This document shows, one piece after another, positions 1 to 64,000 of a DNA stretch of 64,000 bases. Position 1 is the stretch's first letter, and every line of letters starts with the position of its first letter. Origin of the DNA: Cladocopium goreaui. Its lineage: Eukaryota; Sar; Dinophyceae; Suessiales; Symbiodiniaceae. The notes beneath the pieces were generated by a model. It was not told where the DNA came from. It made no database searches and saw nothing but the letters and a program-made list of their open reading frames with translations. The stretch covers positions 87,501-151,500 of the forward strand of contig CAMXCT020006446.1 of assembly GCA_947184155.2 (NCBI GenBank), in the 5' to 3' direction. A program made the position numbers and the translations under genes.

Positions 1-101
1 TCTATGCATATACCGCCTCCGGCAAAGTCCGTGTCGCCTGCGTGACTGGCCTGGCCCATAGGCATGCAAGCTTTGAAGTCATGCTCAGAGGCCAAGCTTA
101 A
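1..101 (+). CDS. C-terminal end of an unidentified gene (partial)
   Basis: A frame open from base 3 runs about 32 codons (YAYTASGKVRVACVTGLAHR...) to TAA at 99-101. Base composition is GC-richer than the AT-rich DNA that follows, as for other exon-like islands in this window. The start lies outside the window. I do not recognise the family. It could be the last exon of a gene entering from the left, or a chance open stretch of this length. Confidence 0.35.
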   Translation, partial: YAYTASGKVRVACVTGLAHRHASFEVMLRGQA

Positions 102-1357
102 TAAGATTGTGCTTACCCAGGAAAGATTGCTGTAGTTTGCTGTTCAAATTTGTGCGAAGAGCGGCAAAATGGATTGGCATCGGATGCACTTGCAGAGTAA
201 GGGGAGTGTGTTGTTTGCTGTCAGTGTAGACATCATTGAGCGCTATGTGTTCTGCTGCTGTGCTGTGTGATTGGTTAAGTACATGTGTCCATGTTGAACG
301 ATGCAGGGAGTGTATGAAAAGCTCTGCGAAAGTTTCCTTCGGCACCTGAAAAGTGCAGCATGTAATTTTTGTAATCTTTTTCGGCGCTGCTATTGTTAGG
401 TTGCATATATCATATGTGTTGCGCTGTGTTGGCAAGCCACTAATTAACCGTGAAGTGAAAATTCCCAGCTTGCCCACTAAAGCTGAATGCTCAACATCAA
501 TTGAATTGAAGCGAATACTGGCTGCGCAAATGAGTAGACCATAGCAAACGCAAAGGCTTATGTTCAAGCATTCCTTTCCGCTGCCCTGTTCAAACCGATA
601 CTTGCATATTTACATACCTAAATGCTTGCATACATACGTACACACATACCAAATTTTGGCTGCCAATTCGAAGTATCCTGCATGGATACCTTGGCCCTTA
701 TGCCCTTGCAACATCAACTGATGCAAACCTGAGGACCTGTAGTGAGTTTGAATCCTGAAAATTCTAACAATTGAAGTTGCTAAACACGATTCCAGCAAAA
801 GATTCATGCTAGTAGAAAGTTGTCAGCTCGCTAAATGCTCTTGTAGATCGTATTGGTTAATTCGTGGCTGGAAATGCGAGAATATATTTGGGTTTCGGCC
901 GTCAGAACCAACTTGCCAAAACCATCCCCCCAACCAAGAAAGACTTTGCCAGATGGTGCTAATTATATATCTGGGCCAAGGTCTGTGTTGATTGCCCTAA
1001 CCCTCTGGCAATTTGAATTTGGAAATCAACATTTTGAATAGGTAAATCAATGTAAATCATCGAACAATATGGGCCATCTCTACCATAGCAACCTGTTAAA
1101 TTACCAAAGGGTAGCTCCCCAAGTACCACGTTCAGTTGGCTATATCCAGCATACCCCACATGTGTTAAAATATCGGGAAGTGATTGAACAAATTATTTGA
1201 TTCCCCTTGAATCCCGGAATCCCCGTGAAAATCCAAAAGTCACGCCATCTGTGATGATAAATGTTTAGTAAAAATACCATTTCAATCCATTTCAGCATGA
1301 ATTTTTGGTTGAACCATGTTGAACCCATTATAACCGATTGATTTGGATGTCCTATAG
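102..1357. other. AT-rich non-coding stretch
   Basis: No convincing gene. A minus-strand open frame of 160 codons (85-567) has no recognisable motif and an unremarkable composition, so it is not called. The stretch ends in a plausible acceptor (CCTATAG) in front of the exon-like island at 1358. Confidence 0.5.
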
Positions 1358-1457
1358 GCCACGTTCTTTCGCCGCGTCCTCCTTTCACGCGCTCGCGCTG
1401 TGCCCGAGGATCTTGCGAGAACCTGCGCGACGGCGTGCCAAAGGGCTCAAAGAGCTG
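1358..1457 (+). CDS. Exon-like island, unidentified protein
   Basis: One hundred GC-rich bases lie between an acceptor-like TATAG and a donor-like GTACGC. One frame is open throughout and reads ATFFRRVLLSRARAVPEDLA..., Arg/Ala-rich and probably helical. The contrast in composition with its flanks is the main evidence. The protein is not recognised; the boundaries are inferred from the splice-like dinucleotides. Confidence 0.4.
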
Positions 1458-2068
1458 GTACGCAGGGAGAAATGGGGGTAGAAAAGGTGGTTTGATGGTA
1501 GCGACTAGATCTTTAATAGGAGTTCATGGGGATATAGTACGGTATCAAAATACTGAGTGCTACCTCCGGCGTCAAACATGGCTATTCCTGGGAAATCCTG
1601 GAACTAAATGGGGGGTTATGGCTGGGAAAACCATGTGGGCATGATATAGTTCCAGTGCCATGTTTGATTACCGGGTGGTTCCACACACCGAATTTTGTGT
1701 GGTTCAATGTTTTAATTATGTCAAATATGCGGATAATGACATGTGGGTTTGTTTGAACATGGAGTCATGATGAGTAATGGTTGCTAATATTTGAGCTAGA
1801 TTTTAATCAGGAACTGATTGATTTTGAAACGACAATATTAGTTCCTTAACGTAAGGCTCGATATTCCATATTAGGGGAAGGCTTGAAAACCCAATTTTGG
1901 CAATGATTGAAGTGCATTTTAATCTGATCGATTCTGCAATCAAAAAAAATAATATTAGGGCACTTCTCCCCCGTCCCCCGAATATACATACAGCAATAAT
2001 AACAAAAACTACCCCTAGTTTTATTGTTTGGGCAAGGGTGCGTTTAGTATTCGGGTCAAGGGAGTAGA
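1458..2068. other. Intron-like AT-rich stretch
   Basis: No gene seen. Contains A/T homopolymer runs and short CCCCC tracts near 1970. Confidence 0.5.
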
Positions 2069-2557
2069 TTGTTTCTTTCCAACCAAGATTTGCTTTATTT
2101 TGTTCTGAGCTTCTGCATGACCGCCGTGGCTTATGCAGTCAAGGCAGGAGTCGTGATGGACACAAGCAGGCTAACACCGTCGCAGCGAGCAACTAGACTG
2201 GGCTTGGCCAACACTTTGGTGTGTGCCTACGTTGCCTTGACGGTCACTCTCGTACTGACGTACGGACGTGAGGTTGCCGCCGACGGAACACTGGCGCTTT
2301 CGGCGGTACTGTCCGTTGTCGTGGCCGGGACTACAACCCGTCCCCCACACAGCAACAGCACCACCGGCCAGTGGTTCAGCCACGAATATGGCAAGTACGT
2401 GGCGGCGAACCTGGTGGTGGTACTCATCCAGGTTATAAATCTCACAGTGTCAAGCTGTTTACAGCGGGAGGAGACACTGCACCAGGCGACTGTCCTTCTC
2501 ATCCTGAATTTCAGCCTGGGCTGTTCTGCCAAACTTAGATTTCGATTTTTCCCCTAA
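2069..2557 (+). CDS. Putative multi-span membrane protein (exon-like ORF)
   Basis: A 162-codon open frame, GC-rich from about 2110 to 2520. It holds four or five hydrophobic helices at roughly residues 9-25, 46-64, 74-88, 114-130 and 140-150, joined by short polar loops (for example RLTPSQRATR and TTRPPHSNSTT). The listed start is a TTG, so the coding part more likely begins as an exon somewhere after the TTCTGAG acceptor-like site near 2110. The 3' end merges into AT-rich DNA after LILNFSLGC, where a splice donor or the gene end may lie. An integral membrane protein is likely; the family is not recognised. It sits in the same orientation as the surrounding exon-like islands. Confidence 0.5.
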   Translation: MFLSNQDLLYFVLSFCMTAVAYAVKAGVVMDTSRLTPSQRATRLGLANTLVCAYVALTVTLVLTYGREVAADGTLALSAVLSVVVAGTTTRPPHSNSTTGQWFSHEYGKYVAANLVVVLIQVINLTVSSCLQREETLHQATVLLILNFSLGCSAKLRFRFFP

Positions 2558-3603
2558 GATTAAAGTTAAAATCATTTTTTGGGAACTCACATTTTCGATT
2601 GCAAAATTGCTCAAATTCCTTTTCAAAATCTGATAAGAACATCTTGCCAAAAATTAGATTTCGATGCTGTCCCGTATTAATTTTGAATTCAAAACTTGAA
2701 TTAAAAAAAATAACAAGTCGATTTCAAAAGACGGACCCTCAAAAAAACACTCCGGGGTGAACTAGTTTTTAGTATTATGGGGTATAGAACCTGCAAATTG
2801 GACCTTGTTTTTTTAGATTGTTTTCGAAAGAGGTCAAGTAAAACTCAAATTGACCATTCTGGAATTTTCCAAGACATTTGATTCGTTTTTTTCTTATTCA
2901 GGGAAGGTTTAGAAATAGGGAGGGGATGACCGAAATTCCCCTAAGCAGTGTGTCCACACTGAGGGGTTCTTACAGTAGCGGCACGGCATTTTTCCTGTAA
3001 ATTCTCTCGTTACATGGCTCTTGTTGCCTTTTAAGTGGCTTAACTATGGTTTATGGTAGATATAACTCCATAGTCATACCCAATGGGGTTTATAAACCAA
3101 CCTATAACTGGGGGGCACCATCCTGTACTGATTGACTGACTTCTTTCGCAGTGGGTTGTCCGAGTACGGAGACGGAATCACGTGGTTGGAACGGTTGGCT
3201 GACACTGAGTTCATCTGAAAGGTGTCCGTGTTTTAAGGGATTTGTCCGGTATTGCATAGCTGGCCCAGTGCACCAATCAAACTGTTGAATAATGACTAAT
3301 ATTGACTAATACAAAGGATAATTGGACATCATTGCTATATTTAATTTCTGCAGTTGTAGTAATTTGCAAGGTGTCTCCACTAAGAACATAAGTTGGCTTA
3401 GTTTCAGCCCAGTAGCTAGTTCGTTATATCCCTTTAAAATCCAACAGTGATACCCCAACTTAGCCAATATAAATCGGTTATATCAACTAAATTGCTTTTT
3501 TGTTGGTTGAACTACGTTGACCGCAATTAGTTTTTATTAATATTAGTTATGCACCCACTAATCTATCTAAATGGGCCCCTCCTTGCCCTCGTTTTTTTTT
3601 CAG
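2558..3603. other. Intron-like stretch with one degenerate C-family element
   Basis: No gene seen. It is AT-rich with T and A runs and contains the degenerate inverted-repeat element at 3036-3118. It ends in a long T tract plus CAG, a strong acceptor for the microexon at 3604. Confidence 0.5.
3036..3118 (-). mobile_element. C-family short inverted-repeat element, degenerate
   Basis: Read on the minus strand it matches the element at 39521-39633: GTGCCCCCCAGTTATA, then GGTTTATAAACCCCATT, then ACCATAAACCATAGTTA. It is non-coding and MITE-like. The outer GC end is kept only on one side, so this is an old copy. Confidence 0.5.
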
Positions 3604-3639
3604 GTTCGCATTGCCGAGGAAGAGCCTCATCGGCTGCAG
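3604..3639 (+). CDS. Microexon of 36 bases
   Basis: A polypyrimidine tract of nine T ends in CAG. It is followed by exactly 12 codons (VRIAEEEPHRLQ) and the donor-like GTGCAA. The phase is complete (0-0). Very small exons inside long introns fit the pattern of this window. The protein is not identified. Confidence 0.4.
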
Positions 3640-5433
3640 GTGCAAAGAAGTTGCTATACCAAGGCCGTTGGGAAATCCGTTGGGAATATGCCCCTCATTG
3701 TTGGAACATGGGTTCTGAAGCTGACAGGAATCAATAAAATAATGCTGTCCAAAACCAATTTTTTGAGGTTCTGTGTTAGGGTGTGCAGTGAGATTTTTTA
3801 GAGGCCCCAACTCCAGAGAACCCCCAACTCATCGCAGTGAATCCCACTTTGCCTTATTCAAGCGAGATCCGTTGGCGTGCATCGAAGCAACCAAAGTAAG
3901 AATTTAAGCAAAAACAATGTTACTTGCGTATCTCTCCTTATCATCATCTTGCTCTTGGAACAACCATTGAGATCAAATATGTCGGTGGTGGAGTGCAATC
4001 AGACGATGGTGGGTTTCAATTCTTCCCCGACACAAATACCTTACTTGTTCCCTCTATGAGAGTTCCCCGAGCAGTGCTTATGGACTCTACACCTATACAG
4101 TACAGTTTCTCCGTGCAAGGTAAACCTGATCAATTCCGATGTGACATGGAGCTCATATCAAGTAGGAGACACAAGGATCATTGCTGGGTCCTACCCATGC
4201 ACATCAGGATGTGGCAGCTCTCTGACCAGTGTGTGTTTAACATCCGGTCTACCTCCTATTTATAGCCGTGTCAGTAGGGAAAAACTTGGTTTGCCAATGG
4301 TTTATTATAGGATATTAGGGGGGCCCCATGGGTACCCAATTTTTTGGACAAAAGGACGTAACCAATATAGGACGCTGAATTGGTTGGTGCATTCTCAGGA
4401 CTTTGCATTCCACCAATGTGTTCCGGAGTCCGACAGTAAGGAAATAACCAATGCTCGAGGGGATCATATCCCATTCAGGTGTTTAAAAGCATGGCACAGA
4501 CCATGGCGTCCCTGTGGTAATCATACATGGCAACTTTTGTATGGATGTGCGAAGATTTGAGACCCAGTTGCCCGAGTTCCAACAGAGCTGGCCTAACACC
4601 AGTGTTTCTTATTTGTCATCATTTTTATAGCTGGCATTGTTACTCATATTCACAATATGTTAGGTTACTGGTGTTGAATTGAAAACATATGAAAATTAGT
4701 AACAGTGACTGTATGAATGTTAGTAATATTACATGAATATTCATATGTTTACATGTTGTTGAGGTTCGCTGAACTCCAACTGGGCTTCTCTGTGTCAAAA
4801 GCTCATAGGCCCATATAGGCAAACAATGGAGATTTCACAGCAGGGGAATCTGATATCTGTCAGGTCCAGGTCGTTTCCAGAAGCAGGGTGGAGTTCAACC
4901 TGACAATGGGGGCAACATGTTCATACTTGTTGGCCCACCCACGGACTTGTAAGTGGGTTAAAGCTAACAATATATATATATATATTGGTTAGATAGTAAT
5001 TGTAAGTCCACCCTTAAAAAATCTATAGTAGGTGGGTTACAAGTCCAGTTTTATGTGTATATAATTTGGGTGAACTGACTAACCAACATACGATTCCTGG
5101 GGTGAACCCCGAAGTATTGCTTGTAGTAACATCTATCCAACAAGTGTATCAAAAAAACACCAAATAAGAACTAGCTTCATTCATTAGTGTGATAGATTAT
5201 GTAGTCCTCACTAGCTGTGGCTTCGGAAAACAATAGATGAAACTAACCTATGTTAAAACTTTTCATCCAATAATCATGTTCAAGAATCATGTTCTATCTA
5301 TATCAATGGATGTTCATTTTTTTATGAGATATTTTAAATAATCACATCTAGTGAATCTAGTTGTTATCACCAAGATATATTATATAATATCAAATCAGAA
5401 AATTAGTCACCTCGGCCCATGCCCTTCACGCAG
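3640..5433. other. Intron-like stretch
   Basis: No convincing gene. Several overlapping open frames at 3877-4560 have AT-rich, non-biased composition and are not called. There is a short TA microsatellite near 4970-4985. Confidence 0.45.
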
Positions 5434-5490
5434 GTGATCCGAGCCTTTGGTCAGGGCAAGAGAGCCTTGGCCCAGCTTGGGTTCGAGGGG
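5434..5490 (+). CDS. Exon-like island
   Basis: After an acceptor-like TTCACGCAG, one frame reads VIRAFGQGKRALAQLGFEG, helical and loosely similar to a PPR helix. It is GC-rich against its flanks. The donor is not clear, and the frame remains open into GC-rich DNA up to the microsatellite at 5655. Confidence 0.35.
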
Positions 5491-5654
5491 GGGCCACCAC
5501 CCCCCTTTCAGACGTCAATGAGAAGAATTGAGGTCTGGGTCACCACCTCCCGATGTTTCATGGTGTTAAGCTTTGTGCTGAGACTTGGCACAAGACATTT
5601 GACCACGCGAACGGGCTGGCCACAACCCCGAAGGAGGCGCGACCACTGTCCTAA

Positions 5655-5929
5655 TAATATTACTACTCCTAGTCCTACTCCTACTCCTGCTGCTGCTACT
5701 ACTACTACTGCTGCTACTACTACTATTACTATTATTACTACTATTACTACTATTACTACTATTACTAATATTACTACGATTACTACTATTACTACTATTA
5801 CTACTATTACTACTATTACTACTATTACTACTATTTCTACTATTTCTATTTCTATTACTACTACTAGTACGACGACTACTACGACTACGACGACGACGAC
5901 GACGACGACGACGACTACTACTACTACTA

Positions 5930-5989
<60 letters not shown>

Positions 5990-6045
5990 ACTTATTAATA
6001 TTACTACTTCTACTAGTACTAGTACTAGTACTAGTACTACTACCA
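5655..6045. repeat. Trinucleotide microsatellite (ACT/ATT/ACG)n
   Basis: About 390 bases of nearly pure three-base repeats, changing along its length from ATT/ACT to ACG to ACT. It creates long artificial open frames of polyThr/Ile/Leu on the plus strand and polySer/Val on the minus strand. These are not genes. Confidence 0.95.
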
Positions 6046-6447
6046 ATCATGTAGTAGTGTTTGATAGTTTTTTTTATTGTTTCTTTTTTAATTTTTATAC
6101 GTTAACTATAAAATACTACATATGAATAATCATAAAGTATTGAAAGAACTTAAGTTATGCACCCCAGAAAACACAAACCCCTGCCTTCCCTAGCCCCATT
6201 CATGTAATTTCAATATCAGGAAAGACCCATATAAAAGGTTCATGCAGAAACCTTTACATGAGAGGTCATTTGGTGGAAACTGTTGCCCAAACCATGGAAA
6301 GCGATATGGTGAACTACTTAAAGCGATAACGTGATTTGATAGTGAAGTTGAGAGGTGTTGTTGTTTTTGGCAGCCATTTGGGACTGTATAGTAACATATA
6401 GTAACCTCATATGCATTGTTTTTTTTATTTGTCGGATGCGAATCCAG

Positions 6448-6537
6448 GGGCTCCCAAAAGGCCTAGAGGTGCTCGCAAAAGGCCTAGAGAACGCGCGTCT
6501 GACCACAGAACTTGCTGCCAAAACCTGTCACGACACA
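6448..6537 (+). CDS. Exon-like island
   Basis: It follows an acceptor-like GCGAATCCAG. One frame reads GLPKGLEVLAKGLENARLTT..., containing two near-identical PKGLE/AKGLE pieces that come from a short direct repeat (AAAAGGCCTAGAG twice). An alternative frame is basic (PKRPRGARKRPRER), and I cannot decide between them. No family is recognised. Confidence 0.3.
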
Positions 6538-9350
6538 GGCTCTGGAAAGCAGAGACCGTGCTTGAGCCACAATCTGTCACATGTTTCCTGATTTTACCAG
6601 ATGAATTTATTGATAACCGAATCGATCACGTAGCGATAACCAAAAATTGCCAAAACGGGCCCCGGGCAGCCAGAGACCCAATCCATTCCTGGAGTGGCGC
6701 ACTTCAATTTTGCGTCAATGTCTTGAAACATCTACTTGGGGTGGTCCAGCCTGGCCTTGAAACCTACCATTGAATATAGCAGTGATCTAAAAATCCAAAC
6801 AGACGAACAGAATCTGCAAAAGCAGAAGGCGCGCAACAGTGCAAAAACCAAGCTGTTCTGAAGGAATTTCCTTCCGCACTTTGAAGACAAACAGTGGACA
6901 GCAGACTGCTGAGCATGAAGTGCCCCTATTGTTGATTCTGTGGAGAAAAATGGAAATGGATCTCCAAATCAACAGCCATTGTTTGACATGCCCCAAAACC
7001 ATATAATTCGATATAGCCAACGATCTAAATCGATAACTTTTGTTCATGACCGCCTTTGTCATTTGTGACCCTTAGTTTTGGTCCCCACTCATATGGTACA
7101 GTGTACAATTGCCAGCGCCATGGCACAAACAAATGGTTTGGGGACTAAGGAAAAATGTGGCGCGAGGCCCTTTGGTTCCTCACGACGCTCGGATGGCAGA
7201 CAGGGCATCGAATCTGTTAGAGGCGAGTGAATCAGTTGCAATTGTTTCCATGGATTCATGGGGCGGATTTTCATTTCCCATAAAAGATGTGTTTGTACAT
7301 ACACACCATGTTTTGACCATGGCCTATACATATATGCATGTGTATATATATATTTACAGAAATATATGTTTTCTTTCGGTTTGATTATGACTATATATAT
7401 ATATATAGATAAATATGCAGATGCAAAAATTGTAGTCTGAAACCTTCGCCGAAACATTTGATGTTGTGGGCCACAGGCCCCAAGACAAGGGTCATTTGGA
7501 TGTAAAGATACTCTGAAGGTTCCAAAAGTATACAAAGTACATGTTCATATATGTACATTTTTATATACATACATCATGCACACATATGCATATATATATA
7601 TATAGATAGTAGATAGATATAGACAGATCTACATAAGTATTTATGTAGCAGAATGTATCTACTCACAAACATATACCCATCATTTTTGGCAGCTGAAAGA
7701 AGCAAACATAGGCCCTGCAATCAGGAACCCCAAGGAATGCTGCATGGTATGTCCGAGTAGCCGCAGCCATGGGCTTCAAACTGGACTTTGCCCCTACTGA
7801 ATCATAGAACTGGGGATATCATCCGCTAGGCATCAAATTGTTGGTTGTATGCAATGTTTTTCCCGTGATACATCCCCATATTATGTATATATATATATAC
7901 AAATATGTATATATATATATGTATTTATTTATTGATTGATTTATTCCCAGGTATGTATTTATATGTATTTATATGTATTTATTATATATATATATATGTA
8001 TATGTATTTATTTATTGGTTGCATTGCATCACTATTCCCAGGGTTTTCGCCACCAACAGTTCTAAGGCCGTTTTTTATTTCAGTAGAATCTAAGCCGTGG
8101 ATGCGTAGCAACCCCCAAGAAGATGAAAAAAAAATCAATTCATGAATCATGATGTTAATAGGGTTTGACATCATTTTACAAACTATTTTTGCATTAGTTA
8201 ATTAAATTATGATTTTACATTGTCTTGCAAATACAATTATTCTAGTTCAATATAATTTTACATCAGTTTATGTTCAGCCATCATCATCATTGTGCTGGTT
8301 ATTTTACCAAACGTTGTATTTGGAGGTTCCTAAGTCACCAAATCTTATGTTGCGCATTGGCTATCACTCTTTTCCGCTACTCCCCATGATACCAGGATCC
8401 AATTTCATGGCACGAGCACGACTCACCTTGGTCGAAGCTTTCCATGGGATCAAACCGACAATATGGATGATTTATATCATGGGTAGGACCGTAGGACGAT
8501 TTTTCATAGGGATATCATGAAAAATGAGATGGTTACCTTTTTTCCAGGATACCCAGTATATACCCCGATTTTCTACGGATGTCATAGGATGGTTTGATGT
8601 AAGTTGGATGATTCAGTGATGAACGGCTACGAACCACCCGGCCAATCGGGTGGCCCCAATCAATGCCGGGGGGTGGTTTTGTTTTCCAGCTGATTGATGG
8701 TTCGCCCAACTTGGCAAGTGGTTACCGTAGATGATTGTTATAGTAGTAGGGCCAGTAGGGGGATCAGGATTATCATATTCTTCTGATTTTTGAAATATAG
8801 TCACCTATATACCCAGAAAGTGCGAGGTGGGTAGGCCAAAGGCCACCTAGCATTGAGGGGGTCAAAGCGACTGACTAGTGGGTTAAAGCGCTGGGCATGT
8901 CATGCACATTGAAAGGTCTCATAATTTGCGAAGACCCACTACCTACCACAGCCGCTCTTTTTCGAACTTATTCGAGCCACTTCTGCATTGACAAACTTGT
9001 GGGTTCCACCAGAAACTGGTTGTTGGCGTCGTTTTAGTTTCACCAGTTCAGTTCCACCAGTTCTACCATAACACCGAGTGACAATGGTTCCAAACAACTT
9101 TCATAAGTTTTCATGGGCCTAAACTACCAAGCAGACAAGCATTTTAAACCCATACCAGTACTAGGGCACCATGGATGAATCCCTCGCACACTTGGCCGAA
9201 GGGAACATCTGCAGGAACATGTTTTTTTTTGTTTTTTTCTCATGGTGAAAATTGTAAAACCCATGGTTTCCTATATATATGGTTAATGATGGTTAATATA
9301 TATATATATATTAGATAGATAGATTTTCTCTTCAACCATTGACTCCTCAG
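6538..9350. other. Intron-like stretch with TA and TATTT microsatellites
   Basis: No secure gene. GC-richer patches near 7120-7240 (reading ...MADRASNLLEASESVAIVSM) could be an exon but lack clear splice sites. Microsatellites occur near 7335-7410, 7590-7620 and 7885-8010. A perfect hairpin lies at about 8634-8653 (CCACCCG...CGGGTGG). Confidence 0.4.
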
Positions 9351-9418
9351 GAAATGCCGAGACTTTCTCATCAATGATGACGTGCTCATGTGCACCGGAT
9401 CGGGGCTGGCGTCCTTGA
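9351..9418 (+). CDS. Exon-like island
   Basis: It follows the acceptor-like GACTCCTCAG and reads CRDFLINDDVLMCTGSGLAS... in one open frame to a possible non-canonical donor (GAG/GACC; dinoflagellates are known to use GA and GC donors as well as GT). It loosely resembles the C-terminal strand-helix region of DJ-1/PfpI-type proteins, but this is too weak to name. Confidence 0.4.
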
Positions 9419-9957
9419 GGACCATGGTTTCTATCCACTGATGTTGTTTTTTTTTAATGTTTGTTGATGGTGAAACATGAAAGATTCTTCAGTCTTATGG
9501 TTTTTTGCATCTTTAAAAAACATTGTGGTTCTCTTCTGTTTTCTGGTTTCTACTTTTTCATTCCAATCAAGTTTCATGAATCCGAAAGAAAAATAATACT
9601 ACAGGGAGGATTTGTGAAACTTTGCACAATTGAATCAACAAATGCTATGGCTGCTGTTTAGTTAATGTTCCCGTTTTATTGCTTTATGCGTATATGTCAT
9701 GTGGTCAAACATATTTTTTTTAGTTTTGTTTCATGTCTCATAGTGCCATTGCCCTCTTGTGTATATACAAATACATATCATTCACCCCTGTTTGGTTGGT
9801 TATATACGCTGTGTTCGATGGTTCTATACGCAGTTTTCGATGGTACTATGTACAAGGAATTTTTCTAGAATTGGCCCAGTAGAAAAAAATAGAAGCCATG
9901 GTTGGTTTGCTTGCAAATACGTCCTCAGACCAGTCCAATCTGAACCTAAAATTGGTT

Positions 9958-10068
9958 GGTTACCCACTGGTAAACTAACATAACTATGGAACATCACATT
10001 TTTTAATGGGAAAATCAACTATAAATGGCAATGTTTAATAGCTATGGTAGTTTACCAGAGGGTAAATT
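9958..10068. mobile_element. B-family short inverted-repeat element
   Basis: About 110 bases bounded by inverted ends TTACCCACTGGTAAAC and GTTTACCAGAGGGTAA (one mismatch pair). The non-coding core includes TCAACTATAAATGGCAAT. Related copies lie at 10618, 13310, 17591, 31228, 39229, 40628 and 42600. No ORF; MITE-like. Confidence 0.75.
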
Positions 10069-10381
10069 GAAATGAAACCCCAAAAACCTCATACAGTCCT
10101 ATGAACATCACATGGACCTTCCATTTTCCATTTGATGATTTTTGTCGGTGCCATGACCCTTCCTGTGGCCAAAAAATGTTGGATCCCCATCTTCAAACTG
10201 GCTATCCACGGTATCCATATGAGTCAACGAAACAAGTTGGGGGTTCTATAAATAGGGCTACCCCGGTACAATTTTGGATGGTTTTCATGGAAAACCCATC
10301 CATAAATTGATGATTTGGGTACCCCCATGACTTAGGAAACCAGCTCCAAGGTAGCCCTTGTCTCCTCACCGCTGCTTCCAG

Positions 10382-10437
10382 GTACAACACGGTGTTGCAG
10401 GTCCTGGCTACAGGCGCGGCGCAACCAATGCGTACTG
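10382..10437 (+). CDS. PPR-like exon
   Basis: It is bounded by CTTCCAG and GTACCC. The open frame reads YNTVLQVLATGAAQPMRT, close to the first helix of a pentatricopeptide repeat (YNT..Lxx). The similar NTVL helix at about 13600 supports a PPR-type protein. PPR proteins bind organellar RNA in a sequence-specific way, and dinoflagellates carry many. The assignment rests on one helix only. Confidence 0.4.
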
Positions 10438-10617
10438 GTACCCTCCGGTGTCATCATGGCTGTGGCTAGCTGGGAAAATCACCATGATAAATGAAAGTTT
10501 TAGGCTGGGAAAATAAACTACGAACGAAACAAAATGGTTAGATTTTCCAGCGTGATGATGAACCGTTGGATTTTTGCTGTATTTTCTGAATGGATTTGGG
10601 CATGGCTCAAAATTGAG

Positions 10618-10730
10618 GTACCCTCTGGTTATTTAACATAGCCATGGTATAGATGGCCCATTTATAGATGGTTTACCTATTAAAAATGGTGATTTTCCAT
10701 GGCTGTGTTAAATAACCAGATTGTACTGAA
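10618..10730. mobile_element. B-family short inverted-repeat element
   Basis: The inverted ends are TACCCTCTGGTTATTTAAC and GTTAAATAACCAGATTGTA, with the core ATGGCCCATTTATAGATGG. A second, more degenerate copy follows at about 10815-10925. Confidence 0.7.
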
Positions 10731-10771
10731 TCAAACATGTTTGGTTAATACCAAGATTATCACCGTTTCAG

Positions 10772-10821
10772 ATGCGGCACTGGAAAGGACAAAAGTGGCT
10801 ATTGATGTCCATTACTCTTGG
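10772..10821 (+). CDS. Exon-like island
   Basis: It is bounded by ACCGTTTCAG and GTAATT and reads AALERTKVAIDVHYSW in one open frame. Splicing to the island at 11064 would remove an intron that carries a degenerate B element and an A element. Protein not identified. Confidence 0.4.
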
Positions 10822-10946
10822 GTAATTGAACCGTTTGCCATGGTATAGATGGCCCGCGAATAGATACTGTAAATTACCTGTGCATGATGGTGATTCTCCA
10901 TACTGTTAAACTACCAGATGGTAATTCGTAATAGGTTGTAATGTAT

Positions 10947-11063
10947 TACTGGTTGGTGGTTTGGAACATTTTTTATTTTTCCATTCAGTTGGGAATTTCA
11001 TAATCCCAACTGACTTTCATAGTCTTTCATATGTTTCAGAGGGGTGGCTCAACCACCAACCAG
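10947..11063 (+). mobile_element. A-family element, introner-like; supplies the 3' splice site
   Basis: The ends are CTGGTTGGTGGTT and AACCACCAACCAG. The internal core is GGGAATTTCATAATCCCAAC, itself a small hairpin, followed by TTTCAGAGGGGTGGCTC. The right end (ACCAG) directly abuts the exon-like island at 11064, so the element end would act as the acceptor. Read as an intron, the element itself starts GTTGGT and ends ACCAG. Introners are intron-creating transposable elements already reported from dinoflagellates among others; the splice role here is inferred. Confidence 0.75.
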
Positions 11064-11122
11064 ATGATCAAGATGATGCACAGAAATTCAGATTGTACAT
11101 TGCCATGTGTGACAAGAAAATG
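11064..11122 (+). CDS. Exon-like island next to an A element
   Basis: It begins exactly after the ACCAG end of the A element and runs to the canonical donor GTGAGT at 11123. The frame reads DQDDAQKFRLYIAMCDKKM. Good splice signals on both sides make this one of the better exon calls. Protein not identified. Confidence 0.5.
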
Positions 11123-12324
11123 GTGAGTGCTTGGGGTATCTCCTGGTCCTATCCGGTCCCAATCTATCCTGGAAGGATGGCCATTGTTGCTTTTTAGGTA
11201 TAGGATGGCATAGTCGAAAATGCGGTACTGTTACTGTAAAATCGGATGTTGATACGAAATGCAAAACCAACATTCATGACTCCAAACACCCAAACATTTC
11301 TATATAATTTCCAGCCATGCCAGATTTTACTTGCTACATGATTGCTGGTATGTTCCGCTTGCTGCATCTGAGTAGACCATCCGTTTTCAAATTGGCCCTC
11401 CATTTCTTTTGGTAGTTTCACATCAATGTCACCTGTTTTTTTGTATGTCTTTTGTTGTGCACCATAATCACTACAGTTATGGTACTTATAACCCCATGTA
11501 TAGAATGTATATATAATCCCATTCATATCCAATGATAACTAATAAATGGCCATAACTGCATAACCTGTTGCCAGGTAGCCACTGGTTCCCAGCAATTACG
11601 CTGTTGAACAACATGTTGGTTTATGGTCCTTTCCCGGAACCTTGGCTGACTTAAAAGTTTCGGACAGTTCTCAGTGATTGTTGGTTCCAAAAGTTCCTTT
11701 GCAATTCGGGGGATACCTTTGATATGAATCTGGGTAAATTATAACGACCTCACTGTTCTCCCTCACAGGAAATCATGGTTAGTAAGGGAAATCATCCCCA
11801 AATGGCCGAACCTTTCAGGTTAGTGAAATATTATAATTTGCCCAGAATGGATGTGTGAAACGAGAGAGTCTGTCTATGCTTGAAATGAATTGAAATCTTT
11901 GCATCTGGAATCTGTGCATTACAATGTGAATTTTGCATGTCTATACGAAAACGCTTGTATAGGTGCAGAAGTAGATCAATAGGATTAGGTCATGAATGGG
12001 TCTACGCCGACGCTCATTTACGTACGTTTATGGTTCTGTGTGCAGGGTTCCTTGTACGGTCATTACAGTTGGACTGGGTTTTTCACATCCGCCCCCTTTG
12101 GAAAATTTGCCCAGTGAATGATACCATTTTCGTTCCTTTAGTTTACATCCATATTTGGTTAATGTCCACCTCTGATTTATAAACGTGGGCCCCCCCCCTC
12201 TCTTTTACCCTAAATAGACTTAAAGCCACCATCAAACTTGTTTGTATGTAAAGGTTTTCAATTACCACAATTGAAAACGAATACATAAAATCCAATTTCA
12301 AAAAAAAGGAATCCAACAATTGTT
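11123..12324. other. Intron-like stretch
   Basis: No secure gene. A weak GC-richer patch lies near 11990-12060. Otherwise AT-rich. Confidence 0.45.
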
Positions 12325-12592
12325 TTAGTATTGATCTAGTACTCATGTCATGGATTTAGTATTGATTTAGTATTCATGTCATGGATTTAGTATTGATTTA
12401 GTATTCATGTCATGGATGTAGTATTGATCTGGTATTCATGTCATGGATTTAGTATTGATCTAGCATTCATGTCATGGATTTAGTATTGATTTAGTACTCA
12501 TTTCATGGATTTAGTATTGATGTAGTATTCATTTCATGGATTTAGTATTCATTTCATGGATTTAGTATTGATTTAGCATTCATTTCTTGATC
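12325..12592. repeat. 31-bp minisatellite
   Basis: About eight imperfect head-to-tail units built from ATGGATTTAGTATT and GATTTAGTATTCATGTC. Late units lose part of the sequence. Non-coding. Confidence 0.9.
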
Positions 12593-12984
12593 AGCGGGAG
12601 GGGGAATCTCAGTAGCTTTATTCAGGGTCAAACTCTAATTAGTGCTAAGGCACCTCATGGGGGGTACCCTTGATGAGTTGATTTGGAGATGATTTTGGAT
12701 AAGTTTAAGTAAAGGTTTTGAATAGAAAGAGCATCCATCATTTTTGACAAGTTCCAGCTATCATGTTTGAATAAAGGTTTTGGTCAGCCCCATCTGGGCA
12801 AATCTGGGTTTAGGGCCAAAAAAATAGCTTTATTTAGGGGTAGTTTATTATTTAGTTGGGGAGTTTGGTTAGCTTTATTCAGGGTGGGTTTATAAATCGT
12901 AGGTCAACATAAGTTTGGTCAAAACTTGAAAAACGCATGCACATGGTTTGGTGTAAAGCAAGGAAACATATATAGCAAATCAAC
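12593..12984. other. Non-coding stretch
   Basis: Nothing recognised except AT-rich, weakly repetitive DNA with several AGCTTTATTCAGGG copies (near 12610, 12825 and 12870). Confidence 0.4.
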
Positions 12985-12986
12985 AC

Positions 12987-13094
12987 TGGTTGGTGGTTTG
13001 GAACATGTGGATTATGTTTCCCATCATATTGGGAATGTCATCATCCCAACTGACTTTCATATTTTTCAGAGGGGTGGCTCAACCACCAACCAGA
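12987..13094 (+). mobile_element. A-family element
   Basis: Complete copy with CTGGTTGGTGGTT and AACCACCAACCAG ends and the GGGAATGTCATCATCCC core. A partial right half (TTTCAGAGGGGTGGCTC to ACCAG) is repeated at 13137-13167, suggesting a later internal duplication or a second, truncated insertion. No exon abuts it. Confidence 0.8.
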
Positions 13095-13309
13095 TTATTA
13101 TTAACCATCATTAACCATATAACCATACATTAACCATTTCAGAGGGGTGGCTCAACCACCAACCAGATCATTGTTTACCAACAAATATATAGGGTTTTGG
13201 CTGTACATTGACCCTATTTCACCCATCCAATGAATATCTCGGTGAATTTCTTCGCGAAGTTCTGCTGCTTAAATCGCACTGCCAAATCAATGCTACTTCA
13301 CCCCCCATG

Positions 13310-13510
13310 TTTGCTGGTTACTCTCTGGTCATAGAAAAAACCAATAGAAAATCAACATGTTTATATAATGGGTAAATCAACTATTTCTCTGGCCATTTTC
13401 AATAGTTGGTCAATAGCTATAAATCACCATTTATAATGGAACATGGCCCATTTATAGTGGATTTACCTATTAAAAATGGCAATTTTCAATAGAAAACTGT
13501 TAGTTTAGGC
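13310..13510. mobile_element. B-family elements, nested or rearranged
   Basis: Pieces of at least two B copies: GGTTACTCTCTGGT at the left, TTATAGTGGATTTACC and ATGGCAATTTTCAATAG to the right. The arrangement suggests one copy inserted into another, followed by decay. Confidence 0.5.
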
Positions 13511-13575
13511 GTAAGTCCTCCATTCTGATTCTTTGTGAAGTCCTCGTCCTCGCCATCGTTGCCATTCCTCGAATT

Positions 13576-13655
13576 CGTGGTAAGGACATCGTCAGCTTCA
13601 ATACCGTGCTCAGTAGCCTGAAGTTCAGCAGGTGGGACGATGGAGTCCCTGGAGG
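13576..13655 (+). CDS. PPR-like exon
   Basis: The frame reads GKDIVSFNTVLSSLKFSRWD and continues DGVPGGQ. DxVSFNTVLSxL...W matches the consensus of the first helix of a PPR repeat. The acceptor is uncertain; a donor-like GTGGGA lies inside the frame near 13640. Together with the islands at 10382, 14779, 15368, 37485, 42730, 45501 and 47904 it suggests one or more PPR genes spread over many small exons. Confidence 0.5.
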
Positions 13656-13689
13656 TCAGTCAAGTGGGATCCAGATATCGTGAAAATAT

Positions 13690-13890
13690 GATCTACTGTA
13701 TATATATATATATATAAGTTATAGTTATATATATATATTATATCATTGATCTAAATATGTATGTAATTGTATATATATAATTAGTGTTTTCATTATATTA
13801 CTAATTATATACAGTGTATATATATATATAATCTAGTTATATATATATATATATATAATCTAGTTATATATATATATATATACAGTATAT
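13690..13890. repeat. TA-rich microsatellite cluster
   Basis: Several (TA)n tracts, including three copies of a (TA)n-ATCTAGT unit at 13815-13870. Confidence 0.9.
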
Positions 13891-14578
13891 CATTGAACCA
13901 TGCACAACTATGCGATGTGTATAGTTTAGTGTTTTCACAACAAAGGCTCAAAACACAGATGTAGAGAGACACTCCAAATGGGGTACCCCAAATCATCCAG
14001 GGCAGTAGACCATTTTAGTATTGAAATTGATACCCACGGTTTTGGGGAACCCCCATTTTTTGAATTTAAGAACCCCACATCTACATTTGCAAACACCTTG
14101 ACTTGCAGCCATGAATCATTGCTGAATCATACATTGAGTGACCAGCATTTGGTCATTTTGGTCCAGTTTCTACGACGAAGAACCAAAGGAGAGTTGGAAA
14201 ATGTTGGCAAACTACTTTCCCTTTTGGAATGGGGAGTTTCTCATCAAATTGTTCATTGGGGGAGAACATGGATTCGACACAAGCTGATGCTTCACCCTAC
14301 TTAGCGACTTAGTTCACCCCAGTTCATCCAGTAGGAAGAATAAGGTTACTCCAGTCTTCAACTGGGGTGAAATAAGCGGGTTACTCTCTGGCAATTTAAC
14401 GTAGCGGGTTACTCTCTGGTAATTTAACGTAGCGAACTGGCAAATCACCATTTATAATAGGCAAAGCAAATCATGTTTATCATCTTTAAGTCGGCCGTGG
14501 CTTCCTGTTCGCAAATCAATACTTGACCGGAGGATATAGTCCATGTCAAACCCAGTCTGAATCACTATGACATGGTAT
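13891..14578. other. Intron-like stretch
   Basis: No secure gene. A patch at 14150-14290 is open in two frames and one of them looks protein-like, but splice sites are unclear. B-family ends (GGTTACTCTCTGG) occur twice at 14380-14430. Confidence 0.35.
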
Positions 14579-14691
14579 TAACATCTGGTTGGTGGTTTGG
14601 AACATTTGGATTATTTTTCCATGTATTGCGAGTAGTAACCCCAGCTGACTTTCATATTTTTCAGAGGGGTGGCTCAACCACCAACCAGACA
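14579..14691 (+). mobile_element. A-family element with 4-bp duplication
   Basis: Complete copy flanked on both sides by ACAT, consistent with a 4-bp target-site duplication. The core is diverged (GCGAGTAGTAACCCC). Confidence 0.8.
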
Positions 14692-14778
14692 TGTATTGAC
14701 CACTATTTTCATGGCTAGTCTCCGGCATCATCATATCACCATCATGTGGGCCTTGAACCAAACTCACCACGAGCCGAG

Positions 14779-14930
14779 CAGTCACGGCGTCTCATCCCAC
14801 CTCCGGCTGGGAGGCTTTGGCAGAGGAGCCTTCATGTGTTGAACGCCTTGCCGCAAGCCTCGCTGGACGCCAACGAGAGGAGCGGAAAATGTGGCGGGAG
14901 GGCTCCCCAGTCGTCCAGACGGGCGGTTGT
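14779..14930 (+). CDS. PPR-like exon
   Basis: GC-rich island. One frame reads RRLIPPPAGRLWQRSLHVLN and then ALPQASLDANERS, where W-x-RSLHVLNAL resembles the second helix of a PPR repeat. A competing frame (ALAEEPSCVERLAASLAGRQ) is also open, so the frame is not certain. The acceptor may be the GCCGAGCAG at 14772-14780. Confidence 0.4.
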
Positions 14931-15367
14931 TTCAATGCGTTTTTTCTGGACTTTTGGGATGAGTTTCCCAACATGGATGGTTTATTAATGTTTATAGTAT
15001 AGTATTTATAGTTATAGACTAAAATGGATGTTGGGAAACAAAAACTATTAATGTTATAGTGGGAAACATCCATAGTATAGTTATAGTGGGAAATCCTACT
15101 CAAATGGATGTCTCAAGATTAAAATGGTCATCCATGACGACTGGATGATTCGGGGGACAGCCATGACTTGGGAAAGCTTCATTTGAAACCTACTTGCTTT
15201 TTATGGTTTTGCCAAAAATTGGTATATCACATTTGTTCTAAACTCTAGTCTTCTTAATAAGTTGTCTTAATTGGTTCCTTTCCCGCAAAAAAAAACTGCC
15301 GGGCCTATAACATACATATAACGGTATGCATTCCGACTCTTAAGGAATAAATCATCCAACATTTCAG

Positions 15368-15470
15368 GACCTACAGCATTTGCCTGGCTGCGCTAAGTTC
15401 CGCTGGTGCTGATGTGGTCAAGGACGTGATTGGTGAAATGAGGTGCGCGGAGGCTTCAGATTCGGGGAGA
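15368..15470 (+). CDS. PPR-like exon
   Basis: After ACATTTCAG the frame reads TYSICLAALSSAGADVVKDV and continues IGEMRCAEASDSGR. TYSxCLAAL...G with a following helix ending in EMR is typical of a PPR repeat. The donor may be a GA-type site near 15470. Confidence 0.45.
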
Positions 15471-15503
15471 GATTATAGGATGTTATAAGCTGCCATTGGT
15501 ATC

Positions 15504-15608
15504 TGGTTGGTGGTTTGGAACATTTGCATTTTTTTTCCTATCATATTGGGAATAGTAACCCCAAATGACTTTCATATTTTTCAGAGGGGTTGAAACCACC
15601 AACCAGAT
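15504..15608 (+). mobile_element. A-family element
   Basis: Complete copy. The right arm has AGGGGTTGAAACCACCAACCAG instead of the usual GGTGGCTC version. It lies 35 bases downstream of the exon-like island ending at 15470. Confidence 0.8.
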
Positions 15609-15729
15609 ATTTTGGGGGTCCCATTGGTATTTTGGGAGCTTTTCCATTGATCGAGGTTCGGAAATTCTGATTCAATTTGCCCCAAAAATCCACCTGTTTT
15701 AGGATGTTAGTCAGTTAATCTAGAATCAA

Positions 15730-16190
15730 GAATTCAGGACATTATACTGTATATAAATATTATAAATGTATATAAAATATGTATATATTTATCCTTGATA
15801 TATTATATATCTTGCTGGTGATTTCTTTTGGTACTTTCCCGCATATTTGGGATGGAGGATTATCCCCAGTGACTAAGCATAGTTTTGGGTGGTTGGAAGC
15901 ACCGACGATGTGGATGATCACCAGCGGCAAGAGGTTCTCTTTGCTACGAATTGTTTCCCATGTATACAGTAACAACACCAGCACCAAGCCATGGACGGTA
16001 TTTAAGTTAAGAATACATAAATCTAAGTATTGTATATATATATTAAATATAATATATATATATTTATATAATAATATATATATATTAAATATAAGATATA
16101 TATATTAAATATATATATATACATATTATGTATATATATATATATAACTATATATGTATATTTAATACTATATATATATAATAGATGCCG
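15730..16190. repeat. TA-rich stretch with microsatellites
   Basis: Long TATATA/TTAAATATA tracts at 15745-15810 and 16025-16190. Between them is a GC-richer patch (15870-15965, reading ...LEAPTMWMITSGKRFSLLR) that might be an exon but has no clear splice sites. Confidence 0.7.
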
Positions 16191-16424
16191 TTTTCCACTT
16201 GGATGCAACTCCAAACAAGTGAAGCATGAAGTGATGTTGAAGCTGCTGAATCTGAGAAATGTGCCGGATAGCCAGTCGGATGGATAGCCACTCCGTCGAA
16301 TCCACAACTGTTTGGGGTACATGGTATGGTACTGGTTGGTGGTGACTGGAACATTAGAATTTTGTGGGGTTACTAACCTACCAATTTATGGTTGTTTTAT
16401 GGGATTTAAATGATTTGATGGTAC

Positions 16425-16539
16425 TGGTTGGTGGTTTGGAACATTTGGATTATTTTTCCATATATTGGGAATGTCATCATCCCAACTGACTTTCACTCCA
16501 TCATTCTTCAGAGGGGTGGCGAAAAACCACCAACCAGAG
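16425..16539 (+). mobile_element. A-family element
   Basis: Complete copy with CTGGTTGGTGGTT start and ACCACCAACCAG end. A fragment of another copy (CTGGTTGGTGGT followed by unrelated DNA) lies at 16331-16342. Confidence 0.8.
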
Positions 16540-16655
16540 TATACTAAATATATACCATGTATGGATGGTATACTGTAACTATTTTCGCATGTTTTGTTGG
16601 TCAATGCCCACGATGTTTCCCATTGACCCATTGTTGGTCAACGGGGATCCCCCAG

Positions 16656-16713
16656 GGAAAGCGCTGATGGCAATGTGGTGCGCACTGTGTTGCTTGGTGA
16701 TCAGCACGGAGAG
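16656..16713 (+). CDS. Exon-like island
   Basis: It is bounded by CCCCCAG and GTGACT. The open frame reads SADGNVVRTVLLGDQHGE. It is the last exon-like island before the retrotransposon. Protein not identified. Confidence 0.4.
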
Positions 16714-17560
16714 GTGACTGGTGACTGGGTGACTGGTCAATGTGTGTTTGCCACTACTAAATTGGGTTATAACTTATGACACACATTGACTGGGAAACAA
16801 CAGGGTTACTAAAGTTATTACTAAATTGGTTATTACTTATTGGTTATAACTTGTAACTGGGATTTAGGGTGAATATGATTTGGCCAATCTCGGATGGGTA
16901 GTGTACCGGGTAGTGCAATACGAAATTGTCGTATGCTATGGCTGGAAATACTTCCCAATGAGCTGCTATATCTGAAAACGCAGCGAATCTAAGATTAGCC
17001 ATCCATTATAGACAGGAAACATCTTGGTTGAATCGAGGGCTGAAAGAGTGGTTGACCCAGCACGTCCCAGCAAATTCTGGAATTTCATCAGCATTTGGCA
17101 TGTGTCAAGGCCAAGAAAGTCTCCGTTTAGGAACTACTTCATCCCATGGAAGGGACAGGGGATCCACATGGATCCACTCACACTGCGTCGGTACCGGAGG
17201 TTTCCTAAAATGGGGATACCCTAATATGGATGGTTTATTTCAGGCGAAATCCTATGGAAAAATGGATGAAATTGGGTACCCCCATGGATTGGAAAGCTCC
17301 GTATTCAGCTACAATATGTTCAACCAACTAGAATTTATGATGGATGCGTGCAGTTGAATGGGTTTATAAACACTTGGGGTGATCCACTTTGTTGATACTA
17401 AAGATGTAATGCTTTGGTGGTAGAACATGGGGCCCAACAGTGGTTTGCACTCGGTCGATCGATGATCAACATGACACTCTGAATGCATGGATGTGCACAA
17501 TCATGGGACTGGCACAGGCCCCCCTAGACAGGTACCGATAAAGTTGTTTATACCTTGAAA
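16714..17560. other. Intron-like stretch left of the retrotransposon
   Basis: No secure gene. Two overlapping open frames at 17024-17357 show no motif. Confidence 0.4.
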
Positions 17561-17721
17561 CATGGGTTTGTGGTGGAGCCCTTCCTGCATTTACCCTCTG
17601 GTAAACAAACATAGCTATTGAAAATTGTCATTTATAGTGGATTTATCCATTATACATAGTGATTTCCCATCAGTTATGTTAGTTTACCAGGGGGTAAAAC
17701 CACCATTTTTCCTATGGTTTT
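17561..17721. repeat. Left copy of the 161-bp repeat flanking the retrotransposon
   Basis: From CATGGGTTTGTGGTGG to CCTATGGTTTT. It matches 31198-31358 over its full 161 bases with two substitutions. It contains a complete B-family element (17591-17697) plus unique flanking DNA. The repeat is separated from the element's A1 repeat by GAAA. Confidence 0.9.
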
Positions 17722-17725
17722 GAAA

Positions 17726-17800
17726 TGTTGGAGCTTAGTGTAGCGTGCTCTAGGTTTTGACTGATCTGTAACAACCCGGTGTAGCTTGGGCTCAAGGTAG
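17726..17800 (+). repeat. A1, left split direct repeat
   Basis: It runs from TGTTGGAGCTTAG to GGGCTCAAGGTAG and is identical over 75 bases to A2 at 31015-31089. It ends 9 bases before the likely gag start codon (17810), so it may serve as promoter/5' leader. Its last bases, GGCTCAAG-GTAG, resemble the 3' end of the dinoflagellate spliced leader plus a donor. Confidence 0.92.
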
Positions 17801-17809
17801 GGGGGGGCC

Positions 17810-20800
17810 ATGGTCAAGGCAGCGCTAGGGGTCTTGTACCTCCTGGCTTCCGCCACGGCAAATGGTTGGGACTTGCTGCAGTGGGGACTGCAGTCAAATG
17901 CCACTCCCCAAACGGCTCAGGAAACAGTAAACGAACCAAGCAGCTTTCGCTGGTTCAGGGCCGACCGGGGCGGGAGATCCCGCCCGGCGCAAACTGGCCC
18001 TGAAACCTCCCAGGAGACACGGCACCGATCCTGGAGAGCGACCTTTGAATCCATTGGCAGATATTGGTGGGTGCGCATCTGGGTAGACTTGATCCTGCAA
18101 GTAGCAGAGAATGGGTTACACTACTGCGGGACACTCTGCGCATCGATCGGTTTAGCTGCCAAATGGAGTTACTGGTTGCTTACAGGGGTTGTGATCGTGT
18201 TCCTGTTACAGCTGCTGGTTTGGACATACACTTGGGTTGTCCATCCAGCCTGGGTCCACTCAAGGGCCCTCTGGCGATATTGCCAGGGCACTGGGACCTG
18301 GAGTGACGTCACTCGCCTACAAGGCCAAAGGCCCTACATCCCAACGTGGAGAGGGCCTGGTACCAGCAACCCCTGGACAGCACAGTATGTCCAGAGGGAG
18401 GTGCGAGGGAGGGGGTTGAACCAACGACCTCTAGATCTCTTGGTTGCGGACGGGGTAGCAGTAGCTCGCCTCCGACACGACACAATCAGAGGCCGCACGA
18501 ACAGGCATGGGTTTGTCTGCGCTTGCAATGAGGTACGTGCCTCCTCTCACCGGTACTTTAGGCACCATCTGGAAACTGCTAATTGCACCATCCATTTGTG
18601 TTCGCAAGACCCATGCACAGCACCTGAAGCGTCGCAAGTGCACATCAAGGCCAGTTCGGTCATACCCCAGGACCGGGAGATCGATCTGCAAGACCTTGCT
18701 GGAAGGGGGCCTTGGGGTAGGTGCGCGGTCCTTACCAGCTTTTGCGGGGCCTTGTGGTGCGGATGTTGCCGCAAGAGCATATCCCGGTGTGCCAAAATCT
18801 GGTGTTGGTGTGTTTCCTGCAGGAGGCGCCCGAGGCGGGTTTCCCGCCCGGGCGAAGGGCCGGAACATGGCCCGAGCGACCGGCATGACGACTCCGAAAC
18901 CGAGTCTGAAGCGGAAGTCGGACCCACGGACCAACCTTGCCAGGCGGATCAAATCGCTATTGATTCCAGTGGCAAAGTGACCTCGCTGGCCATGGAACCG
19001 TGTCGAGACATTGCGAGGGGTCAACCGGTTTGCCTCCTCAGTGCAGATAGGGCGAGCAGCTGCCTTGATGGGCTGCCTAGTCTTGCAGACGGCACCTCAG
19101 GATTCCACGCCTGTGAATATCACCGATCGATGTACCAGGGCTCGTTAGTCAACAGGGCGTGCGCGGTGCAAGGCTGCCTTAATTCAGCCACCAAGAGAAA
19201 GGAAGGCGTCCTCCTGTGCAGGTTACACAACGCCAAGGAAGAAAAACCACTTGGAAGCAAGACTACCCCACAAGCTACCACTAGGAGACAGCCCAGGGCA
19301 GGGAATGGATCAGAAGCGGTTCCTAGCACACTCAAGGCCGCTTCGCCTTTGGCAGTAGACAGCCAAGCAGCACCAAGCTCGAGGGCAGAACCAGCTGACC
19401 TAGCCGAGCTGATGGTGGAACTTCTCCAAGGGAAGGACTCGGAGTCAGCCTTCCGTTCTTTGGCAAGCTCTCGTGAAAAATGGCATGAGCCCGAATTCCG
19501 TGCAGATCTTAGCCGAATGGCGAAAGAATATATTGCTCGACAAGAAGAAAAAGGGGGGGAGCCCTCCAAAGCGTTGAGAGCCCTTAAACACTTTGTGGCA
19601 CCCACCCCCCTTGGGCAACACAGCCAAGACAGTGACCCCGTCGTTACGCTCCTAGAAGCCAGAGAGACCGTAGAAGATCTACGAACCAATACTCAGGATC
19701 AAGAGCCGCGACGCACTGTGGGCGACATGCCGGAGCCCCAGGTGACTATGGCACAAGCCCTCTTCCGACCAAAGGAGCCAGGGACCACAAGCTTCCCGGG
19801 GCCGGTATCCGGCCCGGGACATGGTGGCCTCGCCTCGAGGCTCGTACCGAGCCCGGGAGCGGTTGACCTCTTTCCCGGAACGGCCCATGCGTTGCCCCCT
19901 CTGTCAGGCCAAGGCTTGGGAGCCTTCAGGCCCTATCATGCCGGGGCTTATACTGACCCGGGACCGCCCGCCCTTGATGAGGCATCTAAGGCCCTGCAGA
20001 CTATTGCTAAAGCCATATCCTCCAAGGACGAACCCTCTGGTCAAGAACGGGGCAAGCTTTCTTCTATTGGCAAAACTGAAGAGCGCTTGGTCTTCTTGGC
20101 CCGGGGGTGTGACACCCTTACCGTGCACATCGGGGAGGCGACGGTAGGCAAAGACCTATATCATGCCCTAAGGTCTATGGCTTCGCAGAACAGACCTCTT
20201 CTCCGCGAGATTGGGTATCCGGTCAACATCAGCAACCGGATTGCCTTTGGAATTTCGTCCCTCAACATCGGGGGCAAGGGGTCCGTTCCGGACTACTGTC
20301 TCAGCGTGGCAGATTTTCCTCAAACATCAGAAGAAGAGTTTGACCTTTTCTCTCCTCCGGGGGATAACAAACTAGAAAAAAGGGGAAGAAACCCTACCAC
20401 ACTCACCGGTTGGTACAGGAATGCTTTGCGACAGGCCTGGGCCCTCGCGTGCGCTTTCGGGGCTGAATTTTACGCAAGCTGGGAGAGCGCTGCTGCGCAG
20501 CTCCTTAAGCTTGGTGAAGAATACACCCACGCTTGGCCCTTACAAGCCGTCCTCAGCACTTGGGAGGAACTCTGGGGCCGCTTCGTGGAAGAGCTCAGGG
20601 CCATCGACCGCAGCGCGCGACGGGAAATGCAAGATGAGAGTCCCAGTTTCGACAGACTGCGCTTCTTTGCCACTTCACCTGGGGCCGACGGGACGCCTTG
20701 GCTCAGGTTGCCACAGACCTTTGACTTGCAGGCCTTGGGAGAGTACTTCCAAACCGACATTGTCCCCCGTCAAAGGCGGCTTCTTGATCGAGCCTGCTGG

Positions 20801-22066
20801 AACATGGCATTCAAACGCCCGTCCCTAGCAGGGGGAAGGGCAGGTGAAAACGCGGATAACGCAGCGGGAAATTTGGGAGATGGCGCTAAAGCCGGAAACC
20901 AACACACTCCAAAACCCAATGCCCCAAAGGAAGTTGGTCAGCTGCTCGGGTCTCCGCTGACGCCCAAAGAAGTCAGCCGATCCATGGACCATCGACCCAA
21001 GGATCGAACAGGCAAATACCTTTGTTGGGACCATTTTTCCCACCGCAAATGCGCAAAAGGCAAAGACTGCCCCCATTCACATGTCGGGGGAGCCCCGAAG
21101 TGGGACACCCTCGATTGGAGCATTCAGATGCAGCTATTGCGCCGAGGCGGGCATCCCGCCCGGGCGAAGCTGAAAGCAGGTCAGGTCGACGCTGCAGTTG
21201 AAACTATTCGCAAGGAGCAGGCAGCGAAGCTGGCTACGAACGTACAGGAAGGAAAAAGGGCCAAAGAGCGAGAAACCTCTAAGAGGGCAGCCGGACCACC
21301 AGAAGACCCCCCTGAAAGCCACACACAATATCGTAACGATACGAGGGCTGGTTGGGTCTCTGCCCCCGGAGGGCTGAACAACTTCGCACCCACCGACATG
21401 GAGGCGCCACTTGCCTCACTGATGGGAGGGCAGGCAGAAACCAGTTGGACTGCCGATCATGCAAGCCCTGCCGCACGCACGGCCCAACTGGTCGTCCCGC
21501 ACGATCAGCCGGAGGCGGGGGAGAGGCTGAGACATATGCAGGTCATTGACGACACCTTGCAGCTCCCCGAAATGCCCCCGCATCTGGGCGTGTATCTTCG
21601 GAATCGGGTGCTCACTGACGCCGCTGCCCAGCCTCAGGCTGCTGATATCCAAAGGTATCTGGAAGAAGCGGTTCAGGAAGGAAGCGCAGAACTGGCCGCA
21701 GAAGCCACCGAGTTCTTACAAACCTATCCGGACTTGCGGGTAGGGTCTGTCTCGCACCGCGGGGAGCTCAGTGTCCTGTCTGCAGACAGCAATTTGGGGG
21801 CCGCTACCGGGACCTTCACCTGGCTCGATACCACTTATCACGTCTATGATTATGGTGACCAGTTGAGCCCAGCCCATTCAGGGCTGCTGCCGTGTGACGA
21901 GCCACACCCATCGCAGGAACCCAGGCAATGTTTTTCCTCCACGTGGCGGCTGGCCTGCTCACTAGAAAGTCCGGAACCCCGCCTACTTACGAGGAGACGT
22001 GTGTGCAGGCTCTGGCCCTTCAGCGCGAAATGCACCACTCCGCGGAAGAATGCCTTCAAGCCCTAG
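17810..22066 (+). CDS. Retrotransposon ORF1: gag-like protein with CCCH zinc finger and membrane segment
   Basis: 1418 codons. ATG in GCCATGG context nine bases after A1. The N-terminus (residues 4-16) is hydrophobic and signal-like; a strong transmembrane segment follows at about 121-143 (WLLTGVVIVFLLQLLVW). A Cys/His cluster spans about 435-475 (C-x2-H ... LCRLH). A folded, mainly helical region at about 766-998 is the probable capsid/gag core. A CCCH finger with C1072, C1081, C1087 and H1091 (C-x8-C-x5-C-x3-H) probably binds element RNA. The protein is long for a gag. It overlaps the next ORF (-1 frame) by 139 bases; a T5 run at 21931-21935 lies at the start of that overlap and could allow slippage. 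Five hairpin repeats lie inside it. The gag role is inferred from position and zinc finger. Confidence 0.8.
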   Translation: MVKAALGVLYLLASATANGWDLLQWGLQSNATPQTAQETVNEPSSFRWFRADRGGRSRPAQTGPETSQETRHRSWRATFESIGRYWWVRIWVDLILQVAENGLHYCGTLCASIGLAAKWSYWLLTGVVIVFLLQLLVWTYTWVVHPAWVHSRALWRYCQGTGTWSDVTRLQGQRPYIPTWRGPGTSNPWTAQYVQREVRGRGLNQRPLDLLVADGVAVARLRHDTIRGRTNRHGFVCACNEVRASSHRYFRHHLETANCTIHLCSQDPCTAPEASQVHIKASSVIPQDREIDLQDLAGRGPWGRCAVLTSFCGALWCGCCRKSISRCAKIWCWCVSCRRRPRRVSRPGEGPEHGPSDRHDDSETESEAEVGPTDQPCQADQIAIDSSGKVTSLAMEPCRDIARGQPVCLLSADRASSCLDGLPSLADGTSGFHACEYHRSMYQGSLVNRACAVQGCLNSATKRKEGVLLCRLHNAKEEKPLGSKTTPQATTRRQPRAGNGSEAVPSTLKAASPLAVDSQAAPSSRAEPADLAELMVELLQGKDSESAFRSLASSREKWHEPEFRADLSRMAKEYIARQEEKGGEPSKALRALKHFVAPTPLGQHSQDSDPVVTLLEARETVEDLRTNTQDQEPRRTVGDMPEPQVTMAQALFRPKEPGTTSFPGPVSGPGHGGLASRLVPSPGAVDLFPGTAHALPPLSGQGLGAFRPYHAGAYTDPGPPALDEASKALQTIAKAISSKDEPSGQERGKLSSIGKTEERLVFLARGCDTLTVHIGEATVGKDLYHALRSMASQNRPLLREIGYPVNISNRIAFGISSLNIGGKGSVPDYCLSVADFPQTSEEEFDLFSPPGDNKLEKRGRNPTTLTGWYRNALRQAWALACAFGAEFYASWESAAAQLLKLGEEYTHAWPLQAVLSTWEELWGRFVEELRAIDRSARREMQDESPSFDRLRFFATSPGADGTPWLRLPQTFDLQALGEYFQTDIVPRQRRLLDRACWNMAFKRPSLAGGRAGENADNAAGNLGDGAKAGNQHTPKPNAPKEVGQLLGSPLTPKEVSRSMDHRPKDRTGKYLCWDHFSHRKCAKGKDCPHSHVGGAPKWDTLDWSIQMQLLRRGGHPARAKLKAGQVDAAVETIRKEQAAKLATNVQEGKRAKERETSKRAAGPPEDPPESHTQYRNDTRAGWVSAPGGLNNFAPTDMEAPLASLMGGQAETSWTADHASPAARTAQLVVPHDQPEAGERLRHMQVIDDTLQLPEMPPHLGVYLRNRVLTDAAAQPQAADIQRYLEEAVQEGSAELAAEATEFLQTYPDLRVGSVSHRGELSVLSADSNLGAATGTFTWLDTTYHVYDYGDQLSPAHSGLLPCDEPHPSQEPRQCFSSTWRLACSLESPEPRLLTRRRVCRLWPFSAKCTTPRKNAFKP

Positions 22067-23394
22067 GGCCCGAGCCTGATCAGTGCACCCAAGCGGAGGA
22101 CGACCTGCGCACTTTCGCGCATGACGCTCTCTATTACGGCCATGATAAGGATTATCGATGTTTGGCTGCTCTTCCCCTGTCGGCCGCCGATGAGCGCACC
22201 TTTTGTCTCGTCCGCATGGACGACTGGCGCCGGGTCACTTGTGAGGTCATTCAAGGGGTTAGTTCCTGCGCCACACCTCGGAGCCTCGTTTGGCTTCTGG
22301 TCCACCAAGGTCACATGCGCCTGCTCGTTCCGCCCATGGACCGGGCTTTGCCTACCGGAGCCCGCGTAGTCTCGGCTGCCGGTTGGGAACTTCACCTAGA
22401 AGCGGCTCTGACGCACGGGGCACGCCTTCGCGCCCGTGCCGCCAAACCCTGCCCTCGGTGCTATTCGGATCCACACCGTCGCACCGGTCGTGCTGCCGGC
22501 GTTTTTGGCTTATATCCCTTTCCGTCCCCGCCACCCGTAGGCACTCGCACGGGGGCACCTGCTTGGGAAGACACCGAGCCCTCCCCGTCGCAATGGTCTA
22601 GGCAGGACTTGGCTTCCTGGCTTGGCGCCGATCTTCCTGATGGGACTCCCCCTGATCTCTTTGATCTGGCACCGCCCCCTTTCTCGGTATCTACCGGGGT
22701 TACGCAGGCCGGAGGCCTCGCTCTTCGTTTCCCGCTTGAAGACGACCTAGCCCTCCGGTGTGGAGCGACCCGCTCTAAGCTTCGAGCCGTTATCACTCTC
22801 CTTCGCCCACGACACCTTTGGCTTACCCTGCCCCTCCACCCCTTTGGAGGCTGGGGCCGTTTTGAATCGTCTCGCGGCAAGGATGCTTCCCCCGGCTCTG
22901 GATGTGGCCGCCGCCACCTGGACTTCCTCTTGGACCTAGGCCGCCTTCAATCCCTGTCCGGGGGCACCTTCAGCGTGCTCCACCATCTTACCAGCACCGC
23001 GTGGCGGGAACCGGCAGCTGTCGCTCTTTTGGCTTCTGTCCCACGGGCGCGGCTCCTGCTCGGCCCGACCCCTGGCCTTCCTTTTTGCCTTAAAACGACT
23101 CTGCCGTCTTTACTCCCTCTCACAACCCTCCCCTCTGGGACCGATCTCTCCACGTCCGTCGCCAAGGCCCTGCTCCCCGAGGCGCGTTTCGCGCCCGGGG
23201 CCGGCTTGCGGCGAGCCGGTCACGCTGCCCTTCGCCTCCCCTTTGGGGACGCCTCCGGGGCGCACCTGGGGCGGGGGGGGGGCGGGGGCTTCGCTGCTCT
23301 CCTCGCTCAGCAAAAGCGATGTCTATGGGCTTCGAGGGCCACTGCAGGACCCTCCTCCAAAGCAAACGGAGGAAGCGGCGGGCGCCTACCTTGA
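21928..23394 (+). CDS. Retrotransposon ORF2: unassigned pol-linker region
   Basis: 488 codons, -1 relative to ORF1, with its own ATG at 21928. It holds a Cys motif (PCPRCYSDPH, about residues 174-183) and a region around residues 290-400 (WLTLPLHPFGGWGRF ... LDFLLDLGRLQSLSGG ... STAWREP). This region has the shape of a methylase-like fold often found next to reverse transcriptase in dinoflagellate retroelements, but the expected catalytic-type Pro-Cys and Glu-x-Pro residues are not there, so I treat it as unassigned. It overlaps ORF3 by 152 bases; the overlap contains a G10 run (23273-23282), a likely site of slippage, mutation or sequencing error. A hairpin repeat lies at 23177. Confidence 0.7.
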   Translation: MFFLHVAAGLLTRKSGTPPTYEETCVQALALQREMHHSAEECLQALGPEPDQCTQAEDDLRTFAHDALYYGHDKDYRCLAALPLSAADERTFCLVRMDDWRRVTCEVIQGVSSCATPRSLVWLLVHQGHMRLLVPPMDRALPTGARVVSAAGWELHLEAALTHGARLRARAAKPCPRCYSDPHRRTGRAAGVFGLYPFPSPPPVGTRTGAPAWEDTEPSPSQWSRQDLASWLGADLPDGTPPDLFDLAPPPFSVSTGVTQAGGLALRFPLEDDLALRCGATRSKLRAVITLLRPRHLWLTLPLHPFGGWGRFESSRGKDASPGSGCGRRHLDFLLDLGRLQSLSGGTFSVLHHLTSTAWREPAAVALLASVPRARLLLGPTPGLPFCLKTTLPSLLPLTTLPSGTDLSTSVAKALLPEARFAPGAGLRRAGHAALRLPFGDASGAHLGRGGGGGFAALLAQQKRCLWASRATAGPSSKANGGSGGRLP

Positions 23395-26300
23395 TTTTTT
23401 CCAAGGCAAGGATTTTACGAAGGAAAACTTTGCCGAGGCGGCCCAACAGGGGAGCAGACTCCTGGAGGTCGCAGGAGGATGGAAGGAGGCGCTGAGGGCC
23501 ATTCGACGGCATTGGGTCCGGACACACGGGGATCACCTCGCAGGACTTCACAGCGACTTTTTCGAAGGATTGGTTCACCCAGCTATCTTGGAGAGGGCCA
23601 GGCACGTGGCCGTTTGGGGAGTCTCCGCAGAAGCAGATTTGGAAGAGACCCAAAGGGTGCAAAGCGCCCCCCATCCTAGCCTGAAGGAGCACATCGAAGA
23701 AGCCGCCAAGCAGCTTTGGGAGGACGCCGCCAAGGGGCGGTCCCTTCTTTGTTACGACAAAGGAGAAGGACTGGAAGGGGTGATTTCCGTCCCTATGGCC
23801 CGTGTACCAAAGATGAACCCAGACCGGAGTATCTCCGAAAAGGGCCGCATTATATGGGACGCCACCCCGATAAACAAGTACTGCCACAAAACACGCCACC
23901 CACCTGCGTTGCAACCACGTCACCAGGAAGTGGCTCGCGCGATCCTTTGGTGGAGGCTTCGGTTTCCCCGAATCAGGATCCTGCTCAGCAAAAAGGACGT
24001 GGCGGAGGCCTTCAAATGGATCCCCCTCAAATTGGAAGACGCCAAGCTCTTCGCAGCTGATGTCCCTGCTGAATTCACTCAGACTTCGGAGGGGACCACG
24101 TTGATTTATAGTTTTTTGACGTTTGGCTGGTGTGGTGCTCCGGGTGAGTACATGCACTTCGCCTGGGTTATCAAGTCAGCGCACGGGTCGTTCGCTCCGG
24201 ACAATCACCGGTGGGAAGATGACGTTCCCTTCCATTCCTTCGTTCTCATGGACGACACCGTTCTGATCGAGCCGGAGTTGGGCTTCAGGCCGCAGCTCTC
24301 TGTCGCCCTATCCGAATATGTCACAAAGGCCACCCTTGGGGAGGGCAGTATCAATGCTGCGAAGGACGCTCTCGAAGGTAGGCTTGAATGTCGGAAATTG
24401 ATATGGGGGCTGGTGTATGACACCCAGTCCTACACTCGCAGCCTCCCTGCGGCAAAGCTGGAGAAGGCGTACCATCTTTTGCACCTCCCTGATTTCGATA
24501 GTGGGTGTACCCATGTGCCTCTTCGTCTTGTCCAGGAGCTGAGGGGAAACCAGCAGTTTTGGCTGGCGGTGCTTCCAGGGCTCAGTCCCTACTTAGGGGC
24601 GACGAATGACCTCCTGGGCCCGGCTGACGAAAGGGGGTTCGCGAAACCTAGAGGCACAGTGGCACAGCAGAAGGCCATTTGGGCACGTTTTTGGGAATCA
24701 ATCGAGCTCCAAAGACTGCTCGTGGATGCCACTTCACAATGGGAAGTCCGATTTACCCACCCTCTGACTTCAGCCCTCACTGTCCGGGAGCTCCTTTCCT
24801 TCCCAGGAATGAGTCAAAAAGTTGTCTGGGCGTCAGGAGATGCAACCCCCCACAAGTTGGCGGCCGTGGATTGGGAAGCCAACGTGGCGGTAGTGGAGCC
24901 GGCGGAATCCGTGTGGGAACGCCTCCGGCGGTTTTGCGCCGAGCACGACCCGGAGCTTGCAGCTGCGGAGGAGGAGACGTCGACCGTCACCGAGGCTCGT
25001 TCTGAGCCCGGAGACGGGTTGATGATTTCGCTTGCTGAGCTTTTGGCCGTCGTGTCGTTGGCGTGTCTGAGATGGAAGTCCTGGAAGGGAAAAATTGTCA
25101 TCTACGCCGGAGACAACAGTAATGTTATCTCATGGCTAGCCAAAAGACACGCAGGACCACCAGCAGCTCGGTTCCTTCTACAACTTCTGGCGGCACTTGA
25201 GACAGTTGGAGGCTTCCGCTTGCACGCCGAATATATCCGGACCTATCACAATCAAGTCGCGGACGCTCTCACGCGGGAAGAAGAAGGGCCGGTTCTATCA
25301 GCTTGGAACCTGGAACGAAAGGATTTCTCCGAAGTCCTCCTTGCCACGCTGGACAGGGGGTGGACCCGTCGGGCCCTGCTATGGGATGGAATGGACCATG
25401 AGGACCAAGCCTCCGCCCTGCACATGGGGTTGAGACGACATCCGGAAGGCCCGCAGGGGCTTCGATTCCCATTGCGGCCAGGCATTGTCTGCTGTGAGCT
25501 TGGCCCGGAGCCCCGCGTGTACCACTTGGAGTTGCTGTCCAGAGGTTTGAAAATGCAGGAGCCCGGCCTATTGGCTGACGAAGAGGCGGTCTGCGTTTTC
25601 TATTGTGTCGGAAGGGACGAGGTTGCCACCGCGTCCAGCCTTGCCCAACAAGCCCAAGGTCTCCAGCCCAAGGGGATATGGGCCGACTCCATCTCCTCTC
25701 TTGGCCTGAAAAGCGCTCAGGCTAGGTTACAAGAGAATGGATGGCAAACCCGGGTGGTACTCGTCAGCGGCCGGACACTCCAAGATCAGTGTTGGTGGAA
25801 GCGATGGATTCTCCTTGCCGTCCCTAGGGGCGCGCAGATGCCAGACCTTCCGTGTTTGACCGCGGATGACGAGCCCGACACTGCCCCGCTGCACACATAC
25901 CCCACGGAGTGGCTTCTGGAGGATCAAAAAGTCCCGGGTGACCTCTGGGTCAGGGGAAGACTAAAACTTGATACCTCTATCCCGTATCTAGGACAGGCAA
26001 CCCCTAAGCCCAGGGGCTCGGTGTATGTGGAGGGTAGTGTTCGTAGGCACGTTTGGGACCCCTATAAACCACTTCCCCAACTCCATCACAACTCCGGCAA
26101 TCCCCAAAGTAAGGATTCGCTTTTGTTGCTAGGGAAGGGACCCGAGGGACCTGCGGCGAGGTATATCACGCCCGGGGAAATTTTTAAATTGTTGGGTGGG
26201 AGGGTTGAGTTGTTACCCCCCAATGTGTTGGCTGAAAGTTTACCCCTGCTGTCCATTTTGGCTACCCCTCGTAGTTTGGCTCTAACGGCTGGGAAGTGGG

Positions 26301-27928
26301 CTAGTTCGCTGGGCACGACCGGGCCGCGCGACCCCGCCGCAACCAATCAAGTGCTGACCGAACCGAGCTTGGCAAACTCGACCCAATCCGAGGTTCAAGA
26401 CGAACCCGGACCGGCTGCGGGGGCCGAGGCTCGCTCCGAGCCCGGTCAACTCCCAACCGACAGAAAGGTCGGGATTTGCGAATTGCCTTGGGAATCCGCA
26501 GCGCGGGAGGCGCTCATGGTTGGAGGGAAGCACAAAAAGCAGAGGAAGAGTGGCAAAAAGATGGAATGGCAGGAGGAGCTGTCAAAAGCCATGTCTCGAT
26601 GCCTCAGGCACGAAGCAGAATGTATAACAGAAGACGGCTGGGTGGAACTGCCCGACCTCCTGGAATACCTCCGTAAGCGCCTGAACTGGCAGGAGAAGTA
26701 TTTCACGGAGCAGGTCATCCGGGACGCCGTGGAGGAGAACTTTAAGCAGCGGTTTGTTGTCAGAGAAAGCGACGGCCGCCCATACATGGCGGCATGGTCG
26801 GGCCACACCATCGACGGTGTCTATGGGCCGGGGGCAAGGGTAGCTCCCGAAGACGTCCCCCCGACACTGGTGCATGGAACGTACCGTCGCCATGTGAAGT
26901 CGATCCAGGAAAATGGGCTCCGGGGCGACAGACGGATGGCTCATCTGGTCAATCCAGATCAGGCGTCGGGCAAGTGGAGGTCGGACTTGGAGGTGAAGAT
27001 TCCCGTCTCTACTAAGGCTGCGATGGAGTCCGGGGTCGTCTTTTACGTCACGGGGAATTCTGTGTGGCTTGCCAGCGGAACAATCCCGCCGGCAGCCTTG
27101 GGCGATGTCTCGGACTGGGACACAGCCGAGTTTTGGTACGCTGCAGAGGGACCCAAAAAGAGCCTGAAAGGGGCGTCCGCCAGCAGTCAGGTGGGGCCCG
27201 TGCCGCAGCACCGGGGGGAGCCCAGCTCCAGCAATCAAGGCAAGAGAGGTCGGCGTCGGGACGAGTGGGTGGAGGAAGAAGAGCCACGCAATTCTGCAAA
27301 GCTCAACCTCGCTGCCTACCGCTCGATAGCCTGGCCCCCGTCCAAAGCTCAGGAGAAAGACCCCAGGGAAGAGCTCGCCCGAACTGCGTCCGACCTGGCG
27401 GCGGCGGTAGCTGGCTTGGCCTGCCAAGAAGGCGAAGAGGAGGTCAACGTTGATCCGGATACTCTGAAGGCGGACGTCGTTGTTATCTCGGAGCCTGACT
27501 GGGGCGCCTCCGACCCGGAAATCCAGGAGGCGCTCGTGCCAATGACAAAGCTGGAGGAATCCCTCGAGGTCAAAACCGAGGCTCGGTCCGAGCCCGGGGA
27601 GACCTTACAGGAAGCTGGCCCCGCTGCTCCCGCGACCAAGTTCGAAGAGTTGCCTGTTGCCAAAGCCGAGGCTCGATTCGAGCCCGGTGAGGCCCTGCAG
27701 GAGGCTGCCCCGGGCGTCAAAGCCGAAGAAGAACTTCGCCCATCTGCCCCTAATCCAGCTCAGGCGGCCGGTCCTGGGGAAGCCCCGGCTGCTGACCCGC
27801 AGCCCACGCCCGCTGCTGGGAGTGTTAAAGGGGAACCCGATGCCCGTGCAGAAGCGCCGGTGAGCCCGAAGAGTTCCGATGCCTGCATTCCATCCAAGAT
27901 GTCCGACAGGCCGAGCGGGCCGAAGTGA
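23243..27928 (+). CDS. Retrotransposon ORF3: reverse transcriptase, RNase H and Tpt1-like RNA 2'-phosphotransferase domain
   Basis: 1561 codons; the frame opens on TTG and has no early ATG, so it is probably reached from ORF2 by frameshift (+1) near the G10 run. RT: motif A KKDVAEAF with D252, motif C LMDD with D337-D338. RNase H: D533 (SGDA), E599 (LAELLA), D624 (AGDN), D674 (VADAL). Tpt1/KptA-like domain about 1113-1285: LSKAMSRCLRH (R1122, H1123), SGHTI (H1188), LVHGTYRRH (H1211-G-T), KWRSDLEV (R1246), NSVWLASG (N1272). Tpt1 removes the splice-junction 2'-phosphate from RNA using NAD+. Of the four key residues known in yeast Tpt1 (Arg-His-Arg-Arg), three are conserved; the middle Arg of the usual RAxQGH motif is Ala (A1183). 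Four EARSEPG-like peptides are translated hairpins. A single TGA separates it from ORF4 in the same frame. Confidence 0.92.
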   Translation: MGTPPGRTWGGGGAGASLLSSLSKSDVYGLRGPLQDPPPKQTEEAAGAYLDFFQGKDFTKENFAEAAQQGSRLLEVAGGWKEALRAIRRHWVRTHGDHLAGLHSDFFEGLVHPAILERARHVAVWGVSAEADLEETQRVQSAPHPSLKEHIEEAAKQLWEDAAKGRSLLCYDKGEGLEGVISVPMARVPKMNPDRSISEKGRIIWDATPINKYCHKTRHPPALQPRHQEVARAILWWRLRFPRIRILLSKKDVAEAFKWIPLKLEDAKLFAADVPAEFTQTSEGTTLIYSFLTFGWCGAPGEYMHFAWVIKSAHGSFAPDNHRWEDDVPFHSFVLMDDTVLIEPELGFRPQLSVALSEYVTKATLGEGSINAAKDALEGRLECRKLIWGLVYDTQSYTRSLPAAKLEKAYHLLHLPDFDSGCTHVPLRLVQELRGNQQFWLAVLPGLSPYLGATNDLLGPADERGFAKPRGTVAQQKAIWARFWESIELQRLLVDATSQWEVRFTHPLTSALTVRELLSFPGMSQKVVWASGDATPHKLAAVDWEANVAVVEPAESVWERLRRFCAEHDPELAAAEEETSTVTEARSEPGDGLMISLAELLAVVSLACLRWKSWKGKIVIYAGDNSNVISWLAKRHAGPPAARFLLQLLAALETVGGFRLHAEYIRTYHNQVADALTREEEGPVLSAWNLERKDFSEVLLATLDRGWTRRALLWDGMDHEDQASALHMGLRRHPEGPQGLRFPLRPGIVCCELGPEPRVYHLELLSRGLKMQEPGLLADEEAVCVFYCVGRDEVATASSLAQQAQGLQPKGIWADSISSLGLKSAQARLQENGWQTRVVLVSGRTLQDQCWWKRWILLAVPRGAQMPDLPCLTADDEPDTAPLHTYPTEWLLEDQKVPGDLWVRGRLKLDTSIPYLGQATPKPRGSVYVEGSVRRHVWDPYKPLPQLHHNSGNPQSKDSLLLLGKGPEGPAARYITPGEIFKLLGGRVELLPPNVLAESLPLLSILATPRSLALTAGKWASSLGTTGPRDPAATNQVLTEPSLANSTQSEVQDEPGPAAGAEARSEPGQLPTDRKVGICELPWESAAREALMVGGKHKKQRKSGKKMEWQEELSKAMSRCLRHEAECITEDGWVELPDLLEYLRKRLNWQEKYFTEQVIRDAVEENFKQRFVVRESDGRPYMAAWSGHTIDGVYGPGARVAPEDVPPTLVHGTYRRHVKSIQENGLRGDRRMAHLVNPDQASGKWRSDLEVKIPVSTKAAMESGVVFYVTGNSVWLASGTIPPAALGDVSDWDTAEFWYAAEGPKKSLKGASASSQVGPVPQHRGEPSSSNQGKRGRRRDEWVEEEEPRNSAKLNLAAYRSIAWPPSKAQEKDPREELARTASDLAAAVAGLACQEGEEEVNVDPDTLKADVVVISEPDWGASDPEIQEALVPMTKLEESLEVKTEARSEPGETLQEAGPAAPATKFEELPVAKAEARFEPGEALQEAAPGVKAEEELRPSAPNPAQAAGPGEAPAADPQPTPAAGSVKGEPDARAEAPVSPKSSDACIPSKMSDRPSGPK

Positions 27929-28039
27929 GAGACAGATCGCTGTAAGGAGGAAGCAGATGGCGGAGAGGGCGCAGGACCTTCCCGAGCCAGGGATGACCCC
28001 GCTCCTGCTAGGGACCGGGCCCTGATCCCCAAGGGAGGG
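27926..28039 (+). other. Single in-frame TGA joining ORF3 and ORF4
   Basis: TGA at 27926-27928 is the only stop between ORF3 and ORF4; the 37 codons from 27929 to 28039 are open in the same frame. ORF4 has no ATG near its start (first listed codon TTG). This fits either stop-codon readthrough or a point mutation in a once continuous polyprotein. Confidence 0.8.
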
Positions 28040-30094
28040 TTGAAGTTGGGATCCGGGAAGCTCAGGTTGCTGCAGGAAATCGCTCGGGCTGACGAAGCGA
28101 ACTGGCAGAACCTCCAAGAATCCCTCGCCAAAGCGGAAGAGGATGGGTCGACCAAACAAGATTTGATAGACGACCTGTCAAGGCTTACTGCGCAGCGAAA
28201 AGAAGCTGCCGAAGGGATACAGCAAAGTTTGGAAACCGAGATCCAACGCATCAAAGATGCAGAGGATGAAGACAAAAGTTATCTCGAAGCCTTGGACGCT
28301 CAGGGAAGTTACATGCGAGAAGTGGAAAGGAGAAATCCGGTGCGGCCTTCTAAAGCCGTCAAAGTCCTCAAGTCTGCCCGGCTCGACCTCGAGATTGAAG
28401 CAGGCATCAGCGTTTGGGTGGCTAGGCGCCGGGAGAAAGGCAGACAGAGGGCACGTATGCACCGTGAGAGAACTCAGGGAGGCGAAGCTAATCCCTCCGC
28501 TGAACCTCTCGAGTCCCCTGAGGCAGCAGCAGCCGCACGAAAGGAAGCCGCGCGAAAGGAAATTCAAGACTTCCGAGCCTCACTGCTGCAGGCCGATGGC
28601 CAACCAAGGAAATTTCGAAGAGCCCCAGACTCGCAAAGACGAAAGGAAGCGAAGAGACTGAGGCGCCAAACTCGTCGAAATGACGACGCTAGTAGAGACA
28701 CCAACCACGCCATCGCGCACGCCTACCCATTAGGTGGAGAAGTGGTGGTGAGGCAGACTACGCTGTGGCCTGCAGGGCAAGGTGTCAGGCCGAGTCTACC
28801 AATCGAACTGTTTGGAATCTTGGTAGCAGCTTCCTTGTTCCTTGCCGTGGGAGCCTGCCTTGCTATCCGGCGATGGGTACACGCCCGCCCTTCCATGGGG
28901 CAAGCAAATTCCCGAGGCCCTGTTTCGGGCCCGGGAAAGAACAACAAGATGCCGAATCCGCTCCAAGGCCCAACGTCGGGTCAAATATCGTCTGAGCGCA
29001 CTCATACCGAAATTCTGCCCGACGCCAGCCGAGGCTTGGTTTCGAGCCCGGTGACCCCCGCCCCGCCCCCTGCGGCGGAGCCAACCTACGGGCGTCGCAT
29101 CCGGCTAGAAGCCGGGACCGTTGATCCGGAAGGAATCCCGCGGTGGCATCGTTCCGAGTGTCTTAGGCCAGGACCCAGTCGATGGGTGGAGCCGTGCAAA
29201 GATTGTGCCGGCCAACCGGGGTATGTGCAGCCTTCCGGAGCCGCCCACGTGACTCTGAGCGGCGAGAGGTGGCATCAGGAAGGGTGCGGTCACATCCGGG
29301 GCCGCAGACAGATCCGCTACGAACGGTGTCTGTGTCCCCCGGGTGAGGCTAGCACGACGGTGGCCCGGCGAAATCCCCGACAAGGTGTTCGACAGCGGCG
29401 AGTCGACGACGCCAATCGGGACACCAACCATGCCATCGCCCACCTCTTCTGTGGAGAATTTGGGCTCCTCATCCTGGCCTTGTTATACCTCTTCGGAGTC
29501 CTGCATGCTTGTTTGCGGGCCGGGAGCGAAGAGATTTCACGGGAGCAAAAAGACGAGAGACGCGTGGGAGGCTCCACTACCAGGCGGGTACGCTTCTCGC
29601 CTTATTTGGAAAGCTTGGAAGAAGACATCCACCCGAAGGAGGCGCCGACCATTCAGCAGGGGGTGAAGAACAGACCCTGTCGCAGCCCGAAGGCAGTCAG
29701 AGATCTCCTTGGGCACAAGACCCCACAGCTTGGCTTACCCCTGAAGAATCGGCAAGACTATCAACAGGAAGCTGTCAATGTTGCTTTGGACAGGCTAGCC
29801 CTGACGACTCGTCGGACGTATGCCGCGCAGTTGAAATGGTGGCGCCTGTTTTGTGCTCGGCGCCAGGTGCACTGGCTCCTGACTGGGGTGCCGGCGGACG
29901 AAGATCTCATCATTGACTATTTGCTTCACTGTGCCGTCAACGAACAGCGTGCCCCGGGAACTTTGAAACTGCGTCTCGCTGCCGTCCGAAGCATCCATGT
30001 GACGCTGGGGCTGCCAGATCCCTTAGAAGGAAGAAACCGGGTAGCGATGGCCCTGGCAGGCCTGAGAAGGCGGTACAAGACGCCGCTCCCGTGA
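28040..30094 (+). CDS. Retrotransposon ORF4: coiled coil, two membrane-span modules, Cys/His pairs, recombinase N-domain
   Basis: 684 codons. Residues about 8-110 are charged and helical, probably coiled coil. The peptide DDA(S/N)RDTNHAIAH occurs twice (from 215 and from 456), each time followed by a hydrophobic span (about 255-279 and 470-492). Between them are two WH-x3-C ... C-x2-C or C-x-C modules (W369-H370-C374 and W411-H412), possibly zinc-binding. From about 577 the sequence is the SAM-like core-binding domain of a tyrosine recombinase (LTTRRTYAAQLKWW ... APGTLKLRLAAVRSIH). The ORF ends in TGA at 30092-30094, within the overlap GTGA with ORF5, whose catalytic domain continues this fold in the -1 frame. 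Hairpins lie at 28912 and 29029. The membrane spans have no counterpart in known DIRS recombinases that I recall. Confidence 0.85.
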   Translation: MKLGSGKLRLLQEIARADEANWQNLQESLAKAEEDGSTKQDLIDDLSRLTAQRKEAAEGIQQSLETEIQRIKDAEDEDKSYLEALDAQGSYMREVERRNPVRPSKAVKVLKSARLDLEIEAGISVWVARRREKGRQRARMHRERTQGGEANPSAEPLESPEAAAAARKEAARKEIQDFRASLLQADGQPRKFRRAPDSQRRKEAKRLRRQTRRNDDASRDTNHAIAHAYPLGGEVVVRQTTLWPAGQGVRPSLPIELFGILVAASLFLAVGACLAIRRWVHARPSMGQANSRGPVSGPGKNNKMPNPLQGPTSGQISSERTHTEILPDASRGLVSSPVTPAPPPAAEPTYGRRIRLEAGTVDPEGIPRWHRSECLRPGPSRWVEPCKDCAGQPGYVQPSGAAHVTLSGERWHQEGCGHIRGRRQIRYERCLCPPGEASTTVARRNPRQGVRQRRVDDANRDTNHAIAHLFCGEFGLLILALLYLFGVLHACLRAGSEEISREQKDERRVGGSTTRRVRFSPYLESLEEDIHPKEAPTIQQGVKNRPCRSPKAVRDLLGHKTPQLGLPLKNRQDYQQEAVNVALDRLALTTRRTYAAQLKWWRLFCARRQVHWLLTGVPADEDLIIDYLLHCAVNEQRAPGTLKLRLAAVRSIHVTLGLPDPLEGRNRVAMALAGLRRRYKTPLP

Positions 30095-30762
30095 CCCCCC
30101 GTATGTTGCGTTGGCTGGAGGAACATCTCCGAGGCCCTGTTTCGGGCCCGGAGGGTCCTATCCTCTGGGCTGCCTTGTGCCTGGGGTTCTTCTTTTTGCT
30201 CAGGGCCTCAGAATTTTTACCCTTGGGGTACATCCCATTTTCCCGTCAATTAAAGGGAAGACAAGTACTCCTTTTCAGCAAAGGGGAGCAATGCGACCTC
30301 CGCAACCTGGGGGAAGCCGATGAGATCCGGCTCCAGCTGAACGGTAGCAAAACCAACTATAATCTGGAGACTCACCGCAACCACTACAAGACCGGTGAGG
30401 CCGTCTGCCCTGTCTTGGCGGTCAGACAGTTCTTCCAGAAATACCCGAATCGATACTTGGGCGGCGTGGAGGCAGATGAGCCACTATTCCGAACACCGGA
30501 AGGCTGGGATATCCCACGCGAGGCCGTGCAGATGCTCCTGCGCCGTGCGGCCGAAGCCTGTGGTGTGGCGGGCCATCTAGGCTCGCACTCTCTTCGTTTT
30601 GGGGGCGCTTCGGCTCTCTGGGCCGCCTATAAAGACGCCTCAGTGGTCAGGCGCTACGGGCGTTGGGCTTCCGACGCCTTCCACACTTATTTGTGGGAGG
30701 ACCGCGAATACTCGCGCGGTATGTCGGAGTCCATGATCAAGACAAGCCTTACGCCTACGTAG
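30091..30762 (+). CDS. Retrotransposon ORF5: tyrosine recombinase catalytic domain
   Basis: 223 codons, -1 to ORF4 and overlapping it at GTGA. Catalytic residues of the phage-integrase family are all visible: R38 in LLRASEF, H166-x-x-R169 in SHSLRFGG, W192 in GRWAS, and the nucleophile Y200 in FHTYLWE. The enzyme would cut and rejoin DNA strands through a 3'-phosphotyrosine link, inserting a circular copy of the element. It has no obvious ATG of its own at the start (GTG in the track; first ATG at 30103), so it is probably made by -1 slippage from ORF4 (CCG to CCC ahead of the stop), or ORF4/5 is one gene broken by a one-base loss. A hairpin repeat lies at 30129-30151. Confidence 0.92.
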   Translation: MTPRMLRWLEEHLRGPVSGPEGPILWAALCLGFFFLLRASEFLPLGYIPFSRQLKGRQVLLFSKGEQCDLRNLGEADEIRLQLNGSKTNYNLETHRNHYKTGEAVCPVLAVRQFFQKYPNRYLGGVEADEPLFRTPEGWDIPREAVQMLLRRAAEACGVAGHLGSHSLRFGGASALWAAYKDASVVRRYGRWASDAFHTYLWEDREYSRGMSESMIKTSLTPT

Positions 30763-30780
30763 CTATGCCCGTCCACGCAG

Positions 30781-30900
30781 TTTTGATACATCTGCCAACC
30801 GAGGCGTGTTTCACGCCCGGTAGAAAGGCAACCACTCCAGTTTTGATACATCTGCCAACCGAGGCGTGTTTCACGCCCGGTAGAAAGGCAACCACTCCAG
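30781..30900 (+). repeat. Perfect 60-bp tandem duplication with hairpin
   Basis: Two identical units (30781-30840 and 30841-30900), each carrying a perfect copy of the hairpin with a GTG/CAC stem triplet and TTT loop. It lies just after the recombinase stop, in the 3' non-coding region. The last bases of the sequence just before unit 1 (ACGCAG) do not match, so it is exactly two copies. Confidence 0.95.
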
Positions 30901-30925
30901 CTATACAGTGGCAAGGGAGGGGTGC

Positions 30926-31014
30926 GAGCCCGGAGGGCAAAGACCTTTTCAGTGCCTACGCGCGCAAAAGTGCGTTCTTGCTGTTGAGTGGGGGGTTGTA
31001 GGTTAGGTCCAAAC
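30926..31014 (+). repeat. B1, internal split direct repeat
   Basis: It runs from GAGCCCGGAGGGCAAAGACC to TTAGGTCCAAAC and is identical over 89 bases to B2 (31109-31197). It touches A2 directly at 31014/31015. Its first bases (GAGCCCGG) equal the 3' arm of the hairpin family. Confidence 0.92.
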
Positions 31015-31089
31015 TGTTGGAGCTTAGTGTAGCGTGCTCTAGGTTTTGACTGATCTGTAACAACCCGGTGTAGCTTGGGCTCAAGGTAG
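31015..31089 (+). repeat. A2, internal split direct repeat
   Basis: Identical to A1 over 75 bases. Its end GGGCTCAAGG (31077-31086) is the exact reverse complement of CCTTGAGCCC at 31105-31114, which spans the A2-B2 spacer and the start of B2, giving a 10-bp stem with an 18-nt C-rich loop. Confidence 0.92.
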
Positions 31090-31108
31090 CCCACCCCCCC
31101 TCCCCCTT

Positions 31109-31197
31109 GAGCCCGGAGGGCAAAGACCTTTTCAGTGCCTACGCGCGCAAAAGTGCGTTCTTGCTGTTGAGTGGGGGGTTGTAGGTTAGGTCCAAAC
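31109..31197 (+). repeat. B2, right split direct repeat and element end
   Basis: Identical to B1. It ends ...GGTCCAAAC and is followed immediately by the right copy of the 161-bp flanking repeat. A C-rich spacer of 19 bases (31090-31108) separates it from A2. Confidence 0.92.
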
Positions 31198-31358
31198 CAT
31201 GGGTTTGTGGTGGAGCCCTTCCTGCATTTACCCTCCGGTAAACAAACATAGCTATTGAAAATGGTCATTTATAGTGGATTTATCCATTATACATAGTGAT
31301 TTCCCATCAGTTATGTTAGTTTACCAGGGGGTAAAACCACCATTTTTCCTATGGTTTT
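31198..31358. repeat. Right copy of the 161-bp repeat flanking the retrotransposon
   Basis: Same length as the left copy at 17561-17721, with two substitutions (CTCT to CTCC in the B element end; ATTG to ATGG). It contains a B element at 31228-31334. Beyond it the sequence continues CCTATGAATTTCCC, unlike the left side, so the repeat ends here. Confidence 0.9.
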
Positions 31359-31796
31359 CCTATGAATTTCCCAAAAAACCACCATGTTCCTATGATTTTC
31401 CCATGAGTTTTTTGTGAGTCCCTTTACCAGAGGCTGGAGTCTACAACCAGCAGGTCATCCCTGGTAATCCTGATTTCCGTCCCAACCAGCACTTTGGATG
31501 TTCCCTGGAAGGGCCAATGTTAGATTTGATGGGTATCATAATTAAGCATGGTTATATAAAATGGTATTTAACATTAGTACCAACAAGATTTGGGATTTAA
31601 CCATTGTATATTAGTAATACATATATATATATACATAATATACTGGTTGGTGGTTTCAAACATGAATGGATTATTTCCCATTTCATACTGAAGGGATGTC
31701 ATCCGACAACCATTGACGAACTCCATCATTTTTCAAGATGGTTTTTCCCGAGAGCGTCTGAGCGCAGGGTTCTTCCAATAGTGGGGGTCTGTATCT
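31359..31796. other. Non-coding stretch with degenerate A element
   Basis: No secure gene. At about 31640-31740 there is a decayed A-family copy: CTGGTTGGTGGTTTCAAACAT start, recognisable middle, lost right end. Confidence 0.5.
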
Positions 31797-32190
31797 CACC
31801 TTCTCATCTTCACACCTTCTCATCTTCACATCTACTCATCTTCACATCTGCTCATCTTCACATCTGCTCATCTTCACATCTTCTCTCACATCTGCTCATC
31901 TTCACATCTTCTCTCACATCTGCTCTCTTCACATCTTCTCTCACATCTGCTCTCACATCTGCTCATCTTCACACCTTCTCTCACATCTAACATCTTCTCT
32001 CACATCTGCTCATCTTCACACCGTCTCTCACATCTAACATCTTCTCTCACATCTGCTCATCTTCACATCTTCTCTCACATATTCTCTCACATCTTCTCTC
32101 ACATCTGCTCATCTCACATCTTCTCTCACATCTGCTCATCTTCACGTCTGCTCATCTTCACACCTTCTCTCACATCTTCTCACCTTCACA
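31797..32190. repeat. CT-rich minisatellite (TCATCTTCACATCTGC-like)
   Basis: Short units combining CATCTTC, ACATCTGCT and TCTCTCACATC in variable order. It grades into CTTTCTCTC. Non-coding. Confidence 0.9.
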
Positions 32191-32285
32191 TCTTCTCTCC
32201 TTTCTCTCCCCTTTTTCTCTCTCTCGCCTTCTTTATCTTTCTCTCTTAAGGCCGAGGGTGGTGCCGGCGGCGAGTCACGAAACGT

Positions 32286-32859
32286 CAACCCTTTCGCACG
32301 AAATGAGGGTCGATCGTCAAAAACTGAGGAAAAATTGCGATTTTACTTGTGCCCGAGCAACCCTTTCGCACGAAATGAGGGTCGATCGTCAAAAACTGAG
32401 GAAAAATTGCGATTTTACTTGTCCGGAGCAACCCTTTCGCACGAAATGAGGGTCGATCGTCAAAAACCGAGGAAAAATTGCGATTTTACTTGTGCCGGAG
32501 CAACCCTTTCGCACGAAATGAGGGTCGATCGTCAAAAACTGAGGAAAAATTGCGATTTTACTTGTCCTAAAGCAACCCTTTCGCACGAAATGAGGGTCGA
32601 TCGTCAAAAACTGCGGAAAAATTGCGATTTTACTTGTCCTAAAGCAACCCTTTCGCACGAAATGAGGGTCGATCGTCAAAAACTGAGGAAAAATTGCGAT
32701 TTTACTTGTCCTAAAGCAACCCTTTCGCACGAAATGAGGGTCGATCGTCAAAAACTGAAGAAAAATTGCGATTTTACTTGTGCCGGAGCAACCCTTTCGC
32801 ACGAAATGAGGGTCGATCGTCAAAAACTGAGGTAAAATTGCGATTTTACTTGTGCCGGA
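32286..32859. repeat. 72-bp minisatellite, about eight copies
   Basis: Unit starts CAACCCTTTCGCACGAAATG and contains GGGTCGATCGTC; copies begin at 32286, 32358, 32429, 32501, 32573, 32645, 32717 and 32789. Because 72 is a multiple of three, both strands stay open (24-residue repeats). There is no start context or codon bias to suggest a protein. Small differences between units (GCCGGAG versus CCTAAAG) form sub-families. Confidence 0.95.
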
Positions 32860-34462
32860 CTTGTCTGTGTGTAAAAGCGCCTGTGTGTAAAAAGCGTCTG
32901 TGTGTAAAAGCGTCTGTGTGTAAAAGCGTCTGTGTGTAAAAGCGTCTGTGTGTAAAAGCGTCTGTGTGTAAAAGCTGTGTGTAAAAGCGTCTGTGTGTAA
33001 AAGCGTCTGTGTGTAAAAGCGTCTGTGTGTAAAAGCGTCTGTGTGTAAAAGCGTCTGTGTGTAAAAGCTTCTGTGTGTAAAAGCCCCTGTGTGTAGAAAG
33101 CGTTTGTGTGTAAAAGCGTCTGTGTGTAAAAGCGTCTGTGTGTAAAAGTGTCTGTGTGTAAAAGCGTCTGTGTGTAAAAGTCTCTGTGTGTAAAAGCGTC
33201 TGTGTGTAAAAGTCTCTGTGTGTAAAAGCGTCTGTGTGTAAAAGTCTCTGCGGGTAAAAGCCTCTGTGTGTAAAAGCGTCTGTGTGTAAAAGCGTCTGTG
33301 TGTAAAAGCGTCTGTGTGTAAAAGCGTCGCGTCTGTGTGTAAAAGCGTCTCTGTGTGTAAAAGTCTCTGTGTGTAAAAGCGTCTGTCTGTAAAAGCGTCT
33401 GTGTGTCAAAGCGTCTGTGTGTAAAGCGTCTGTGTGTAAAAGTGTTTGTGTGTAAACGTGTTTGTGTAAAAGTGTTTGTGTGTAAAAGCCTCTGTGTGTA
33501 AATGTGTTTGTGTGTCAAATGTGTCTGTGTGTAAAAGCGTCTGTGTGTAAAAGCGTCTGTGTGTAAAAGCGTGTGTGTGTAAAATGTCTGTGTGTAAAAG
33601 CGTCTGTGTGTAAAAGCGTCTGTGTGTAAAAGTGTCTGTGTGTAAAAGCGTCTGTGTGTAAAAGCGCCTGTGTGTAAAAGTCTCTGTGTGTAAAAGCGTC
33701 TGTGTGTAAAAGCGTCTGTGTGTAAAAGCGTCTGTGTAAAAGTCTCTGTAAAAGGGTCTGTGTGTAAAGCGTCTGTGTGTAAAAGCGTCTGTGTGTAAAA
33801 GCGTCTGTGTGTAAAAGTGTGTGTAAAAGTGTTTGTGTGTAAAAGCCTCTGTGTGTAAATGTGTTTGTGTGTCAAATGTGTCTGTGTGTAAAAAGCGTCT
33901 GTGTGTAAAAAGCGTCTGTGTGTAAAAGTGTCTGTGTGTAAAAGCGTCTGTGTGTAAAAGTCTGTGTGTGTAAAAGCGTCTGTGTGTAAAAGTCTCTGTG
34001 TGTAAAAGCGTCTGTGTGTAAAAGTCTCTGCGGGTAAAAGCCTCTGTGTGTAAAAGTCTCTGTGTGTAAAAGAGCCTTTGTGTAAAAAGCGTCTGTGTGT
34101 AAAAGCGTCTGCGTGTGATAGTGTTTGTGTAAAAAGCGTCTGTGTGTAAAAGCGTCTGTGTGTAAAAGCGTCTGTGTGTAAAAGGGTCTGTGTGTAAAAG
34201 TGTCTGTGTGTAAATGTGTTTGTGTGTCAAATGTGTCTGTGTGTAAAAAGCGTCTGTGTGTAAAAGCGTCTGTGTGTAAAAGTGTTTGTGTGTAAAAGCG
34301 TCTGTGTGTAAAAGTTTCTGTGTGTAAAAGCGCCTGCGTGTAAAAAGCGTCTGTGTGTAACAGCGTCTGTGTGTAAAAGGGTCTGTGTGTAAAAGCGTCT
34401 GTGTGTAAAAGCTTCTGTGTGTAAAAGCGTCTGTGTGTAAAAGAGCCTGTGTGTAAAAAGCG
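32860..34462. repeat. 16-bp minisatellite, about 100 copies
   Basis: Unit GTCTGTGTGTAAAAGC. It begins where the last 72-bp unit breaks off, so the two arrays are fused. The minus strand is open for hundreds of codons (HTDAFTHRRFYTQTLL-type repeats) because the unit lacks stops there; I consider this an artefact. A higher-order copy exists: about 250 bases near 33430-33680 resemble 33830-34050. Confidence 0.95.
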
Positions 34463-35112
34463 TGTCTCCATACTAACAACAGAAGACTCTGCTCCTCTAC
34501 GCTCTCGGGCCATCCGTCGTCTAGTTGTTTAACCACCAACTAGATTAATAATGATTAATAACTTAATAACCTACAGATACAACTGAAGTTGAGGGATGAA
34601 CATCCATTTTTTATTAAAGCGTTCGCGCCATTTGATGTTTGCTGAGCTAAGAGTACCAGGGTTGCCAGTGATCCACCAAGAATCCATTCCCAGTTGAAAC
34701 ACACCCGGTGATGTGGATCCCCGAAAAAAGGGCACTTTTTGTTGCTGGGAAACTGTGTTTCTTTAAAATCCATTGGTAATAGATTTATCCATGCAAGTAA
34801 ACAATCCATTAATAAATATCATTTTAAATATCATTTAGAAACCTTGTTCCCAGTATTTTTGTTTGGTCATGGGATTTCCCAGAACCAAGGACTTCATCTC
34901 AATCCATTTTTGCATAGAAAATCTCACATCACTCATGAACATGTGAAAAAAACATATGTGTGTTCCAAAAAATCGCTTCACGTGGAAATGGATCAAAACC
35001 TATGTTTTTCCATTACCAATCCATTTACCAATCATGGTTTGATCACATATCGCTTCACATTTTTGGGGCCCCATGGTGTTCACCAGGTCCCATGGATCCC
35101 ATGACCTCCGAG
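34463..35112. other. Non-coding stretch
   Basis: A remnant of an A-element right end (AACCACCAACTAG at 34530-34542) lies next to the minisatellite. Otherwise nothing recognised. Confidence 0.4.
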
Positions 35113-35213
35113 GTTAGCCAAGGCCAACTTGGATGAAGGCAACTGGCAGGCCTGCTTGGCACAGGTGCAAGAGCTCCAAGAAGGTCGGGAGGTGGCTGTG
35201 GAAGAGCTCCAGG
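35113..35213 (+). CDS. Exon-like island, PPR-like
   Basis: It follows CCTCCGAG and reads LAKANLDEGNWQACLAQVQE and on through LQEGREVAVEELQ, helical, with GNWQAxL as in PPR repeats of dinoflagellates. The frame continues into the minisatellite, which starts directly at its 3' end (donor perhaps GATAGG). Confidence 0.4.
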
Positions 35214-35850
35214 ATAGGGAAATGATGGAGAAATGATGGGGACATGATGGAGAAATGATCGGGAAATGCTGGGGACATGATGGGGAAATGATGAAGAAAA
35301 GCTGGGGAAATGATGGAGAAATGATTGGGAAATGATGGGGAAATGATGGAGAAACGATGGATAAATGATTGGGAAATGATGGGGAAATGATGGAGAAACG
35401 ATGGAGAAATGATGGGGAAATGATGGGGAAAAAATTGGGAAATGATGGGGAAATGATGGGGAAATGATTGGTAAATGATAGGGAAATGATGGAGAAATGA
35501 TGGAGAAATGATGGAGAAAATGATGGGGAAATGATGGAGAAACGATGGAGAAATGATGGGAAATGATGGGGAAGTGCTGGAGAAATGCTGGGGAAATGAT
35601 GGGGAAATGATGGGGAAATGATGGAGATGGGGAAATGATGGGGAAATGATGGGGACATGGTAGAGAAATGATTGGGAAATGATGGGGAAATGATGGAGAT
35701 GGGGAAATTATGGGGAAATGATGGGGAAATGATGGGGACATGGTAGAGAAATGATGGGGAAATGATGGAGAAATGATTGGGAAATGATGGGGAAATGATG
35801 GAGAAATGATCGGGAAATGATGGGGAAACGATGGGGAAATGATAGGGAAA
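35214..35850. repeat. 11-bp minisatellite (GATGGGGAAAT)n
   Basis: About 55 units with GATGGAGAAAT and GATTGGGAAAT variants. It is open on the minus strand (HHFPIISPSFP repeats), which is an artefact of period and composition. Confidence 0.95.
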
Positions 35851-36178
35851 TGTGGTAAACTCACTAGTAAAATAATATAAACCTCCAAAACATTGGACCA
35901 TTTCTGGTGAGATTGGGTTGATGATGTTGATGTCAGGGTTGCTCCAATGTATTGCAGGTAAACTCTATAGCCACAAGCAGGGAACATTGGTGATTTTACC
36001 TCTACATATATTTAGCTAATTCCGGCCCTGATATTTGGGTTTTTGGGAGCAACCGTGTCAATAAAAATCATCAAATTTTGGAGTGTTTATGCCATTTCTG
36101 GTGATAGTTATATATTGGATGCATTATTGGCTTCAGCACAGTGATAATTTTTAACAATGATTTTAATTGTGATATATA

Positions 36179-36289
36179 CTGGTTGGTGGCTTGGAACATT
36201 TGGATTATTTTTCCATACATTGGGAATTTCATAATCCCAACTGACGGAGTCATATGTTTCAGAGGGGTGGCTCAACCACCAACCAGTAA
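36179..36289 (+). mobile_element. A-family element
   Basis: Complete copy: CTGGTTGGTGGCTT start, GGGAATTTCATAATCCC core, AACCACCAACCAG end. One G/A change in the left arm. Confidence 0.8.
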
Positions 36290-36751
36290 TGATCATAAAT
36301 GATCATAGGAGAAGCTTGGTGAGTTGGGGATCAACATTGCCGATCCACCATGAAATTTTAGGCCAGAAGCCGGTTGATTTTCGATGCCAAACCGAGAATA
36401 TCCGAACCTCACGAAATGGTCTGCAACCAGCAGACGCGATTGTTTTGAGATTCTAAGCGGCAGGCATTATCTTTTTTTTATGGGCTGCCAGCACAAATTG
36501 CGTCGTTGGTTCACGGCATATTTCTTGTAAGTAAGAAGTCTTCATTTTGCTTTGTGATATACAACTTGTTGTTTCATGATTCACTGGTGATGTTTTTGTT
36601 TTTGATGGTTAAATCCCACTCATCTCATTATCTTTGTCTTCGATGAAGACCAATTTAAAACAGGATTGATATGGTAAGATCTATGGTTTTCCTGTGGATT
36701 TCCTATGAATTTCCATTGTACTTGGGGGTTACCCCATCGCCATCACCACAG
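36290..36751. other. Intron-like stretch
   Basis: No gene seen. It ends in CATCACCACAG, acceptor-like. Confidence 0.4.
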
Positions 36752-37080
36752 GTCAACGTGGACCACCTGCGTCGCCCGGGCCGAAGATGTTGTCCTTTTA
36801 TTGCAAAAAGTCATGCAGAAAAGCAAGACAGCAACCGACGGAACCACTGCGGAGCGTTTGCGCAAAATGCCTCGAGTGGCAGCACCGCGCGAGGAGGAGA
36901 TGTCGATCGAAGAAACAGCAACAGGAATCTGGGCGGACGAAGATCCTGAAAGCGTTCAATTGCAACAGTATTTTGAAGATACATCTGCAAGACGGTTGTG
37001 GCATGCAGCAATGAAGGGTGACCGGGCTCTGCTGGGCATCACAGGGAAGTCTCTTCGACGCTTGATGGTTTCAGACACAG
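36752..37080 (+). CDS. Exon-like island, unidentified helical protein
   Basis: The longest exon-like island of this part, about 110 codons: STWTTCVARAEDVVLLLQKV, then KTATDGTTAERLRKMPRV, an acidic stretch MSIEETATGIWADEDPE, and SARRLWHAAMKGDRALLG. The frame is open further to 37208 but AT content rises after about 37080. Not recognised. The acidic/helical pattern and position between PPR-like islands suggest it belongs to the same gene. Confidence 0.5.
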
Positions 37081-37484
37081 TTTCCACTGAAATCCCAAAG
37101 TTTTGCAAGTCATATTCCCATGTTTGTTGGCTGTACTACAGCCCTTTTGTGTGGTTACACCTAATTTTGACATATTTTGGCAATAGATATATATATAATA
37201 TAATATAATTACGTTGTTACATTGATGAGTATACAAACCCATGTTGTGTTTTGTGGTGAAACCACGTTGATGGCGGTCAAATCCACGTTTTGCATCTTTA
37301 CACCAATTTAAAACAGGATATCAGATGGTTAAATCTGGAACCTTCTGCTCAAATTCTCTCAAAAAATCAACTTGAGTGATGATAAATCCAGATTAAAACA
37401 TATTAAACCAGATTATATAAACCATAGGAAACCCCCAATGTTTATCCAATTTTCCTTGGTGAAACCCTTTTTTGTTGGGGTCAG
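37081..37484. other. Intron-like stretch
   Basis: AT-rich, nothing recognised. Ends in GGGGTCAG. Confidence 0.4.
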
Positions 37485-37600
37485 GTGGCATTGCACCAGA
37501 CCCACAACTCCTGACCACCGCGGCGGTGGCGTGCGGAAAGAGCTTGCAGTGGCAGCATGCGCTGCAGCTGTTGACAGAGGAGGGGGAGAATCATGGGAAA
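37485..37600 (+). CDS. PPR-like exon
   Basis: Following GGGGTCAG, the frame reads GIAPDPQLLTTAAVACGKSL and then QWQHALQLLTEEGENHG. The pattern ...AAVACGKxxQWQHALQLL matches PPR repeats (second-helix WxxALxLL) very well and is the clearest PPR match of the window. Confidence 0.55.
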
Positions 37601-38995
37601 TGGTGGTTTCATGAATAGAATTAGCCATCATTAACCATCATTAACCATCATTAACCATCTGTTTCTAGGGTCATAGAATTGGATGATGGGAAAATGTTAA
37701 CAGGAAACCCCTATATTTTGATGGTAAAAACCATGGTTTCCTGTAGATTTTCCCTTAAACCAATCCATTGATATGGGGAAATGGTGGTTTCATGAATAGA
37801 ATTAACCATCATTAACCATCATTAACCATCATTAACCATCATTAACCATTTGTTTCATGAATTGTATCGCAGCAAAAATGGTGATTGAACCAGCAAAAAT
37901 GTGGTTTCACATGATTTCATGTTTTTTTTAACCCAGCAAAGATGACGATTTAACCAACAATTTTTTGTGATATTAAGGGGATTTAGCCACCAGAAAATGG
38001 GATATAATGGGAAAACATATGATGGACACTATGGTATTTGAGGATGTTTGATACGTTCCAAATAGTCATTGTCAATATGTGAAAAATGATTTAAAATAAA
38101 AAAAATACGATAAACCATTTGATATGGGGATATGTTGGGGATTGTTGGGGTATGTTCGAGATTTGACCATCAACGTTTGGGATAAAAAAGTAAAATCATA
38201 CTGAACTAGTTATGATTGACTTCTCTATCTTTTGGGGGTTGCTATACAGTGGTTGATTTTGTCCAGCGGGAGGGAGCCATGGAGCTATGAAAACTGGACC
38301 TCATCATGAGGTTGACTAGTTAGATTTAGATGTGATATGGAATTAGTTCATTGGTTAGTCAGCCCTTACAACATCTTATAACTGGGTGTATGATGGGTGA
38401 ACTAACCCACTAACTTACGAATTACTGTAATTTAACTCCATGGCCCATCTAAGTTGTGGTGGGTTTTATCACCGGAAAATCCCATGTTTTTGGTAATTAA
38501 CTACTCAACTCCCCCATGCGAGTTTTTTGACAGACCCATATCATAGGGGATAATATCAACGCAACATTGACATTTGGTGAAATCCCCATTGTGAAAAGGC
38601 ATCATTCTCTTCATGGCTTAAACCATTTCAATCCCACACATGCTCAATTTATTGCTGGCAAAATCTCAGTGTTTAATAGTTAACCACGTTGAGTTGATAA
38701 ATTTGGTTTACCCTGAACAAACAGACTTATCCTGAACATGTCACTCTTAGTGATAAGATAAGTCATTTCCAATGTGGGTCTGAGAATGGGCGATGTTTGA
38801 GCAACGGATTCGGCCCCTTACTCTTGTATATCCAATGCGATCATGATCTTGCATTGATACAATAGTGATCAAACAGCAAGTTTGGGAGTACCTATTTGTC
38901 AGATTCAGTATATGGATGAGGAAGATTCCAGCCAATTTTTGTCATCTCTTGGATCAGCCGAACCTTGATTGAAACAGCCAGGGACTTGCATTACT
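37601..38995. other. Intron-like stretch with ATTAACCATC repeats
   Basis: No gene seen. Short tandem runs of CATTAACCAT at 37625-37660 and 37798-37850, and a related pair of blocks (GGGAAATGGTGGTTTCATGAATAGAATTA at 37597 and 37778, differing little), suggest a local duplication of about 180 bases. Confidence 0.5.
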
Positions 38996-39112
38996 CTGGT
39001 TGGTGGTTTGGAACATTTTTATACATTTTTTTTATTTTTCCATCATATTGGGAATTTCATGATCCCAACTGACGAACCCATATTTTTCAGAGGGCTTGAA
39101 ACCACCAACCAG
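38996..39112 (+). mobile_element. A-family element with 4-bp duplication
   Basis: Complete copy flanked on both sides by TACT, which fits a 4-bp target-site duplication. The right arm is of the GGGCTTGAAACC type, as at 15504. Confidence 0.8.
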
Positions 39113-39228
39113 TACTGTAGTTTGCCAGAATGTTTACATTATTCTAACCTGTCTGAATAAAATGAATCATGATCTCACGGTAAATCTGAGAAAATATATC
39201 ATCACTTTCAGGGCTTTGAGTAGTATTT

Positions 39229-39334
39229 ATACCCTCTGGTAAACGTTTACATAACTATGGAAAATCACTATTTTAATTGGAAAACTCACTATAAATGGCA
39301 ATTTTCAATAGCTATGTTAGTTTACCAGAGGGTA
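39229..39334. mobile_element. B-family element
   Basis: Good copy: TACCCTCTGGTAAAC left end and GTTTACCAGAGGGTA right end, perfect inverted pairing over 15 bases. Confidence 0.8.
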
Positions 39335-39520
39335 ATCAGATTTGGGATTCATTGTGGATTCTGCGGATTTCGTTTTAGCTATGGCGGGATTCGATGGTAA
39401 AAAACGCAAAAAGCACTTCATGGTTCTCCTTGAAGTGGACCATCCCCAAATTTCTATGTTCAATCCATCCCCAAGTTTCCCATATGTTCAATCCAATATG
39501 TTTCAGATGAAATACCTACA

Positions 39521-39633
39521 ATGTGGGGCCCCCCAGTTATAAGATGGTTTATAAACCCCATTAACTATAGTTATAGGTACCATAAACCATAGTTATTGGA
39601 GTTATAAACCAACTTAGCTATCTAGGGGCCCCC
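39521..39633 (+). mobile_element. C-family short inverted-repeat element
   Basis: The ends are GTGGGGCCCCCCAG and TAGGGGCCCCCAC. Internal inverted motifs AACTATAGTTATA and ATAAACCATAGTTAT. The outer GC-rich ends are unusual in this AT-rich setting. Confidence 0.65.
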
Positions 39634-39686
39634 ACTTTGTAAGTGCTCAACATCTTTCATATCCCACTCTTTCGACGACATCGCAG

Positions 39687-39830
39687 GCAGATTGGCGCGC
39701 GCAGCGTGACGTGGGCTTTCGCAGCGCGGTGGAGTACACCCTGCGTCGAGCCAAGCAATTTTTCGCTGCGGAGGCGCGACACGGTTTTGTGATGTTTGAT
39801 GTTGCCCCAGAGGCTGGTGCGCCATAGTTA
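39687..39830 (+). CDS. Exon-like island
   Basis: Following GACATCGCAG, the frame reads ADWRAQRDVGFRSAVEYTLR and on through RAKQFFAAEARHGFVMFDVA to TAG near 39827. GC-rich. It could be a terminal exon or have a donor before the stop (GAG/GCTGGT). Helical; loosely PPR-like. Confidence 0.4.
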
Positions 39831-41392
39831 GCCAAGTTGGTGCAAATGACATAACTCCAATAGTTAGGACTTATATGGACTTATGATTATGAGATGAGGC
39901 TATCGTTAGTTAATGGGGATTATATAGCAACATATGACACATATCATGATGTCATGACACTATTGTTTAATACTAATCTTGTCTACTGCTGGATATTAAT
40001 TACGATTAATGGATGATCAATTACCATCTGTTATTCCAGCTATATGCCCCATGGCCTTAAAAAAACATGCACATGATATATGTCACCAACCAGTTGCAGG
40101 ACCTATTTCATTCTCATGTATTGTGTAATTGTTCAGGGCCATAAATGCGGTGTTTTTCTGGAAAATGTGGATTTCACAAGCAAAAACTGGGCGTAACCTA
40201 GTGACAAGTTCAGGATAAACGCAGAAACGTAGATTCTAACTTTTAAGCCATACTCATGTGGTTGCAGCTCAAAATGATTGACACCATTGGTGGACACACA
40301 AAGGATGGGATGACCATACCACACAGGTTCTTCCTGAAAGAGTTTCAACAAATTTGGGTCATCTTGGCTAGATACTTTAGTACTTGAATCTTTTGCCATC
40401 AATGGTAAAGTGTACCAAACAGCTAAACAAATGATTTTTTGACAGGTATCCAAAATTCACCATGATACATCCAAGCCCTGACTGATGTTCAAAGCAACGC
40501 ATGGACTTCCAGCCTTCCAGGTATGTGACATGTGGGATATTTGCAGTTTACAGCAACCCGATGAACCTCACAGAATTACCTGGCCCTGGCATGATCTGTG
40601 TGTGCATCAATGAAAAGAAATGGATAGCCTCCAGTAATCTAACATAGCTATGGAACATTGCCCATTATATTTATAGATCATTTACCTTTTTACAAATGGG
40701 TTCCCACAGCTATGTTAAATTACCAGATGGTACTTACCAATTTTACTAACGGTAAAACCTATTGCATATTGAGCGTATGAAACAACTACTAGCTTCGGGG
40801 CAATCCCCACCATGGTTTGGGGCATCTCCTGGTTCTATCTGAAGCTATTCTTGTGCTTCTATGTTTTCCCCAGTACAAGTCTCAAATGATATCCCACAGT
40901 ACGTCAGTACGCCGGCTGAATTGTGTTCAATCGTTTGTTGTCTCACCGCTTGTTGTATATAGATATATATACATATTATGTTGTATACTTCTATCATGTG
41001 ATGATTCCTTTACGATCACCTCGAAAATTGGTGTTTAAGTCTTTCAGTATATTCAACATCACATATGCAAATTATGTTCTATATGTACATGTTATATAAA
41101 TTCATGTTATATTCTCACCATATCCAGATCTGGAACCCAAGTTACAATTTTGTTTTTGAATGGGTACCCCCTCCAATTTAATGGGTAAAGATCCTTCAAA
41201 ATCAGGGCCGAAACTGGCTCAAAAAATCGCATCTTGCTGATAAATTCTCATACATTCCCAACTGTTGCTGATCAAATCCACAGTCTCAACATTTCTAAAC
41301 TTGGTCAAATAAATCCCCCAAAAATGCATCTTTTTTGCAGGTCAAATCCAACAAAAATCGCCATCTTTGCTGGTCAATGCAGGTGGTGCGAC
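39831..41392. other. Intron-like stretch with one B element
   Basis: No secure gene. The B element at 40628-40735 (ends TAGCCTCCAGTAATCTAAC and GTTAAATTACCAGATGG, degenerate) is the only element seen. Confidence 0.45.
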
Positions 41393-41447
41393 ACGGACGT
41401 CCAGAGGCAGCCCCTGAGTTCCGAGGCGAAGCGGCCTTTAGCTATCA
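41393..41447 (+). CDS. Exon-like island
   Basis: Following AATGCAG, GC-rich. The frames VVRHGRPEAAPEFRGEA and WCDTDVQRQPLSSEAKRP are both open and I cannot choose. The end is uncertain (CTATCAG). Confidence 0.3.
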
Positions 41448-42599
41448 GTAACAATGGTGGTAACCATGGAACAAAAATGTGTAGTTTGTCTATGTTTGTC
41501 TCAATGTCAACATTAGCTAAGCATGTGTAGTTTGTCTCAATGTTTTTTGATGAACAATTTAATGCGTTGCATTTTCATGGTTTTACCAGCCTGAAATGGG
41601 GATATATGGCCGCCAGATAGGGAAAACTGAACATGGTAGGGATTAACCACGAAACATATTCACACATGGTTAGAACACATTTGTTTTCTGTTCAGCAAGT
41701 AAGTAGAAATGGATATAACCAAAGTTCCCATTGCTTATACTGTAATGGTTTCATTTAGCCAATGTTGCCATGGTTTGGGGCACGGTGGCTCGGAATGATG
41801 GGAATAATTCACATCATCTTCCCATGTTTTTTAAAATTCCCCCATTTCACTGTATATATTTGTAGGTTCTCTATCCCCATATCCAAGTAAATTAGCCTGG
41901 CGGCAATGACGACAAATTAGCCCACACGATCCAGTCAAGAAGCCCAAGCCCAAACAGTGGTGGCTCACGTGACTGGCGGTTGATTGCGTCCGTGCAATCG
42001 TAAACATCATCCATACTATCCAACCATGGTTGTTGGTCATTGTTGATTCGTTGAACATAACTTCCAGAACAGAAACATGCCGTTTAAGGGTGGTACATAT
42101 ACTAGTGTGTGTGTGTTTGAAAATGGTGTATACCCTCGATTATGGCAATGTTTTCAAAAAACAAATGATATAATAGTGAACATGATGATAAACCATTGCC
42201 GGTCGCCTATTTTCAGTCAAACTGAACAAAACCCACACAATCAGCTGATCACTATATGCAGTATAGATATCCCCATATATTTTGTTTGTTCTACTAAATC
42301 CCCTATAGATCCCTCTAGTGTTTCCCATTCTATACTATACATTATATATCCCATATCCTTATGTTTGTTATACAGTTATACAAATGAAAACCCCTACAGT
42401 TATGGTCCGAAATACCAGTTATAAGTACTAACAAAACCATCGAAACCCCATTTATAGAATGTATAATCCCATTTATAATCACTTATAACTAATAATTTGC
42501 CCATATTCTATAGATTATATATCCCCTATATCAAGTATACATACAGACCTTAAACGTCCCCATACATGTTGGTTATACATGGTTATACAGTTCCATGAT
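41448..42599. other. Intron-like stretch
   Basis: No secure gene. AT-rich, several unremarkable open frames. Confidence 0.45.
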
Positions 42600-42706
42600 A
42601 CCCTCTGGTAATTTAACATAGCTATTGAAAATGACCATAGAAATAGTTGATTTACCCAGCTATAAAATGGTGATTTTCCATAGCTTTTTGTATGCCAGAG
42701 GGTAAA
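42600..42706. mobile_element. B-family element
   Basis: The ends are TACCCTCTGGTAATTTAAC and GCCAGAGGGTA. It lies 24 bases upstream of the exon-like island at 42730. Confidence 0.75.
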
Positions 42707-42729
42707 TCCCCTAGAAATCTGTTTCCCAG

Positions 42730-42857
42730 GCGTCGAGCAGCCCTTGAGTCGCAAGGCGCGCTTGGCCCAGGCGGTGACGCGCCTGGCGGCGTGCCCTGCC
42801 GGCGCCTGGGCAGAGGCCTTGGGCGTCCTGGAGGCGGGAGCGGATGGCGATGGAAAC
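42730..42857 (+). CDS. PPR-like exon
   Basis: GC-rich (over 70 percent in its centre). Following TTTCCCAG, the frame reads VEQPLSRKARLAQAVTRLAA and CPAGAWAEALGVLEAGADG. ...AxTRLAACxxGAWAEALGVL fits a PPR repeat. Confidence 0.5.
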
Positions 42858-44329
42858 GCTGACTCATTGAATTATTGCTAATTCATCGTGATTATAGTAT
42901 ATTATAGTTAATTTATGTTTTTGTTCGTATTTTTCAATATAAAATAAATATATATATATATATACACTAGCATTCTTAGGATACATGATTGTTTTTGTTT
43001 CCCAATGAGACTATTTGTTTAGTTTATTGATATGTGTGTTTTTTGGAGACCATTAAGCAAGTCCAAGAGTAGGACAAATCACTGAACATCTTTCATGCTG
43101 AATTATTGTGGAGGTTCTGAGGGGGCGATTCGGAGCTAGGAGCATTCATGTTCCCAAAAGAAGGGGGAGCAAAGGAGCTACGAGTTGAGTTTCCCACCCT
43201 AATGAATTTTTGAGCCATACAGAAAGGAAGGTTTAGCGTTAACACAACCTGAAAGTTGTGTGTTTAACCATGCACAGGAACATAGGTTCAGACCATACTA
43301 GATGAAACCTCGATTTGATAATTGATGTCACAATTAAAAAGAAAAGCTCTTTAATCATCGCTAGATTGCTTTTTTCACCAGAAATGGTTATCAACTGATT
43401 GACACCAATTTAAGCAGTAAAACTGAGACTTTTTACGTGGCTGAATCAGAACATGATGCAATGAATTGGATGTTAAGCCACAAAAAAAAGGGCGGTGATT
43501 ACACGTTTTTACCATCTGCAAAAATTGAACTTGAATTATACATAATTATACAACCACCAAACTATCGTTCATCAATCAAAAGTTTGGGGAAAACCAGTAA
43601 ATGATGCCATGACAAGGAATATCCTGGGTATAAGATGAGGCCCCGAAATTGTGATGTTGTACAAGTGTCGACAAAAATATTGTTTAAACATTAAAACTGA
43701 ACTCAACTTTACACTGGAGGACGCGTCCGAGCGAAACCGAGCATGAGCCGCACCCGTCGCACAAAAGCCAAGGGATCAAACATAAACATGTAAGCAGCTA
43801 TTCCAATGCAAATTGCAACCCTAGATCACCAAACACAGTGGCACGTTGCAGTCAATCAGATCACTTGGTAGTGTTGTGGTGATGTATTGTTGTTGCGATA
43901 TTTTGTTGTGGTGATGTATTGTTATGGTGATGTATTCTGTGGTCATGTATTGTTGTGGTGATGTATTGTTGTGGTGATGTATTGTTGGTGATTGTTTTTT
44001 TTTCTCTTTCCAAAAATCCGTAGAACGGAGTTTCAGACTTCCAAACTTCCTTTGATAAGTATACATTTGTTGTTATATATATATATATACTATCTAGGTT
44101 CTATAAACATGTAATCTGATTGACAACCTATACCGTTCTGTTTTTTTAGTATATTAGTTTCGAACATTGCCAACAATAGATCATCAAAATGATGATTTGC
44201 CTATCAGCAAAAAGGTGTTTGTCCATAGCTTTGTTACCGCAGGGCAATTTTCTTAATCCCATTATTAGTCACTATATATTTTGTTCGGTATTAGCCACTA
44301 TTGTTCAATATTCCATCGTTTTTATCCCC
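42858..44329. other. Intron-like stretch with a short GTGATGTATTGTT repeat
   Basis: No secure gene. At 43866-43990 there are about seven irregular copies of GTGGTGATGTATTGTT. Confidence 0.5.
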
Positions 44330-44431
44330 AAGAGATCCTCCGCCGTGGCCATTGTTCAGGACGTGTGGCGACATCGTCGCGCAGTGAATGGCCAGTGTTT
44401 GCGACACGCCATCGAAGTCTGTGGTGAGCAG
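44330..44431 (+). CDS. PPR-like exon with GC donor
   Basis: The frame reads RSSAVAIVQDVWRHRRAVNG then QCLRHAIEVCGEQ and ends at GCAAGT. GC donors are known from dinoflagellates. LRHAIEVC fits the second helix of a PPR-like repeat. Confidence 0.45.
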
Positions 44432-45078
44432 GCAAGTATATGCACACATACATACATGTATACGTACGTGTATATCATGATTATGTGCATGTGTAATGCA
44501 TATGTATCTGTCTATAAAAATTGCACACGTTTGAACATGGGGTAAACACAGATGTACGCTTTTCAGTGGGAAAGTGTGCACTTAACCAGCGGATTGCAGG
44601 GTATCCTGTTTTGAGACAAACCCATACGGGTTTGGATCGATTTCTCATGCTGTAAACCCATTGCTCTAAAGAATACCCTTGCCCGATTTACCGTTGGTAA
44701 TTAAAGAAGCTATATACCCAAATACGGGGATATCATTTGGCCTGCCACATTAGTCATTAGTGAAATTTGTCTGTTTTGCTCAATGCATGGCGTTTGTGCC
44801 AACACGTGCACCAAAACTTGCCAGCCAACTTTTAACTTGGGAGACATAACTAGACTTGTTTGGATGATGGATCAAAATATCAGAGGTCTTGAAATAGTTT
44901 TGGGGACCGACATGATTTTGGTGATTTCTAGCAGTAAAACCATTTCATGTTAGGTCCCGACTTGATCGCTCCCCTACAAGATGGGCCATGGATGATCCTG
45001 TGAAGTTTCGGGGTCCTTTTTTTTCCGCTGTTGTCCATTGTTGACTGGTTAGAAACGGTTGGAAAAGAGGATAGTATA
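44432..45078. other. Intron-like stretch
   Basis: No gene seen. Confidence 0.45.
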
Positions 45079-45184
45079 CTGGTTGGTGGTTTGGAACATG
45101 TTTTATTTTTCCATATATTGGGAATTTCATAATCCCAACTGACTTTCATATTTTTTCATGGGGGTAGGTATACCACCAACCAGT
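45079..45184 (+). mobile_element. A-family element
   Basis: Complete copy flanked by TATA on both sides. The right arm is diverged (CATGGGGGTAGGTATACCACCAACCAG). Confidence 0.75.
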
Positions 45185-45500
45185 ATAGGTTTATGGGGGA
45201 TGAGTACATCTCTGGAAATCAAACATGGTCAGCTGGAAAGCTCCTCACCTCCATTCCGCGCGGGCATTTCCCAGCAATGTCCATGCTTGATGTCACCAGA
45301 GGGTAAAGCAATTCATTATCGATTTTCCATCCCTTAACTACCCTAATATTATAATATATACATATAATATGTATAGACCTTTATTTATATATATATATAT
45401 ACATATTTAAATAAATATGTAATATGTAATATGTAATACATATATATATATATTTATATTTGTTCATTTATATCCCATGAGTCTTGGTTAATTCCACCAG

Positions 45501-45618
45501 TTTTCACCAATGTTGAAGTCTGCATGGCTCAATTTTCCACATCGCCCCAGGCTTGGCGTTGGGCCATCTACATCTTAGACCAAGCCTGGGCAAGGCGGGC
45601 AGTGCCAGCGGATTCAGG
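45501..45618 (+). CDS. PPR-like exon
   Basis: Following TTCCACCAG, the frame reads FTNVEVCMAQFSTSPQAWRW then AIYILDQAWARRAVPADS. xxAWRWAIYILDQA is a typical PPR second helix. The donor is unclear. Confidence 0.5.
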
Positions 45619-46988
45619 AAATCCCAAGGGAAAAAGCACAGGGATTTTTGAACCAATGTGGGCAAAACAAGGCCATAAGCCATCCCCAAAATCACCATAA
45701 ATAGATATAAATAGTTGGTATAAACCATTCCCACATGGGTTTATTCTTGTTTTACCCACATTAACAAAAATCATGGGCTTATAACCAACTATGGGGATAT
45801 AGGATAGGATATACTTTGGATGGAATAAATCCAACTGGTGCAGGATTTCTTCCATCGTTTCACCGTTTTTTTCTGGGATCCCAGGATTAGTGGAAGAACA
45901 ACATCAGATGCTCTTGAATATCTTGGGTTTGCTGATTGGGTCAACTCCACTGATGGCTTCACACATGTACCGTGTTTCAACGTTGGGATGATTGGTTGAG
46001 AGGACATTTTTGTTGGATGGTTTAAGACCACCCAATCAGTTGAGTACTGAGTGATGTCAGAAACGGATTCAGTAGGTCAAGCTCACCTGGTGCATGCATC
46101 ATTGATGTTTTTTTAGAATGGCAGTCAAAATAATTCACAAAAGATGATCATTTGAGATTGATGAAAACACAGTCAACTTGATTTGAGATTAATGAACAGA
46201 ACATGAGATTCATTTGAGATGGATGTTCATGCTTGCACTTTTTGAAGGAATCAACTGGCATATATTGAGAGAGAAATCTTGGCGTAAAGAAAATGATCAA
46301 ATATTATGCCATCAGCAGATCTGCCAGTGCCCCAATGCTACAGCTTTATGCCTTATCTAACGTTCATTCCGTTTTCCGGTTAAAATCAAACTTTGGACTG
46401 TTAAACTACCATGTTCAATTACTTAAGTCATTGGTTTAACTGTTATTATGGATATATGTACATGGTTAGAGCATGGTTGCACACTTTCACAACTGCTTTA
46501 ATTAGTTCACAGTTATAACATGTAAGCCGAAACACACACGTTAGCCCTGTTTGTCTCTTTCTTGGCTTGTGCGTCTTGGTATATAATATAGTTGTGTCCT
46601 GCTTCATCTTTCTTGGATGTATTTTTGCCCAGCTGTCCCTTCTCTCAGCCGCGTGTTTCTGGTAAGTGATTAGCAAGTTTGTCTTCTTGTCTGGATTTAT
46701 TAGAGCTGTGGAGGGTGGTCAAATCAAATATTGAATTGCGACCTAGGGGTGCCTGGTAGAAAATGCCAATGGACGTCCCTCCTCCAAACCATTCGGCACA
46801 ACCAAGACAAACCTACAAAACAGTGGAAATGCACGGACTGTAATATGTGCCATTCAAGAGCACGCAGAGCGCGCCGGCTGATCTTCATTCCAAGGCTTGC
46901 CACGCTCCTCCAATATAAACTGTGCAAATCAACTACTACCCAGGCGATGGCATCCTGGATGTTAACAAGGTCCTCTCGTTTGCAAGGA
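45619..46988. other. Intron-like stretch
   Basis: No secure gene. Both strands are open over about 290 bases at 46724-47024 without recognisable motif. Confidence 0.4.
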
Positions 46989-47361
46989 AACGTTCTTTGC
47001 CAAAGCGGGTATTGCACGTCCTAGGTAGCCCTGTTTCCTAACGGCGAACTTTGAGCCCCTTTGGCATCCTTTTTTGGCACTTCACAGGTCCAGGAAGACC
47101 CAGGCGACGACACAGTGATTCCGGTGGCGAAAAATATCATAGGCAGAGAAGCTGGCCAGGCGTGGCCGCAGTAAAGTGAAACGCATGTACAAACCTTGCC
47201 GCAACTCTATTCTTCGGATTTGTGTCAATTTTCTTTGGCAAGCTGCACTTGGCGTGCCTGTTTGTGCCAAAGCAGGTGTTATACGTACTTGGAAGCCCTG
47301 CTTTCACACGTGGCCAACTTTGTGACCCCTTTGGCATCGCGCTTTTTCGGCGACAAACAGT
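46989..47361. repeat. Two diverged copies of a roughly 95-bp block
   Basis: 46989-47087 and 47262-47361 share the order GCCAAAGC(G/A)GGT, AGCCCTG, CCAACTTTG or CGAACTTTG, CCCCTTTGGCATC, CACAG or AACAG. Spacing is about 273 bases. Both end in AG, like introns that were duplicated with their acceptors. Confidence 0.55.
47088..47171 (+). CDS. Exon-like island ending at a stop
   Basis: Following TTCACAG, 28 codons (VQEDPGDDTVIPVAKNIIGR...) run to TAA at 47172-47174. This may be the end of a gene. Not recognised. Confidence 0.35.
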
Positions 47362-47903
47362 AGTACAGATTGGGTAGTTGGCCATCCGGAATGTGGCTTG
47401 CTCAATTGTTTCAGATATCTTGGGGCTATAGTTCGATGATATTCAACACATGTTTTTTTTCAATATTCACATAAGTATATTGCATTTCAGATTTAACCGG
47501 AACAAAAGATCCTTTGCTTAAATGGCAATGGGTTAATCATAATGGATTAAAACATCAATTCTTGCTGGTGAAATCAGGTCTTCAATTTGGTGTGGCTGAA
47601 ATACCCCATTGATAAAGTTGTGTTGCTTCAACCCTGTTTGAACTGTTGTGGCAGCTTAGAAATATCATGTGGCCTGGTTCTTCAATCAGGTAAATTCGAA
47701 TGTTCAACTGTTATAGTTGATCTAATAACGACGTTCTACCCTTAAATGTTTACTTTCATTGGTCTAAAAAGCCACTGTGTTTTTTTCTCAGAACTTGATT
47801 TTTGACTGGATCCGGCTTGTTTTTGACATATCGCTGGTTGAACCATCAGATTTTCCTGGCCAAAGCGCCATTTTTCGTCGGCCCATCGGCCCATCGGTGC
47901 CAG
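47362..47903. other. Intron-like stretch
   Basis: No gene seen. Confidence 0.4.
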
Positions 47904-47998
47904 GGGTCCCCCGCCCAGCGTGGAGATCATGAACGCGGTGCTGGGCACGCTGCGGTTGGCCTGGAGAAGCGCGGTGCAGCTTCTGGAGGAACGAAGAT
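47904..47998 (+). CDS. PPR-like exon
   Basis: Following CGGTGCCAG, the frame reads GPPPSVEIMNAVLGTLRLAW then RSAVQLLEERRS: first helix (SVEIMNAVLGTL) and second helix (AWRSAVQLLEE) of one PPR repeat in register. Strong match. Confidence 0.55.
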
Positions 47999-48224
47999 CA
48001 GTCACCCACCTTTTATGGATTTTTCCATGGGAAATTCATCGTCAAAGTGATTTAATCGATAGGATATATGGATAAATTATTTATAAGTATAGTATTTTTT
48101 TATAGTTTGCTACAGCTATAGTCAAGCATTAAATGTGTCCTTTATTCTCATCAATTTGCAACAGTTATAGTAATTTGTACAATAATCGCCAAAGAGATAT
48201 ACTGTAAGAGCAAGCTACCACCTG

Positions 48225-48644
48225 ATGCTTCCTTATTTGGCTTGGCTGAGAGATCCGGCGTTGAGAACACTCAAAGGCTGGTGGTTGCTGTTCACAGGAT
48301 CATCAGTTGCATACTGGACGGAAGCTCCCAGAAAGGCTGGAAACTACTTTCACTCTGAGGGTCCGGCAACATCCGATTTGGGCGTGGTGATTTGTTTTGA
48401 CTGGGAGGATGTGCCCCCGCGTCAGCCTCACCTCACCCAGACAGTCATCTTCAGACAAGCGAAACCAAGGAGCAAGTTCGCAAATATCCAACGTAGGTTT
48501 TTGCAAACAGCGAAACTGTGGGACGTGGCTTCCTGGAAAGCATTTCGGGAGAGATGGCAACACGAGCTTAATTCATCAGATGGCGAGCAGCGAAGCTCAG
48601 CTCCGCTCAGTTTGTGTGATGTTTGGTTTTTCCCCACAGCGTAA
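48225..48644 (+). CDS. Unidentified ORF, 139 codons
   Basis: ATG at 48225. The sequence is Trp/Arg-rich (RTLKGWWLLFTGSSVAYWTE, DVASWKAFRERWQHELNSSD) with moderate GC content, which differs from the AT-rich flanks. A second frame (48397-48915) overlaps it. No family recognised; it may be part of a larger exon. Confidence 0.4.
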   Translation: MLPYLAWLRDPALRTLKGWWLLFTGSSVAYWTEAPRKAGNYFHSEGPATSDLGVVICFDWEDVPPRQPHLTQTVIFRQAKPRSKFANIQRRFLQTAKLWDVASWKAFRERWQHELNSSDGEQRSSAPLSLCDVWFFPTA

Positions 48645-50133
48645 GCCAATGGGGTCTTCAGCCCAGAATAGCTCCGGTGTGCACTGGTGCAGGCGCCGGG
48701 TCAGGCTCAATTTCTATTTTTTTGAGGGTTACTGGGGTCTGTCTGAAAATATGGGATACTGTACCCCCCAAATTGCCAGTTTAGCAAGGAAGATGAAGAT
48801 AAACCCTCGGAATTGGAGGTACCTTATTTTCAGACAAACCCATGTAAGTTACAATACCTGGGTATGGTTCAAAATTAGGTACCCCAACTGGATGGATGGT
48901 TACTATTTAAAGTGAACTACAATTTGTGGTCCCCTGAGTTTCAATTTTTGAACCATCCCCAAGTATAAACCTTAGATATCTTGGAACAACTATAGTCAAA
49001 CAGAGTCAAACAGACGTGTCTAATATTCACATCATTTTGCATTGTTTTCATAACTTACGGTACTTTAACAGTGAAGTGATATAGTACGTGGCTTTCGACC
49101 TCAGTTATTAATAAGGTAGGGTTAGTCCAGTTATAGTTGGGGTTATCTCAGCGACTGTGGTGTACCACCAACTATGGGATTGAATACAGTAACTTTGAAC
49201 TATATCAACTCACCTGCATCACATTAAGTCTAACAACACGTTTCTCAGGAACTATGGATACTAACCGAGCTTGTGTATGAGTAAGCACAGAAATTAATAG
49301 CGTATAGTTAGCTAGTGGAATTTCACCAGCCAAGCATGGTGGATTTAAGCATCATGGTTTGAGAAATTGAACATAGTAGCCTATTAATTCACCCGTACAA
49401 CAACAACTGTAGCAACCGTTTGCATGGGAACTATGCTTACTAAAATGATATTGCTTGGGTAAAACGGTATAACTGAGGTATGTTTAACTATGGTTGCTGT
49501 AGGGAATAGTGAACTATGAGGATCAAACCAACAAATATTGGCATTTGCTTGATGTTATATGGAGTTCATTAGCCGACTTCCAAGTGTGGTATAACCTATA
49601 TTCTACAACCAGTATAATTTGATACAACCAATTAGTCACACCAAACCAAGTCCATGGCTCATCTAAGAGACGGGATTCATTGGCCAAATAAAAAATGGTA
49701 TGATGACATGAGTAGATATCAACCAATGAGTTTTTCCCCTTTCATCTGATTTTGGGTTATGACCCCCGTTGATTCCAAGTTCTCAGATCATATGCGTGTA
49801 AATATCAGTGAGGTGTGAGTAAAAGCTAAACCGCCAATTTAGGTGGTGAACATTGCATTTAGCCAATCTAGGTATGTTTGAACATATACTCCAAATCTAC
49901 CGGTGAATCATCGAAATCTCTTCATCGAAATTACAAAATTGCCAATTTTCAGACCAACATACCTATATGATCCTATACGAATAATCTCTCAATTTAGCAT
50001 ATACATTGTCAATAGATGTATACCTATATATAGTATATATGTATATAGTATTGTATAGTATTGCCTATACTCAATACCTTTCACAAGTACATCGGATTTC
50101 TTGTCGCGAATCTGTTGATGATCGCCCCACCAG
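48645..50133. other. Intron-like stretch
   Basis: No secure gene. AT-rich throughout. Confidence 0.45.
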
Positions 50134-50250
50134 GACATGCCACGCCAAAGGATCGCGTGGTCCGTGTTTTCTTGCAGCAGATGCTTGGACCTAGCGGCTT
50201 GTGGGGGACCATCATTGGGGGAATGTCATCCCTCGAAAATGTGTTTGGGA
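50134..50250 (+). CDS. Exon-like island
   Basis: Following GCCCCACCAG, the frame reads HATPKDRVVRVFLQQMLGPS then GLWGTIIGGMSSLENVFG. GC-richer than the flanks. Not recognised. Confidence 0.4.
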
Positions 50251-50959
50251 ATGTAACAAGTATAGCTAGTAGTTGCGGGCCTCAAGTTTGTGTAAAATAA
50301 AGTTTTTGGATGTGTGTTTAGTAAACAAAACATATGTTGGGCCTTTTCAGGGTTTGGTGATGAACCTATATAGACATTTTTTATAATAGACGTATACCGT
50401 ATATAAATGCAACATTGGACAAAGTCAGGCCAGCTGTTATCGGTTATCTATCCTGATTCATCTATTGAATCTTGGGATCACATTGGTTCACCTTGGGCGT
50501 ATTTGATATTGCCATGGCGCTATATATCGCTAAATATATATATATATATACACAATCCCATTCTCTGGGAGTTTCTGAGATACGCCCTGAGATTACACCT
50601 TCTTTTCTCTTTATTTGGCGATAAATCCAACACATCAATGGATATGTCGGGCTCAGGGCGTATTCCGCCACTTCCAAATGTCCTTGTGTACTTGTTGAGC
50701 TATAACCTGGTAGCAGCCGCTGGCACAGAACGGTGGCTCACGTGAGAGAAGCAGGAAAGCGGGGCCGGCATGATATGGCCCAGCAATTTGGCTCCCAAAA
50801 TACAGTCATCATACCCATTAGTTCGATCGAATTCGAGCGTGGTCGAGCGACTTCGTGAGAAATAATGCTAAATGGCACTAATTAGGGAGATTGTAGGGTG
50901 TACTGCGAGGGGGGTATTTGAAAAATCCCTAGACATTCAGGATGTCAAAAATGGCTTAG
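50251..50959. other. Intron-like stretch
   Basis: Nothing secure. TA microsatellite near 50535. Confidence 0.4.
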
Positions 50960-51071
50960 CCACTGGTGGTACCCGAGCAAGCTGCGTCTCGAGGCTGTAT
51001 ACATGCTTGTGCAGTGGGAGGCGAACGATTGGAGGCCGTCACTGCGGTGCCATAAACCATGGACGGGGATG
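50960..51071 (+). CDS. Exon-like island with canonical donor
   Basis: It runs from GGCTTAG to GTAAGC. The frame HWWYPSKLRLEAVYMLVQWE then ANDWRPSLRCHKPWTGM is open. The donor supports a real exon; the protein is not recognised. Confidence 0.4.
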
Positions 51072-51399
51072 GTAAGCATACCAGCTGTAAAAATGGTGAT
51101 TACTTGGGGATGTTTTATGAAATTCCGCTTGCCACATTTTTATTTTATATGTATATAAAAGCAATTTATTTGTTTTTTTTAAATAACAAACTGATTATAT
51201 AGTACTCAGCTGGACATTAAAATGTAATAGTTTGTGTACGTTTTTCAGGGCAATAGATCAAGAACGTTTCGTAATTCAGTTACATGAAGAAATCTGCAAA
51301 AAATGATGCCAAAACTTTTTTGATGCTGGGTGGGGGGGTGGTTTGGAAAGGTATGTCATGAGGTGGGGGGTTTTGGAGGGTCTCTCATGGTATGGCATT

Positions 51400-51720
51400 C
51401 ATGGGCTACATGGTTTGTCATGTCCAGTTATGTTACATGGCATGGCACGCATGGAATACATGTCGGGGGCTTGTCATGTCATGGCATGACATGGCATGCA
51501 TGAAATACATGTCGGGGGCTTGTCATGTTAGGGCATGGCATGGCATGTATGGAAAACATGTCGGGGGCTTGTCATGTCATGGCATGACATGGAATACATG
51601 TCAGGGGCTTGTCATGTTAGGGCATGGCATGGCACGCATGGAATACATGTCGGGGATTGCCATGTCATGGCATGCATGGAATACATGTCGGGGATTGCCA
51701 TGTCACCATGCATCTATGTT
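51400..51720. repeat. CATG-rich imperfect tandem repeat
   Basis: Units of about 36-56 bases, with GGAATACATGTCGGGGGCTTG and ATGTCATGGCATG. Similar CATG-rich DNA recurs at 52150-52260, 52620-52870 and 62940-63530, always between exon-like islands, so it marks the introns of this part. Confidence 0.85.
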
Positions 51721-51736
51721 GCCATGCCATGTCCAG

Positions 51737-51845
51737 TGGTTCAAAAGCTGGGCCGTGCAGCCAAACACTTCAGCTGAACTTTGGCCGGATTAGTGCTCCT
51801 GACCTGTTTACCTTGGTCGAAGAAGCCGTGTGGGCACCGCAATCA
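51737..51845 (+). CDS. Exon-like island
   Basis: Following CATGTCCAG, the frame reads GSKAGPCSQTLQLNFGRISA then PDLFTLVEEAVWAPQSC. Protein-like composition; not recognised. First island of a probable gene running to the window end. Confidence 0.4.
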
Positions 51846-52502
51846 TGTTGTACTGTAATCCTGCTGCGACCCCGACACGCCATTCCGCTCAACAGGCCCA
51901 ACAGGCTTGCATGGCATCTTGTGTTGATGTGTTGATTCTAATAGTTCTCAGTCAATATATCCCCGCACCAATTTGTCACTGATTTGTCACTGTTCATTTT
52001 TTTTGACTGTTGGCCGTGCACGTCGACTAAGAGCAAAGTTCTCTCACATCTTCCATGGCGGCTGGTTCCACTGGGACTACCTATGGGACTATCCAGCTCA
52101 TAGCATGTGGTCGCAAGTTTGAGTACCGTGGATTTCACGGACAGTAGCTTGACTTGCAATTGCCATGGACTCATGACCTGACATGACCATGCCACATGAC
52201 CTGTACATGACCTGTCACATGAGCTGTCACATGACCTGTAGCATGGCCTGTTGTTCGGCAAGTATTGACGGGATGTGACAGTGCCTATGGTCTCTGAGGG
52301 GGAACTCAACTGACGGTGCCTTGGTGCTCAACTTCCAAACGGGGTGGGGGCGAATGACTTCTTTTTGGGTGGCGTTGTGCCATGGTTGCTTGTTTTTGCA
52401 TGTGCTAGGATATGCTGTGTGATGATCTGATATCTAGGTTGGGCACCGCAATCATGTGCATGACTTTGGGGCCAATACACACGGTCATGTCATTTTCATT
52501 AG

Positions 52503-52611
52503 AGCTCGTGAGGCTTCCGCAGAGCACTTGTACCTCATCCAAAGGCTTCGGACCACGCAGAGTTTGTCATCCTGGAAGTGTATGCGGACACTCTCTTCCC
52601 TCATCGTATCC
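52503..52611 (+). CDS. Exon-like island
   Basis: Following TTTCATTAG, the frame reads AREASAEHLYLIQRLRTTQS then LSSWKCMRTLSSLIVS. Helical; not recognised. Confidence 0.45.
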
Positions 52612-52619
52612 TGAAATGA

Positions 52620-52870
52620 CATTGCATGAAGTTGTGTTGGCATTCATGTGTTGGCATTGCATGGCCATACATCATGATGACATGGCATGGTTTGACATGA
52701 TGACATGGCACGGTTTGACATGATGACATGGCATGGCATGGCACGGTTTGACACAATGACATGACTTGCCATGAGTTGTTAGGATGACATGACATGACAT
52801 CAGGTGGCATGAGCATAAGTGGCATGCATGACATGCATGACACAAGATGCCTTAGCACGACCATGGTCAG
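52620..52870. repeat. CATG-rich intron repeat
   Basis: Repeats of GACATGGCATGGTTTGACATG on + strand, interrupted by TGCATGACATGCATGAC. Confidence 0.85.
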
Positions 52871-52961
52871 TACTGATTTGCTGGCCATTGAATCCTGAGA
52901 CTTCACCGACAAGAGACACGGGGAGAAGAACACTGGCCTCGATGACAGCTGTTAAAACCAG

Positions 52962-53222
52962 CTTTTGGAAGACCACCCGGATGTGGTGAAGTGGGCGAAG
53001 AATTTGGCCAGAACCCTCTTGCCCCTTGACGGCAGGTGGGTACTGGATGAAACATCCGAAAATGAGGAAGCTTCAGGTGGTCCCGAGCCTATCTTGGTGT
53101 CGGAGATTGAACCTGGAGAGAAGGGCCTGTTGAGAATCCTTCCGCTTCTGAGCCTTCTGGGAGCTCTAGCTCAAAGAGAGTGGAACCTGAAAAACAATGA
53201 ATGTAGTATGCATAAATGTTAG
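52962..53222 (+). CDS. Exon-like island, unidentified protein
   Basis: Following GTTAAAACCAG, the frame reads LLEDHPDVVKWAKNLARTLL, then PLDGRWVLDETSENEEAS, EPILVSEIEPGEKG and LLRILPLLSLLGALAQREW. Open to TAG at 53220-53222, but the coding part may end at a donor near 53190. Acidic middle, leucine-rich end. Family not recognised. Confidence 0.5.
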   Translation, partial: LLEDHPDVVKWAKNLARTLLPLDGRWVLDETSENEEASGGPEPILVSEIEPGEKGLLRILPLLSLLGALAQREWNLKNNECSMHKC

Positions 53223-53439
53223 GCACATGAATGCGGAACTTAATTTTCCAATGAAGGGACTAATCACCTTTCGTTGGCCTAGTTGCTTTAGGAACACGGA
53301 CTCATGGCAAAGAGCGAATGGTTAAACATATCCCTGTTGGAATTCGGACCAAACCTGGGGTTCCATTCTATAGGGACTAAAACGAAAACCCAGGACTAAG
53401 GGGGGGTGATTTTCCCTATAGAATAGAAACCCAAGAAAG

Positions 53440-56400
53440 CCAACAACCCCCTGCCACTCCTATAAAATGAAAACCCAGCCTTATACTGGCCACCGCTTGG
53501 AACAAATAATCCACTATAGAATGAAAAATTGGGTCCCAGTGATTAGGAAAAAGACACCTTATAGAATAGAAAACTGGGTTTGCAATGCCTTAAGTTTGGT
53601 TTCACTTTTTGGATCTGGGCTGGCACCATTCCACAAAAGAATATACTTGGTGACTATTTTACAGAGGGGGGGTTGGATTACCATTTTATAGGAACTGATC
53701 CAAGAGGAGCCGTGCCTCAGCATGGCCAGCCTCAGAAACATTCATATAATGATGTGTATATATTACAATATATATATATATAAATAAATCTATGTATCTA
53801 TCTATGTATCTATCTATCTATCTATCTATCTATATCTATCTATATATATTTAAAAAAGTTATACGCATGTATACGCACTATTATTTTGCCTACTGACAAG
53901 CCCCCTGCCACTCTTATAAAATGAAAACCAAGCCTGACACTGACAAACCACTATAGAAATACTGAAATACATAAACACATAATATACACACTATAGAATA
54001 AAACACTGGGTCCTAGTGGTCAAGAAAAAAAACCTACTGAATAGAAAACACTATTTCCAAGGCCCAAAATGTGGTTCACGTTTGGATCTGAGCTGGTGCC
54101 TTTCAAAAAAGAAACATCCTTGGGGACAATTTTTTGGAAGTGGTGTTGGATTTCCATTTTATAGGAGCAGCCCTGCTAAAAACTGATTCGTTAACAGTAA
54201 TGATTACGTTTTCTGTTACACACTTTAATTTGCACTGTCATTGCCCACTGACACTCCCCCCTCCCCCTCCTATAAAATGAAAACCCAGCCGGACACTGAC
54301 CACTACTTCCAAAAGATTATCCACGAGTGCCCTACTGGCTAGAAAACGCTATTTCCAAGGCCCAAAATGTGGTGTCACATTTGGATCTGAGCGCCATCTG
54401 AGCTGGTGCCTTTCAAAAAAGAAACATCCTTGGGGACAATTTTTTGGAAGTCCCGCTGGATTTCCATTTTATAGGAGCAGCCCTGCTAAAAGCTGATTCG
54501 TTAACAGTAATGATTACTTTTTCTGTTGCACACTTTAATTTGCACTATCATTGCCCACTGACACTCCCCCCTCCCCCTCCTATAAAATGAAAACCCAGCC
54601 GGGCACTGACCACTACTTCCAAAAGATGATCCAGGAGTGCCCTACTGACTAGAAAACGCTATTTCCAAGGCCCAAAATGTGGTTTCACATTTGGATCTGG
54701 GCTGGCACCTTTCAAGAAAAGAAATCATGGGGACAATTTTTTGGAAGTGGTGTTGGATTTCCATTTTATAGGAGCAGCCCTGCTAAAATCTGATTCGTTA
54801 ACAGTGTTGATTACTTATTCGTTTGCAGTGTGTTTCAATATTTTACAGTATCATACATCATTTACAATATTATTGCCCACTGACACCTCCCCTTCCACTC
54901 GTATAAAATGAAAGCCCAGCCTCATACCCACCGTTTGGAACAAATTACCGACTATAGAACGGAAAACTGGGTCCCAGTGATTATGATTAGGAAACATGCC
55001 CCCTCTAGAATAGAAACCGCTATTTCCAAGGCCCAAAATGTGGTTCACGTTTGGGCTGGCACCTTTCAAGCAAAAAAATCCTTGGGAACCATTTTAAGAG
55101 GAGTGGTTGGATTTCCATTTTAAAGGAGCAGCCCTGCACAAAAATAATTCGTTAACAGTGTTGGCCACTTATTTGTGTACAGTATGTTTCAATACTTTAC
55201 AGTATCATACAGCATTTACAATATTATTGCCCACTGACACCTCCCCTTCCACTCCTTTAAAATGAAAACCCAGCCTCATACCCACCGCTTCTAGCAAATA
55301 CTCCACTATAAAATGAAAAACTGGGTCCCAATGATTAGGTGCCCCCTATAGAATAGAAACCGCTATTTCCAAGGCCCAAAATGTGGTTCATGTTTGGGCT
55401 GGCACCTTTCAAGCAAAAAAATCCTTGGGAACCATTTTTAGAAGAGTGGCTGGATCTCCATTTTGAAGGAGCAACCCTGCACAAAACTGATTCGTTAACA
55501 GTGTTGGCCACTTATTTGTTTGCAGTATATTTCAATATTTTACAATATCATACAGCATTTACAATATTATTGCCCACTGACACCTCCCCTTCCACTCCTT
55601 TAAAATGAAAACCCAGCCTCATACCCACCGCTTCTAAAAAATAATCCACTATAGAGTGATTAGGAATCATGCCCCCTACAGAATAGAAACCGCTATCCCC
55701 AAGGCCCAAAATGTGGTTCACGTTTGGGCTGGCACCTTTCAAGCAAAACAATCCTTGGGAACCATTTTTAAAAGAGTGGTTGGATCTCCATTTAAAGGAG
55801 CAGCCCTGCACAAAACTGATTCGTTAACAGTGTTGGCCACTTATTCGTTTACAATTTTTTGCAGTCACTATTATTGCCCACTGACACCTCCCCCTTTCAC
55901 TCCTATAAAATGAAAACCCAGCCTCATACTAATACTGGCCACCGTTTGGAACAAATTATCCACTATAGACTGGAAAACTGGGTCCCAGTGATTAGGAAAC
56001 ATGCCCCCTATGGAATAGAAACCGCTATTTCCAAGGCCCAAAATGTGGTTCATGTTTGGGCTGGCACCTTTCAAGAAAAGAAATCGTGGGGACCATTTTT
56101 TTGAAAAGTGGTTGGATCTCCATTTTGAAGGAGCAGCCCTGCACAAAACTGATTCGTTAACAGTCTTGGCCACTTATTTGTTTGCAGTATACTTTCAATA
56201 TTTTACAGTATCATACAGCATTTACAATATTATTGCCCACTGACACCTCCCCTTCCATTCCTTTAAAATGAAAACCCAGCCTCATACCCACCGCTTCTAG
56301 CAAATAACCCACTATAGAATGAAAAACTGGGTCCCAGTGATTAGGTGCCCCCTATAGAATAGAAACCGCTATTTCCAAGGCCCAAAATGTGGTTCATGTT

Positions 56401-57240
56401 TGGGCTGGCACCTTTCAAGCAAAAAAACGATTGGGAACCATTTTTAGAAGAGTGGCTGGATCTCCATTTTGAAGGAGCAGCCCTGCACAAAACTGATTCG
56501 TTAACAGTGTTGGCCACTTATTTGTTTACAGTATCTTTCAATATTTTGACAGTATCACACAGCATTTACAATATTATTGCCCACTGACACCTCCCCTTCC
56601 ACTCCTATAAAATGAAAACCCAGCCTCATACCCACCGCTTCTAAAAAATAATCCCTATAGAATGAAAAACTGGGTCCCAGTGATTAGGTGCCCCCTATAG
56701 AATAGAAACCGCTATTTCCAAGGCCCAAAATGTGGTTCATGTTTGGGCTGGCACCTTTCAAGCAAAAAAACAATTGGGAACCATTTTTTTGAAAAGTGGC
56801 TGGATCTCCATTTTGAAGGAGCAGCCCTGCACAAAACTGATTCGTTAACAGTGTTGGCCACTTATTTGTTTACAGTATGTTTCAATACTTTACAGTATCA
56901 TACAGCATTTACAATATTATTGCCCACTGACACCTCCCCTTCCACTCCTTTAAAATGAAAACCCAGCCTCATACCCACCGCCTCTAACAAATAACCCACT
57001 ATAGAATGAAAACCCGAGTCCACGTGATTAGGAAAAAGACCCTGTATAGTATAGAATAGAAAACTGGGTTTGCAATGCCTCAAGTTTGGTTTCACTTTTA
57101 GAGATGTTTTTTCCCCAAACTGGATGGGCGCAATCCAGGTACCATTCTATAGTAAAAACTGGCCTACCAACCTCATCTCTATAGAATCGTGCCTCCAGGT
57201 TACCTATTTTATAAAGATAATTCCAAGGATGATTTAAAAA
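53440..57240. repeat. Tandem satellite, units of about 304-358 bp
   Basis: Unit heads (TTGCCCACTGACAC) occur at about 54244, 54553, 54874, 55229, 55572, 55876, 56234, 56578 and 56922. Diverged units lie at both ends. Each unit holds shorter internal repeats of TATAGAATGAAAA / TATAAAATGAAAACCC / TATAGAATAGAAACC type, so it arose from a smaller motif of about 35 bases. It also contains CTGATTCGTTAACAGT. Open frames of about 65-100 codons recur in each unit but differ between units; not genes. Confidence 0.95.
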
Positions 57241-57739
57241 TGCTTTTCGAGTCATTTCATGTTGACATGGCATGTTCTCCATGTTTTGCAAGTCTTGTCA
57301 TGTTGACATGGCACATTCTTCATAATAGCTAACAGCTAACATGTTACTTGAACTTTTATGCAACCACGGTCGTACTTCAAAGTTTATGTTGTCCTTGTCT
57401 CATTTGCCTTGCATAGTTGAACCTGTGTATCCATAGCCTGCCCCAAACCATTTCTTTTCGGAGATAATGTTGGATTTGCAATGGTTGTCTTGCACGCTCA
57501 AACCTGGGTGCTGGAGGTAATGCTCATTGCTACTATTACTCAAACAAAAGGATTTGTCACAGGCTTTGCACATGCTTGCCTAAATAGCTACTAGACGTGC
57601 CAGGCTTCCAAACAGCTTCCGCGAACCAAAAGGCCCAAAAACAACCCAAAAAAAAATCTCTGTGGGGGGGAGAGGAGTTTTGTTTTCATCATTTTTCCGA
57701 TGTGTTTGAGCCAATTCATTTTAGCAAATCTAGCAACTA
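57241..57739. other. Non-coding stretch
   Basis: Nothing recognised. Confidence 0.4.
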
Positions 57740-58300
57740 GACGCGATGGTCAACTTAGGATTTGTCACAGGCTTTGTACGGCCGTACCCAGGTACGAGAC
57801 GCGATGGTCAACTTTGGATTTGTCACAGGCTTTGTACGGCCGTACCCAGGTACGAGACGCGATGGTCAACTTAGGATTTGTCACAGGCTTTGTACGGCCG
57901 TACCCAGGTACGAGACGCGATGGTCAACTTTGGATTTGTCACAGGCTTTGTACGGCCGTACCCAGGTACGAGACGCGATGGTCAACTTTGGATTTGTCAC
58001 AGGCTTTGTACGGCCGTACCCAGGTACGAGACGCGATGGTCAACTTAGGATTTGTCACAGGCTTTGTACGGCCGTACCCAGGTACGAGACGCGATGGTCA
58101 ACTTAGGATTTGTCACAGGCTTTGTACGGCCGTACCCAGGTACGAGACGCGATGGTCAACTTAGGATTTGTCACAGGCTTTGTACGGCCGTACCCAGGTA
58201 CGAGACGCGATGGTCAACTTAGGATTTGTCACAGGCTTTGTACGGCCGTACCCAGGTACGAGACGCGATGGTCAACTTAGGATTTGTCACAGGCTTTGCA
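57740..58300. repeat. 58-bp tandem repeat, ten copies, with a 12-bp palindrome
   Basis: Units start at 57740 and then every 58 bases to 58262 (GACGCGATGGTCAACTT...). Each has the perfect palindrome GTACGGCCGTAC followed by CCAGGTAC. The only difference is mostly TTAGG versus TTTGG. Near-identity means recent expansion. Confidence 0.97.
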
Positions 58301-58319
58301 ACATACCTCACTGATTTTG

Positions 58320-58513
58320 GCGTGCAAGCCAAGTGACGTTTTGTCACTTGGCTTGTACGCCCGTACCCAGGTACGAGCGTACAAGCAGGCATTTTTCTAT
58401 GTGACGCCCCTCTGAAACCCATACCTGTCACATACCAACCCCCCCCGCATGTACGCCCGTACCCAGGTACGGGCGTACGAGCCAAGTGACGTTTTGTCAC
58501 TTGGCTTGCACGC
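58320..58513. repeat. Nested palindrome: two pairs of hairpins in mirror order
   Basis: Hairpin H1 (CAAGCCAAGTGAC-GTTTT-GTCACTTGGCTTG, 58325-58355) is followed by H2 (TACGCCCGTAC ... GTACGAGCGTA). After 66 bases H2 returns in perfect form (GTACGCCCGTACC-CA-GGTACGGGCGTAC, 58451-58478), then H1 again, ending GCACGC. The outer ends GCGTGCAAGCC and GGCTTGCACGC are inverted. H2 shares GTACCCAGGTAC with the adjacent 58-bp array. Confidence 0.9.
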
Positions 58514-58600
58514 TGGCATCACTGATGCAGCTTGTAAGGCTCAAAATTTCAATTTGACTTCAGGATTCTGACCTGGTGACCTCGTCTGACTCAGGGCTAT

Positions 58601-58657
58601 GGCTGATGCGTCCGTTGTTGCAGCCCAAAGGCAACAGGCAGAAGCACAAAAAGCTCT
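58601..58657 (+). CDS. Exon-like island left of the foldback
   Basis: ATG at 58601, frame MADASVVAAQRQQAEAQKAL, GC-richer than what follows, and followed by the donor-like GTTAGG at the foldback end. Alternatively an internal exon in another frame. Not recognised. Confidence 0.4.
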
Positions 58658-61600
58658 GGTTAGGCTAATTCCTGCCTATTAGGTTATTTTAGTTTTTAAT
58701 GTTAAATTCTATCTATTAGGTTATTTGGTGTTCTGTCTTTTAGGTTGTTTGCCTGTTTGCCTAAATAGTTTATTTAGCCGAATAACCTAAAAACTGTCTT
58801 GTTTTAGACTTTGCTTTTCTTTCGTCAAGCTATATTTCCAACAGTTCAAACAAAAGACCCAGTCTTTTTCCATATTTGTTTCCTTTGGAATTTTTGAATT
58901 ACATGTTTTTGGGCAAATAGTTTTTTCAAATGTTTCTTCATTGTTTTGTGAGTGGTGTATGTCGTTTCTTTTGATATATGCGGGTCTGAAGTGATTTTTT
59001 GTGCCAAAGTGAAGCCTTTTGTGCTAAAGTGAATCTTTAAATTTCAGTCGGATATGTTTTAGATGGGGCAAGCCAACACAGCATGGAAGCAACAAAACAC
59101 ATGTCCAAAACAATATATGAGCAAATGGGTATGTCTCAACATGAAATGTCCTTTTTTGACCCCAAAATGGTCACGTTGAAGCGAAAAAAGGTCACCTCAT
59201 TTTCAGACATACCCAAACAAGAAAAAAAACATGTTTTGCAACAATGGCAATGGATAGCTTTTGGGAGCGCCAAGCCAGCACAGGCTGAAAAACCAAAAAC
59301 AAGAAGAACAATGAAACCAACAAATGCAAAAACAACAACACAATGTAATAAATCAAAAAGTGTGAAAACAATTATCCAAAACCTAACTTGTCAGCTGCAT
59401 CGTTTATGAAACTCAGAGGAGTTCATGTGAATTCACGGGTGCTCATTGCTCATGGGTGTTCATGCGTGTTTTTCATTTTTTCGGCTGCCACCCATTTAGC
59501 TTACTCAGTGGGTTTCCATGCCCAAAAAGAAAAATCAAAGTAATTTATCGTGAGGTTCGCGCGCGATTTTTGGGTATAAAATGGCACACTTGCTGATTTG
59601 GTTGGTGGTTTTCTCTCATGCGCTGCTATTTGGCTGCAAAACCTGTGCCTTGGTGACCAGATGGAAATCCCCGAGTTCTTGGTCAGCTCGGACTCGATGG
59701 TTATTTGTTTATTTTTAACATAAATTTGGGGCCAGAGAACCCCAAATCATTGGCAAACCCTGGCTTTGAATGTTTTTTTTTTGAAATCATCTTGAACGTT
59801 GGCCAGTAACAGATTCATAAACAAAAGCGGTCAAGACTGGAAGGTTTTCCACTTGTAAGCAAGTAGTGGCAAGCACAAAATGTTTGCAAATTGCTTGGTG
59901 GGAATTGGTTGTATTCAAGGTGTTTTTGCAAAAACTAAACGGAACAATCCAGCCAAAACTTGATCAATCACTAAGGGGGTCTCCATCCCTCAAACCTGTG
60001 TACATCAAAACACCTTCCCAAAGATTTGCAATGACCTGGGGCTCTTCATCCTTGGCCTTTCTCCCCATTGAAAAAACAACGAAACTACCAAACAATGCAA
60101 GTGAGTTGAGGTGATCGGCATTTATGTCTTTGAGGCAAGTAAACCCAGAATTTACCCAAAATAAAGAGAAGGGTTGTCAATCCCAGAGCCCATCCATTAC
60201 TACGTTACTACTTTTTTCGTCAAACCTATTTGCAAGAAAATGCAATCCAACCCAGAGTTAATCAATCACTTGGGCCTTCCCATGCAAATCCATTTCCTGA
60301 AAATTAATCCAAATGTTTTGCAATGACTTGGGGCCCCGCAGTCATCAGATTCATTCACATGTGCATGGGAAAATCTCTCCCAGAAAGTGTATGGTTGAAG
60401 ATTTGTTGATGGAAAAAAGTGATTGACCAACCATTTTTTGACAAAAAACATTTTTAAAAAAAGTTTTTTAAAATAAAATCAAGATTTTTGCTGAATAAAC
60501 ATCGTTTTTTAAAATAAAATCAAGATTTTTGCTGAATAAACATCATTTGATTGACTAAAACCCAGATTTCTCTTGAATAAAATCACTTTGTGAATAAATC
60601 CAAGATGTTTTTAAGATTTTCAAGGAAATGAGGTGTAAGTTTGATGTAAGTTTGCATGAAAACTTTTGAGGTGCAAGTTTACATCAAACTTACACTAAAC
60701 TTACACATCAAGAGTGTAAGTTTACACCAAACTTACATATCAAAAGTGTAAGTTTACATCAAACTTTCACATACAAGTGCAAACTTACACTTCTCAGTGT
60801 AAGTTTGATGTAAACTTACACTTTTGATATGTAAGTTTGGTGTAAACTTACATAGTGTAAGTTTGATGTAAACTTACACCTCAAAAGTTTTGATGCAAAC
60901 TTACATCAAACTTACACCTCATTTCCTTGAAAATCTTCAAAAAACCTTGGATTTATTCACAAAAAAATCTTGGTTTTACTCAAATCTTTGTTTTTAGTTA
61001 AAAACAATCATATTTATTCAGAAAAAGACTGAATTTTATTCATTTTTTTTTTAACATGCGTTTTTTTCAAAAAAATGTTTGACCAGCCATGTTTTCCATA
61101 TCAAAAAATTTTCAACCAAACACTTTCTCGGAGAGATTTTCCCATGCACATGTAAATGAATTTGATGATTGGAGGGCCTCAAGTCATTGCAAAACATTTG
61201 GATTAATTTTTAGGAAATGGATTTGCATGGGAAGGCCCAAGTGATTGATTAACCCTGGGTTGGATTGCATCTTCTTGCAAATAGGTTTGACGAAATAAAA
61301 ACGTAGTAACGTAGTAATGGATGGGCTCTGGGATTGACAACCTTTTTCCTTCTTTTTGTAAACATGAATCTGAAAACTGCAAAACCAAAAATTTACTGGC
61401 AAATTCCAGGTTTAACTGCATAGAAAATGTGAATGCTGAACACCAAGTCATTGTTTGTCTTTATATAGTCAGATTTTTTTTTGGCATAAATGTCAAGGAT
61501 GGAGAGCCCCAGGTTATTGCTAATTGTGTTTGATTTTCTGATATCGAGGGCTGGAGGCCCTTTAGTGATTGATCAAGTCTGGGCTGGATTGGCCGTTTAT

Positions 61601-62835
61601 TTTTTGCAAAAAAAATTGAATACAACCATGAAAGGCCATCCAGTCTTGACAGTTTGTCTTTATAAAACTACTGCTGCCTGAACTGATTTCAAAAAAGGCC
61701 CCTTCAAACCCTTGGATTGCCGATAATTCAACAAAGAAATCGGCCCAGGGCTGGGACCTCCATCTCACGTTCATTTTTTTAAGTTCAAAGAAAGTGGATG
61801 GCAGCAAAACAAAATGACAAACAAACAAAAATACATGAACACCCATACACACGCATGAACAACCATGAACATCCATGGACACCCATGACCACTTGAGCTC
61901 GCATGAGCACCCATGAATTCACATGAATTCGTGTTTTTCGAAATACAATGCAGCTGGCAAATTACTTGTTGAACCATATGTTTCACAGTTCTTGAATTTC
62001 TTATTTTGGGTTGTTGGCTATGTGAGTTTTTGGTTTAATTGTTTTTTCTTGAACTGAACATTAATTCTATTTTTATGTTTTATATTTTTTTTGGTTTTGT
62101 CCTGTGGTGGTTTCGCGCTCCGAAAAAAATCGCTGATTTTTGCAAACCATGTTTTTTTTATTTATTTATATATAGTTATTTATTTATTCTTTATTTATTT
62201 ATTTATTCAAATTTATATATATATATATATACATCTATGTATATATATATATGTATATATATATATGTGTGTGTGTAATGTTTTGTATTTATATCTATAA
62301 TTATGTATATATATATATAAGTGTGTGTGTGGGGGGGAGGTTGTCTCAAAATGAGGTGTCCTTTTTTTCTCTCAAAGAACCCTTTTAGGAACCAAAAAAA
62401 GACACCTCGTTTTGAGACATATCCATGTATATATATTACTTTTTTGACATGTGTTTTTTGTTTCTATCCTGTGTCGGTTTGTCCAATCCAAAATATATGT
62501 TTTCTGGTTTTCTTTTGTATTTAGTTTGTTTCAGCATCATTTTATCGGAAAAATGCATCAAACCAAAAAATGTGCAATTGGAGATTACAAAATATTTTTT
62601 GTATATAAAGAAAACGAAGTTTCTCCAAAAAAGGTGCCAATACAGGTTATTCATATAAATAACCTATAAGAAAAAAGTTTATTCATATAAATAACCTAAA
62701 GAAAAAATGTTATTCGATCATTCTGACTATTAGGTAAAACAGTTGTTTTACCTAATCGGTAAAAACACAATTTAACTAATAGTCAGAAAACAAGATATAA
62801 CCTAATAGATAGAATTTAGCCTAACCAGAGCTTTT
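58649..62835. mobile_element. 4.2-kb foldback element with intron-like ends
   Basis: The terminal inverted repeats are perfect over 20 bases (AAAAGCTCTGGTTAGGCTAA, 58649-58668, and its reverse complement at 62816-62835). Long inverted arms follow. The inner arms (about 60160-60780 and 60780-61350) are highly similar; the core 60625-60928 is built from GTGTAAGTTTGATG / CATCAAACTTACAC words. Outer arms are more diverged but keep order, for example TATTAGGTTAT, the small hairpin at 59128-59213 versus 62342-62430, and CATGTGAATTC versus GAATTCACATG. No transposase ORF seen. The ends read CTG/GTTAGG and CCTAACCAG/AG, like splice sites. Confidence 0.85.
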
Positions 62836-62942
62836 GGGAAGATGGTGAAATCCACGAAGACCGATGTGGACTTGAAAGCACTTCTGGTGGAAGCCATGAG
62901 TGAGGGATTTGACTCCTACATGGGGAAAGTCCTCGCACCCTG
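62829..62942 (+). CDS. Exon-like island right of the foldback
   Basis: It starts at the acceptor-like CCTAACCAG. The frame AFGKMVKSTKTDVDLKALLV then EAMSEGFDSYMGKVLAP runs to TGA at 62940-62942. Joined phase with the left island is not settled. Not recognised. Confidence 0.45.
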
Positions 62943-63090
62943 ATATTCCTATTTATCTTGGAGCCATGCATGAATGTCATGTTTGTCATGGGGTGGTCTT
63001 TGAAGATGAGACATGCATGTGATTTCATGGTGATAGAACAGATCGGTTCGCTCATGACGTCATGACATGGCCCTGTTTTGCTTTAGGCAT
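62943..63090. other. CATG-rich intron-like stretch
   Basis: Same CATG-rich style as at 51.4-52.9 kb. Ends in GCTTTAG. Confidence 0.5.
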
Positions 63091-63252
63091 GGACAGCTTC
63101 AGATGAGGGAAGGTGTCAAAGTGCCCAATCCGACCAGTGGATGAACTCAAAGTACTCGCTCTCGAAGAAGACGCGAGTTCAGACTGGGGGGTCTTGCGCA
63201 ATGCTGGCCCTGGGGGACACTGGTCAAAACTTGTTCCGCACGAGTTATTCTG
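63091..63252 (+). CDS. Exon-like island
   Basis: Following TTGCTTTAG, the frame AWTASDEGRCQSAQSDQWMN then SKYSLSKKTRVQTGGSCAML and ALGDTGQNLFRTSYSVS is open. A competing frame (from 63113) is also open. Not recognised. Confidence 0.45.
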
Positions 63253-63599
63253 TCAGCATGCTGGAAGTCAGCTTGAAAATGAAAAATCCGAGCATGTCCC
63301 ACAACATGTCACTTGTGAGATTCACCAACAGTTTAGCCAGCTCATGCCTTGCAAGTGTGTCACATGGGAGTTTGCCAATGACATGTTCAATATGCTCATG
63401 AATTTTCTCATGTTTCAATAGGAATTTGACCATGACATGTCCAACATGCTGATGACATGCCATCATGTTTCACATGGGAGTTTGACCATGACATGTCCAA
63501 CATGCCCATGACTTGCAACATGCCCCGCATATGGGTTTGTGGTACCACATGTTGACTTTATCATAGGCTCCCTACCATGGACATAACTTGATAAGGAAA
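63253..63599. repeat. CATG-rich intron repeat
   Basis: Two copies of CACATGGGAGTTTG(A/C)C...GACATG with TGACCATGACATGTCCAACATG. Confidence 0.7.
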
Positions 63600-63964
63600 G
63601 GGCAGTGGGCGTATGGCAGACTCGCAGGATCGAGACTGTCTTGATGAAGTGGGACGGTGTTCCAGGGAACTTGGGCCACATCATTCCCACCGTGAAGGTG
63701 AATTCGGATCTGTGGACTTCAGACACTAACAAGATCAAAGACCTGCAGCGGCTCAACGGTGATTCCGAGTTGGCAGCTGCGCTTCTGATAGCCTTTTGGT
63801 TCAGGAACGACAGTGACATTTGCCACTGGTTGAAGAGAGAGCTTGCCGACATCGTGTTGGAATTCTACAGCTACGGCGTGGGCTCGCAGTTCGACTTGGC
63901 AAAGTTCGGCACCACGGTTGAATTAGTTTTCCAACACTTATTGGCATCAGGGAGTTCATGTTAA
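63600..63964 (+). CDS. Exon-like island, unidentified protein
   Basis: The frame reads GVWQTRRIETVLMKWDGVPG, NLGHIIPTVKVNSDLWTSDT, NKIKDLQRLNGDSELAAALL, IAFWFRNDSDICHWLKRELA, DIVLEFYSYGVGSQFDLAKF and on to TAA at 63962-63964. GC-rich up to about 63915, where GTTGAATTAG could be a donor. Well-mixed globular composition. Family not recognised. Confidence 0.55.
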
Positions 63965-64000
63965 TTTCTCACCTTAGCTCCGAGTTACCTAACCTACTAG

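Follow-up and report, generated by a model that had tools for sequence, protein, structure and literature searches.

Covarying hairpins dispersed along a probable tyrosine-recombinase retrotransposon of Cladocopium goreaui

Ngaro/DIRS-like retrotransposons, such as SymbioDIRS-Dnmt3 of Symbiodinium (de Mendoza et al. 2018, PMC5890265) and the Ngaro of Cafeteria (PMC8547959), are the closest described relatives of the element analyzed here. In the portions of these accounts available to us, they share with it the A-coding-B-A-B order of split direct repeats and homologues in dinoflagellates, together with a reverse transcriptase (RT) without Pfam model matches and a tyrosine recombinase, both of which are putative in the element. 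The element differs from SymbioDIRS-Dnmt3, as described in that part of PMC5890265, in that its pol ORF carries a Tpt1/KptA domain instead of a cytosine methyltransferase and in having a hairpin family of its own; the word "hairpin" is absent from the main text of PMC5890265.

Three further systems resemble the hairpins themselves, each considered from the available part of its source. In the genome of RNA phage MS2 (PMC4751978), the dispersed packaging signals are numerous stem-loops that resemble one another and carry a common recognition motif, and multiple dispersed stem-loops with one motif are also what the element contains; that source describes the MS2 signals as degenerate, whereas those of the element are near-identical over deep lineages and have a candidate binding protein. 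The yeast mitochondrial GC clusters, of which GC42 is described in PMC4478555, are short GC-rich palindromes with constrained structure, as here, but GC42 shows presence/absence variation and target-site marks, neither of which was seen for the element's hairpins. Integron attC sites (PMC3053210) combine a folded palindrome containing extrahelical base(s) with a tyrosine recombinase, as the element probably does, but they are gene-cassette recombination sites with two extrahelical bases on one side, whereas the element's hairpins have one bulge and lie in its interior.

The host element

We analyzed a 64,000-nt stretch of C. goreaui DNA (the window), which holds a whole copy of the retrotransposon (Table 1). 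Three copies of the same lineage, A (C2112, C3624 and C3201), align with it from 17722-17726 to 31197-31200 at 98.9-99.5% identity and then end. The split direct repeats stand in the order A1-ORFs-B1A2B2, and the host element is probably a tyrosine-recombinase retrotransposon of the Ngaro/DIRS-like kind. The A repeat was found at both ends in seven further copies, and the B repeats were examined in the window copy. A 164-nt repeat flanks the window copy; it was rejected as a long terminal repeat, as it sits beyond the element ends common to the other copies. BLAST of the flanks of seven other copies found no long target duplication, by a method blind to short ones, and the flanks of C3446 gave matches of 27-30 nt.

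ORF5 has the HxxR and Y motifs of a probable tyrosine recombinase; its Pfam Phage_integrase match (E 0.015) is below the cut-off. The putative RT was assigned from its FVLMDD motif, and one homologue is titled RNase H type-1-domain-containing by its source; Pfam gave no RT or RNase H match, and a PDB sequence search gave no match. ORF1 residues 620-1150 have 49 homologues, and the CCCH finger reappeared in the loci of A2, B, C and D, one apiece, and in the consensus when 26 sequences were aligned. The motif was not found in the pieces of lineage E, in which its place is the border of two sequence pieces. For ORF1 residues 722-1110, AlphaFold produced a weak model (pLDDT 63.6), and its comparison with known folds gave no confident match, to a capsid or nucleoprotein or otherwise, so the label "Gag-like" is based on where the ORF lies and on its zinc finger. 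No relatives of the element were found in viral and prokaryotic collections.

Table 1. Coordinates of the element and its features in the window
Feature	Position	Strand	Remarks
Retrotransposon copy, lineage A	17723..31197	+	13.5 kb; bounds from same-lineage copies
Terminal repeat A1	17723..17800	+	98.7% identity to A2
Repeat B1	30926..31014	+	100% identity to B2
Repeat A2	31012..31089	+	pairs with A1
Repeat B2	31109..31197	+	pairs with B1
ORF1	17801..22066	+	Gag-like by position; signal/TM-like N-terminus; CCCH zinc finger
CCCH zinc-finger motif in ORF1	21023..21082	+	CWDHFSHRKCAKGKDCPHSH; candidate hairpin reader
ORF2	21898..23394	+	
ORF3	22940..27928	+	putative RT (FVLMDD), RNase H-like, Tpt1/KptA RNA 2'-phosphotransferase domain
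ORF4	27929..30094	+	two TM-like segments
ORF5	29917..30762	+	tyrosine recombinase C-terminal part (HxxR...Y), probable
Hairpin 1	17965..17987	+	4-nt loop; also in B, C; compatible peptides at ~residue 45-69 in many homologues
Hairpin 2	18830..18851	+	GGG/CCC in A; GAG/CTC in B, C, D
Hairpin 3	19796..19817	+	A, B; absent in C
Hairpin 4	19835..19856	+	A, B, C
Hairpin 5	21142..21163	+	outer C-G to A-T in C through two synonymous changes
Hairpin 6	22415..22437	+	one G-to-A change in window copy; newly listed
Hairpin 7	23177..23198	+	ORF2/ORF3 overlap, two reading frames
Hairpin 8	24990..25011	+	RT-RNase H linker; GGC/GCC to GGA/TCC in C
Hairpin 9	26388..26409	+	pair 6 T-A, not C-G; loop off common rule; newly listed
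Hairpin 10	26424..26445	+	
Hairpin 11	27576..27597	+	
Hairpin 12	27666..27687	+	
Hairpin 13	28912..28934	+	weakened in B, lost in C
Hairpin 14	29029..29051	+	A, B, C
Hairpin 15	30129..30151	+	within recombinase ORF; CC/GG to TC/GA in C
Hairpin 16	30799..30820	+	3' non-coding
Hairpin 17	30859..30880	+	in 60-nt tandem duplicate of hairpin 16

Inventory, anatomy and distribution of the hairpins

A preliminary description of this DNA had counted sixteen hairpins, fifteen clear and one degenerate. All fifteen clear copies are present at the coordinates given there, on the + strand of the element, and a scan for matches at 14 of 15 features, which found these 15, gave none on its - strand and none in the remaining 50.5 kb of the window, whichever strand was read; the + strand expectation from 200 dinucleotide-preserving shuffles of the element was a mean of 0.025 and a maximum of 1. 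The strict pattern fits 14 of the 15, and the copy at 19835-19856 has T in place of the first C. The degenerate copy, taken to be the next-best in the scan (19941-19962), is probably no hairpin, since comparison with two sister lineages suggests conserved coding sequence. Two weaker copies beyond the fifteen, hairpins 6 and 9, both look real: the first occurs at the same codons in A2, B, C and D (its stem is non-standard in E), and sister copies have it undamaged, with A-T as the outer pair; the second is found in A and, with a weakened outer pair, in B and is lost in C. As described, copies occur in each of the three codon phases as well as in the 3' non-coding part. In all five lineages that we distinguish (A-E), the recombinase stop is followed by a hairpin; in C1105 it follows the recombinase match, in a copy whose recombinase frame has an early stop.

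The unit is a 9-bp stem, mostly closed by G-C pairs, in which a single base bulges from the 5' arm between 3 bp and a further 6 bp. The bulge is present in 15/15 clear window copies, found by a scan that tolerated its absence, and in those hairpins of B and C that stand at aligned sites; scans of lineages other than A required the bulge and are therefore no evidence on its retention. The loop had been called unconstrained, but its last base is a pyrimidine in 54/54 tabulated hairpins and is preceded by A or T in 52/54; hairpin 9, outside this table, is an exception, with the loop AGA in the 3-nt register. The outer bases are likewise not fixed as had been thought, being exchanged in lineage C at 21142 and 24990 (Table 1), and outer pairs vary at other sites (CTG/CAG in D, GAC/GTC in B).

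Sense and antisense hairpins (14 features) numbered 15/0, 12/0, 10/0, 8/0 and 6/0 in lineages A-E. Among 486 pair cells of the tabulated hairpins, G.U occurred 13 times versus 4 for A.C, counts that are small and not independent, with a 5'-arm T facing G in 12 cases and a 5'-arm C facing A in two; seven other cells are mismatched, mostly in the outermost pair. This table omits 19941 (A, A2), 26388, a C match whose loop has 5 nt and two E matches whose stems are non-standard. The excess of G.U over A.C points to sense RNA, which would then be the acting molecule. In folding predictions within native context (±100 nt), 11/17 window sites had a mean pair probability of at least 0.8 and six fell below it (lowest 0.28, at 30859); in C, D and E, 24/28 sites tried reached at least 0.8. 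Rfam covariance models gave no match at the gathering threshold, nor any when E values up to 1 were allowed.

A search of the host genome (1.17 Gb) placed the excess of matches over a reversed-pattern control on contigs carrying, or assigned as carrying, the element, which fits the claim that the hairpins belong to one retrotransposon family, as far as this genome was examined. Off the element, the 23-nt form had 38 matches versus 39 for the reversed control, indicating no spread independent of the element. Its 48 "element" matches comprise 34 on contigs with element sequence, one on C35 (a 3-kb locus with two hairpins) and 13 on C410, C578, C630, C674, C710, C910, C945, C3927, C5563 and C5831, contigs assigned by hairpin strings identical to those of known copies, an assignment that is partly circular. 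Figures for the 22-nt form come from the 100 of 143 matches listed, 22 off the element and 78 on element contigs, the latter being 53 on contigs with element sequence plus 25 on C35, C410, C578, C630, C674, C710, C910, C945, C1895 and C1918 (again partly circular). The loop rule held on the element for the final pyrimidine in 78/78 and for the preceding A or T in 69/78 of these listed matches, versus 12/22 and 9/22 off it; fully paired off-element matches numbered 3/38 (23-nt) and, among the matches listed, 4/22 (22-nt). Additionally, homologous dinoflagellate proteins gave 184 hairpin-signature matches (180 distinct, four being counted under two loop lengths) in 97 proteins versus 0-3 in shuffles. 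Six hairpin-pattern matches in IMG/VR, single matches in GC-rich contigs whose model scores follow by construction, were taken as chance.

Conservation, covariation and spacing

The main pol segments of lineages A-E are as little as ~41-45% identical, and all five carry hairpins, at sites that are often homologous, with pairing retained via double changes. In an alignment of 39 distinct sequences, most of them chosen with a scan that rewarded pairing and required the bulge, the covariation score was 0.313 versus 0.090±0.014 in shuffles. The fairer test, 23 sequences at sites defined in A, gave 0.370 versus 0.109±0.021, in an alignment that omits sites with 4-nt loops and C sites that have lost the hairpin and so leans towards structure. 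Neither score was reached in 500 shuffles. Identity between A and B is 91% in hairpins (15 sites) versus 73.5% in the ±50-nt flanks, and between A and C 80% (13 sites) versus 55.1%. At 22415 the fold is retained though the peptide changes (HGARLRAR / PEAWYRAR). Since 4/15 A sites lack a hairpin at the aligned place in C, single sites are dispensable; since the fold is kept while letters and proteins change, the element seems to need the hairpin. We conclude that selection on the hairpins as nucleic-acid structure, proposed in the preliminary description, is strongly supported by the covariation beyond shuffles and by the compensating synonymous pair at 21142. The family is a clean case of a nucleic-acid structure kept in all three frames while protein sequence changes.

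Two features go beyond what had been described, the G.U bias and a quasi-regular spacing of ~1 hairpin per 1.2 kb in the window copy. The coefficient of variation of spacing is 0.26-0.45 (P 0.0001-0.035) in lineages A-E, where the ends of B-E were set by hand and the tests of A, B and C share ancestry. The regularity may partly be a product of where the proteins tolerate the peptide.

Possible roles of the hairpins

To our knowledge, packaging selection of retrotransposon RNA is understood for few elements and for no tyrosine-recombinase retrotransposon. Starting from the computed features (the hairpin family, its association with the element, compensated conservation, orientation, loop constraint and spacing), we give an even chance to the reading that selection maintains protein-binding RNA hairpins as a dispersed array, with ORF1 as the probable reader, serving packaging or genome organization. 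The hairpins would be cis-acting structures of the genomic RNA, kept by selection as a roughly even array, and the shared stem with a loop ending mostly in A/U and then a pyrimidine would form one recognition unit for one RNA-binding protein. A protein reader, most likely the element's own ORF1 given its Gag-like position and conserved CCCH finger, could bind many sites per RNA and so package the 13.5-kb genome selectively or condense it in an orderly way, on the model of the dispersed packaging signals to which small RNA viruses direct their coat proteins. The likeliest use would be RNA packaging or recognition by proteins that the element itself encodes. It is possible, though we hold it tentatively, that the quasi-periodic one-hairpin array, upheld across frames and UTR while the dinoflagellate elements diverged deeply, lets a Gag-like protein count, package or fold the RNA stepwise; if true, this would be a genome-wide "ruler" of retroelement RNA, and we know of none described for retrotransposons.

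The structural evidence fits any RNA-level role, and we regard it as doubtful, though worth weighing, that the hairpins are selected for another step, such as translation pacing or frameshifting, stability, Tpt1-linked processing or recognition by a host protein. The Tpt1/KptA domain and the five ORFs, which overlap or abut and shift frame, would suit such a role; the hairpins, however, lie across all ORFs and the 3' non-coding part instead of at ORF junctions alone, and 8-17 near-identical copies per lineage are a large number for a single regulatory site. Protein-level selection of a repeated peptide has next to no probability: most copies lie within ORFs, but they occupy three codon phases, encode different peptides, in one case in two frames, and extend into the 3' non-coding part, which excludes it. 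It is unlikely that the hairpins are folded single-strand DNA sites for the element's tyrosine recombinase, with the extrahelical base setting the strand. The element probably encodes such an enzyme, and a strand-specific bulge in a palindrome of variable stem recalls attC; from the available part of PMC3053210, though, attC has two extrahelical bases ~6 nt apart, whereas the unit here, of 22 nt and 9 bp, has a single bulge. The hairpins also lie away from the element ends (A1, B1-A2-B2), an internal recombination event would presumably remove parts of the element, and the G.U excess favors the sense strand over first-strand cDNA.

The preliminary description had likened the hairpins to mobile GC clusters and Rickettsia palindromic elements, and self-spreading hairpins jumping into the retrotransposon would explain new sites in some lineages, an E-lineage site (L040:3377) that faces a 7-residue gap in A, and the extra A copy at 30859, which arose by the 60-nt tandem duplication. 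We consider this slightly less probable again: 251 comparisons of homologous proteins with conserved flanks gave no clean absence of a hairpin, all copies share one orientation, the excess goes with the element, and sites are common to deep lineages. No insertion polymorphism, which had been put forward as a check, was seen, all 17 sites being present in the three full-length lineage A copies (C2112, C3624 and C3201); slower loss does occur between A and C. Very improbable, finally, is a mutational artefact without function, in which template switching perfects palindromes or gene conversion acts between sites. This would account for paired changes in one step, but palindrome repair should erase the bulge, which all fifteen clear copies keep, unlinked sites share the outer stem and loop rule, and G.U intermediates exist.

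With a repeated covarying hairpin and a candidate reader in the same element, packaging selection becomes directly testable under the favored reading, a dispersed array bound by ORF1. The hairpin is also a useful tag: contigs C680, C601 and C1105, chosen from hairpin-pattern matches alone, carry divergent copies of the element.

Hairpins in the window and across the genome

A strict pattern search recovered 14 hairpins within 17965-30880, all of them + strand, and allowing one change added 19835 (hairpins are named by start coordinate) for a clear set of 15. When a match had to show at least 14 of 15 features, the retrotransposon carried 15 hairpins on the + strand and 0 on the − strand, and the other 50.5 kb of the window, scanned on both strands, carried 0; in 200 dinucleotide shuffles of the element the + strand held a mean of 0.025 and a maximum of 1. 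The preliminary description had counted 16 copies, of which the 15 clear ones were confirmed by the scan, but 19941-19962, taken to be the sixteenth, is, from comparison between lineages, probably not a hairpin. Comparison of copies yielded two extra hairpins, 22415-22437 and 26388-26409. As had been described, hairpins occupy codon phases 1, 2 and 3 as well as non-coding sequence (30799 and 30859), and 23177 lies within two overlapping ORFs and is read in two frames.

Across the 1.17-Gb genome, the 23-nt pattern gave 86 matches vs 39 for its reversed control, and the 22-nt pattern 143 vs 46. Contigs carrying or inferred to carry the element, the latter assigned from identical hairpin strings, held 48 of the 23-nt matches (34 with retrieved element sequence, 1 on C35 and 13 inferred), with 38 elsewhere; among the 100 of 143 22-nt matches listed, 78 were on element contigs (53 retrieved, 25 inferred) and 22 elsewhere. 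The loop ended in a pyrimidine in 78/78 of these listed 22-nt matches on element contigs vs 12/22 elsewhere. Contigs C680, C601 and C1105 were chosen by pattern matches alone and then found to encode the element. Confinement to one retrotransposon, as first proposed, is favored by the excess over the reversed control on contigs that carry or are inferred to carry the element. Off-element matches were fully paired in 3/38 (23-nt) and 4/22 (22-nt, among the matches listed).

Stem covariation and persistence of hairpin sites

We found that 97.4% of cells were paired in 39 distinct 22-nt hairpins, dropping to 52% or less in any slid register. The proposal that stem bases change in pairs was upheld by covariation scores of 0.313 (vs 0.090 ± 0.014 shuffled) for these hairpins and 0.370 (vs 0.109 ± 0.021) for 23 sequences from sites defined in lineage A. 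The count of pairs changed on both sides is a weaker measure because 38/500 (23 sequences) and 6/500 (39 hairpins) shuffles reached it. The outer bases, earlier held to be fixed, are not: at orthologous site 21142 an outer C-G became A-T through two synonymous changes, and at 24990 in lineage C the outer stem GGC/GCC became a compensated GGA/TCC. At other sites, B has the stem variant GAC/GTC and D has CTG/CAG. Pairing is also broken among orthologues, by A.G and C.A at the outermost position, in the window copy of 22415, and by a weakened 28912 in B. Identity in hairpins vs flanks was 305/335 vs 1051/1430 between A and B, and 232/290 vs 648/1175 between A and C.

Element lineages and terminal repeats
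Feature	Contigs or coordinates	Description
Lineage A	window, C2112, C3624, C3201	element lineage
Lineage B	C251, C2623	element lineage
Lineage C	C2057, C192, C3446, C5339	element lineage
Lineage D	C680	element lineage
Lineage E	C601	element lineage
Repeat A1	17723-17800	element end
Repeat B1	30926-31014	element end
Repeat A2	31012-31089	element end
Repeat B2	31109-31197	element end

Where BLAST could align the DNA, identity to A was about 74-85% for B and about 66-71% for C; the pol of D is 44.7% identical to that of A over residues 71-950 and 32.5% over 953-1404. For the pol of E the value is 41.1% (residues 358-1561), and two shorter stretches reach 56% and 68%. Hairpin 18830 has a homologous position in A, B, C and D, 22415 occupies the same codons in all five lineages (its stem is non-standard in E), a 3′ non-coding hairpin always lies downstream of the recombinase stop in A to E, and further sites are common to A, B and C. 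Of 15 A sites, 4 lacked a hairpin at the corresponding position in C; one of the four had a hairpin nearby. In the RT-RNase H linker the hairpin of E precedes the A site by about ten codons, suggesting that hairpin sites turn over slowly.

We also collected 97 homologous proteins by homology, not via hairpins. Peptides encodable by a rule-obeying hairpin matched 184 times (180 distinct) in 85 of them; each of ten shuffles gave 0-3 matches and the reversed proteins gave 2. One Polarella protein had no match under these strict criteria, and a looser test picked out three hairpin-like stretches in it. In 251 comparisons with conserved flanks, counts that are not independent because relatives overlap, a hairpin was present in both proteins in 147, the proteins aligned without one in 64 and were partly gapped in 40. 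Clean absence occurred in 0/251, which argues against the earlier view of small mobile hairpins. Residues 723-793 of P0022, a homologous predicted protein, contain a KH RNA-binding domain that may be a gene-model fusion.

Strand, loop and a candidate reader

The bulge lies on the sense 5′ arm. Sense/antisense counts at the 14-feature threshold were 15/0, 12/0, 10/0, 8/0 and 6/0 in A to E; at 13 features, antisense matches numbered 1 in A and 2 in B. Of 486 pair cells, 13 were G.U, 4 A.C and 7 other mismatches, and the bulge was A in 40, G in 8, T in 4 and C in 2. The loop, previously considered unconstrained, ended in a pyrimidine in 54/54 distinct hairpins (T 47, C 7), preceded by A or T in 52/54, in a set that leaves out 26388, whose loop is AGA. 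With copies <130 nt apart merged, cluster spacing in A averaged 1169 nt (CV 0.27, P 0.0001); CVs in B, C, D and E, whose ends were set by hand, were 0.34, 0.26, 0.45 and 0.28 (P 0.0009, 0.0002, 0.035 and 0.003), and the five tests are not independent since A, B and C share ancestry.

Sense RNA read by a putative binding protein would account for the restriction to one strand, the fixed bulge place, the loop rule, the tolerance of G.U and the even spacing. A candidate reader would be the element's own ORF1, whose CCCH finger was found in a further A locus, in B, C and D loci and in a 26-sequence alignment; its place in E falls at the border of two sequence pieces. MS2 packaging signals (PMC4751978) offer a comparison system for such a candidate array. 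The hairpins had no match in Rfam, and titles and abstract openings of the open-access literature yielded no such hairpins in dinoflagellate retrotransposons.

The host element and its surroundings

Other genomic copies of lineage A match the window copy with 98.9-99.5% identity, their alignments beginning at 17722-17726 and ending at 31197-31200. Split direct repeats like those at the element's ends occur in Ngaro-type and SymbioDIRS elements (PMC8547959 and PMC5890265). ORF3 (pol, 22940-27928) contains an FVLMDD motif and, at residues 1212-1380, a Tpt1/KptA RNA 2′-phosphotransferase domain (E 2.7e-26) that many homologues also contain; we found no description of this domain in a retrotransposon pol in titles and abstract openings of the open-access literature. 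ORF5 gave a sub-threshold phage-integrase match, with HxxR and Y motifs present. Homologues bearing organism names, a minority of the set, came from Symbiodinium, Durusdinium and Polarella, relatives that suggest a dinoflagellate source for the element.

At its start (17810-18260) ORF1 resembles a signal peptide and includes a TM-like segment; hydropathy indicates two TM-like segments in ORF4 (about 28811-28867 and 29459-29515), predicted features that would be unusual for a retrotransposon. Across 21898-30762 the ORFs overlap or abut and switch frame, and a single stop divides ORF3 from ORF4, which lie in one frame; because long fused homologues exist, recoding and decay are both possible. 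A 164-nt direct repeat, 98% identical (17558-17721 and 31195-31358), flanks the element from outside and might represent an atypical target duplication or reflect insertion into a tandem host repeat; the flanking sequence covered for seven other copies showed no long duplication. L021 (G000:C1019:159400-166000), apparently a copy truncated at its 5′ end and internally deleted, keeps the 3′ hairpins. Dispersed MITE-like host repeats of ~34-77 nt, with ends CCACCAACCAG and CTGGTTGGTGG, occur in several copies over 10946-39112. Long tandem arrays built from units of 16 nt and 11 nt lie at 32855-34500 and 35146-35620.
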